Positions 1 through 35,386 of a stretch of DNA of 35,386 nt are shown in pieces. Source of the stretch: an uncultured Fimbriimonadaceae bacterium (lineage in GTDB: Bacteria; Armatimonadota; Fimbriimonadia; Fimbriimonadales; Fimbriimonadaceae); assembly GCA_937961665.1 (NCBI GenBank), contig CALGMO010000053.1:1-35386 (forward strand), written 5' to 3'. The notes below the pieces were generated by a model that did no database searches, was not told the DNA's origin, and worked only from the letters and a program-made list of their open reading frames with translations. The position numbers were made by a program, and so were the translations under genes. Positions within the stretch are counted from its first letter, which is position 1; each line of letters begins with the position of its first letter.

Positions 1-249
1 CTGCGCCGCCTGCGCGACGAGGCCCACCGGTTCGCCCTCTCGTTCCACCGCAAGATCCGGGAGAAGCGCGCCACCGGTTCGGCGCTGGAGGAGATTCCCG
101 GCGTGGGCCCTCGGCGGCGGCGCCTCCTGCTGCGCACGTTCGGGTCGGTGGAGGGGATCCGCCGAGCGACGGTCGAGGAGGTGGCTGCGGTACCCACCCT
201 CACTCGTCGCCTGGCCGAGCAGATCCTGGAGCACTTGCGGGGGGACTGA
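1..249 (+). CDS. uvrC: UvrABC excinuclease subunit C, C-terminal fragment
   Basis: This is the last 82 residues of a protein whose start lies outside the window, read from base 1 to a TGA at 247-249. The segment RFALSFHRKIREKR followed by a helix-hairpin-helix stretch (LEEIPGVGPRRRRLLL, then a second hairpin around EVAAVPTLTRRLAEQILEHL) is the usual ending of UvrC. UvrC makes the dual incisions in nucleotide excision repair, and the tandem HhH domain binds DNA for the 5' incision. The nuclease domains cannot be seen. The next gene follows after 36 bases with its own -10-like element. Confidence 0.9.
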   Translation: MRRLRDEAHRFALSFHRKIREKRATGSALEEIPGVGPRRRRLLLRTFGSVEGIRRATVEEVAAVPTLTRRLAEQILEHLRGD

Positions 250-271
250 GCGCGCCCCCAAGCCGGTGGTC

Positions 272-277
272 TATCAT
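272..277 (+). promoter_or_regulatory. -10 element TATCAT of the GH3 gene
   Basis: TATCAT ends 8 bases before the ATG at 286, so transcription would begin at or within a base or two of the start codon. GGAGGGG (278-284) lies between them and looks like a Shine-Dalgarno site, but it sits too close to the ATG and would hardly be transcribed from this promoter. No clear -35 is seen. Confidence 0.5.
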
Positions 278-285
278 GGAGGGGT

Positions 286-2397
286 ATGTCGCCCCACGAT
301 CGCCACGCCGACCGCATCGAAGAGCTCCTGTCCCAGATGACCCTGGAGGAAAAGGCGGGGCAGCTCAACCAAGAACCGAGCACGGTCGACGTGCCGATCG
401 ACATGGTGGAGAAGGGGCTGGTCGGCTCCCTGATCTGCGCCAACAGCGCCTACGCCGGAACCGACCGGCAGGCGAGGGTCCGGGCTGCGGCGCTCAACGA
501 GCTGCAGAGGGTGGCGGTGGAGCGCTCCCGCCTGGGCATCCCCCTGCTCTTCGCTCGCGACGTGATCCACGGGCACCGCACCGTCGGGCCGATCCCGCTG
601 GGTCAGGCCGCCTCGTTCTGGCCGGAGGGCGTGCGGAGGCTCGCCCAGATCGCCGCGCGCGAGGCCCGCGCCGACGGCATCCACTGGACCTTCACGCCGA
701 TGCTCGACATCGCCAGGGACCCGCGCTGGGGAAGGATCGCCGAGGGCTTCGGCGAAGACCCCCACCTGGCCTCGGTGATGGCCGAAGCCGTGGTCCGAGG
801 GTTCCAAGAGTCGGGCCTGCACACAATGTCCGGGATGGCCGCCTGCGCCAAGCACTACGTGGGCTACGGCACGGCCGAGGGCGGACGCGACTACAACACA
901 GGGGAGATCACGCCCACGACTTTGGAGAACGTCTACCTGCCGCCGTTCCGCGCCGCGGCCAAGGCCGGCGTGGCAACGGTCATGGCGGCGTTCATCGAGT
1001 TCGACGGCAAGCCCGCGACCGCGAACGGCGAGATCCTCAACGGCATCCTTCGGCGCCGCTGGGGATGGGATGGCGTGATCGTGAGCGACTGGAACGCCGT
1101 CGCCGAGCTGGTGCACCACGGCGTGGCCGAGGACCTCGCGCACGCCGCGCGGCTCGCCATCCTCGCCGGAGTGGACATCGACATGGCCGGCGGAGCGTAC
1201 TGGAGGCACCTCCCCGAGCTGGTGCGAGCCGGCAAGGTGCCGCAGGAGGTGCTGGACGAGGCGGTGCGGCGCGTGCTGCGGCTCAAGGCCGCCTGCGGGC
1301 TGTTCGACGATCCCTACACGCCGGAGGACGCCGCCCTCGTGGAGATCCCGGACGAGCACCGCACAGCCGCACGGGAGCTGGCCCGCCGCGCGATCGTGCT
1401 GCTTCAGAACAAGGGCGGCCTTCTCCCGCTCCGGCCCGGCACTCGCATCGGCCTCGTCGGTCCGCTCGCGAACCCGGCGGTGAGGGAGACGTTCTTCGGG
1501 ACGTGGACGCTGGACGGCGAGGAGCAGGACATGACCGACATCCTGTCGGCCCTCCGGTCCCATCCCGGCCCGAAGGAGGTCTGGCACGCCCTCCTTCCGG
1601 ACGAGGCCGTGGCGCAGGCGAGGCTGTGCGACGTGGTCGTCGCTGTCGTCGGCGAGTGGCGTCACCGGAGCGGGGAGGACAACTCCACCACCACGCTCGA
1701 CCTGCCGCCCGGTCAGACGGAGCTGCTGCAGTACCTGGGCAAGATCGGCACGCCGCTGGTTGCGGTCGTCGCGGCCGGGCGCAGCCTAGCCCTGGAACCG
1801 GTGCTCGAGGCGGCCGACGCGGTGCTGTTCGCCTTCCACCCCGGTCTGGAGTCTGGGCCGGCTATCGTGGACGTTCTGATGGGCGATGCCGAGCCCGGCG
1901 GACGGCTGCCGGTGACGTTCCCCAGGTGCCTCGGCCAAGTGCCGATCTACTACAACCACAAGAACACCGGCCGGCCGGTGCCCAACTTCCGCTACCGCTA
2001 CGTGGACCGGCCAGACAGCCCCCAGTTCCCGTTCGGGTTCGGCCTGACGTACACGGCGTTCGAATTCCGCGACCTGAGCGTCCAGTGGGACCCGGACGGC
2101 CTGCGGGCCTCCGTCACCGTCGCCAACACAGGCGGGCGGGACGGCGAGGAGGTCGTTCAGCTGTACGTGCGGGACGACGTCGCCTCGATCAGCCGCCCCG
2201 TGAAGGAGCTGAAGGCGTTCCGCCGCGTCGCGGTGCCCGCCGGAGGGGAGGTTCGGGTGGAGCTGACCGTCCCCCGGAACGACCTGGGCTTTCTGGACGG
2301 GGAGGGCCGCCTGCACCTCGAGCCGGGAACGTTCACCGTCTGGGTCGGCCCGAACTCCGCCGAAGGCCTCGAGGCGCGGTTCCGCTTCGAACCCTAA
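286..2397 (+). CDS. glycoside hydrolase family 3 beta-glycosidase (BglX-like)
   Basis: This 703-residue GH3 enzyme has the standard order: an N-terminal TIM barrel (about 10-310), an alpha/beta sandwich (about 375-585) and a C-terminal fibronectin-III-like domain (about 620-700). GVIVSDW carries the expected nucleophile, Asp268. The conserved barrel segments FTPMLDIARDPRWGRIAEGFGEDP and AKHYVGYG are present in sequence. GEWRHRSGE contains Glu464, the likely acid/base by analogy with BglX. There is no signal peptide, so the enzyme should act in the cytoplasm on imported oligosaccharides. GH3 enzymes mostly release beta-glucose or beta-xylose from non-reducing ends, and the exact substrate cannot be read from sequence. 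The ATG at 286 was chosen because of the -10 just upstream and the good alignment of the N-terminus. Confidence 0.93.
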   Translation: MSPHDRHADRIEELLSQMTLEEKAGQLNQEPSTVDVPIDMVEKGLVGSLICANSAYAGTDRQARVRAAALNELQRVAVERSRLGIPLLFARDVIHGHRTVGPIPLGQAASFWPEGVRRLAQIAAREARADGIHWTFTPMLDIARDPRWGRIAEGFGEDPHLASVMAEAVVRGFQESGLHTMSGMAACAKHYVGYGTAEGGRDYNTGEITPTTLENVYLPPFRAAAKAGVATVMAAFIEFDGKPATANGEILNGILRRRWGWDGVIVSDWNAVAELVHHGVAEDLAHAARLAILAGVDIDMAGGAYWRHLPELVRAGKVPQEVLDEAVRRVLRLKAACGLFDDPYTPEDAALVEIPDEHRTAARELARRAIVLLQNKGGLLPLRPGTRIGLVGPLANPAVRETFFGTWTLDGEEQDMTDILSALRSHPGPKEVWHALLPDEAVAQARLCDVVVAVVGEWRHRSGEDNSTTTLDLPPGQTELLQYLGKIGTPLVAVVAAGRSLALEPVLEAADAVLFAFHPGLESGPAIVDVLMGDAEPGGRLPVTFPRCLGQVPIYYNHKNTGRPVPNFRYRYVDRPDSPQFPFGFGLTYTAFEFRDLSVQWDPDGLRASVTVANTGGRDGEEVVQLYVRDDVASISRPVKELKAFRRVAVPAGGEVRVELTVPRNDLGFLDGEGRLHLEPGTFTVWVGPNSAEGLEARFRFEP

Positions 2398-2406
2398 CCA
2401 AGAGAG

Positions 2407-2482
2407 TGGCGCGCCCGGCGGGATTCGAACCCGCAACCAACGGCTTAGAAGGCCGTTGCTCTATCCGTTGAGCTACAGGCGC
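2407..2482 (-). tRNA. tRNA-Arg (anticodon UCU)
   Basis: Read on the minus strand, 76 bases fold into a complete cloverleaf. The acceptor stem is GCGCCTG with CGGGCGC (one T-G pair), the D stem GCTC/GAGC, the anticodon stem ACGGC/GCCGT with loop CTTCTAA, and the T arm GCGGG-TTCGAAT-CCCGC. The discriminator is G and the CCA end is encoded. The anticodon TCT reads AGA and AGG. It lies tail to tail with the GH3 gene, 9 bases apart, and head to head with the next gene. Confidence 0.97.
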
Positions 2483-2496
2483 GCGCCGCAAGGGCA

Positions 2497-2502
2497 AGGA
2501 TA
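2497..2502 (-). promoter_or_regulatory. possible -10 element TATCCT of the tRNA-Arg gene
   Basis: TATCCT, preceded by GG on the minus strand, lies 14 bases before the mature tRNA 5' end. That is a reasonable distance for a short tRNA leader. No -35 matching TTGACA is visible 16-18 bases upstream, so this is tentative. It lies 15 bases from the -10 of the divergent gene at 2529. Confidence 0.35.
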
Positions 2503-2517
2503 CCCGTCGGTCGGTGG

Positions 2518-2523
2518 TAGACT
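2518..2523 (+). promoter_or_regulatory. -10 element TAGACT (extended TGG) of the gene at 2529
   Basis: TAGACT is preceded by TGG, an extended -10 arrangement, and ends 5 bases before the ATG. Initiation at the usual 6-8 bases would place +1 on or beside the start codon. The same hexamer with the same GG before it precedes the GH130 gene at 25983. Confidence 0.5.
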
Positions 2524-2528
2524 CGGTC

Positions 2529-3254
2529 ATGCTGGCTCTGATCGCAGCCGTGGGTCTGCTCGGCCCCGTGAACAGCCTGAAAACCGTCATCGGGGACATG
2601 ACGCTGCCCCACGAGGGCCGGCTCTCCGGGCTTCCGGACACGGTCGACTGGGCCGCCAAGCCACGGATCGGGATGGGTCTGGACCCCGGCAGGTTCCGGG
2701 CGTTCATCCCCTGGGGCCAAGCCTATCTCGAGCGTGGGACCGACTTCCCGCCGAACACCAGGGTCCAGATCCGGAACCTCCGGGCCTACCTGCTGTCCAA
2801 GAAGACGGGCCAGTGGCGCCTGGTCTCGTCCGGCGACATCGAGGGCGCCGCCTACGTGGAGGACTTCGCCGGGGACGTCAACAAGCCTGCCGACGTTCGG
2901 CCCGAGCCGGGTGGAGGCGTGTCCGTGAGGCTGGAGCGGGGCTTCAACTACCACTTCTGGGCCAGGGCCGGCCGGGTGCCGATCGAACCGGAGGACCTCG
3001 CGGGGGTGTTCGTCACCGTCCAGGCGCGCCTGATCCTCGGTGACCCCAAGGGTCCCGACGACCGGTCGAAGGCGCGGGTCCTGCTGGGCGCGGGAGCCGA
3101 CTACTGGCTCGCGGTCGACTCGAAGTGGGACCAGTGGAAGACCAACGGCGACGTGGCGATCGGGCGGCTCAAGCGGGTCACGAACTCTTGGCGGGCGTTC
3201 AACATCGCCGTGCCGCTCGAGACCGTGCGGCGCAACCCGCCGCCCCTAGAGTGA
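2529..3254 (+). CDS. exported protein of unknown function
   Basis: The product has 241 residues from the ATG at 2529. A GTG five codons earlier lies before the -10 and was not used. The first 15-20 residues (LALIAAVGLLGPVNS) are hydrophobic and suggest a weak signal peptide. The rest is soluble, rich in Trp and Asp, and predicted by eye to be mainly beta strands: FRAFIPWGQAYLERG, VQIRNLRAYLLSK, FVTVQARLILGD, ADYWLAVDSKWDQWK. I do not recognise a family. The gene stands alone between tRNA-Arg and a convergent membrane-protein gene whose last 9 bases overlap its own. Codon use resembles the neighbours. Confidence 0.75.
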   Translation: MLALIAAVGLLGPVNSLKTVIGDMTLPHEGRLSGLPDTVDWAAKPRIGMGLDPGRFRAFIPWGQAYLERGTDFPPNTRVQIRNLRAYLLSKKTGQWRLVSSGDIEGAAYVEDFAGDVNKPADVRPEPGGGVSVRLERGFNYHFWARAGRVPIEPEDLAGVFVTVQARLILGDPKGPDDRSKARVLLGAGADYWLAVDSKWDQWKTNGDVAIGRLKRVTNSWRAFNIAVPLETVRRNPPPLE

Positions 3255-4085
3255 CGCGCGCCCCGACGGATTCGTCTCCGGCACCTTCGACCAATCCACC
3301 TGGCTGCCGCGCACGCTGTGAGGGATGAGGAACACGGCGACCATCACGGCGAGCGCGACCCAGAAGGACAGTGCCGCGAGCTTCGGACGGGCCTTGGACA
3401 GCCACAGCGCCGCCACCCAGAAGAGCCAGGCGACGAGCGTCTTCGTGTCGGTCAGATCCTCGCCCACGGGCCATCCCGTCCACCAAGCGTCGAAGGCGTA
3501 CTTCTGCATCATCGGGCCGAGCACGAAGCCTCCCAAGGTGAGGAACGCGACGATCCACGGCGCCCAGCGCCACGCGTTCGGCTCTTTGAGCACGCAACCA
3601 ACGGCCGCCCGGAACGCGAACACCGGTCCCAGAAAGATCGCGAGGATGTGGATTGTCAGGAGCCACGTCGGGACGGGGTCCTTGTAGCGGAGGATCGCCG
3701 TGCCCTCCGTCGGCAGGATCTCCCGCGAGCCGTTGGGGGCCTCGAGCCGAACCTGGTACTCGAGCTTGGCGGCGCGCTGGAACTTGGGCAGCTCCGCGAC
3801 GAGCCGATCGTTCTCGCGCCGCATCTCGACGCTCTGCCACGGCTCGTCGGTGGGGTACCTGCGCCACACGAGCGTGCCCCGGAGGCTCGGGCCGGCGGCG
3901 AGCTCCACCCTGGCCGGCGCGGTGGTCTCTTGGGAGCGGATCAGCCTTCCGCCCACCCTCTCCCCTCCGACCATCGTCGACACGGAGATCGGGTAGGTGG
4001 GCCCCGTGCGCCGCTGGTAGACCAGCAGAGCGGCGGTCAGGATCACGGCCACGAGCCACGGGAGGATCGGTCGCCAGCGCTGCAT
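3246..4085 (-). CDS. multi-span membrane protein of unknown function
   Basis: The product has 279 residues. An N-terminal membrane segment (about 8-23, LPWLVAVILTAALLVYQ) is followed by an extracytoplasmic beta-rich domain of about 110 residues that includes GTLVWRRYPTDEPWQSVEM. Four more membrane helices fill the C-terminal half, beginning around LLTIHILAIFLGPVFAFR, IVAFLTLGGFVLGP, LVAWLFWVAALWL and FWVALAVMVAVFLIP. I do not recognise a family. The extracytoplasmic domain between helices might sense or bind something, but no motif supports a specific role. The start at 4085 was preferred over longer in-frame extensions because a -10 (CATAAT) ends 6 bases upstream. The end overlaps the convergent gene by 9 bases. 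Confidence 0.75.
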   Translation of the reverse strand: MQRWRPILPWLVAVILTAALLVYQRRTGPTYPISVSTMVGGERVGGRLIRSQETTAPARVELAAGPSLRGTLVWRRYPTDEPWQSVEMRRENDRLVAELPKFQRAAKLEYQVRLEAPNGSREILPTEGTAILRYKDPVPTWLLTIHILAIFLGPVFAFRAAVGCVLKEPNAWRWAPWIVAFLTLGGFVLGPMMQKYAFDAWWTGWPVGEDLTDTKTLVAWLFWVAALWLSKARPKLAALSFWVALAVMVAVFLIPHSVRGSQVDWSKVPETNPSGRASL

Positions 4086-4091
4086 GCCCGC

Positions 4092-4097
4092 ATTATG
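4092..4097 (-). promoter_or_regulatory. -10 element CATAAT overlapping the cca stop codon
   Basis: On the minus strand TGCCATAAT precedes the ATG at 4085 with 6 bases between hexamer and start codon. The TAA inside the hexamer (4095-4093) is the stop codon of the upstream cca gene. TGC before the hexamer makes an extended -10. Confidence 0.5.
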
Positions 4098-5457
4098 GCA
4101 ACTCGCCCGATCGGAGGGCCTCCACCAGCGCGGCGCGGGCCGCCTCGGAGTCCCCCGCAGGGATCGCGCCATCCAGCACCCTCTCCAGCAGCCACGCCTT
4201 GGCCCTGCCCACCTGAGGCCCCTCCGGCCACCCCGTCAGCTCCATGATCTGCCGGCCGCTGAGGGGGCTCTCGAGAACGGCGGGAGGAGACTGCTCGCTC
4301 AGACGCCGGATCCTCTCCCTCAGAGCGGCAACGTCGATCCGGCGCACGCCCGGCCTCAGCGCGGAGGCGTCCGCCTCCACCACGCTCAGGAGCTGGGGGA
4401 GCAGCGGCCCGAAGTCCCGCACGAGCCGACGCAGCGCGGAGTCGGTGAACCCCTCCGACGACATCAGACGCATGTGGCCTCGGACCAGCCTGGCCACCTG
4501 CGACGCCACCGCCGCCGGAAAACGCATCTCGCGCAGCCAACGCTCGGCGATCTCCGCACCCACGGCCTCGTGCCCGAGGAACCGGACTCTGCCGTCCGCA
4601 TCCACGGAGCGCGTCAGAGGCTTTCCCACGTCGTGGAGGAGCACCCCCAGGCTGGCGACCAGGTCGCCGGGACCCAGGTTCCTCAGGGCCAGAAGGGTGT
4701 GGTCCCACACGTCCAGGTGGTGGTAATCCCCCTGCGCGACGCCCTTCATCGCGGCGAGCTCAGGGGCGAACAGCTCGAGCAACCCGGTCAGCAGCAGGTC
4801 GTCCAGGCAGCGGTCGGCGTCCGGTAGGTCGAGCATCTTGACGAGCTCGTCGCGGATGCGCTCCCGGCTGACGATCGCGAGGCGGGCTCGCCTGTCGCGG
4901 ATGGCGTCCCAAAGGCCCTCGGCGGGCTCCAGGCCGATCTGCCAGCGGAACCGAACGGCCCGCAGCATCCGAAGCGGGTCCTCCTCGAACGTGTCCTCGG
5001 CGGCGATCGGAGTCCGCAGCACCCTTCGGCGCAGGTCGTCGAGCCCGGTGCCCAACGGATCGGCCAACGCGCCGTCGTGCAGGTTCTCGTACAGCGCGTT
5101 GACGGTGAAGTCCCTGCGCCGCGCGTCCTCCAGCAGGGTGGCGGGTCGGACCTCGGGCTTGCGGCTGTCGGCCCGGTAGGTCTCGCTCCGAGCCGTCACC
5201 AGCTCGACCGTCGCCCCTTCCACCATCACCATGGCCGTTCCGAACCGGGGGTAGGTGACGGGGTGGATCTCGGACAGTCCCCGCCTCCAGCACCATTCGG
5301 CGAACTCCAGAGCCGAGCCCTCCATCACCAGGTCAAGGTCGCTCGGCACGGGCCTCCCGAGCAACCGGTCCCGGACAGCGCCGCCCACCAGCCACAGACG
5401 GCCCTCCCACTCGGTGCCGCGCGTTCCCTCTCTCAGGCGCTCAAGAGGGCGACCCAC
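4093..5457 (-). CDS. cca: CCA tRNA nucleotidyltransferase with HD domain
   Basis: This 454-residue class II tRNA nucleotidyltransferase/poly(A) polymerase family protein adds or repairs the tRNA 3' CCA end. The head domain has LVGGAVRDRLLGR (residues 23-35) followed by the metal-binding pair Asp40/Asp42 in SDLDL. RRDFTVNALYEN and DPLGTGLDDLRRRVLRTP follow, then EDPLRMLRAVRF of the neck. An HD-type domain in the C-terminal half contains LLHDVGKPLTR and GHEAVGAEIAERWL. The start is GTG at 5457, overlapping the upstream receiver gene by 17 bases, so the two are translationally coupled. The tRNA-Arg in this window already encodes CCA, so the enzyme may mainly repair, or may act only as an A- or CC-adding enzyme with a partner. 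Sequence alone does not settle this. Confidence 0.9.
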   Translation of the reverse strand: MGRPLERLREGTRGTEWEGRLWLVGGAVRDRLLGRPVPSDLDLVMEGSALEFAEWCWRRGLSEIHPVTYPRFGTAMVMVEGATVELVTARSETYRADSRKPEVRPATLLEDARRRDFTVNALYENLHDGALADPLGTGLDDLRRRVLRTPIAAEDTFEEDPLRMLRAVRFRWQIGLEPAEGLWDAIRDRRARLAIVSRERIRDELVKMLDLPDADRCLDDLLLTGLLELFAPELAAMKGVAQGDYHHLDVWDHTLLALRNLGPGDLVASLGVLLHDVGKPLTRSVDADGRVRFLGHEAVGAEIAERWLREMRFPAAVASQVARLVRGHMRLMSSEGFTDSALRRLVRDFGPLLPQLLSVVEADASALRPGVRRIDVAALRERIRRLSEQSPPAVLESPLSGRQIMELTGWPEGPQVGRAKAWLLERVLDGAIPAGDSEAARAALVEALRSGELP

Positions 5458-5908
5458 GGCGCTGCTTCCGAGCCCTCTGGAACTCCGCGGTTCGCTCCCA
5501 CTTCGACACCAAGCGGATGTCCCGCCGCCTCTCGTCGAGAGCCTCGCGGATCTTGCCCACGAGCACCTCGTACACGTCGGTGCCGGGACGGTTCTTCTCG
5601 ATGTAGTCGAAGGCGCCGCGCTTCATGCAATCCACGGCGTTGGCAACCTGGCCGTAGGCGGTCATAACGATGACTTGGGCGAAGAGGTCGCGCGCGAAGG
5701 CGGCCTGCAGCACGCGGACGCCGGCCTGCGGGTCCTCCATGCTCATGTCTGTGACGACGACGTCGTAGGGAAGCTCCGACTCGGAAATCTTCTCAACGGC
5801 TTGCGCCGCGGACTCGGCCAAGTCGACCTCCCAGCCCTCCCTCTCGAACCTGCGCTTGAGGGCGCGCAGCACGTCCTCCTCATCGTCGATGACCAAGATG
5901 CGAGCCAT
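5441..5908 (-). CDS. stand-alone response-regulator receiver protein
   Basis: This 155-residue CheY-like receiver has no DNA-binding or enzymatic output domain. The acidic pocket is Asp8-Asp9, the phospho-acceptor is Asp54 in VVVTDM, the switch threonine is Thr83 in VMTAYG, and the conserved lysine is Lys105 in YIEKN. The receiver is closest in appearance to the NtrC group. The C-terminal 40 residues (REALDERRRDIRLVSKWERT onward) form a charged helical tail. No histidine kinase is nearby, so signal and target are unknown. Its own -10 (TATACT) lies 8 bases before the ATG, and its 3' end overlaps cca by 17 bases. Confidence 0.88.
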   Translation of the reverse strand: MARILVIDDEEDVLRALKRRFEREGWEVDLAESAAQAVEKISESELPYDVVVTDMSMEDPQAGVRVLQAAFARDLFAQVIVMTAYGQVANAVDCMKRGAFDYIEKNRPGTDVYEVLVGKIREALDERRRDIRLVSKWERTAEFQRARKQRRGSPS

Positions 5909-5916
5909 TCCTAGCC

Positions 5917-5922
5917 AGTATA
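5917..5922 (-). promoter_or_regulatory. -10 element TATACT of the receiver gene
   Basis: TATACT on the minus strand ends 8 bases before the ATG at 5908. It lies in the 19-base gap after the preceding gene's stop codon (5930-5928). A start at the expected distance leaves a leader of 0-2 bases. Confidence 0.55.
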
Positions 5923-5927
5923 GTCCC

Positions 5928-7364
5928 TCAGCGGCCGCCGGAGCCGATCGGGCCGGTCAGGGGCGGTTTGGCCTCTGCGCCGCCGCCGGATCCGCCTTCC
6001 CTCTTCTGCCCGGGCGGCGTCGGCACCTCGTCCTCCTCGGCGTACACGTCGCCTTGCAGGCCTTGGGCCGACCACTGATCGTCGTTCTCCTTGGTGGAGA
6101 ACTCGAACCAGTCCGCGGCGAGGTCGTCGCCGAGCGAGGTCTTGATGCGGGTGTCCTTCTTGCCCGGAGAGCTGACGAGCCTCAGCGTCTCCTTCTCGCC
6201 GTCGTAGAAGGCGCGGTCGCACCACCCGTAGCGCCACCTTCCGGCGGCGAGCTCCTGGCGCGCCTGGGGCCTGCCCTCGATCATCGCACGGCGCTCACCC
6301 TCCGCGTACCAGTATTCGATCCGCTCGGCCAGCACCACCACGGGATACTTCCGGGCCGACTTCGTCGATCGGACCTCGTCGTCCGCCTTCTTGTCCTCGC
6401 CCGGCGGGGCCGGCGGACGGTTCCTCGCGATCTCCTCCGGAACCTCCGGCTGGAAGGGCGGGATCTCCTCCTCCTTCAACTCCTGCCGGTCCTCCGGCTT
6501 AAGGATCATCTGCACCTTGCCCGTCAGCACGGCGCGCTTCTCCTTGCGGTACACGACGGCCTTCTCGCAGGTCAGGTTCGCCTTCTTGCTGAAGTAGCGC
6601 ACCCCGCCCGTGGCCGTGATCACGTCGGTCTTGGTGTCGCGCTCGATGCGGGGCGCCTTCACGATCACCTCGCCGTCGGTGGCCTCGGCGTCCAGCCAGA
6701 CCTCCAAGCCGGTCGCCGACCGAGTCGCGCCCGACGTCTTGAACGTCCACTTGGACTTCTTCTGCTGCTTGGGCTCGTCCGACAGCGAGAGGGCCGCGAG
6801 GCCGACCCACGTGGCCGGCCCGACCTTGAAGCTGCCGTCCTCGGGCGAGTAGGTCAGGGACGCCGCCTCCACCGACCCGCCGAACAGCCGGCCTCGCACG
6901 AGCCCGGGCACGTGGAGCCTGCCGTTGCGGGCATCGGCCTCGAACGCCGCCACGACCAGATCCATCTCGTCGCCGCGGATCTTGGCTCCGCTGGGCACCG
7001 TCAGCCGGCCGGTGACGTTGTTGTACGACGCGCGCGTGGCTTCGAACTGGTACCGGCCGCCCCGACCTTGGTAGAACCCGTCGCGGACGTAGAACAGGTC
7101 CGTGGCCTGGCGGTCCCTGCGGATGTCCAGCCGCTCCACCTTGGCGCCGCCGACCTGCTCGGCGCCCTCGAAGAACGCCAGCTCGACGTCGTCCATGCGG
7201 ATGGCGACCGAGGCCTCCGCGGGCCCCGGCGTCGCCCGGAACCGTGCGAAGGGATCCAGGCTCAGCAGGTGGCGCGTCCAAGCCGCCAGGCCCGCCGCGA
7301 GCACGCCCGCGGCGCCCCAGGCCAGCGCCGCTCCGATCCGTCGAAACGTCGCCCTCGCCGCCAT
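5928..7364 (-). CDS. LptC/LptA(OstA)-like export-bridge protein
   Basis: The product has 478 residues with one N-terminal membrane anchor (about 9-30, IGAALAWGAAGVLAAGLAAW). Repeated beta-strand segments follow, of the kind found in the LptC/LptA/OstA jelly-roll superfamily that carries lipopolysaccharide or lipids between membranes. The first block (about 50-140) contains FYQGRGGRYQFEATRASYN and PSGAKIRGDEMDLV. A later block (TATGGVRYFSKKANLTCEKA, then EKRAVLTGKVQMIL) resembles the OstA N-terminal repeat. The last 100 residues are low-complexity and Pro/Gly-rich at the very end. Its start codon shares one base with the stop of the upstream lipoprotein gene (TGATG), so the genes are coupled. 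The anchor plus long beta region suggests LptC and LptA functions in one chain, which is inference. Confidence 0.65.
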   Translation of the reverse strand: MAARATFRRIGAALAWGAAGVLAAGLAAWTRHLLSLDPFARFRATPGPAEASVAIRMDDVELAFFEGAEQVGGAKVERLDIRRDRQATDLFYVRDGFYQGRGGRYQFEATRASYNNVTGRLTVPSGAKIRGDEMDLVVAAFEADARNGRLHVPGLVRGRLFGGSVEAASLTYSPEDGSFKVGPATWVGLAALSLSDEPKQQKKSKWTFKTSGATRSATGLEVWLDAEATDGEVIVKAPRIERDTKTDVITATGGVRYFSKKANLTCEKAVVYRKEKRAVLTGKVQMILKPEDRQELKEEEIPPFQPEVPEEIARNRPPAPPGEDKKADDEVRSTKSARKYPVVVLAERIEYWYAEGERRAMIEGRPQARQELAAGRWRYGWCDRAFYDGEKETLRLVSSPGKKDTRIKTSLGDDLAADWFEFSTKENDDQWSAQGLQGDVYAEEDEVPTPPGQKREGGSGGGAEAKPPLTGPIGSGGR

Positions 7365-8689
7365 CAGTTCGCCACGAAGCTCCCCACGTCGCTGATCGTC
7401 CGGCTGGAGGTCCCGTTCGCCACGCCGAGCACGAGGAAGTAGTACCGCCGACCGGGGGCCAGACGAGGGCCATCGTAGGACACGCTCGTTCCCGACGTGA
7501 AGCCGCTCTCCCAGACCGGATCGATGGCCATCGCCGGGAACCGGTCGTAGAGGTAGACCTTGTAGCGCTCCGCTCCGAGCGCCGCGAACCAGCGGAACGG
7601 CCGCGGGCCGAGGCTGGCCGGATCCAGCCGTAGGTCGCCCAGCGTCCTCGCCGAAACCCTCTCGCTGGGCGCGCTCTCCGAGCGGCCGCCGTCGGGGTAC
7701 GTGGCGTTCAGGCACGTCACCTCGTAGTAGTAGGTTCGACCTTCGATCAGAAACTCGTCGTTGTCGGCGTAGAACGAGGCCGTCGGATCACGGAGGAGCT
7801 CCACGCTGTTCAGACTCCCCGAGGGGGTGGTTCCGCGGTAGATGCCGAAGCCGAACAGGTTCCGGTCGACGATCGGGTCCCAGTACAGGTCGATCTCGAT
7901 CGGATTCCCGAGGATCGTGGATCGCGTCTTCGCCCCGGGGCGCCTGCCCTCCCTCGCCTCGAGCCAGTCCTTGAAGGCGCGGAACGCTTGGGCGCTCTCG
8001 CGCGACCGAGAGATCGCAGCCGGTGCGGTCCACGAGACAGCCTCGACGTTCGTCGGCGGATCGAGGGCGACGTCCGCGGCGTCGTTCAGCACGAAGTTCA
8101 GCGCCCGGGTCTCGCCCGCGACGAGGGTCACCGTCACCGAGTCCGACTCGAAGCCGCGCCCGTTGGCCATCACCAGGTAGCGGACGCCCGACTGGAGGTC
8201 GCGCAGCAGGGCCTCGCCGTTCGCATCGGTCACCTCGGTGGCGCCGCTCAGGGCGTCCGGGTTGTCGGGGATGGCGAACAGCCGCGCCCCCTGCAGCACG
8301 TACCCGAAGCGGTCGCGCACCTTCGCACGGATGGCGGCGGTCTGCGTCGAGCGGACCATCGTGATGTTCACGCTCTTGGCGCGTTCGCGGTCGTAAACCC
8401 GGGCCAGGTTGGACCCGACGTACCGCACCCCGTCGATCGTGATGTCCGCGCGAACGGTGGCGTCCACCGCGGGAACGTTGCGCAGCAGGTACTGCCCGGC
8501 GGAGTTCGTCGTGGCGGTCCTGCCCCCGACGCCGCTCACGGTCACGCGGGCCCCGCGCACCACGCCGCCGTCGGGGCCGAACACCACGCCCGCCACCTCG
8601 CCGTACCCCGCGCCAGAGCCGGTCCCGCCGCCGCCTCCGCACCCGGCGGCCACGGCCAGAAGCCCGATCCATGCCCAATGTCTGCCCAT
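7364..8689 (-). CDS. lipoprotein with carboxypeptidase-regulatory-like and Fn3-like domains
   Basis: The product has 441 residues. The N-terminus WAWIGLLAVAAGC is a lipoprotein signal with Cys17 as the lipidated residue, followed by a Gly-rich linker. Two transthyretin-like/carboxypeptidase regulatory-like beta domains come next. The first (about 30-105) begins EVAGVVFGPDGGVVRGARV, and the second (about 118-205) has TDANGEALLRDLQSGVRYLV. Two fibronectin-III-like modules follow: about 215-345, with IEIDLYWDPIVDRNLFGFGI and YYYEVTCLN, and about 350-441, with YKVYLYDRF and PGRRYYFLVLGVAN. No catalytic motif is seen, so an envelope binding or scaffolding role is likely. AGGAG lies 6 bases before the ATG. 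This is one of the few starts here with a well-placed Shine-Dalgarno site, as expected for an internal operon gene. Confidence 0.75.
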   Translation of the reverse strand: MGRHWAWIGLLAVAAGCGGGGGTGSGAGYGEVAGVVFGPDGGVVRGARVTVSGVGGRTATTNSAGQYLLRNVPAVDATVRADITIDGVRYVGSNLARVYDRERAKSVNITMVRSTQTAAIRAKVRDRFGYVLQGARLFAIPDNPDALSGATEVTDANGEALLRDLQSGVRYLVMANGRGFESDSVTVTLVAGETRALNFVLNDAADVALDPPTNVEAVSWTAPAAISRSRESAQAFRAFKDWLEAREGRRPGAKTRSTILGNPIEIDLYWDPIVDRNLFGFGIYRGTTPSGSLNSVELLRDPTASFYADNDEFLIEGRTYYYEVTCLNATYPDGGRSESAPSERVSARTLGDLRLDPASLGPRPFRWFAALGAERYKVYLYDRFPAMAIDPVWESGFTSGTSVSYDGPRLAPGRRYYFLVLGVANGTSSRTISDVGSFVAN

Positions 8690-8750
8690 CGCCTGCTCCT
8701 CTCGGATCCTTTCTTCTTCACACGCGCGGCGCGCCGACTGGTTTTGCGCG

Positions 8751-9806
8751 TCAGCCCATCGTCTGCTGGATGGCCTCGACGTTGACCCGGGCCAGCGTCC
8801 TCAACTCCTCCGTTCGGGCCTCGAGCCTCGCACAGGCGGCCTCGCGGTCCTTCAAGAGACTCTGGACTCTGGCGAACAGCGCGTCGGCCGACGCCTTGCC
8901 CGGTGCCAACGGCAGCTCGGTCGCCCGGGCGAACGCCGCCACCTTCGGATCGTAGTCGACCATCACGGAGGGAACCCCCACCGTAGCCGCGAGGATGCCC
9001 GCATGCAGCCGCACCGCCACGACCGCCTCCATGCGTCGGATCCTTTGCTGCACCTGCACCGGAGACGGCACCCGTCTCAGCTCCGGCACCTTGCCGCCCT
9101 GCCGCTTGGCGATCTGGTCCAGCAGCGGCCCGTCGAACGCCCGGTCCATCTCGATCAGCACCGGCATCAGGCCGGAGTCGAACAGCTTGCGCGCCAAATC
9201 GCCGAACACCGCGGCGATGGAAGGATCGTCCTTCACCGGCCTGGGCGCGAGGCCTACGGTGCGCATCGAGCCTACGCCGAACGCCTCCCCCTCGCCGCCC
9301 TGAGGGTTGGGCAGGAGGAACGCGGGGTCCGCGCCCAGGCGCACCGGACGGCTGACGCCGAGCGACTTCAGCGCCTGCGCCGAGGCCGGGTCCCGGACCA
9401 CGATCGCGTCCGCCTTCTCGAACGCCGCGGCCGCCCATCGCTTGCCCAGCGTCCTCCGGAGCGGCCCGACGCCCTGGCCCACCAGCAGGACGCGCTTGCC
9501 GGCGCGCGTGGCCTCCGACACGAGGCTCGAGTAGTAGAACACGCTGCGGAGGCTGGTCGCGTCCTGGAAGATGCTCCCCCCGACGAACACCAGCGCGTCG
9601 CTGTCGCCGAGGGCCCTGCGAAAGGCCGCGCGATCCTTCCTCGGCACGCTCGGCAGGCCGTGCACCCGGTAGGTCTCGTCGGGAGCGCCGCTCATCACGG
9701 TGAACGAGTGGGCGTAGGGCCGCAATCCGTGGATCAGGCCGAGGAGGACGGCATCGTCGCCGAGGTTGCCGCATCCCAGATAGCCCGCAAGCAGGAGTCT
9801 AGCCAT
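8751..9806 (-). CDS. csaB: polysaccharide pyruvyl transferase CsaB
   Basis: The product has 351 residues and two Rossmann-like halves of the pyruvyl transferase family. The N-terminal motif LLLAGYLGCGNLGDDAVLLG matches CsaB. VFVGGSIFQDATS, LVGQGVGPLR, IVVRDPASAQALKSLGV and the C-terminal VVAVRLHAGILAATVGVP are the other family blocks. CsaB adds ketal-linked pyruvate from phosphoenolpyruvate to a cell-wall polysaccharide, which creates the ligand for S-layer-homology domains in Bacillus and Thermus. The ATG at 9806 overlaps the end of the upstream DUF5693 gene by 8 bases (ATGGCTAG). No SLH-domain protein lies in this window. The next gene begins 61 bases downstream. Confidence 0.88.
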   Translation of the reverse strand: MARLLLAGYLGCGNLGDDAVLLGLIHGLRPYAHSFTVMSGAPDETYRVHGLPSVPRKDRAAFRRALGDSDALVFVGGSIFQDATSLRSVFYYSSLVSEATRAGKRVLLVGQGVGPLRRTLGKRWAAAAFEKADAIVVRDPASAQALKSLGVSRPVRLGADPAFLLPNPQGGEGEAFGVGSMRTVGLAPRPVKDDPSIAAVFGDLARKLFDSGLMPVLIEMDRAFDGPLLDQIAKRQGGKVPELRRVPSPVQVQQRIRRMEAVVAVRLHAGILAATVGVPSVMVDYDPKVAAFARATELPLAPGKASADALFARVQSLLKDREAACARLEARTEELRTLARVNVEAIQQTMG

Positions 9807-11781
9807 TGTGGTCCCCGTCCTTCCCGATTCCCTCGGTCTGCCGGTCGGCCGAAGCCCCCGCAGGACCGGCCTCCGGGTCCTCGGCCGGGCAAAGGCCGTC
9901 CTCCACGGCTTGCGGAGCCGACGGTGGCGCCCCAGCCGCCGTGCCGCCGGAGACCGGCTGGATGGCCTGCGGGACAAGGCAGGAGAGGAGCCAGCCGAGG
10001 GCACCGCCGACCGCCACGCCAACCAGCACGCGGGCCAAGCCGAGCCAGAACGGCGAGTGGATGTGGCAGAAGGTGTTCACGATGCTCGTCTGGCCGATCA
10101 TGCCGACCGCCAGCAGCAGCGCCAGCCACCCGGCGTTGGAGGGCGCCCGGTCGCCCGCCGTCCGCCACCTCGCCCACAGCGCCAGCCCCAAGAAGAGCGC
10201 GGGGTGGCCGATGAACACCTCCTTGGTGCGTGGCCGCACCAGCAGCAGCTGGTCGAGCAGGCTGCGGAGCCGCAGTTCCAGGCCGCTCACGGCGCCGGGG
10301 TTGTCGTTGCCGGTGCGCATCAGCATGAACGCCACGGCGCCGAGCAGCGCGACGCCGAGCAGAGCCTGCGTCCAGAGCACCGGCCGAACCAGGGCCTGGC
10401 GCCAGTCGCACCAGCGAGCGAACGACCAGACGCCGACGATCGCGATCGGAAAGAAGTGCGCCGCCTTGACCCCGAGGAACTGCTCCGCCCGAACCATGTA
10501 CGGGAGCCCGTTCAGCAACCCAGCCACCGCGAGCCCGCCCACCAGGCTGACCCCGCAGGCGACGAGGTAGACGACCCAGGGCCTCCGGCCGAGAGCGGCC
10601 TCGGCCGCCCTCAAGGCCAGCAGGGGTGCGGCTATGGCCCCGGCCAAGGCCAAGAGCGGCCGGGCGCCGGGAGACCAGCAGGCCAGCCCCAGCAGACCCA
10701 GCGCGGCCGCCCCAACCGAGAACGCTCCGCCGCCTAACCCGTACGACTCCGCGGCGGCCAGAACCAGAGCGGCGACCGCGAGGCCGGTCAGCGCGAACAG
10801 CCAGGCCGGGCCGGCGGGATCCTCGTACGGCTTTGCGGGACCCAGCGCCAGGCCCTCGGAACGGACCGCACGCGCCACCCGGCCCACGAGCCGGGCGAAC
10901 TCGTCCAGCGGGGTCGCGCCCGCGTCGGACATCGGGCGCACCAGCAGCATCCGGATGCCCCGCTCGCTCGCCGCCCGGGCGAAACGCTCCAGGTACTCGC
11001 GCTCGGTCATCTTGTCCATCTCCGCGCCTTGGGCGGTGTGCAGCCGAACGACGATGTCCGGCGCCTTCGCAACCATTGCGGAGTCGCCCGCGATCTTGGC
11101 GAACTCGGGTGAGACGTAGGCCATTCCCGCCTGCCGCAGGGCGTCGGCCGTCTCCGCCAGCAGAGCCCGATGGCCGAGCACCTTGTCGCCCAACGGCAGA
11201 TAGGCCTTGGCGCCGAGCTCCCTAGCCCACGCGATCGTGGCGCGGACCGAGTCTGCGGACATCGGCGCGTTGGAGCCGCGCCACACGACCGTCAGTCCGG
11301 AGGACCAGACCGCCTTGGCCTTCTTGGCGTCCAACCCGAGGCTGACCGTGCGGAGCGCCTCCACCGGCACCCCCGGGTTGGAGACCACGCCGGGCTCCAC
11401 CGCCTTGACGGGACTGTGCGGAAACCGGATGCGGATGGCGCGCACGATGCGCTCCTCCGCCCCCGGCCAGCAGACGATCGTCCCGCCCTCGCCGAAACCC
11501 AGGCGATCGGTGGAGATCCAGCCTTGGAGCGTCTCCTCCTCCAGCACCACCGCCTGCACGCCCTGTGCCTTCAGAACGCCGAGAGCCTGCTGGAAGCCAA
11601 CTCCCGACGCCGCGGCCATCTGGGTGACGACCGGCTCCTCCACGGCGAGGGACACGGCGCGGTTCCTCGCCTCGGCGCGCCAGCGCAGGCCTCCGCCGAC
11701 CAACCCCAGCACGGCGACGGAGCCGACGGCCAGCAGCCACCAGCGCCGAAACTCAAGCGGCGTAACGACTCTCATAGACAT
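9799..11781 (-). CDS. DUF5693 family polytopic membrane protein
   Basis: The product has 660 residues. One membrane helix near the N-terminus (about 14-31) is followed by a large extracytoplasmic domain (about 35-325) with MAAASGVGFQQALGVLKAQG and an (alpha/beta)-type segment. About ten further helices fill roughly 330-620. The late segments TKEVFIGHPALFLGLALW and VNTFCHIHSPFWLGLARV sit in the membrane region and resemble DUF5693 proteins, which are often encoded next to csaB. The function is unknown. A role in making or moving the polysaccharide that CsaB modifies is inferred from linkage. Two in-frame ATGs exist, at 11781 and 11775, and the gene overlaps the rhomboid gene by 29 or 23 bases. 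The C-terminus is a Pro/Ala-rich cytoplasmic tail. Confidence 0.8.
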   Translation of the reverse strand: MSMRVVTPLEFRRWWLLAVGSVAVLGLVGGGLRWRAEARNRAVSLAVEEPVVTQMAAASGVGFQQALGVLKAQGVQAVVLEEETLQGWISTDRLGFGEGGTIVCWPGAEERIVRAIRIRFPHSPVKAVEPGVVSNPGVPVEALRTVSLGLDAKKAKAVWSSGLTVVWRGSNAPMSADSVRATIAWARELGAKAYLPLGDKVLGHRALLAETADALRQAGMAYVSPEFAKIAGDSAMVAKAPDIVVRLHTAQGAEMDKMTEREYLERFARAASERGIRMLLVRPMSDAGATPLDEFARLVGRVARAVRSEGLALGPAKPYEDPAGPAWLFALTGLAVAALVLAAAESYGLGGGAFSVGAAALGLLGLACWSPGARPLLALAGAIAAPLLALRAAEAALGRRPWVVYLVACGVSLVGGLAVAGLLNGLPYMVRAEQFLGVKAAHFFPIAIVGVWSFARWCDWRQALVRPVLWTQALLGVALLGAVAFMLMRTGNDNPGAVSGLELRLRSLLDQLLLVRPRTKEVFIGHPALFLGLALWARWRTAGDRAPSNAGWLALLLAVGMIGQTSIVNTFCHIHSPFWLGLARVLVGVAVGGALGWLLSCLVPQAIQPVSGGTAAGAPPSAPQAVEDGLCPAEDPEAGPAGASADRQTEGIGKDGDHNG

Positions 11782-12421
11782 AGCGCGCCAAGACCCGATC
11801 CCGGCCCCCCATCACCAGCACCGTCACCATCCCCGCCAGAAAGCCTCCGATGTGCGCCCAGTTGGCAACCCCCTGGCTGGGAAAGAACACGTCCTTCAGG
11901 AAGAAGAACCCGAGGAGGATGAACGCCTGAACCTCGACCTCCCAAAGGTAGACCATCACGCGGATGGAGTTCGTCGGGAAGAGCAGCAGGTACATCCCCA
12001 ACACCCCGCTGATGGCTCCCGAGGCGCCGACGATCGGCACGCCGGAGAAGGGGGCGACGAACACTTGGGCGACCAGAGCGACGAAGCCCCAAGCGAAGTA
12101 GTACAGACCGAACCTCCAAGGCCCGATGGCCTGCTCGATCGCCCGGCCGAACACGGCGAGGTAGATCATGTTGCCGCCCAGGTGCCACAGGTTGGCGTGG
12201 AGAAACTGGGCCGTGAAGAGCGTCGCCAGCGGGGCCCTCTCGCCACCCCGCAGGGCGTCGATCAGCTCGTTGGGTCGGCATCCGAGGTCGGAGAACAGCA
12301 CCGGAGGCCCGAACAGCGAGCCCCCGCGGTCCCACAGGTAGATCGCGACGTTCAGGAAGACGAGCGTCCAGACCACCGTGGACGGCCGCCGCAGCACCTG
12401 GTCGTCACCGATCGGGATCAT
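11753..12421 (-). CDS. rhomboid family intramembrane serine protease
   Basis: This 222-residue protein has six predicted membrane helices. The catalytic Ser134 is in GASGA, and the partner His190 is in NWAHIGGF on a later helix. LHANLWHLGGNMIYLAVFG is the conserved loop-1/TM2 element with the H-x3-N-type residues (His80, Asn84). Rhomboids cut single-span membrane proteins within or near the bilayer. The substrate is unknown. The position as first gene of the DUF5693-csaB operon suggests a part in surface-protein processing, which is inference. The start at 12421 is supported by a -10 (TAGAAT) 8 bases upstream. The gene faces a divergent hydrolase gene with only 45 bases between the two start codons. 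Confidence 0.92.
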   Translation of the reverse strand: MIPIGDDQVLRRPSTVVWTLVFLNVAIYLWDRGGSLFGPPVLFSDLGCRPNELIDALRGGERAPLATLFTAQFLHANLWHLGGNMIYLAVFGRAIEQAIGPWRFGLYYFAWGFVALVAQVFVAPFSGVPIVGASGAISGVLGMYLLLFPTNSIRVMVYLWEVEVQAFILLGFFFLKDVFFPSQGVANWAHIGGFLAGMVTVLVMGGRDRVLARYVYESRYAA

Positions 12422-12429
12422 GCACCGCC

Positions 12430-12435
12430 ATTCTA
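12430..12435 (-). promoter_or_regulatory. -10 element TAGAAT of the rhomboid operon
   Basis: GGTAGAAT on the minus strand ends 8 bases before the rhomboid ATG. It is the likely promoter for the whole minus-strand operon down to 5928. The gap carries no usable Shine-Dalgarno site (GGCGGTGC). The -10 of the divergent hydrolase gene begins 16 bases away. Confidence 0.5.
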
Positions 12436-12451
12436 CCGACAGACGTTCTGG

Positions 12452-12457
12452 CATAAT
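12452..12457 (+). promoter_or_regulatory. -10 element CATAAT (extended TGG) of the hydrolase gene
   Basis: TGGCATAAT is an extended -10 and ends 9 bases before the GTG start at 12467. It has no recognisable -35. Its footprint must overlap that of the divergent rhomboid promoter. Confidence 0.5.
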
Positions 12458-12466
12458 CCGCGACGG

Positions 12467-13684
12467 GTGGCACCGAGAGCTTTCTGGGGTCCGACGACCG
12501 TTCTCCTCGCCGCGGCGGTGTGCGCCATGGCGCGGGCTCAGGGCGGCCCGCCTGCGATCGACGCCCCGCTGCCGACGGTCGCGTTCCAGCCTTGGAGGAG
12601 GGTGGAGTCGCTCGCCGGCCCCGCCGAATACAGGGCCTCCTTCCCCAGCGCCTTCGTCTCCGGCGTGCCGAACAACGACACGGTCCATCTGTCCGCGTTC
12701 CTTCCCGAAGACCGGCCGGGACCGTATCCGGCGGTGATCGTCCTGCACTACCTGGGAGCCGACGACCTCAGGCCCACGAGGCTGCTGGCGGAGGAGCTGA
12801 ACGAGCGGGGCATCGCCGCGGTGCTGCTCGCCCTGCCGTACCACATCCAGCGGACTCCGCCCGGCGCGCGGTCCGGCGAGATGGCGCTCTCGGGAGACCC
12901 GGCGAGAATCCGCGACGTGGTGGTGCAGTCCGTTCTGGACGTTCGGCGCTCGCTGGACTTCCTTGCAGCCCGTCCCGAGATCGACGGCAAGAGCGTCGGC
13001 ATCGCCGGCATCAGCCTCGGGGCGGTTATCGCCTCGCTCGCTTACTCCGCGGACTGCCGACTTCAGCGCGCGGCGATCGTGCTCGGCGGTGCCGATCTCG
13101 CCCACATTCTCTGGCACAGCTCGCTGACCGGACCCACCCGCGAGGCGATGAGGAGGCGGGGCTTGGACCTGGACGCGTTGCGGCGAGAGCTGGCGGACGT
13201 CGAGCCCCTGAACCGCGCCTCCTCGCGGACCGACGGAAGGGCGTTCCTGGTCGGGGCGCGCTTCGACACGGTGATCCCCGCGGAGGACGTGCGCAAGCTC
13301 GCCGAGGCGCTGCCCAACGCGACGACCCTGTGGCTCGACACCGGCCACTACGGCGGGGTGTTCGTCCAGCGGCGCGTCGCCCGCACGGTGGCCTCGTTCT
13401 TCGCCGAGGAGTTCGCCGGGCGAAGGTTCGTCGCCCCCGCACGCTTCTATGCACCGACGGTGCGCCTCGGCCTTCTCGGCGACTCCGCCGACGGATTCCA
13501 GGTGGGCGCCGCCCTGGACCTCTTCCGGACAGGCTCGGCCCGCGGCTGGATCGGCGCCGCCCTCGCCACGCCGAACGGCGCCAAGGCGTTCGTGGGCTAC
13601 CAGGCCGGTCCTTCGCTGGGCGGGGGCCTGACCCTGGGGCCGGGGGGGCCATCGGCGGCCGTCTTCTGGAGCGTCGTGCTGTGA
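12467..13684 (+). CDS. exported alpha/beta hydrolase
   Basis: The product has 405 residues from GTG 12467. The N-terminus (VAPRAFWGPTTVLLAAAVCA, then MARAQ) is a signal peptide with likely cleavage after ARA. The alpha/beta-hydrolase core has AVIVLHYLGADD (oxyanion region), the nucleophile Ser183 in GISLGA, Asp267 in GARFDTVIP and His294 in DTGHYGG, a complete and correctly ordered triad. The layout resembles acetyl-xylan-esterase or dienelactone-hydrolase-like exported enzymes. The last 90 residues, after about 310, are Gly-rich and beta-prone (LGLLGDSADGFQVGAALDLF, GAALATPNGAKAFVGYQAGP) and look like an added surface or barrel-like tail. The substrate is unknown. The stop codon overlaps the start of the following GNAT gene by 4 bases (GTGA). 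Confidence 0.85.
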   Translation: MAPRAFWGPTTVLLAAAVCAMARAQGGPPAIDAPLPTVAFQPWRRVESLAGPAEYRASFPSAFVSGVPNNDTVHLSAFLPEDRPGPYPAVIVLHYLGADDLRPTRLLAEELNERGIAAVLLALPYHIQRTPPGARSGEMALSGDPARIRDVVVQSVLDVRRSLDFLAARPEIDGKSVGIAGISLGAVIASLAYSADCRLQRAAIVLGGADLAHILWHSSLTGPTREAMRRRGLDLDALRRELADVEPLNRASSRTDGRAFLVGARFDTVIPAEDVRKLAEALPNATTLWLDTGHYGGVFVQRRVARTVASFFAEEFAGRRFVAPARFYAPTVRLGLLGDSADGFQVGAALDLFRTGSARGWIGAALATPNGAKAFVGYQAGPSLGGGLTLGPGGPSAAVFWSVVL

Positions 13685-14406
13685 CCGGTCCCGCCGATCC
13701 TGGTCTCGAGAATCTCGTGGAGACGTACGCGGCTCTCGCGTTGGCCCTCTACGGCACGGAGGTGCGTCGGTGGGAGACCGGCATCGCAGCGCGGAACCCA
13801 TCGGACCTGCCGTCGACGAGCTTCGTCGTCTCTTGGTCGGATTCCCCGGCGTGGTACGAGGAGGCCGTGTCGCGCTTCGAGCGCTGGACCCCGAAGATCG
13901 TGTACCGAGTCGGTGCCGTCGGCCGTGCGACCGACGAGCTGTGGCACGCCCAGACGCTCTCTCTCCTCGAATCCAGACTCCTGGACCCCGAGGAGCCGTT
14001 CACGCTCGTGCCCGAGGAGACGCCCGAGGCCCGCGCCGAAGTAGCAGCCTTCATGGCCGGGATCTTCTTCGAGGGCCAACAGCCCGAGCGGCGCCGGGCG
14101 ATCGAACAGGCGACCGCGCGCGCCGTCCGGTGCCGGCTCTACTCGGTGTTGGACGGAGGAAGGCGCGTGGCGGCCGTCATGCTGCACCGCACCCCCGGCG
14201 CCCTGGGACTCTACAACCTGTGCGTCGTGCCATGGATGCGGGGGCGCGGACTCGGCGCGTCGATCGTGCGGCAGGTCCAGACCGACGCCTCCCGCGCCGG
14301 CGTGCCGGTGGTGCTGCAGTGCCGAGCCGAGCTGGCGCCGTGGTACCGCCGGCTCGGCTTCCGGGCGGTGTCCGAGCTCGCGGTGCTCGTGCCGCCCTCG
14401 GTCTGA
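13681..14406 (+). CDS. GNAT family N-acetyltransferase
   Basis: The product has 241 residues from GTG 13681, which overlaps the upstream stop as GTGA, so the genes are coupled. The acetyl-CoA-binding motif A is LCVVPWMRGRGLGASIV, with R187-G-R-G190-L-G192 matching the R/Q-x-x-G-x-G/A signature. PWYRRLGFRAVSEL near the C-terminus is the usual GNAT ending. The N-terminal 125 residues are not a recognisable GNAT core and may be a degenerate first copy or a substrate domain. The acceptor is unknown. Coupling to an exported hydrolase is noteworthy because GNAT enzymes act in the cytoplasm. Confidence 0.85.
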   Translation: MTGPADPGLENLVETYAALALALYGTEVRRWETGIAARNPSDLPSTSFVVSWSDSPAWYEEAVSRFERWTPKIVYRVGAVGRATDELWHAQTLSLLESRLLDPEEPFTLVPEETPEARAEVAAFMAGIFFEGQQPERRRAIEQATARAVRCRLYSVLDGGRRVAAVMLHRTPGALGLYNLCVVPWMRGRGLGASIVRQVQTDASRAGVPVVLQCRAELAPWYRRLGFRAVSELAVLVPPSV

Positions 14407-14441
14407 CTCCAGGCGGTCCCTCGGCCCGCCGGAATCCGGTG

Positions 14442-14447
14442 TATCAT
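14442..14447 (+). promoter_or_regulatory. -10 element TATCAT of the prepilin-like gene
   Basis: TATCAT ends 15 bases before the GTG at 14463, giving a leader of about 8 bases with no Shine-Dalgarno site. No -35 is seen. Confidence 0.45.
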
Positions 14448-14462
14448 CGCATTGGTGCCGAA

Positions 14463-15317
14463 GTGCGGCGTCGCCTGGCTTTCTCGCTGATCGAGCTGTT
14501 GGTGGTCGTGGCCTTGGTGGCCATGCTCTCCGCGCTGCTCCTGCCCGTGTTCTCCAGCGTGAAGGCCTCCTCGCAGCGAGCCGCCTGCTCCTCCCGGTTC
14601 CACCAAGCCCAGCTCGCGACGATGATGTACGTCGGAGACTGGGACGACACGTTCCCTCTGGTCGCCTACCTTCCGGGCGCGACCGCGGGTCCGGAAGCCG
14701 ACCGCACCTGGGTTCAGTGCCTGTTTCCATATGGCTTCGCCGTGGGGCACTGGCGATGCCCTTCCGCCCCTCCGTCGCCTGCCGAACAGAGCCCATCGTT
14801 CGACCCCCATCTGTCCCTTGGCGACGTGTCGGCGCGGTACTACACCGAGAGCTTTCTGGCGCACATCGGCCTGAACTACCTGTACCTCTCGCCGGTGGTC
14901 GCCATGGAGGAGGCTTGGGTACCCCAACCGAGAAGCCTGTCGATGGTCGCATCGCCCTCCACGATGCTCCTGTTCGTCGACTCGGCGTCCCCGGGCCAGC
15001 GACCTCCGGCCGCCGGCAGCTGGGTGGTGCTGCCGCCCTGCCGCTACGCGGTCCAGAGGACCCAGGTGCTCGACACCTTCCTGCTGGGAGGTCGGCAGGT
15101 CTTCACTCCCATTGCCGGGTGGCTCCCGCCGAAGGCCTCCGGCGGCCCGTGGTTCGGCGGCGCCTGGCCTTGGCACGCCGGACGCACGATGACCGTCACG
15201 GTCGACGGAAGCGCCCGCGCGCGCACCGTGGCCGAGCTTGCGAACGGGTGCGACGTGCGGCCCAACTGGAGCGGGTTCGTCCGCCGGGACAGCCTGTACC
15301 CTTGGGACTTGGAGTAG
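14463..15317 (+). CDS. prepilin-like protein with H-X9-DG motif (DUF1559-like)
   Basis: The product has 284 residues. VRRRLAFSLIELLVVVALVA is a type IV prepilin/pseudopilin leader: cleavage would fall between Ala6 and Phe7 (Gly is more usual at -1), and Glu11 is the conserved Glu+5. One long hydrophobic helix is followed by CSSRFHQAQLATMMYVGDWDD and a mainly beta C-terminal domain. His238-(nine residues)-Asp248-Gly249 in WHAGRTMTVTVDG is the H-X9-DG motif of pilin-like proteins abundant in Planctomycetes, Armatimonadota and relatives. The protein should be processed by a prepilin peptidase and held at the cell surface or in a secretion-type fibre. The start is the GTG just before the leader. 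Confidence 0.88.
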   Translation: MRRRLAFSLIELLVVVALVAMLSALLLPVFSSVKASSQRAACSSRFHQAQLATMMYVGDWDDTFPLVAYLPGATAGPEADRTWVQCLFPYGFAVGHWRCPSAPPSPAEQSPSFDPHLSLGDVSARYYTESFLAHIGLNYLYLSPVVAMEEAWVPQPRSLSMVASPSTMLLFVDSASPGQRPPAAGSWVVLPPCRYAVQRTQVLDTFLLGGRQVFTPIAGWLPPKASGGPWFGGAWPWHAGRTMTVTVDGSARARTVAELANGCDVRPNWSGFVRRDSLYPWDLE

Positions 15318-15372
15318 CGCCGCCGCGCCTCCGGCAGGAAACAGCGCGCCCCGCGTCGAATAGGAAAAGGCT

Positions 15373-18300
15373 ATGCGCGCACGATCGGCGGCCTTTCTGC
15401 TTCTCCTAGCGGGAGCCTCGCTCTGCGGGGCTGCGGAGGACAAGCCGAAGACCCCCGACGAGATCAAGGGGGAGCGCGTCGCGCAGGAGTACCGGGAGCT
15501 GGCATCCTCGGTGGATCTGGCCCAGATTGAGCGCACCTTCCGAGACGTGGCGGCGTTCGGCCCGAGGCTCGCGGGCAGCGAGGGCGAGGCCGAAACTCTG
15601 GCCTACGCCGAGCGGCGCTTCCGGGAGCTGGGCCTCCGGGGCATCCGCAGGCACACGTTCCGCGTGACGGTGCCCGACCCCGACGCCGTGGGCGAGCTCG
15701 CCTCCTCGGACGGTCGGTGGAGGGTGCCGGTCTATCCCATGTGGCCCAACCTCGTCCGTACGTCCACCTGCGACGTCCAGGGGAGGGTCGTGTACGGCGG
15801 CGACGGCTCCCTGGAGTTCCTCGCCGGCCGCGAGGTGAAGGGTTCCATCGTGCTGATGGAGTTCAACTCGGCGGGGAGGTGGCGCAACGCCGCCAAGCTC
15901 GGCGCCAAGGCGGTCGTGTTCCTCTCGCCGCGCCAAACCCTGCGGATGGAGGCCGAGCAGCGCTTCAGCAGCGTGCCGCTGAACGTCCCCCGCTTCTATC
16001 TGGAGACGCGCCTCGCCGGTCCGGTGCTCGAGGCCGCCACGAGGGGAGCCACGGCGCGGCTCTCCTGCGTGCAGAGGTGGATCGTGCGGGAATCCGCCAA
16101 CGTGATCGGCGAGCTTCCCGGCACCGACCGGTCGCTGGCGGGCGAAACGATCGAGCTGTTCGTACCGGTCGACTCCATGTGCGTGGTGCCGAAGATGGCC
16201 TACGGCGCGGAGGGTATCGGGAACCTGGCCGCCGCGCTCGAGCTGGTCCGCATCTATCGCCAGCGCGAGCATCGCAGGCCTCTCCGCGTGATCGCCTCCG
16301 GATCCCACGCGCTGGCCCTGCAGGGCGCCCGCGAGTACGTCGACGACTGGATTCGGAACAATCGCCCCGCGACGCTCCTCACGGTGACTCTGGACCTCGC
16401 CAGCGGCAACCGGGCCCTGGGAGTCTTCGGCCGCGGGTTCTTCGTGGACTACCGGTGGGAGGTCCACAGCGCGGTCGCAAGCCTGGCGAGGATCCTCCGC
16501 AAGCACGCCGAGAGGATGGCGCCGATCCTCGGCGCCCCGGATCCCCGCAACACCATCAGCGACACGATCAACCAGCAGGACAACCGCTGGTGGAGCAACA
16601 ACATCCCCACCCGGTTCGCGTTCGACTGCGAGATGTTCCTGATGGCCTCGGCGAACGCCGTCACGATGGCGACCATCGACGACAGCCGCCCCTTGGTGGA
16701 CACGCCGCTGGACACGCTGGAAAACGTCAACCCGCTGAACATCCTCCGGCAGACGCAGACCCTCGCCTGCGCGTTCCTCCACCTGCTCAACGACACCTCG
16801 GCCAAGGGGGCGACCACCGACTTCCGCTTGGACCTGGAGCCCGCCAAGCCCAAGCGAATGACCCTCACCGGCGGCTTCGCCGTGGTCGAGGGGCGCGTCG
16901 TCCGCTACGACCCGCTCAAGAGCTTCGTCCCCGACGTTCCCGTCGCCGGCTCCCTGGCCGTCAACCTCAACGCCAACAAGACGATGATGGGCGTGCGCGG
17001 CGACATGGTGACGACGACCGAAGGCGAACAGGCGCACTTCCGGTTCGTCGGCGTGGCCCCCACCACGTGCTACTACCAAGGCTGGGGGTCGAGCTGGGTC
17101 CGTCCGACCAGGCTCGCCGCGTTCCACATCGCTCCGAACGGCGAGATCGACCAGGCTCCGGCGGACGGCCTGCGCGGAAGCATGGACTATCCCCGCACGT
17201 TCGAGCTGAAGACGGGCTTCAAGTCCACGCCGATCGTGGTGTTTCCCTGCGTGGCCACCAACTTCTACGACCTGGTGGACCCGCAGGACCTGAAGGCCCT
17301 CACCGACTACCAGGTCCTCGACGCGGCCACGGACGCCCCGCCGGAGAACTTCGGGTTCTTCCGGGACGACAAGGACATGAGGATCAACACCGAGTCCGAG
17401 GAGACCGCGGTGATGTTCACCATGCCCGGCCAAAGGTTCAAGCTGCTGATGGGCACGGGCCTCGGCGAGGTGCGCCTGATCCTGACGAACGCGGACGACC
17501 GGCACCCCGCCGGCAAGGGCTATCTCGCGTTCGGGGCTTCCACCGCCGGCGCGACGGGCCGCGACGCCATCGCCGTCGGGGGCGTGTTCCCGTTCGTCGC
17601 CCTGCAGACGGCCCGCGACATCCTGGCGATCAACCAAGACCGGTTGAACAAGTTCTCGAAGTACCGGATCGTGAGCAAGGGCGTGGAGGACCTCCAGGCC
17701 ACGGCGCGCGACGAGGCCTCCCTGGCCGAAGGCGCCCTGGCCGACCGCGAGTGGCCGGCGGTCGACCAGCACTCGCGCGCCGCCTGGGGCTACGCGCTGC
17801 GCGCCCACCCGGTAATCCAAGGAACGGCCAACGACGTGGTGAACGGGGTGGTCTTCTACCTGTTCCTGATCATCCCGTTCAGCTACTTCCTGGAGAGGCT
17901 GCTCTTCGGCAGCCGCAGCCTCACGGCGCAGCTCGTCGGGGCGGCGGGCGTGTTCTTCGCCTCGTTCGGTCTGCTGTACGTCATCCACCCCGCGTTCGAG
18001 ATCGTGACGAACCCGTCGATGATCTTCATCGCGTTCGTGATGGGCGCGCTGAGCATCATCGTGATCGGGTTCATCCTAGGCAAGTTCGAGTCCTCCCTGA
18101 AGGCGCTGAAGAAGGCGCAGAGCGGTGTCCACGAGGTGGACATCCGGCGCATGAGCGTCGCGATGGCGGCCTTCAACCTCGGGGTGAGCAACATGAGGCG
18201 CCGCAAGGCCCGCACGTTCCTCACCACGCTCACGCTGGTGGTGATGACGTTCATCGTTCTGAGCTTCACGTCGATCGTGAACGAGATCCAGCTGAAGGAG

Positions 18301-19929
18301 GTGTCCAGCGACGTGCCGGCCCGCTACACGGGCATGCTGTTCCGGGACCCCGGCCTGAACCCCTTGCCGACCTCGACGTACTACCAGGTCGCCAACGAGT
18401 TCTCCGGCAAGGGCAAGGTCGCCCGGCGGGCGTGGTACTACGGCGCCGGCCAAGGGGACAACGGCGTGCTCTCGCTGCGCGCCGCGGACCGGACGTTCGA
18501 CGCGCGCGTGCTCGTGGGCATGGATCCTTCCGAGGCCGAGATCACCCGCCCTCAGGAGGCGCTGCTGCCGGGCGGCCGCTGGTTCCGCAACGGCGACCGC
18601 AAGGTGGTCATCCTGCCCCGGCCGATCGCCGAGGAGCTGAAGATCAGCCCCAAGGAGGTCGGCAAGGCCGTCGTGCAGTTCGCCGGCATCGACTACACGG
18701 TGATCGGGATTCTGGATCCGGCGATCCTGCGATCGATCATCGACTTGGACGGCGACGAGGTGCTGCCCGCGGACTTCTCCCTGTCGAGCCAGTTCCAGAT
18801 GCAGTCGCGCACCGGCACCGACGCGTTCCGCAAGTTCATCCGCTACGACCCGGCGCGGGTGTTCTTCATGCCGGCCGACACCGCGATCGGGCTGGGCGCC
18901 CAGACGCGCTACATCGCCGTGAGCCTTCCGGCGCCGGATGTGACCGAGAGGGCCCTGAAGAACCTGATGCCGCGCATCCGCCTGAACGTGTACGCGGCCG
19001 CGCCCGGCCCCGGCGGCAAGCTCCAGGTCAAGCAGTTCAGCGCGCAGCAGGCGTCCTCGGGAACGGGCATCGGCCTGGTGATCCTCCAGATGCTGATCGC
19101 CTCGGTGTTCGTGCTCAACACGATGATCGCCAGCGTGCACGAACGCACCCGAGAGATCGGCATCTTCAGCGCGATCGGCCTGGCTCCCAACCACATCGCG
19201 ATGCTGTTCTTCGCAGAGTCGCTGGTGTACGGGGTGATCGGCGCGGTGTTCGGATACTTCGCGGCGCAGATCTCCGCCAAGGTCATCGTGGCCACCGGGG
19301 CGCTGCCGGGCTTGTACCTGAACTTCAGCTCTACGTCGGCCGTGCTGTCCGCGGCGCTGGTGATGGCGGTGGTTCTGGCCAGCACGATCTACCCCGCCAA
19401 GAAGGCCAGCAAGATCGCCGCCCCCGCGCTGGAGGGCGACCTCCTGGACGTGCTGCCCGAGGGCGACGAGTGGCGCATCCTCCTGCCGTTCAGCATCAGC
19501 GGCCGCGAGGCCGAGCCGATCATCCGCTACCTCGCGGACTGGTTCCGTGCCTACGAGGAGTACACGATCGGTTCGTTCGTTACCTCGGGCACCACTCTGG
19601 GGCACTTCGAGTCCCGGCACGGCAGGGGGACGTACACCCGGACAACCGCATGGATCGCGCCGTACGACCTCGGGGTGAGCCAGATCGTGCAGATCCAGTC
19701 CGAGCCCACCGCGCTGGAGGACGTGTTCGAGCTGACGCTCATCCTCACCCGCCTGGGCGGCGAGCCGGGGAACTGGATCAACCTGAACAAGCGGTTCGTG
19801 GAGGACCTGCGCAAGCAGTTCCTGACTTGGCGCACCATGGACGAGGACCAGCGGGCGAGGTACGCCGACGCTCGGCCGGACGAGGAGGGCGGTCTTCCGG
19901 CGGGCCAGCCCCAGCCGGCCGCGCCATAA
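15373..19929 (+). CDS. M28-peptidase-like domain fused to an FtsX/MacB-type permease
   Basis: The product has 1518 residues. A signal peptide (1-20, FLLLLAGASLCGA) leads into an M28-like domain: GPRLAGSEGEAETLAYAERR at about 63, a PA-like insert with GSIVLMEFNSAGRWRNAAKL, NVIGELPGTD, LDLASG (Asp341) and DTPLDTLENVN. The usual zinc site looks degraded. The HxD motif reads P265-V-D267, the bridging Asp is Glu280 (GAEG), the Glu-Glu pair is His312-Ala313, and the late His is Asp443. A carboxypeptidase-regulatory-like beta region lies near 495-600. Three helices (about 825-905) precede an FtsX-type permease: helix 946-970, an extracytoplasmic domain, then helices near 1230, 1275 and 1325 containing ASVHERTREIGIFSAIGL. 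A soluble C-terminal domain spans about 1355-1518. No ABC ATPase is adjacent. AGGA lies 7 bases before the ATG. Confidence 0.85.
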   Translation: MRARSAAFLLLLAGASLCGAAEDKPKTPDEIKGERVAQEYRELASSVDLAQIERTFRDVAAFGPRLAGSEGEAETLAYAERRFRELGLRGIRRHTFRVTVPDPDAVGELASSDGRWRVPVYPMWPNLVRTSTCDVQGRVVYGGDGSLEFLAGREVKGSIVLMEFNSAGRWRNAAKLGAKAVVFLSPRQTLRMEAEQRFSSVPLNVPRFYLETRLAGPVLEAATRGATARLSCVQRWIVRESANVIGELPGTDRSLAGETIELFVPVDSMCVVPKMAYGAEGIGNLAAALELVRIYRQREHRRPLRVIASGSHALALQGAREYVDDWIRNNRPATLLTVTLDLASGNRALGVFGRGFFVDYRWEVHSAVASLARILRKHAERMAPILGAPDPRNTISDTINQQDNRWWSNNIPTRFAFDCEMFLMASANAVTMATIDDSRPLVDTPLDTLENVNPLNILRQTQTLACAFLHLLNDTSAKGATTDFRLDLEPAKPKRMTLTGGFAVVEGRVVRYDPLKSFVPDVPVAGSLAVNLNANKTMMGVRGDMVTTTEGEQAHFRFVGVAPTTCYYQGWGSSWVRPTRLAAFHIAPNGEIDQAPADGLRGSMDYPRTFELKTGFKSTPIVVFPCVATNFYDLVDPQDLKALTDYQVLDAATDAPPENFGFFRDDKDMRINTESEETAVMFTMPGQRFKLLMGTGLGEVRLILTNADDRHPAGKGYLAFGASTAGATGRDAIAVGGVFPFVALQTARDILAINQDRLNKFSKYRIVSKGVEDLQATARDEASLAEGALADREWPAVDQHSRAAWGYALRAHPVIQGTANDVVNGVVFYLFLIIPFSYFLERLLFGSRSLTAQLVGAAGVFFASFGLLYVIHPAFEIVTNPSMIFIAFVMGALSIIVIGFILGKFESSLKALKKAQSGVHEVDIRRMSVAMAAFNLGVSNMRRRKARTFLTTLTLVVMTFIVLSFTSIVNEIQLKEVSSDVPARYTGMLFRDPGLNPLPTSTYYQVANEFSGKGKVARRAWYYGAGQGDNGVLSLRAADRTFDARVLVGMDPSEAEITRPQEALLPGGRWFRNGDRKVVILPRPIAEELKISPKEVGKAVVQFAGIDYTVIGILDPAILRSIIDLDGDEVLPADFSLSSQFQMQSRTGTDAFRKFIRYDPARVFFMPADTAIGLGAQTRYIAVSLPAPDVTERALKNLMPRIRLNVYAAAPGPGGKLQVKQFSAQQASSGTGIGLVILQMLIASVFVLNTMIASVHERTREIGIFSAIGLAPNHIAMLFFAESLVYGVIGAVFGYFAAQISAKVIVATGALPGLYLNFSSTSAVLSAALVMAVVLASTIYPAKKASKIAAPALEGDLLDVLPEGDEWRILLPFSISGREAEPIIRYLADWFRAYEEYTIGSFVTSGTTLGHFESRHGRGTYTRTTAWIAPYDLGVSQIVQIQSEPTALEDVFELTLILTRLGGEPGNWINLNKRFVEDLRKQFLTWRTMDEDQRARYADARPDEEGGLPAGQPQPAAP

Positions 19930-19930
19930 T
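19925..19930 (+). promoter_or_regulatory. -10 element CATAAT overlapping the stop codon before rimO
   Basis: CCATAAT ends 9 bases before the rimO ATG. TAA at 19927-19929 is the stop codon of the M28/FtsX fusion gene. The arrangement repeats that at 4092-4097. Confidence 0.5.
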
Positions 19931-19939
19931 CGCGGGACG

Positions 19940-21304
19940 ATGTCCCAGAAACCGGTTGCGCGCGTCATCACGCTCGGTTGCGCCAAGAACGAGGTCGACA
20001 GCGAGGAGATCGCCGGCGTGCTGGCCCAGGCGGGCTATGCGCTGGACGGCCTCGCCGAGCGATCGGACGTGACCGTCGTCAACACGTGCGGGTTCCTCGA
20101 GGCCAGCAAGCGCGAGAGTCTGGAGGCGATCCGCGCGGCGCTGCGGGACCGCGCCGCGGGACGAACCGGCAAGGTGGTGGTGGCGGGCTGCCTCGTGCAG
20201 CGCATGGGCGAGGAGATCCGGCGGCTCGTCCCGGGCGCGGACGCCTACGTCGGCGTGGGGCAGATGGCCCGCTTCGGCGAGATCGTCGGGGCCGCCCGCG
20301 AGGGAGCCACGGTCGCTCTGGACCGTCCGCACCACCTGTGGGCCGACGTGAGGTCCAGGGCGCGCTCCGGACCGGCTTGGACGGCCTACCTGAAGCTCAG
20401 CGAGGGGTGCGACCACGAGTGTGCCTTCTGCACGATCCCCAGCTTCCGAGGCAAGCACGCCAGCAAGCCGATCGAGCGCATCCTGGAGGAGGCCCGGCGC
20501 CTCGCCGAGACGGGCGCGCGGGAGCTGTGCCTGATCGCGCAGGACACCACCCAGTACGGGCACGACCTGTACGGCGCGTTCCGGCTGCCCGAAGTGATCC
20601 GCGAGGTCGCGAAGGTGGACGGCGTGCGCTGGGTGCGCGTTCTCTACCTGTATCCGACCCGCGTCGACGACCGGCTGATCGAGACCCTGGCGACCGTGGA
20701 GCAGGCCCTGCCGTACATCGACATGCCTCTGCAGCACAGCCATCCGGAGGTGCTCCGGCGCATGCGGCGCCCGTGGGACGGCGAGCGCTACCTGCGCCTC
20801 TTCGAAAGGATCCGCGCCGCGATGCCGGACGTAGCCATCCGCACCACGTTCATCGTGGGCTATCCGGGCGAGACCGACGAGGAGTTCCGGCACCTGCTCG
20901 ACTTCGTGCGTGCGGCGCGCCTGGACCGGGTCGGCTGCTTCCTGTTCAGCAGAGAGCCCGGAACGCCGGCGGCGGAGCTTCCGAACCAGGTCTCGTTCCG
21001 GGAGAAGCAGCGCCGGCACAACGAGCTGATGGCGCTCCAGCAAGCGGTCTCGCTCGAGGTCAACCGCTCTTGGATCGGCCGGGAGCTCGAGGTGCTGGTG
21101 GAGGGCCGCACCGACACCGGCTGGAGCGTCGGGAGGTCGTTCCGCGACGCTCCCGAGATCGACGGTCTCGTGTACACGGATCGGCCCTGCCGGCCCGGCG
21201 AGTTCGCGCGTCTGCCGATCACGGCCGCGGAACCGTACGACCTGGTCAGCGCGGGCCGCCCCAAGAGGCCGGGACGCTCCCGGCGTCCCTCGAAGCCGCT
21301 CTGA
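19940..21304 (+). CDS. rimO: ribosomal protein S12 methylthiotransferase RimO
   Basis: The product has 454 residues. The N-terminal UPF0004 domain has the three auxiliary-cluster cysteines Cys14 (TLGCAKNEVD), Cys50 (NTCGF) and Cys84 (AGCLVQ). The radical SAM cluster is Cys157, Cys161 and Cys164 in SEGCDHECAFCTIPSFRG, a form typical of RimO rather than MiaB. IDMPLQHSHPEVLRRMRRP and TTFIVGYPGETDEEF follow, and a C-terminal TRAM domain covers about 375-440. RimO adds a methylthio group to the conserved aspartate of ribosomal protein S12. The gene has its own -10 overlapping the preceding stop codon and faces the 16S rRNA gene tail to tail. The last 15 residues are a basic tail. Confidence 0.95.
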   Translation: MSQKPVARVITLGCAKNEVDSEEIAGVLAQAGYALDGLAERSDVTVVNTCGFLEASKRESLEAIRAALRDRAAGRTGKVVVAGCLVQRMGEEIRRLVPGADAYVGVGQMARFGEIVGAAREGATVALDRPHHLWADVRSRARSGPAWTAYLKLSEGCDHECAFCTIPSFRGKHASKPIERILEEARRLAETGARELCLIAQDTTQYGHDLYGAFRLPEVIREVAKVDGVRWVRVLYLYPTRVDDRLIETLATVEQALPYIDMPLQHSHPEVLRRMRRPWDGERYLRLFERIRAAMPDVAIRTTFIVGYPGETDEEFRHLLDFVRAARLDRVGCFLFSREPGTPAAELPNQVSFREKQRRHNELMALQQAVSLEVNRSWIGRELEVLVEGRTDTGWSVGRSFRDAPEIDGLVYTDRPCRPGEFARLPITAAEPYDLVSAGRPKRPGRSRRPSKPL

Positions 21305-21350
21305 GTTCCTCTCGGCTCCCTCGCCGGCCGGTTCCGCGCTCGGCCGCGCC

Positions 21351-21388
21351 CGACAAAAGCAAAAAGGGAGCGTCGGTGGACGCTCCCG
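21351..21388 (-). terminator. Rho-independent terminator of the 16S rRNA unit
   Basis: A perfect 9-bp stem (GGGAGCGTC at 21366-21374 with GACGCTCCC at 21379-21387, 4-base loop) is followed on the minus strand by TTTTTGCTTTT. It lies about 80 bases past the 16S 3' end and before any other rRNA or tRNA gene, so it closes a 16S-only transcript. On the plus strand no T run follows, so it should not serve rimO as an intrinsic terminator. Confidence 0.88.
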
Positions 21389-21410
21389 AAAGCTCAGGGG
21401 AAGGAATGCC
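21388..21410 (-). other. 3' strand of the 16S precursor processing stem
   Basis: On the minus strand this reads GGCATTCCTTCCCC then TGAGCTTTC. It can pair with the leader segment at 23118-23142 (GAAAGCTCA, AGAGGGAA, AGGAATGC) through two helices of 8-9 bp around a short mismatch. Such a long-range stem flanking the 16S gene is the normal substrate for RNase III. It abuts the terminator hairpin. Confidence 0.75.
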
Positions 21411-21465
21411 CGAGATACACCTGGAGATGTCGGACTCCGCAGTGCGGATTCCGAGTGCGTCTCCT

Positions 21466-22982
<1,517 letters not shown>

Positions 22983-23178
22983 AACTGTTTCCAGTCCCGT
23001 TCAGAGGGATCTGTGTTCTCGGTTGAACTCGAGACGCCCCACCGGGCCGAAGGCCCGCAGGGTAACGTCCCGCACATTGTCGATGCGCCGCTTGCGCGAC
23101 GACCGACCGAACTCGGCGCATTCCTTTCCCTCTTGAGCTTTCAAGGAGCTGCCTGCCCAGTGCGGGCAAGCGAGGAAT
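22983..23178 (-). other. 16S rRNA leader
   Basis: This is about 196 bases between the promoter and the mature 16S 5' end. It contains the 5' strand of the processing stem (23118-23142) and a small hairpin, GGGCC-TTC-GGCCC, at 23044-23056. I see no open frame here that I would call a gene. Confidence 0.7.
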
Positions 23179-23208
23179 ATTATAGGCAGGGCCCTCCGAG
23201 GATGTCAA
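23179..23208 (-). promoter_or_regulatory. sigma-70 promoter of the 16S rRNA gene
   Basis: On the minus strand TTGACA (23208-23203), an 18-base spacer and TATAAT (23184-23179) match both consensus hexamers perfectly. It is the strongest promoter in the window and the only one with a perfect -35. It begins 19 bases after the stop codon of the preceding dehydrogenase gene. Confidence 0.9.
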
Positions 23209-23226
23209 GGGCCCCAGGGCCTTTTT

Positions 23227-24303
23227 TCAAAAATCGTCTCCGGCGACTCCGGACCAGTCGAACACCAGGCCCATCACCCGGTCCCGCTCGTCCACGGCCA
23301 GCCGGTAGGCGGCCTGGGGATCCCGCGGGTCCAGCGTCCTCGTGGTCATGCCGTCCATCCGGATCCGGCCGTCGAGGACCATCCGGAAGTAGACACGGTG
23401 GATGTCCGACCAGGTCCGATCCGGAAAGCGCGTCATGAAGTGCGCGCCGACCACCGTCAGGCTGCGCGTCAGCAGGTCCGGGGTCAGGTGCTGGTCGTCG
23501 GGGTTGCCCGGATCCCCCATCAGCAGGACCTTGCCTCCGGTCCGAGGCATCGCCAGGATCGGACCGAACACGGCGGCCGAGCCGGTCGCGTCGATCGCCA
23601 CGTCCGGCCGCGGGTCGCGCCGGTCCTGCGGCGGCGCTGGGTCCGTCTCCGCCCCTCTCGAGACCTGCTTCTCCGGCCCTGCGGAGAACACCCGCTCCAT
23701 CTCCGCAACGGCCTCCGCCGCGGACGAACGGATCAGGTGCGTCGCGCCCGCGCGCCTCGCCAGCTCCAGCCTCTCCTCGCTCGGGTCCACGACCGCGACC
23801 TCCCAGGCGCCGCTGGCGAGCACCCACCGCAGAGCCATCTGGCCGACCGGGCCGGCGCCCACCAGGGCCACGCGGTCGGAGAGGCCGATCCCCGCCTTGC
23901 GCACGCCGTTGAACGTGATCTGCGCCAGGGCGAACCACGCGGCGAGATCGGCCGGGATCGCCGGATCGACCGGGGTGGCGTCCTCCCAGCGGCACACGAC
24001 GTGGCTGGCGTGCGGCTTCGAGGTCGCCACGAGGGCTCCCGGCGCGTGCGAGGGAGGACAGCCCGGCCCGGCCTCCTCGACCCGGCCGACCAGCGAGTAC
24101 CCAGGATAGAACGGGTAGCGCACCCATCGGTCGAAGTGCGTGCCCGGGGCGAACCGCCGGAGGAAGCACGTCGACTCGGTGCCGATGCTGATCAGGCTGA
24201 CCTCCGTGCGGATCCGCAACTCGCCGGGGCCGACCGACGGCACCTCGAAGCTCTCGGCCCGGGCCTGCTCCCTGCCCGTGAACACGATGCGGAGACCCTT
24301 CAT
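23227..24303 (-). CDS. MDR-family dehydrogenase lacking the usual catalytic zinc ligands
   Basis: This 358-residue medium-chain dehydrogenase/reductase has a GroES-like N-terminal domain (about 1-125) and a Rossmann domain with VGAGPVGQMALR and VVDPSEERLELARRAGATH. The catalytic zinc motifs are altered. Where zinc enzymes have C-G-x-D the sequence reads SIGTES, and where they have G-H-E it reads PGYSLVG. A zinc-independent reaction is therefore likely. A Pro/Asp-rich insert (GAETDPAPPQDRRDPRPD) interrupts the Rossmann half. The substrate is unknown; sugar-type or polyol-type substrates are common among relatives. The ATG at 24303 was chosen because TAGCAT overlaps the alternative ATG at 24312. 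It follows the zinc-ribbon gene after 32 bases. Confidence 0.8.
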   Translation of the reverse strand: MKGLRIVFTGREQARAESFEVPSVGPGELRIRTEVSLISIGTESTCFLRRFAPGTHFDRWVRYPFYPGYSLVGRVEEAGPGCPPSHAPGALVATSKPHASHVVCRWEDATPVDPAIPADLAAWFALAQITFNGVRKAGIGLSDRVALVGAGPVGQMALRWVLASGAWEVAVVDPSEERLELARRAGATHLIRSSAAEAVAEMERVFSAGPEKQVSRGAETDPAPPQDRRDPRPDVAIDATGSAAVFGPILAMPRTGGKVLLMGDPGNPDDQHLTPDLLTRSLTVVGAHFMTRFPDRTWSDIHRVYFRMVLDGRIRMDGMTTRTLDPRDPQAAYRLAVDERDRVMGLVFDWSGVAGDDF

Positions 24304-24310
24304 GCGGCGC

Positions 24311-24316
24311 ATGCTA
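24311..24316 (-). promoter_or_regulatory. -10 element TAGCAT of the MDR gene
   Basis: GGTAGCAT on the minus strand ends 7 bases before the ATG at 24303. It lies in the 32-base gap after the zinc-ribbon gene, so the MDR gene can be transcribed separately from mqnE. Confidence 0.5.
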
Positions 24317-24335
24317 CCCGAGCGCCGGAACGCGT

Positions 24336-24731
24336 TCACCGCGGCGGGGACCAGCGCCACCAGTCCCTGCGCCAGGCCCACCCCAGGCCGGCTGCGCTCA
24401 GGCTAGCCAGAGCCGCGCACCCGCTCTGGACGGCGATCGCCGGTTCGGCCTGGGCGAGCGCCCAGACCCCTGCCGCTGCGAATCCGACCCAACCGCCGGC
24501 GCAGACCCAACCGCCCCAGACCCGAGCGGAGGCCCTGCGCCTGAGCCAAGCCTCGAGCCGGTGCGAGACGTCCCCGCCGCAGTCGGGGCAGAAGGCGCCC
24601 CCGACCACCCGATGCCCGCAATGGCGCGCTCCCGCCCAGCGCTCATCGGGAGGCCGCAGGTCCGCTCCGCACAGGGGGCAGAAGGCGAACGATTCGTCCA
24701 TGGGAGCCCGGCAGCTCGGGCACGGGTCCAT
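24336..24731 (-). CDS. zinc-ribbon membrane protein of unknown function
   Basis: The product has 131 residues. The N-terminal third holds a zinc ribbon with Cys4/Cys7 and Cys18/Cys21 (CPSC, CPLC) and a second knuckle with Cys38, His40, Cys48 and Cys51 (HCGHR, CPDC). An Arg-rich stretch leads to two hydrophobic helices (about 75-92, VCAGGWVGFAAAGVWALA, and 103-118, CAALASLSAAGLGWAW) and a Trp/Arg-rich end. The protein is probably a small membrane protein with a cytoplasmic metal-binding head. No partner is known. The start follows the mqnE stop after 9 bases, and TGAGG before it could serve as ribosome-binding site, so the two genes are probably co-transcribed. Confidence 0.75.
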   Translation of the reverse strand: MDPCPSCRAPMDESFAFCPLCGADLRPPDERWAGARHCGHRVVGGAFCPDCGGDVSHRLEAWLRRRASARVWGGWVCAGGWVGFAAAGVWALAQAEPAIAVQSGCAALASLSAAGLGWAWRRDWWRWSPPR

Positions 24732-24740
24732 CGGTCCGCC

Positions 24741-25883
24741 TCACCGCACCAGCGGCAGGGGCACGCGCTTCGGCTCGGGCCGCACGATCTCGTTGTAGAG
24801 GGAGTCGCGCTCCACGGGCACGCGTCCCGCGCTCCGGATCATCGCCACCATGTTCTCATAGGTGAGTCCTTGGCTGCGGTTGCCGAAGTCCCCCTCGGCG
24901 TAGGTGATCTCGTACTCCTGGACCAGCCCGTCCGCGTCGTCCGCCCCGTACCACAGGGCCGCCTGTGTGACGGGCACGGTGTTCATGATCCAGAAGCTCT
25001 TGATGTGGTCGAAGTTGTCGAGCATCAGCCGGCTGAGGGCGATGGCGCGCAGGTCGTCGTCCGCGGTCGGCGGTTCGATGTGCTCCAGCTCGGTGCCCTC
25101 GGGGTGGAAGCTGAGCGGCGTCATCGTGAGGAAGTGCCCCGTCTCGTCCTGCAGCTCCCGAAGCTGGATCAGGTGGTCCACCCTCTCCTCGGCAGTCTCG
25201 ATGTGCCCGTAGAGCATCGTGGCGTACTGACGCAGCCCGAGCTTGGCGGCGGCCCGCGCGACCTCCTTCCACTCCTCGCCGTTCAGCTTGCGGCCGAACA
25301 GCTCCCGGTGCACGCGGTCCGACAGGATCTCGATGCCTCCGCCCGGCAGCGAGTCCAAGCCGGCCTCGATTAGGTCCCGCAGCGCCCCCTCGACCGTTGT
25401 CCTGCCCACGCGGGCGATCTCCACGATCTCCACGGCCGTGAAGGCCTTGACGTGCACTCCGGGCCGCACGTCCTTCACCGTGCGGATCAGGTCCATGTAG
25501 TAGGAATAGGGCAGGCGCGGGTTGATGCCGCCCACCATGTGCACCTCGGTGATCGGCGTGTGGATGTACCGCATCAGGCGCTCGCGCACCTGTTCCAGGC
25601 TCATCTCGTACGGCTCCGGGCCGCCCTTCTTGGCGTAGAAGCTGCAGAACTTGCAGAACTTGTTGCAGATGTTGGTGTAGTTGATGTGCTGGTTCCGCAC
25701 GTAGTAGGTGCGGTCGCCGTGCCTCCGCTCGCGCTGGAGGTTCGCCAGCCAGCCCACGCCCGTGAGGTTCCTGGTCGTGGCCAGGGTCATGCCGTCGTCG
25801 AAGCCGAGCCTCTCGCCCCGCGCCAGCTTCTCGTAGATCGGCATCAGTTCGTCGCCGAGGATCCGTTCCGGTGCCATCGCCAT
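24741..25883 (-). CDS. mqnE: aminofutalosine synthase MqnE
   Basis: This 380-residue radical SAM enzyme of the MqnE/MqnC/CofH group has cluster cysteines Cys73, Cys77 and Cys80 in NYTNICNKFCKFC. Features that favour MqnE over MqnC are LPYSYYMDLIRTVK, VHVKAFTAVEI, LDSLPGGGIEILSDRVH, ATMLYGHIETAEERVDHL and FWIMNTVPVTQAALWYGADD. MqnE forms aminofutalosine from carboxyvinyl-oxybenzoate in the futalosine route to menaquinone. No other mqn gene is in the window. Two in-frame starts exist (25883 and 25877). GGTAACCT, a likely -10, lies 18 bases before the first. Confidence 0.88.
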   Translation of the reverse strand: MAMAPERILGDELMPIYEKLARGERLGFDDGMTLATTRNLTGVGWLANLQRERRHGDRTYYVRNQHINYTNICNKFCKFCSFYAKKGGPEPYEMSLEQVRERLMRYIHTPITEVHMVGGINPRLPYSYYMDLIRTVKDVRPGVHVKAFTAVEIVEIARVGRTTVEGALRDLIEAGLDSLPGGGIEILSDRVHRELFGRKLNGEEWKEVARAAAKLGLRQYATMLYGHIETAEERVDHLIQLRELQDETGHFLTMTPLSFHPEGTELEHIEPPTADDDLRAIALSRLMLDNFDHIKSFWIMNTVPVTQAALWYGADDADGLVQEYEITYAEGDFGNRSQGLTYENMVAMIRSAGRVPVERDSLYNEIVRPEPKRVPLPLVR

Positions 25884-25901
25884 GGGATTGTCGCAGCTCC
25901 A

Positions 25902-25907
25902 AGGTTA
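25902..25907 (-). promoter_or_regulatory. possible -10 element TAACCT of mqnE
   Basis: GGTAACCT on the minus strand ends 18 bases before the ATG at 25883. The same hexamer precedes the tricorn gene at 27021-27026. A second, weaker candidate, GACAAT (25892-25887), lies 9 bases before the alternative ATG at 25877. Confidence 0.35.
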
Positions 25908-25967
25908 CCTACGAGGCGGGGCGCGGGCTGGGTAGCGGAGACGTCAAACGAAGAACCGGCCCGTGGG

Positions 25968-25973
25968 TAGACT
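25968..25973 (+). promoter_or_regulatory. -10 element TAGACT of the GH130 gene
   Basis: GGTAGACT ends 9 bases before the ATG at 25983. The gap (CGGGCCGCC) has no Shine-Dalgarno site. Confidence 0.55.
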
Positions 25974-25982
25974 CGGGCCGCC

Positions 25983-26966
25983 ATGAGCTCCGCCAAGATC
26001 ATCGGTTCGCCATTGCCGAACATCCCGTGGGAGGATCGGCCGGAGGGTTGCAGCGACGTCGTGTGGCGCTACAGCGGGAACCCCATCATCCCGCGCAACG
26101 CCACCCCGACCAGCAACAGCGTGTTCAACAGCGCCGCCGTGCCCTATCGAGGCAAGTTCGCGGGCGTGTTCCGCGCCGACACCCGCACCCGCCACATGCA
26201 GTTGAACGCGGGCTTCTCCGACGACGGTTTCCGCTGGCGCATCAACCCGGATCCGATCCAGTGGATCCTGGACGACCCCGAGCTGGAGTACCCGCACTAC
26301 CTGTACGACCCGCGCGTCTGCTGGATCGAGGACCGCTACTGGGTCACCTGGTGCAACGGGTTTCACGGCCCGACCATCGGCATCGGCTACACGCGGGACT
26401 TCCAGGAGTTCCATTTCCTCGAGAACGCCTACGTGCCGTTCAACCGCAACGGCGTGCTGTTCCCCAGAAAGATCAACGGCCGCTTCATGATGCTGAACAG
26501 GCCGAGCGACAACGGCCACACGCCGTTCGGCGAGATCTTCCTGAGCCAGAGCGAGGACATGATCCACTGGGGCCGCCATCGGTGGGTGATGAGGCCGCAG
26601 CAGGCGTGGGAGTCCACGAAGATCGGCCCCGGCCCGGTGCCCATCGAGACCACCGAGGGCTGGCTCATGTTCCACCACGGCGTCCTCACCAGCTGCAACG
26701 GGTTCGTCTACGCCTGGGGCGCCACGCTGCTCGACCTGGACAAGCCCTGGAAGGTGATCGCCCGAGGGGCGCCGTACCTGATCGCGCCGTGGATGCCCTA
26801 CGAGCAGGTCGGCGACGTGCCGAACGTGACCTTCCCGTGCGCCGCGCTGGCCGACGCGGACACCGGCCGGATCACCGTGTACTACGGCTGCGCGGACACC
26901 GTGACCGGCTTGGCGTTCTGCAAGGTGGACGAGGTCGTGGACTGGGTTCGCAAGAACCAAGCCTGA
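25983..26966 (+). CDS. glycoside hydrolase family 130 phosphorylase
   Basis: This 327-residue single-domain five-bladed beta-propeller protein is of the GH130 type (beta-mannoside phosphorylases). Family blocks seen in order are [55 protein letters not shown] with Asp109 as candidate catalytic acid, [20 protein letters not shown] and [10 protein letters not shown] near the end. There is no signal peptide, so it should act in the cytoplasm, phosphorolysing beta-mannosides to mannose 1-phosphate. The exact linkage (mannosyl-glucose, mannooligosaccharide or N-glycan-type) cannot be read here. It stands alone between its own -10 and a strong GC-rich hairpin. Confidence 0.9.
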
Positions 26967-26974
26967 CGTCCGGA

Positions 26975-26999
26975 GGGGCCGGCCCTGCGGGCCGGCCCC
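26975..26999 (+). terminator. GC-rich 11-bp hairpin after the GH130 gene
   Basis: GGGGCCGGCCC (26975-26985) and GGGCCGGCCCC (26989-26999) form a perfect 11-bp stem with a 3-base loop, 8 bases after the stop codon. The sequence after it (AGAATCCTAC) is not T-rich. It may be a terminator without a U tract or an RNA 3'-end stabiliser. The next gene's -10 begins 21 bases later. Confidence 0.55.
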
Positions 27000-27020
27000 A
27001 GAATCCTACGGGGGATCGTG

Positions 27021-27026
27021 TAACCT
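27021..27026 (+). promoter_or_regulatory. -10 element TAACCT of the tricorn-like gene
   Basis: TAACCT ends 8 bases before the ATG at 27035. AGCGGGCC in the gap gives no usable Shine-Dalgarno pairing. Confidence 0.5.
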
Positions 27027-27034
27027 AGCGGGCC

Positions 27035-30000
27035 ATGGTCGCCCGAAGGCTGTCCCTCGTCGCTTCCATCCTCCTCGCCGCCTCGCCGCAAGCCCTCGAG
27101 CTCAAGCGCGCCCAAGAGCCCAGCCTGTCGCCCGACGGCTCGCGCATCGCGTTCGCGTGGCAGGGAGACGTCTGGGTGGCGCCGAGCTCCGGCGGCCAGG
27201 CGGTGCGGCTCACGGTGCATCCCGCCGACGACGGGTCGCCGATCTGGACCGCCGACGGCCACATCGTGTTCTCCTCGACCCGGTCCGGGATGCCGGACCT
27301 CTACTCGATGGCCGCCGACGGCACCGACATCCGCCGGCTCACCGCGGACCCCGCGACGCAGGTTCCGGCGTGCGTCTCCCCGGACGGGAAGTGGATCTAC
27401 GGCTCCACGAACGCTTGGGGATCCAGCTGCCTCTTCCGTCTCCCCGTGGAGGGCGGCGAGCCCACGAGGCTCACGTCGCACCCGCTGGAGCTGTTCACCC
27501 AACCGACCGTCTCTCCGGACGGATCGAAGGTCGCCTACACCAAGGGCTCGGCCGGAACGTGGCGCAACCCGTACGCGTCCGGAAGCGCCGCAGGGGACGT
27601 GTTCGTCGCCGATGCGGGCGTGCCGCTGCGCAACCATCGTCCCTTGGCCGCGACGCGGTCCGCCGACACCGCGCCGAACTGGCTCCGGGACGGCCGGATC
27701 CTGTTCCTCAGCAACCGCTCCGGCTGGCCCAACCTGTGGTTGATGGACGCCGACGGTGGCCGCGCGCGGCAGCTCACCCGGTTCTCCGAGGGCGGCGTCC
27801 CGCGCCGGCCCAAGGCCAGCCTCGACGGGCGCAAGGCGGTCTTCGAGTACGACTCCGAGATCTGGATCCTGGACACCGGCACCGGGGAGCACCACCGGGT
27901 CGCGCTCACCGTTCCGGACGACGCCCGCGCGCCGGGGATCGTGCGGTCCACCGTCACGGAGGGCGTCTCGGAGTACGCCGTGGCGACGGATGCCAAGCGG
28001 ATCGTCGCCTCCGTGCGCGGCGACCTCTGGCTGATGCCCGCCGGCGGCGGCCTCGCGCGCCGTCTCACGACCAACCCCGGCTACGACGGCCAGCCGGCCT
28101 TCCTGACCGCCAAGCGGCTGGTCTACACCGCCATGGACGGAGGGCGGCGCCGGATTCTATCGCTGGACGTGGACAAGCCCGAGCCCAAGCCGTTCGTGGA
28201 GGACCCCGCCGACTGCACCCTGCCCACTCCCAGCCCCGACGGCAAGCTCGTGGCGTACGTCCGCGCGGGCCGGGAGCTGAGGGTCGTCCCTGCCGAGGGA
28301 GGAGAGCCCCGAACGGTCGCCGAAGGCCTGTTCTACGACGGCCTGCGCGGCGGCAGGTTCTTCTCGTGGTCCCCGGACTCCGAGTGGATCGTTTTCGAGA
28401 ACGCCAACGAGCGCGGCTCGACGGTGGAGATGGTGCGCGCGGACGGCACGCGCCGCCTCGTGATCGGCAAGCTCGCCCGCGGCGTCTCCGGGCTGCCCCG
28501 CTTCTCCCCCGACGGCCAGTCGGTGTACTTCGTCGCCCAGGAGTACGAGGAGCCCAACCTCTTCTCGATCGACCTCTTCCCGGCGGAGCGGTCGTTCCCC
28601 GAGGACGCGCTGGAGAAGCTCGACGAGGCCCGACCGAGGGAGCCGTCGCCCAAGGTGAGGGTTCTGGAGCGCGGGATCGAACAGCGTCTGCGGCGCCTCA
28701 CCACGGTCTCTGTGACGAGCGCCCTCGCCTTGCCGGACGGCCGCGGATTCCTGGTGGTGTCGTCCGGCAAACTCGCCTCCGTGCCGGCTCGGGGTGGCAC
28801 CCCCGCCCCCCTGGCCGCCGCCACCGCGGTCCCCTCGCGGATGGAAACGTACGCCAAAAGGGTGTACGGAATCGTCGGCGGCAGGGTCGCATCCATCGGC
28901 ACCGACGGAGCCGCCCAGCCGGTGTCGTTCACGGCGGAGACCACCGTCGACGCACAGGCGGAGTTCCGAGCGCTTTTCGAGGAAATCGGCTGGGCGATGG
29001 ACCGCTTCTACTACCGCGGCGACCTGAACCTGAGGGACTGGGGCGCCATCCGCAGGCGGTTCGAGCCCCTCGTGCCCTTCGCCACGGACCGGGCCGACTT
29101 CTACACGCTGATGAACGAGATGATGCAGGAGCTGGGCTCGTCGCACCTGGGCGCTTCGGCGCCGTCGGAGGGCGCGGCGCCCACGTCGCAGGAGTCGGGA
29201 TCTTGGCTCGGGTGCGACTTCGCGCCGGAGGACCTGGAGGCGCGCGGCGTCTACCGCGTGGAGCGGGTGTTCCAGGGCGGACCGGCGGACCATCCGGACT
29301 CCGAGCTGAGGCCGGGAGACGTGCTGCTCGAGGTGGACGGCCGACGGCCGACCCGCGCCGAGCCGCTCGCTTCCCTCCTAGTCGGCAAGGCCGGGCGAAA
29401 GGTCCGGCTGGCTGTGGACCGCGGCGGCAAGCGTCTGGAGATGGTGATCCAGCCAGAGTCGTGGAGCGCGGCCTCCGGGCGTCGCTACCAAGCCTGGGTG
29501 GAGTTCCAGCGGCGGGAGACCGATCGCCTGAGCGGCGGCCGGCTCGCCTACTTCCACATCCGGGGCATGGACGACCCGAGCTACCGCGAGTTCCTCCGAG
29601 CCATCCGCACCGAGACCGTCGGAAAGAAGGGAATGGTGTTGGACGTCCGGTTCAACGGCGGCGGCAGCACCTCGCACCTGATCCTCGGAGTTCTGATCAA
29701 GACCCCGTGGCTCATCCGTACCAGCCGCGGCGCCGAAAGCATCCGGGTCAGCGAGAACATCTACCGAGGAGACGCGCTCGAGCTGCCGACCGGGCTGCTC
29801 ATCAACCAGTCCTCGTTCAGCAACGCCGAGATCCTCGCCGAGGGCTTCCGCAGGCTGAAGCTCGGTCCCATCGTGGGCGTGGAGACGGCCGGCGGGGTGA
29901 TCGGAACGGGATCGTACGGCCTGTGGGACGGCGGCTCCATCCGCATGCCCGGCAGCGGGGCCTACGCGATCGACGGTGAGAACCTCGAGGGCCAAGGTCG

Positions 30001-30103
30001 CAAGCCGGACTTTCCCGTTCCGTTCGACGCCGACCTCTGGGAGCAGGGCCGGGACGCCCAGCTCGAGCGCTTGGTCACGGAGATGCTGAAGCGCCTTGGC
30101 TAG
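27035..30103 (+). CDS. secreted tricorn-like S41 protease
   Basis: The product has 1022 residues. A signal peptide (1-20, SLVASILLAASPQA) precedes two beta-propellers built from TolB/PD40-type repeats: about 25-320 with SPDGSRIAFAWQGDVWV, SPDGKWIYGSTN and SPDGSKVAYTK, and about 320-640 with SPDGKLVAYVRAGRELRVVP and SPDGQSVYFVAQ. A tricorn core (about 650-720) holds Ser703-His704, matching tricorn S745-H746. A PDZ domain follows (about 735-800, GDVLLEVDGRRPT), then the S41 catalytic domain with KGMVLDVRFNGGG and the nucleophile Ser929 in SSFSNAEI. Family knowledge: tricorn trims peptides from upstream proteases. An exported form would digest peptides outside the cytoplasm. The next gene overlaps the stop codon. 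Confidence 0.9.
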   Translation: MVARRLSLVASILLAASPQALELKRAQEPSLSPDGSRIAFAWQGDVWVAPSSGGQAVRLTVHPADDGSPIWTADGHIVFSSTRSGMPDLYSMAADGTDIRRLTADPATQVPACVSPDGKWIYGSTNAWGSSCLFRLPVEGGEPTRLTSHPLELFTQPTVSPDGSKVAYTKGSAGTWRNPYASGSAAGDVFVADAGVPLRNHRPLAATRSADTAPNWLRDGRILFLSNRSGWPNLWLMDADGGRARQLTRFSEGGVPRRPKASLDGRKAVFEYDSEIWILDTGTGEHHRVALTVPDDARAPGIVRSTVTEGVSEYAVATDAKRIVASVRGDLWLMPAGGGLARRLTTNPGYDGQPAFLTAKRLVYTAMDGGRRRILSLDVDKPEPKPFVEDPADCTLPTPSPDGKLVAYVRAGRELRVVPAEGGEPRTVAEGLFYDGLRGGRFFSWSPDSEWIVFENANERGSTVEMVRADGTRRLVIGKLARGVSGLPRFSPDGQSVYFVAQEYEEPNLFSIDLFPAERSFPEDALEKLDEARPREPSPKVRVLERGIEQRLRRLTTVSVTSALALPDGRGFLVVSSGKLASVPARGGTPAPLAAATAVPSRMETYAKRVYGIVGGRVASIGTDGAAQPVSFTAETTVDAQAEFRALFEEIGWAMDRFYYRGDLNLRDWGAIRRRFEPLVPFATDRADFYTLMNEMMQELGSSHLGASAPSEGAAPTSQESGSWLGCDFAPEDLEARGVYRVERVFQGGPADHPDSELRPGDVLLEVDGRRPTRAEPLASLLVGKAGRKVRLAVDRGGKRLEMVIQPESWSAASGRRYQAWVEFQRRETDRLSGGRLAYFHIRGMDDPSYREFLRAIRTETVGKKGMVLDVRFNGGGSTSHLILGVLIKTPWLIRTSRGAESIRVSENIYRGDALELPTGLLINQSSFSNAEILAEGFRRLKLGPIVGVETAGGVIGTGSYGLWDGGSIRMPGSGAYAIDGENLEGQGRKPDFPVPFDADLWEQGRDAQLERLVTEMLKRLG

Positions 30104-30527
30104 TCCCGTCGTGCGGTTCGGCTTGGTGGCCCTCCAACTGGCCTGCCTGGGGTGGCTCGGCTGGAGGGCCGCTCGGGCTTGGCCTTGGCCCGCCGCCATG
30201 AGCGTCTGGGTCGCCCTGTGGGCGCTGTGGCTGCTCTGGTCGTGGCGCGCGCTCGGTCCGAGCCTTTCGCCCGATCCCAAGCCGAACCGCCGCGGCCTGA
30301 AGACCGACGGACCCTACCGGTGGGTGCGGCACCCGATGTACCTCGGCCTGCTGGCCCTCGGAGCGGGGTCGGCTCTGCTGGACCCTGGGGCTGCGCCGGC
30401 CCTCGTCGGCCTGGCCGCGGCGCTGATCGGCAAAGTGAGGATCGAGGAGCGTCTGCTCCGCCAGACCTACCCCGAATACGACGAGTACTCCAAGAGGAGC
30501 TGGGGGCTCGTTCCGTTCCTTTGGTGA
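30096..30527 (+). CDS. isoprenylcysteine carboxyl methyltransferase-like membrane protein
   Basis: The product has 143 residues from TTG 30096, overlapping the preceding stop by 8 bases (TTGGCTAG). A GTG at 30111 is the alternative start. About four hydrophobic helices are present (VALQLACLGWLGW, MSVWVALWALWLLW, YLGLLALGAGSALL, PALVGLAAALIG). The ICMT/PEMT signature is in the C-terminal half: GPYRWVRHPMYLGLL and EERLLRQTYPEYDEYSKR, ending WGLVPFLW. These enzymes use S-adenosylmethionine within the membrane to methylate lipophilic acceptors. The bacterial acceptor is not known. It is probably translated from the tricorn-like protease mRNA. Confidence 0.82.
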   Translation: MASPVVRFGLVALQLACLGWLGWRAARAWPWPAAMSVWVALWALWLLWSWRALGPSLSPDPKPNRRGLKTDGPYRWVRHPMYLGLLALGAGSALLDPGAAPALVGLAAALIGKVRIEERLLRQTYPEYDEYSKRSWGLVPFLW

Positions 30528-30550
30528 ACGTGCGCGGTGTCTGGTATAGT
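30521..30550 (+). promoter_or_regulatory. promoter of the DUF5916 gene (TTGGTG-18-TATAGT)
   Basis: TTGGTG (30521-30526) and TATAGT (30545-30550) are 18 bases apart, and TGG before the -10 adds an extended element. The -35 lies inside the end of the preceding gene. The hexamer ends 17 bases before the ATG, giving a leader of about 10 bases without a Shine-Dalgarno site. Confidence 0.65.
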
Positions 30551-30567
30551 GCGCCGAGCCACCCTCC

Positions 30568-32514
30568 ATGTACCGATCCGCTATTGTCTGCCTGTGTCTC
30601 GCCGCCCTCTCGTCCACCCTGCAGGCTCAAGCGCTCTTGGATGCCAAGGAGATCGCCGCACCCACTCTGGACGGCCGGATCGCGCCCGGCGAGTGGGACT
30701 CCGCCCTCGCCCTGCCCGATCTGATCGACCCGGTGACCGGCCAGCCCCCGACCGACCGCACGCGGGTGTGGATCGGGTTCGACCGGGAGAACGTCTACGT
30801 GGCCTTCCGCTGCCACGACTCGGAGCCCGATCGGATCGTGGCCCGGGAGCGCCAGCGAGGGGCTGAGTTCAACGGTGAGGACTTCGTGGTCGTGATGCTC
30901 GACCCGTTCCTCCAGAAGCACTGGGCCGCGTTCTCCCGCTTCCGCTGCAACGCTCTGGGAACGCAGAACGAGGAGATCAGCGGCGGACGATCGAACAAGC
31001 GCGAGTGGAGGGGCGACTGGTCGGCGGCGGTCAGCAGAGACGAGGGCGGATGGACCGCCGAAATGCGCATCCCGTGGCGGATCCTGAACCTGCCTCCCGC
31101 CGGGAAACGGGATATCGGGCTGGTGGTGCGACGGTTCCACCAGCGCACCAACGTGATGTCCGAGTTCCCGAACACTGGACAGGACAGCCGCTTGGAGCGG
31201 TGCGCCGTGGTCCGGGGCGTGGCGATCCCGGCCTCGGCCAAGCCCGTCGACCTGCAGGCTTACCTCAGTCCGGACTTCTCGGAGAGCGACACGGACCTGC
31301 GTTACGGGTTCGACGTCCGCTACCGGATCACTCCGCAGCTGACAGCCGTCGGCTCGTACAAGCCGGACTTCCTGAACGTGGAGCAGCAGGTCGCCGGGAT
31401 CGAGTTCACGCGCACCGAGCGGAAGCTGCAGGACAACCGGCCGTTCTTCACCGAGGGCAGCGGCTACTTCTGGTTGACCTCCCCGTACACCTTCGCGCAG
31501 ATGTTCTACTCGCGGCGGATTGGGGAGTTCGACTTCGGCGCGAAGCTGTTCGGCAAGGTTGGCGACCAAACCGACGTCGGCGTGCTGGTCGCTCAGAGGA
31601 GCGACGAACAGACCGACGCGGTGTTCAAGGCCGGGTACCAATTCACGCCGCTCTCGTGGGCTTCCCTCTACGGGACCTCCCGCAGCCTTCCCGGCTACGC
31701 CAGCTCCGCTCTGGGGGCAACGGCCGGCTACGGGAGCGGGCTTTGGACCTTGGACGGAGATCTCGCGCTGAACGACGACGACGGTTCCAAGGCGCAGGCC
31801 GGTTCGTTGGGGCTGGCCTACTCGGCACCCAGGCTGTTCGCGGTGCTGCGCCACGTTTTTGTAGAGCCGGGGTTCTTCCCGGCGCTGGGCTACGTTCCCT
31901 TCGACGACCGCAGAGGCGCCTACCTGTTCTCGGAGTACAACGCCGACCTGCGAACCGGGCCGTTCAAGAACCAGAGCGGCAGCCTCTTCGTGACGCACTA
32001 CGACCACTACGACGGCAGGGCGTTCGAGCGGTCGGCGTCGCTGGACGGCAACGTCACCACCCGCCGGGACCTGTCGCTGAACTTCGGCGTGCGCGTCCAG
32101 GAGTTCGAAGGCGAGTACGAGCAGACCGTGAGCCTGGGAGCCACGGCCAACGCGTCCGACCGCACGCGGCGCTTCGGGTTCTACGGCAACTTCGGCCACC
32201 GGGACGGGTCAGCCACGTCGTACATCACCGGAGGCTTCAACCGCCGCCTAGCCGGCAAGATCGATGTCGGCCTGAACTACAGCCGTCAGAGCTACCGCGG
32301 GACGGCCGAGCAGACGATTCTGACGGTCGGATCCGAGCTGGATGACCGACGGTCGCTCACCGGCAGGATCGTCTGGCAGGACGGCCACACGAACGCCTAC
32401 CTCGCCTACCGCAACGCCGGCTTCGCCGGAACCGAGTGGTACGTGATCCTCGGGGACCCGAACGCGCTGGAGTGGCGATCCAGGCTCGCCGCCAAGATCG
32501 TGTGGGCTTTTTGA
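30568..32514 (+). CDS. outer-membrane barrel protein with N-terminal CBM9-like domain (DUF5916)
   Basis: The product has 648 residues. A signal peptide (1-21, SAIVCLCLAALSSTLQAQ) is followed by a family-9 carbohydrate-binding-like beta sandwich (about 27-185). Its marks are LDGRIAPGEWDSALAL, VWIGFDRENVYVAFRCHDSE, FVVVMLDPF and GGWTAEMRIPW. The rest (about 225-648) alternates aromatic beta strands and turns, such as LQDNRPFFTEGSGYFW, FSEYNADLRTGPFKNQSGSL and ITGGFNRRLAGKIDVGLNYS, and ends in Phe, like an outer-membrane beta-barrel. This is the DUF5916 layout. A role in surface binding or uptake of polysaccharides is inferred from the CBM9-like part. It supports a diderm envelope. Confidence 0.85.
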   Translation: MYRSAIVCLCLAALSSTLQAQALLDAKEIAAPTLDGRIAPGEWDSALALPDLIDPVTGQPPTDRTRVWIGFDRENVYVAFRCHDSEPDRIVARERQRGAEFNGEDFVVVMLDPFLQKHWAAFSRFRCNALGTQNEEISGGRSNKREWRGDWSAAVSRDEGGWTAEMRIPWRILNLPPAGKRDIGLVVRRFHQRTNVMSEFPNTGQDSRLERCAVVRGVAIPASAKPVDLQAYLSPDFSESDTDLRYGFDVRYRITPQLTAVGSYKPDFLNVEQQVAGIEFTRTERKLQDNRPFFTEGSGYFWLTSPYTFAQMFYSRRIGEFDFGAKLFGKVGDQTDVGVLVAQRSDEQTDAVFKAGYQFTPLSWASLYGTSRSLPGYASSALGATAGYGSGLWTLDGDLALNDDDGSKAQAGSLGLAYSAPRLFAVLRHVFVEPGFFPALGYVPFDDRRGAYLFSEYNADLRTGPFKNQSGSLFVTHYDHYDGRAFERSASLDGNVTTRRDLSLNFGVRVQEFEGEYEQTVSLGATANASDRTRRFGFYGNFGHRDGSATSYITGGFNRRLAGKIDVGLNYSRQSYRGTAEQTILTVGSELDDRRSLTGRIVWQDGHTNAYLAYRNAGFAGTEWYVILGDPNALEWRSRLAAKIVWAF

Positions 32515-32520
32515 TCCGGG

Positions 32521-32526
32521 TAACGT
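32521..32526 (+). promoter_or_regulatory. -10 element TAACGT of the URO-D-like gene
   Basis: GGTAACGT ends 6 bases before the GTG at 32533. It lies just past the stop codon of the DUF5916 gene. The gap (AGCTGC) has no Shine-Dalgarno site. Confidence 0.5.
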
Positions 32527-32532
32527 AGCTGC

Positions 32533-33615
32533 GTGACCCCACGCGAGGTTTTCCGCGCCATCTTCGACAAGCAGCTCCCGGAGCGGATGGGCCTGAACGA
32601 GAGCTTCTGGCCCGAAACGATCTCCGAGTACTGGCCGAAACAGGGCTATCCCGAGGGCGCGGACCCGGCGGACGTGTTCTCCTACGACGTCCGCGGGGTG
32701 GGCGGGTGGTTCGACAGCACGCCGTTCCGCGGCGTCTGGGACGTGCTCGAGGAGACCGACGAGTGGAGAGTGGTGCGCGACGGCCGCGGGGCCGCCCTCA
32801 AGTTCTGGAAGCACAAGTCGGGCACACCGGAGCACATCGACTTCGAGTGCTCCACCCCCGAGGTCTGGTTCGCCAAGTACCGCGAGCCGCTGCTCGCCAC
32901 GGAGCCGGATCGCTTGGGCGACATGGAGGCCGCCAAGCGGGCCATCGTCCAACGGCGCGAGGAGGGGCTGTACACCTGCTACTCGAACCTCTTCGTGTTC
33001 GAGCTGATGCGCGCCACGATCGGCGATCAGAACTTCCTGCCCGCGATGATCGAGCATCCCGAGTGGATCGCCGACTTCTGCGAGGTCCAGACCGACTTCT
33101 TCATCCGCCACTACGAGATCCTCTTCCGCGAAGCCGGCCTGCCGGACGGGTTCTTCCTGTATGAGGACTTGGGCTACAGCAACGGCCCGTTCTGCTCGCC
33201 GGCCATGATGCGCGAGCTGTGGCTGCCCCACGCCAAACGGTTCGTGGGGTTCCTGAAGGATCACGGCCTGCAAGTCATGATGCACTCGTGCGGCGACGTC
33301 CGGATGCTCGTGCCGCTCATCGTCGAGGCCGGCGTGAACGTCCTGCAGCCGATGGAGGCCAAGGCCGGGAACGACGTCGTCGAGCTGGGCCAGGCGTTCG
33401 CGGGCAAGCTGGGATTCATGGGCAACATCGACGTCCGCGCCCTGGGCACCAACGACCGAGAGGCCGTGCGGCGGGAGGTCGTGGGCAAGCTGACCGCGAT
33501 CCGCGAGCACCGCATCCCCTACGTGTTCCACTCCGACCATTCCGTTCCCCCGGATGTCACGCTGGAGACCTACCGCTACGCGTTGGAGCTCTTCTGGGAG
33601 AACTGCCGCTACTGA
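32533..33615 (+). CDS. uroporphyrinogen decarboxylase (URO-D) superfamily protein
   Basis: The product has 360 residues from GTG 32533. The URO-D TIM-barrel fold is indicated by GFFLYEDLGYSNGPFCSPAM, HSCGDVRMLVPLIVEAGVNV and GFMGNIDVRALG. His251-Ser-Cys253 resembles the zinc-binding H-x-C of corrinoid-dependent methyltransferases (MtaA/CmuA group), which share this fold. The N-terminal arginine motif of true HemE is not seen, so a haem role is unlikely. Relatives often sit among glycosidase genes in Armatimonadota-like and Planctomycetes-like genomes, and methyl-group removal from glycans is possible but unproven. It is followed after 21 bases by a DUF4838 gene with a good ribosome-binding site, suggesting one operon. 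Confidence 0.82.
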   Translation: MTPREVFRAIFDKQLPERMGLNESFWPETISEYWPKQGYPEGADPADVFSYDVRGVGGWFDSTPFRGVWDVLEETDEWRVVRDGRGAALKFWKHKSGTPEHIDFECSTPEVWFAKYREPLLATEPDRLGDMEAAKRAIVQRREEGLYTCYSNLFVFELMRATIGDQNFLPAMIEHPEWIADFCEVQTDFFIRHYEILFREAGLPDGFFLYEDLGYSNGPFCSPAMMRELWLPHAKRFVGFLKDHGLQVMMHSCGDVRMLVPLIVEAGVNVLQPMEAKAGNDVVELGQAFAGKLGFMGNIDVRALGTNDREAVRREVVGKLTAIREHRIPYVFHSDHSVPPDVTLETYRYALELFWENCRY

Positions 33616-33636
33616 CCGACTGCCGAGGTGTCCGCC

Positions 33637-35386
33637 ATGCTGACCGCCGCTCTGTTCCTCGCGATGCTTCCCGACGCTCCGGCCAATCTGGTCCTGTCCC
33701 GAGGGGGACGGGCGTTGGCTCCCATCCTGGTGCACTCCGACGCCACCGCGCCCGAGCGGCACGCCGCCGAGGAGCTCGCGTCGCACCTCCGCCAGATCAC
33801 CGGGGCGGAGTTCGAGGTGCGCCAGGCCGCCGAGCTGCCGCCCGGTCCCTGCATCGTGGTCGGCCCCGGACCCATGGCCCTGGCAGCCGGAGCCAACGGC
33901 TTGGACGGATTCGGAGCCGAGGAGCTGCTGCGCCAGTGCGCGGACGGCCGGCTGGTGCTGGCGGGAGGCAGGCCGCGCGGCACGCTGTACGCCGTGTACC
34001 GGTTCCTTTCGGAGAACCTGGGCGTGCGGTGGTGGGCGCCTTGGGCCACCGACGTCCCGAAGCGCGCGACGCTCCAGATCGCCCCCTTCTCCGTCCGAGA
34101 GAAACCGGCCTTCGAGTACCGGGAGCCGTTCTGGCATTGCGCCTTCGACGGGGACTGGGCCGCGCGCAACCTCGCCAACTCCCACGCGGCGAGGCTCGAG
34201 GAGAAGCACGGCGGCAAAACCGTGTACGAGGGCTTCGTGCACACGTTCTTCAGCCTCGTGCCGCCGTCCGAGTTCGAGAAGCACCCCGAGTGGTTCAGCC
34301 TGATCGACGGCAGGCGGCGCAACGACCAGCAGCTGTGCACCACACACCCCGAGGTGCGGGCTCGCATCGTTGAGGAGCTGAAGCGCCGCCTGCGGAACAA
34401 CCCCGCCGCGACGATCGCCTCCGTGAGCCAGAACGACTGGTACGGCCCCTGCGAGTGTCCGACCTGCAAGGAGATCGACGAACGCGAGGGCTCGCACGCC
34501 GGCACGATGCTGGAGCTGGCGAACCACGTCGCGGACGCCATCCGAGAGGAGTTCCCCAACGTCAGCATCGACACCCTGGCCTACCAGTACACGCGGAGGC
34601 CCCCCAAGACCGTCCGGCCGCGGGACAACGTGATCGTGCAGCTGTGCAGCATCGAGTGCAACTTCGCCCTGCCCCTGGAGGACCCGGCCAACCTGGGGGA
34701 TCCGGCCAACAAGGCCTTCGCCGACGACATCCGAGGCTGGAGCAAGGTGAGCCAGCGGCTGTACGTGTGGGACTACGTCACGAACTTCAGCCACTACTTC
34801 GCCCCGCACCCGAACTGGTTTAACCTAGGGCCGAACGTGAGGTTCTTCCACCGGCACGGCGTCCGAGGCCTGTTCGAGCAGGGCGCCTACAACACCTCCG
34901 GCGGGGAGATGGGCGAACTCCGCGCCTGGCTGCTGGCCCGCCTCCTGTGGGATCCCTACCAGGATGACCGCAAGCTGATCGACGAGTTCCTGCGGGGTTA
35001 CTACGGCGCCGCGGCCAGGCCGATCCGCGAGTACCTCACCCTCCTGAGCGGCCTGGCCAAGTCGGCGGGCTGCTTCGCCGGCCTCAACCGCCCCGATCTG
35101 AGCTACGGCGCCATGAGGCGGGCGGAGCTTCTTTTCCAAGAGGCGGAGCGGGCCGTCTCCAAGGACCCCGAAAGGCTTTGGAGAGTGCGGCTCGCGCACC
35201 AGCCCGTCCGCTACGTGTTCCTCAAGCGCTGGCTGCCGTTCCGGGCGGAGTGCCTGGCCAAAGGTTTGGATTGGCCGTTGCCGAAGTCGCGCCGGGCCGT
35301 CGCCGAGGAGTTCGTGGGGTTCCTCACGTCGCCGGGTCCCAAGGGCTGGGAGCCCGTGACGAGGCTGACCGAGTGGGCGCTGACCC
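33637..35386 (+). CDS. DUF4838 domain protein, GH67/GH20-like N-terminus (3' end outside window)
   Basis: At least 583 residues are open to the window edge. A short hydrophobic start (MLTAALFLAMLPDAPA) is a weak signal peptide. About 18-130 resembles the alpha-glucuronidase/hexosaminidase N-terminal domain: ERHAAEELASHLRQITGAEF, then GTLYAVYRFLSENLGVRWWA. DUF4838 follows from about 200, with FFSLVPPSEFEKHPEWFSLI, QLCTTHPEVRARI, SVSQNDWYGPCECPTC (Cys272, Cys274, Cys277) and LYVWDYVTNFSHYFAPHPN, and probably forms a catalytic-type barrel. The enzyme activity is not established for this domain, but a glycoside hydrolase-like role is plausible. GAGG lies 8 bases before the ATG, a proper Shine-Dalgarno site, in keeping with an internal operon position after the URO-D gene. 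Confidence 0.85.
   Translation, partial: MLTAALFLAMLPDAPANLVLSRGGRALAPILVHSDATAPERHAAEELASHLRQITGAEFEVRQAAELPPGPCIVVGPGPMALAAGANGLDGFGAEELLRQCADGRLVLAGGRPRGTLYAVYRFLSENLGVRWWAPWATDVPKRATLQIAPFSVREKPAFEYREPFWHCAFDGDWAARNLANSHAARLEEKHGGKTVYEGFVHTFFSLVPPSEFEKHPEWFSLIDGRRRNDQQLCTTHPEVRARIVEELKRRLRNNPAATIASVSQNDWYGPCECPTCKEIDEREGSHAGTMLELANHVADAIREEFPNVSIDTLAYQYTRRPPKTVRPRDNVIVQLCSIECNFALPLEDPANLGDPANKAFADDIRGWSKVSQRLYVWDYVTNFSHYFAPHPNWFNLGPNVRFFHRHGVRGLFEQGAYNTSGGEMGELRAWLLARLLWDPYQDDRKLIDEFLRGYYGAAARPIREYLTLLSGLAKSAGCFAGLNRPDLSYGAMRRAELLFQEAERAVSKDPERLWRVRLAHQPVRYVFLKRWLPFRAECLAKGLDWPLPKSRRAVAEEFVGFLTSPGPKGWEPVTRLTEWALT

Follow-up and report, generated by a model that had tools for sequence, protein, structure and literature searches.

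Gene content of the locus

The window, a stretch of 35,386 nucleotides from a Fimbriimonadaceae (Armatimonadota) MAG, carries five tightly packed genes on the reverse strand. The first encodes a rhomboid intramembrane serine protease of 222 aa (positions 11753 to 12421) and is followed by genes for a DUF5693 protein (9799 to 11781), the polysaccharide pyruvyl transferase CsaB (351 aa; 8751 to 9806), a predicted lipoprotein (441 aa; 7364 to 8689), and LptCA (478 aa; 5928 to 7364), a single-chain fusion with LptC as its N-terminal half and LptA as its C-terminal half. Recomputation of the junctions gave three overlaps (29, 8, and 1 bases) and a single gap of 61 bases, the same values as in an earlier sequence-only reading. 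The gap precedes the lipoprotein start and holds a ribosome-binding-like GAGGAG, in agreement with the ribosome-binding site claimed there.

The CsaB protein scored 223.7 bits with NCBIfam TIGR03609 (223.9 by genome search), above the curated cut-off of 213.1, and also passed the cut-off of Pfam PS_pyruv_trans (128.3 bits). A PDB search with the single CsaB sequence gave no match. The rhomboid matched Pfam Rhomboid (PF01694; 107.5 bits, above cut-off), with Ser134 and His190 as the dyad; the catalytic serine is present in 66 of 66 aligned rhomboids from this locus and the histidine in 65 of 66. The fold and Ser-His dyad are shared with rhombosortase and GlpG, but the protein scored far below both NCBIfam cut-offs (30.7 versus 84 bits and 22.8 versus 250 bits). 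The lipoprotein begins with a segment ending in LLAVAAGC and contains two CarboxypepD_reg-like stretches (60.5 bits, above the Pfam cut-off). Its identification as an S-layer protein was rejected: with NCBIfam it scored only 31.5 bits where the cut-off is 1400, and the matching segment overlaps the common CarboxypepD-like domains.

DUF5693 was assigned by Pfam PF18949 (370.2 bits; cut-off 29). The protein has an N-terminal membrane helix, an extracytoplasmic barrel (residues ~41 to 320), and about nine further membrane helices. In the AlphaFold model (pLDDT 89.2), the barrel is predicted to face outward atop the ~nine helices and to be nearest to deacetylase-type folds, and the conserved residues E82, R168, N171, E226, H248, and R282 are located at the ends of barrel strands. 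Among the fold matches listed, which were taken up by the barrel, the best were 1v6t (LamB/YcsF; Z 13.2, rmsd 3.9, 192 residues) and 2nly (DUF610, a divergent polysaccharide deacetylase; Z 11.8, rmsd 3.8, 196 residues), which are just 1 to 2 Z units above generic TIM barrels. The DUF610 and LamB/YcsF folds belong to one deacetylase superfamily. Identity to either was 9 to 10%, catalytic residues were unmatched, and the ~nine membrane helices are an addition of DUF5693. Foldseek found no match at E ≤ 0.001, a PDB profile search found none, a search for DUF5693 on plasmids was likewise empty, and our literature search found no paper that names this domain.

Candidate promoters and a probable transcription unit

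The sequence-only reading had placed a leaderless promoter at 12430. This corresponds to TAGAAT on the reverse strand (12435 to 12430), a -10-like TANNNT box 8 nt 5' of the rhomboid ATG and a candidate leaderless promoter. A second such box, TATACT (5917 to 5922, reverse strand), lies 8 nt 5' of the ATG of a response regulator gene (5441 to 5908, same strand), the downstream neighbor of LptCA. This box is likely the start of the next transcription unit, which would bound the operon. The next unit comprises genes for the response regulator and a CCA-adding enzyme and the 3246 gene; it has overlaps of 17 and 80 bases and is mixed in function.

TANNNT occurs in the window at a frequency of 0.00096 per position, which puts the probability of meeting one by chance in an 8-nt zone at ~0.8%. 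In 29 of 50 loci, a box was located 7 to 14 nt 5' of the start of the rhomboid gene, with ~6 expected from positions 15 to 39, for a zone that was picked after the data were seen. A scan with the sigma-70 consensus found no promoter. Internal promoters or terminators, which the sequence-only reading had named as evidence against a single operon, were also searched for: none of the four internal starts, nor the CCA-adding gene farther downstream, has a TANNNT box within 60 nt, and the one weak terminator-like match (11909 to 11891, inside the rhomboid gene) is within shuffled expectation. We infer that the five genes may form one transcript from the candidate box before the rhomboid gene.

LptCA and the LPS machinery

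The label "Lpt-like" given to the last gene product proved right and could be made specific through relatives and fold. A direct Pfam scan gave LptD_N at 15.9 bits, below the cut-off of 20.4; a PDB search with the single sequence gave no match, and the LptCA profile reached LptA only at E 0.29. In other Armatimonadota families, LptC and LptA are encoded by neighboring separate genes whose products pass the Pfam cut-offs (31 to 46 and 40 to 48 bits, respectively) and align to positions 22 to 173 and ~150 to 430 of the LptCA model. The LptCA structure model has a helix at residues 2 to 35 (pLDDT ~50 to 67) followed by strands, and the first 17 Foldseek matches were all Lpt proteins. LptC (6mjp_C) aligned over residues 51 to 182 (Z 14.8, rmsd 2.4, 128 residues) and LptA (2r19_B) over 161 to 295 (Z 13.1, rmsd 2.0, 120 residues).

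LptCA was found in 59 of 61 genomes, LptF/G in 61 of 61 (two genes in the window genome), and LpxC in 21 of 21. The Pfam model for LptD found no match in 21 genomes; this empty search decides nothing because among the controls the model detects only E. coli and Caulobacter. As in the known Lpt bridge, both jelly-roll domains and an N-terminal membrane helix are present; the difference is that one polypeptide in the window replaces two elsewhere. The E. coli lptC and lptA genes are described as separate and overlapping in a portion of PMC4986956, and in diderm Firmicutes LptC and LptA are two proteins of ~200 aa, according to a section of PMC5007114. Our literature search found no paper on an LptC-LptA fusion, nor on fused LptA and LptC in an armatimonad, and the text consulted from PMC8871954 does not mention such a fusion. 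The natural fusion occurs in every sampled genome of the window's family read whole, and it suggests that a single chain anchored in the inner membrane can serve as the LPS bridge without reliance on free LptA.

SLH porins in the genus

A search for SLH-domain porins, proposed in the sequence-only reading as a check, was positive. SLH domains were detected in 58 of 61 genomes, including above cut-off in the window genome (G000), where the porin copy is cut by a contig end; full SLH porins, putatively of the OmpM/SlpA type, are present in G001 and G002 of the genus. The genus porin L085 (660 aa) matched Deinococcus radiodurans SlpA (E 2.5e-11) over SlpA residues 47 to 210. It also matched 8bz2, 8bys, and 8bym, titled "S-layer homology domain-containing", which we take to be Veillonella OmpM entries. 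Porins L085 and L092 end in LSVKF, with an aromatic last residue. A putative coiled coil and barrel were assigned by sequence reading, and the SlpA_C barrel model scored 19.9 against a cut-off of 35. The SLH domains of the genus porin read W...GYPDG...SRYE, a motif that part of PMC10628300 ties to pyruvylated polymer.

The only OmpA-domain protein of the window genome is MotB, and Pal-type anchoring was rejected there on this ground; at least one OmpA-domain protein is present in each of 21 genomes. The genus resembles the SlpA (Thermus/Deinococcus) and OmpM (Veillonella) anchoring systems: it likewise has a CsaB equivalog and a putative SLH-coiled-coil-barrel porin, and no Pal-type OmpA protein was found in the window genome. 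It differs in that csaB is locked to the DUF5693 and rhomboid genes beside the LPS bridge, an arrangement of which we found no description in the literature. SlpA-like proteins have been reported in Armatimonadetes (in a passage of PMC9388160), and an excerpt of PMC10628300 describes the tether in Negativicutes as attached to a polyaminated wall, not to a pyruvylated polymer. No paper on Fimbriimonas and S-layer homology was found in our search.

Conservation of gene order

Outside one family (f2), every one of the 46 sampled genomes with both DUF5693 and CsaB has the two genes side by side. They lie within 300 bp on one strand in 36 of 37 genomes of the window's family (421 bp by profile ends in the 37th) and in 9 of 9 from three other families. 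Among named loci with enough flank, CsaB is encoded within 1 kb downstream of DUF5693 in 63 of 75; the 1 kb upstream holds a rhomboid gene in just 41 of 65 named loci. In f2, none of the 13 genomes showed linkage of DUF5693 and CsaB (in 12 drafts they are on different contigs, and the other is a single-contig genome), and LptCA is also encoded elsewhere. Unlinked homologues, which the sequence-only reading had held would count against a module, thus do occur in one family.

For CsaB and LptCA, linkage on one strand at a distance of up to 12 kb was seen in 16 of 36 genomes from the window's family, in 3 of 7 from f5, and in 0 of 1, 0 of 1, and 0 of 13 from f3, f4, and f2, respectively. Relatives usually have three further genes, X, Y, and Z, between them. 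No Pfam family was found for X or Y (one below-cut-off fn3 at 15 bits), and a profile of X against the PDB gave three meaningless matches (E 0.54 to 0.60). LptD was not kept as the default identity of X, because 8 of 61 genomes lack X and LptCA is present in 59 of 61. Judged by gene order, the lasting core is rhomboid-DUF5693-CsaB. There are two blocks, rhomboid-DUF5693-CsaB(-X) and Y-Z-LptCA, which adjoin each other in roughly half of the genomes and are separate in the rest. Across Armatimonadota, the check on gene order bears out a conserved envelope locus but not the five genes as an ancestral unit. The DUF5693 profile also gave matches in Deinococcota and Thermotogota among the controls.

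A proposed role in outer membrane building and anchoring

The sequence-only reading had suggested a module that builds and attaches an outer layer. The conserved envelope locus, the SLH porin, and the LptC-LptA bridge partly support that idea, and the five genes are not the ancestral unit. Direct support exists for the gene identities, the conserved order, the LptC-LptA fusion, the genus SLH porin, LpxC, and LptF/G. On balance, we think that these genes probably make up a single transcription unit in a diderm member of Fimbriimonadaceae of the LPS type, and that their products decorate an SLH-gripped wall polymer beside LPS delivery. CsaB would add a pyruvate ketal in the cytoplasm to a lipid-linked unit of what we infer to be a wall polymer. 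DUF5693, with a sugar-enzyme-like periplasmic barrel and a presumed catalytic role, would polymerize or trim the pyruvylated unit or transfer it onto the wall. Once complete, the polymer would be the ligand of SLH domains in the OmpM/SlpA-like porins, and these porins would fasten the outer membrane to the cell wall. LptCA would be a one-piece, inner-membrane-anchored bridge moving LPS from LptB2FG toward the outer membrane. The likely task of the rhomboid is to process some membrane protein of the same envelope, and the lipoprotein may be an accessory of the envelope unit.

More tentatively, and with considerable doubt, DUF5693 could be a membrane enzyme that acts as the missing partner of CsaB in the periplasm and links pyruvylated polymer to the wall. 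Together with the natural one-piece LptCA, the locus would then couple supply of the outer membrane, through LPS, to its anchoring, through the SLH ligand, in a Terrabacterial phylum that bears LPS. As a widespread unnamed gene locked to csaB, DUF5693 is a testable candidate for a step in SLH-ligand synthesis. The building and fastening of outer membranes in diderm Terrabacteria also bears on the evolutionary loss or retention of these membranes.

The main competitor, which we regard as possible though rather unlikely, is that two independent envelope modules, rhomboid-DUF5693-CsaB-X and Y-Z-LptCA, are merely neighbors and touch in the window only through loss of X, Y, and Z. In favor of this, roughly half of the genomes keep the blocks separate (CsaB lies within 7 kb of Y in 18 of 38, and Y within 1.8 kb of LptCA in 34 of 39 outside f2), and the window's genus lacks X and Y. 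However, the order CsaB-Z-LptC-LptA is found in four deeper-relative loci (L130, L144, L145, and L175), and the join is therefore old or recurrent. Moreover, X, which adjoins CsaB, and Y, which adjoins LptCA, are missing from the identical 8 of 61 genomes, through about five independent losses, which argues that the blocks are tied together.

Other pyruvyl transferases act on exopolysaccharides, and the LptCA neighborhood together with LpxC and LptF/G would suit a CsaB that pyruvylates LPS or an exported surface glycan instead of a wall polymer. This we consider improbable, given that CsaB passes the S-layer/CsaB equivalog model far above the WcaK models (223.7 versus 54.4 bits) and that the genus SLH porin bears the pyruvate-binding motif. 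Least probable is ordinary operon packing of growth-linked membrane genes that share a promoter and no common pathway. Short overlaps are frequent in compact genomes, as the functionally mixed response regulator unit illustrates, but the DUF5693-CsaB adjacency, unbroken outside f2 and seen in relatives from across the phylum, goes beyond what packing would account for.

Conservation of the five-gene block and linkage of DUF5693 to CsaB

The five-gene block occupies positions 12421 to 5928 of the minus strand in the order rhomboid, DUF5693, CsaB, lipoprotein, and Lpt-like protein. Recomputation returned the junctions claimed by the sequence-only reading, three overlaps (29, 8, and 1 bases) plus one 61-base gap. 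Four of the genes (rhomboid, DUF5693, CsaB, and the lipoprotein, which has CarboxypepD-like domains) were certain by profile, and only the Lpt-like protein scored below its Pfam cut-off. The window, contig C53, belongs to a MAG of 2.88 Mb (95% complete) whose named relatives fall within Fimbriimonadaceae and elsewhere in Armatimonadota; UBA8783 is the nearest (85% DUF5693 identity). The observation of the block is confirmed, and its interpretation as a module that builds and attaches an outer layer is partly supported. The points of interest are the lock between CsaB and DUF5693, the natural fusion of LptC with LptA, and the loss, together, of two proteins, X and Y, that relatives usually encode in the same locus.

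Among 61 genomes, DUF5693 was present in 60, CsaB in 59, and SLH in 58. Conserved gene order across Armatimonadota, proposed as a check, was found in some families but not in all. DUF5693 and CsaB lay within 300 bp on the same contig and strand in 36 of the 37 genomes of the window's family (421 bp between profile ends in the remaining one) and in families f3 (1/1), f4 (1/1), and f5 (7/7), but they were unlinked in family f2 (0/13). Of 75 named loci with enough flank, 63 had CsaB no more than 1 kb downstream, and 41 of 65 had rhomboid no more than 1 kb upstream. These figures come from the 80 top-scoring loci among at least 583, a sample that overlaps the 61-genome set, so that the two surveys do not give independent counts. 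L097, one of the 12 loci counted as lacking CsaB at this distance, adjoins a broken or cut CsaB frame. The window genome also carries a second pyruvyl-transferase-like gene (L096, contig C78, ~8674-10020, minus strand), which at 74.6 bits is below the CsaB cut-off.

Predicted functions of rhomboid, DUF5693, and the SLH anchor

The rhomboid is probably active, because its catalytic residues Ser134 (66/66 sequences) and His190 (65/66) are conserved. The DUF5693 model (pLDDT 89.2, pTM 0.85) comprises a helix (13-39), a barrel domain (41-320), and approximately nine helices of membrane length. Its top folds were 1v6t (Z 13.2) and 2nly/DUF610 (Z 11.8), followed by numerous generic TIM barrels with Z near 11. 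The conserved residues E82, R168, N171, E226, H248, and R282 are at strand ends in the model, a placement resembling that of an active site. If the barrel is outside, the conserved loops 423-441, 489-520 (RTGND...RPRTKE), and 569-577 (NTFCHxHTP) would share the outer face. We favor a predicted periplasmic-side enzyme of a sugar-polymer pathway, the exact reaction being a guess.

The search for SLH proteins, suggested by the sequence-only reading, gave one match in the window genome, in a gene cut by the contig end. The same gene is intact in genomes G001 and G002, where it encodes a whole protein with an SLH part (W..., GYPDG, SRYE) and, as judged by eye, a stretch resembling a coiled coil and a barrel-like C-terminal part with Phe as its last residue. 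It matched D. radiodurans SlpA (E 2.5e-11) and three SLH-protein entries. The only OmpA-domain protein in the window genome was MotB. In PMC10628300, the SLH residues that bind sugar and ketal-pyruvate are W, G, and the TRAE/TRYE Arg, and PMC9388160 already lists SlpA-like proteins for Armatimonadetes.

A natural fusion of LptC and LptA

The claim of a lipid-bridge-like protein was borne out by profiles of split relatives and by the model fold, which identify the fifth gene product as LptC joined to LptA (LptCA). At four loci (L130, L144, L145, and L175), two neighbouring genes downstream of CsaB and protein Z, a further lipoprotein of the locus, make up the Lpt homologue. The first matched LptC (31.3-46.2 bits; Pfam cut-off 21) and the second LptA/LptD_N (40.1-48.5 bits; cut-off 20.4). 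When aligned to the fused model, the first gene product covers its first part and the second gene product its second part. The first 17 Foldseek matches of the window LptCA model (mean pLDDT 82.5) were Lpt proteins only. Residues 51-182 aligned to LptC 6mjp_C (VIA: Z 14.8, rmsd 2.4, 128 residues) and residues 161-295 to LptA 2r19_B (VIA: Z 13.1, rmsd 2.0, 120 residues).

LptCA was present in 59 of 61 relatives, LptF/G in 61/61, and LpxC in 21/21. In the phylum sample, at least 102 of 111 genomes had an Lpt match. By our judgment of the rows, a single stretch covered both halves in at least 26 genomes (17/17 in the window's family, all 7 in f8, and both in f7); many others had, among the matches listed, two shorter neighbouring ones. 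PMC5007114 describes LptA and LptC of diderm Firmicutes as separate proteins of ~200 aa each, whereas the window's family has a single chain. No published description of a natural LptC-LptA fusion was found in the literature searched. In f2, LptCA was ~0.2 kb from LpxC in two of the three genomes searched for LpxC; it adjoins LpxC, not CsaB, in G041 (C1, 1673650-1674916) and G043 (C66, 40437-42453).

A fuller locus in relatives

Iterated profiles gave the usual order in relatives as rhomboid-DUF5693-CsaB-X-lipoprotein-Y-Z-Lpt. Protein X (~870 aa) has a sequence that, judged by eye, suggests an outer-membrane barrel; Y is secreted (~900 aa), and Z is a lipoprotein (~300 aa). X and Y, which had no Pfam family match, are encoded at L105 (8116-10620 and 10942-13638, plus strand) and look like partners, one a barrel protein and the other secreted. 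The set of genomes lacking X was identical to the set lacking Y (8 of 61), with weak paralog matches scored as absent and G043, where X is represented by a contig-end fragment alone, scored as present (Fisher p = 3e-10, though with only ~five independent losses). X and Y cannot be required rhomboid substrates, because the window's genus lacks both yet retains the rhomboid gene. Y lay within 1.8 kb of LptCA in 34/39 genomes outside f2 and 0/14 in f2, and CsaB within 7 kb of Y in 18/38; the fuller locus is therefore two blocks, often joined. The window has a reduced, joined form, as do L103 and L107. Longer X paralogs (~1160-1200 aa) occur in many relatives' genomes, and the C-terminal third of Y recurs within ~950-1000 aa proteins of many relatives.

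Promoter and flanking genes

A -10-like box (TANNNT) was located 8 nt upstream of the rhomboid ATG, and the response regulator after the block has its own, also 8 nt before the ATG. No box was near the four internal starts of the block or the start of the CCA-adding gene. Chance occurrence per 8-nt zone is ~0.8% at the window's own TANNNT rate. After 19 of 69 candidate rhomboid loci without a recognisable start were dropped, 16 of the remaining 50 had TANNNT 5-10 nt upstream. A wider zone of 7-14 nt, picked post hoc after the data were seen, had it in 29/50 (tallied by hand), vs ~6 expected from positions 15-39. A sigma-70 scan gave no match and a terminator scan nothing exceeding shuffles. 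The block is therefore likely one leaderless or near-leaderless transcript. For the single leaderless promoter proposed earlier, the box before rhomboid held up, while the transcript itself is only likely.

The next unit (3246-5908, minus strand) encodes a CheY-like response regulator, a CCA-adding enzyme, and an unknown protein, with overlaps of 17 and 80 bases. Divergent from rhomboid is an ABHD18-like alpha/beta hydrolase gene (12421-13684); many Fimbriimonadaceae have its relatives in the same divergent position at this locus. Elsewhere, the window carries a full-length 16S rRNA gene (21467-22982, minus strand) and a gene (15373-19929, plus strand) whose 1518-aa product has PA and MacB/FtsX permease domains. 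The N-terminal half of this protein resembles an M28-type peptidase, which would combine peptidase and ABC permease in a single chain.

Follow-up and report, generated by a model that had tools for sequence, protein, structure and literature searches.

The giant gene in the window, a 35,386-nt stretch of DNA that makes up the whole of contig C53 of its genome, probably provides an ABC machine of Armatimonadota, heteromeric and of type VII (MacB/LolCDE/FtsEX superfamily), with its large permease subunit; this machine would work in the way proposed below. The gene (15373..19929, + strand; 1518 aa) is one continuous ORF. Its product begins with a signal peptide, followed by an M28-fold ectodomain and then a middle domain; after these come three additional TM helices, a four-helix MacB/FtsX permease (seven TM helices altogether) and, at the end, a cytosolic C-domain. 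The fusion of an M28-like domain to an FtsX/MacB-type permease, which the earlier note had claimed, is borne out by the uninterrupted ORF, by Pfam, profile and fold matches, and by its conservation in every relative examined. The notion that an assembly or frameshift artefact joined a peptidase gene to a permease gene is rejected as having practically no probability: codon composition is uniform along the ORF, with a third-position GC of 91-96% from end to end, and the same fusion recurs in full-length relatives (37-94% identity) across the phylum, in many independent genomes that include complete single-contig ones.

A prepilin-like gene of the DUF1559 type, with an N-methylation motif and an uncertain GTG start (14439..15317, +), lies 55 bp upstream of the giant, and this gene order is repeated in three further loci of family f1 (L034, L090 and L092). 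Prepilin-like DUF1559-type genes also recur beside the giant, or within its operon, in many relatives. A rimO-like gene (19940..21304, +) begins 10 bp past the stop codon of the giant and is probably not functionally linked to it; loci L088 and L035 likewise have similar frames close to the giant. Farther upstream, two genes lie on the opposite strand, one for a DUF5693 protein (9799-11781, -; 2.5e-110) and the other for a large protein whose C-terminal domain is a rhomboid (11753-13801, -; 1e-29).

The M28 domain (residues 35-478; 15475..16806, +) follows a signal peptide (residues ~1-22; 15373..15438, +) visible in the family-averaged hydropathy. Peptidase_M28 is not called on the single sequence of the giant by Pfam or NCBIfam, and Pfam gives a PA-like insert just below its cut-off (residues 135-188; 15775..15936, +; 9.5e-5), which is matched by half of the family members aligned (9/18). 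Among the same 18 members, Peptidase_M28 is matched by 15 (best 7.1e-14) and Nicastrin, weakly, by three. Searched against the PDB, a profile of the domain finds the aminopeptidases 2ek8 (1e-23) and YwaD (3e-14) and also the transferrin receptor; one of its best matches by sequence is nicalin (8e-11), an M28-fold protein that serves as a subunit of a membrane complex. A model of the ectodomain, predicted from only six sequences (mean pLDDT 50, mostly 65-92 over the first ~300 residues), aligns with BSAP at Z 19.6 over 336 residues and with the Aeromonas/Vibrio aminopeptidase (AAP) at Z about 19.5, with an rmsd of about 3 A over 220. Together with the family profile matches, these alignments of the predicted model identify the fold as M28, and the domain agrees with family M28 in both fold and sequence homology. 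In one relative (L018, genome G039), the domain contains an insert resembling two hydrophobic helices, the sole such case in the 18-row alignment and maybe an assembly fault.

The metal site was surveyed in 64 family members from across the phylum, the window's protein included, using the numbering of the latter and giving the Aeromonas residues in brackets. The equivalent of the HxD motif (residues 265-267; 16165..16173, +), located by PDB profile and family alignment, has Tyr at position 265 (His97) in 56 of 64 members, Pro in the window's protein alone and His in a single member, followed by Asp at position 267 (Asp99) in all 64. The family alignment places E280 (16210..16212, +) at the bridging Asp117, a position occupied by Glu in 53 members and Asp in 10, so that 63/64 have one or the other. 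At H312-A313 (16306..16311, +; PDB profile and family alignment), the catalytic Glu151 is replaced by His in all 64 members, and the position of Glu152 is variable. D341 (16393..16395, +), at the position of Asp179, is invariant (64/64), and the HTxxD motif of His256 reads D443-T-P-L-D447 (16699..16713, +), with Asp at 443 in 61 members and at 447 in every one; the last two assignments are also from the family alignment.

Three of the five two-zinc ligands (H, D, E, D, H) are therefore replaced in the window's protein, at the H97, E152 and H256 positions, and neither the full ligand set nor the catalytic Glu is present in any of the 64 members. As a positive control, an intact M28 enzyme from the same genome (L154:1319-2653, on contig C108) was aligned on the same columns and reads H, D, EE, D, H; a long overlapping frame downstream of it resembles alpha-L-fucosidase by eye. 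The substitutions named in the earlier note (P265, E280, H312-A313 and D443) thus stand exactly as given there, and no intact two-zinc site turned up in the structure or sequence alignments. With three of the five zinc ligands gone, ordinary M28 chemistry by the ectodomain of the giant is very unlikely, judging from the alignment. The same note took the domain to be inactive; the canonical two-zinc site is indeed absent, but a simple verdict of inactivity is not sustained, given the near-invariant new residue set and the Aeromonas aminopeptidase entry 2anp. This structure, among the closest in the PDB, is titled 'Functional Glutamate 151 to Histidine mutant' and carries the same substitution as the invariant H312 of the family, leaving room for some activity. 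Catalytic inactivity of the domain, as read from the residues, is accordingly graded as likely but unproven. Few positions of the domain are as strongly conserved as the new His and Asp, a pattern that mere decay would not show, suggesting that the site has been rewired rather than lost.

The conserved set (D267, H312 and D341 throughout, D/E280 and D443 nearly so) also suits a reading in which the M28 domain is still a hydrolase and receives its substrate from the ABC machine, as proposed for YbbAP-TesA, where a hydrolase is the partner of a type VII ABC transporter (PMC12646458). One metal could then be held by Glu/Asp280, Asp341, Asp443 and His312, or His312 could act as general base; the functional title of 2anp points the same way. 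We regard this as unlikely, since each zinc site lacks at least one ligand (H97 to Tyr, E152 to variable, H256 to Asp) and canonical M28 chemistry cannot run as known, while the surroundings of D443 are of low confidence in the model and the clustering of the new residues comes from the fold alignment only. Distinctly unlikely, in our estimate, is a phylum-wide ABC machine whose M28 fold has become a new hydrolase or transferase, through the His that took the place of the catalytic Glu and a metal pocket rich in Asp and Glu, and is gated directly by ATP hydrolysis via the fused permease. The favoured reading is that the M28-fold domain binds a ligand without peptidase activity.

Beyond the M28 domain lies a middle ectodomain (residues 479-820; 16807..17832, +), which is modelled at low confidence and gave nothing significant in the PDB profile search. 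The membrane topology was taken from hydropathy averaged over the 18 aligned members. Three extra TM helices (residues ~822-905; 17836..18087, +), at about 822-842, 850-872 and 883-905, precede the permease, which follows the FtsX order: a single TM helix, an ectodomain, then a further three TM helices. The first permease helix and the MacB-like periplasmic core, which sits between the first two permease helices, occupy 18214..18771 (+), and MacB_PCD is called by Pfam at residues 948-1133 (1.1e-7, above its cut-off). The FtsX domain, corresponding to TM5-7, is called at residues 1235-1348 (19075..19416, +; 3.5e-15) and is likewise seen in the hydropathy and the PDB profile search, where the nearest relatives of the permease are MacB, YtrF, LolF and LolC. 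Between permease TM2 and TM3 lies the coupling-helix motif ERTREIGIFSAIGLAPN (residues ~1257-1273; 19141..19191, +), which family alignment and PDB profile search align to ERTKEIGVRMAIGARQIN of MacB (ERTREIGIFSAIGL with MacB ERTKEIGVRMAIGA), and in which E1257, R1258 and G1269 are invariant across the 18 members. The membrane part of the giant is poorly predicted (pLDDT 46).

The loop at 905-948 contains ten K/R and three D/E, an excess of positive charge that places the C-domain in the cytosol. This family-specific domain (residues 1354-1518, ~165 residues; 19432..19926, +) has no sequence relative in the PDB, where the only two matches are short (~20 residues), to designed SAKe proteins, and are taken as chance. 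It is modelled with a local pLDDT of about 70, and its fold matches are weak (best Foldseek E 0.011, best Z 8.2), possibly indicating a helix-grip (START/Bet v 1-like) fold, a resemblance in the predicted model that is too weak to use. The additional helices and the C-domain of about 165 residues pointed out in the earlier note are thus both present in the hydropathy and the 18-member alignment.

No ABC ATPase is encoded on the 35-kb contig, in agreement with the earlier note, and on this ground the giant might be an orphan permease functioning without one. We consider this highly improbable: the coupling-helix motif, which is the ATPase contact in the superfamily, is conserved, and a LolD-like candidate ATPase lies on a second contig, C18, adjoining a mini-FtsX that co-occurs with the giant throughout the phylum. 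Clustering of the genes surrounding the 64 family members, with FtsX, PqqD and ABC_tran identified by Pfam and NCBIfam, revealed the operon to which these genes belong. In many families the common order is giant, OPT-like multipass protein (~690 aa), prepilin-like gene (in some), DUF4 (~320 aa), PqqD, mini-FtsX (about 200-250 aa) and ATPase; in other families an independent order is found, namely mini-FtsX, ATPase, giant and OPT-like protein. In the window's genome, the set is divided over three contigs, with the prepilin-like gene and giant on C53, the OPT-like gene on C68 (26189-28126), and DUF4 (7059-8021), PqqD (7880-8422), mini-FtsX (8278-8982) and ATPase (8986-9714) in a row on C18, as stop-to-stop frames. 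The mini-FtsX is flanked by ATPase, PqqD and DUF4 in most of 15 other genomes checked alike. Because it forms an operon with the giant in other genomes and adjoins mini-FtsX on C18, the C18 ATPase is, by gene context, the candidate cognate ATP-binding subunit of the giant.

The mini-FtsX has four TM helices, with only a short loop where MacB carries its periplasmic domain, and retains the coupling-helix motif, as does the giant. The partner ATPase is nearest to LolD, MacB and FtsE. Neither it nor the giant is a LolD, LolC or LolE equivalog, the ATPase scoring 234 bits against LolD TIGR02211 (cut-off 307.75) and the giant 16.1 bits against the lolCE model (cut-off 362.45). The relationship of the OPT-like protein to OPT is weak (Pfam match in 2/25 members, best 3e-7), and its profile finds no match in the PDB. 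In multi-copy families, giant copies often adjoin a DUF6785/DUF6784 membrane protein (L103, L104, L105, L112, L117, L121 and L123) comparable in size to the OPT-like partner; the profiles of the OPT-like protein and the DUF6785 neighbours are weakly alike (hhalign prob 56). DUF4 gave no match in the homology search, and no homology was found between it and the C-domain.

Searching with the family-specific C-domain gave matches in 187 of 291 Armatimonadota genomes, covering 116 of 156 genera. Among the matches listed, the frame is 1400 aa long or longer in about five-sixths and shorter in the others, many of which are apparently ended by contig edges. In two related complete genomes (L007/L091 of G019, and G160) the giant ends early, at an in-frame TGA near the 3' end. 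A tblastn search of plasmids for relatives outside the phylum gave generic FtsX permeases only. Co-inheritance was computed for four components, with ATPase and PqqD linked by gene neighbourhood. Mini-FtsX is found in 190 genomes, the OPT-like protein in 196 and DUF4 in 190; all four components are present in 170 genomes, none in 87 and some in 34, many of the last being incomplete or fragmented. Giant and mini-FtsX occur together in 177 genomes, the giant alone in 10, mini-FtsX alone in 13 and neither in 91 (Fisher p about 7e-49, kinship ignored), and pairwise p values among the four components lie between about 1e-48 and 1e-55, a significance inflated by relatedness. Presence is patchy within the window's own family and within genus g19, where the components are gained and lost together. 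Some genomes carry two or more giants and usually a single mini-FtsX, which counts against the machine proposed here. The co-inheritance could also arise from separate machines serving one pathway, mini-FtsX and ATPase then acting as a homodimeric transporter.

Type VII ABC permeases comprise two four-helix units over two ATPases, whose ATP-driven movement is relayed to periplasmic domains, and the units occur as homodimers, as heterodimers (LolCE) or fused to each other, in which case there is a single ectodomain, as in BceB, or a pair of them, as in YbbP (PMC5985334, PMC12646458). With MacB and its relatives, the giant system shares the 4-TM core, the MacB-like periplasmic core, the coupling-helix motif and a LolD/MacB-like ATPase in the gene set. 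It differs from MacB in the added N-terminal M28-fold and middle ectodomains, three extra TM helices and cytosolic C-domain, in having an unfused ATPase, and in that no MacA adaptor was recognised among the conserved neighbours. LolCDE likewise combines two unlike FtsX-type permeases with a LolD-like ATPase; by contrast, the partner permease of the giant lacks a periplasmic domain, the giant has an M28-fold ectodomain, the ATPase falls below the LolD cut-off, and roughly one in three genomes of the phylum lacks the system. BceB resembles giant plus mini-FtsX in having one ectodomain per two permease halves, and YbbAP has a hydrolase partner where the giant carries a hydrolase-like domain (PMC12646458, PMC5985334). 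Unlike the 10-TM fusion of BceAB, the giant and mini-FtsX halves are separate polypeptides. Compared with YbbAP-TesA, the hydrolase-like domain of the giant is fused to the permease and its site is altered. TesA itself is an unrelated hydrolase.

The M28 aminopeptidases (Aeromonas/Vibrio AAP, BSAP and YwaD) share with the giant the fold, the Asp179 and Asp99 equivalents and sequence homology, and BSAP-type enzymes also the PA-like insert, whereas the giant has Tyr (Pro in the window), a variable residue, Asp and His for His97, Glu152, His256 and Glu151. Nicalin, nicastrin and the transferrin receptor share the use of an M28 fold without the canonical site as the ectodomain of a membrane protein, and nicalin has in common with the giant a VxPxLxxGA(D/E) stretch; these proteins are eukaryotic and not ABC transporters, in contrast to the giant family with its new, nearly invariant residue set. 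The profile matches to these three and the lost zinc ligands lend some appeal to a pure sensor or scaffold, in which a binding ectodomain of this kind is coupled to an ABC part that signals or remodels without handing over a substrate. FtsEX, which transmits without transporting, is a precedent. We think this reading rather improbable, as the co-inherited OPT-like protein and adjoining PqqD point to the movement or handling of some molecule, and the conserved neighbours include no recognisable peptidoglycan hydrolase.

In the machine that we propose instead, the giant and mini-FtsX would form a heterodimer over two ATPases, and its TM bundle would open and close as ATP is bound and hydrolysed, shifting the single large ectodomain. 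The M28-fold domain would capture a ligand, most likely a peptide or a peptide-bearing envelope molecule, at the conserved Tyr/Asp/(Asp or Glu)/His/Asp/Asp set (where the window's protein has Pro instead of Tyr), and would then release this ligand to a partner, which may be the OPT-like transporter. That the ligand is of peptide type is a guess of low confidence, prompted by the M28 fold, the OPT-like partner and PqqD. The fusion of the M28-fold ectodomain to an FtsX/MacB-type permease, kept in every relative examined, makes a mechanotransducer-like role of the giant plausible, and giant, mini-FtsX and ATPase together would form a split, one-ectodomain version of the type VII machine.

Nothing was found in the literature on such a system in Armatimonadota, and the gene set is apparently undescribed so far. 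Type VII ABC systems perform mechanical work in the envelope, including lipoprotein release, wall-hydrolase control, efflux and lipid hydrolysis, and the pairing of an ectodomain-bearing giant with a permease half that has no ectodomain would add a new architecture to this superfamily. The gene family is also a natural case in which to ask whether the fold of a di-zinc peptidase has been rewired or merely lost, and what appeared to be an orphan permease becomes part of a defined candidate complex with named partners.
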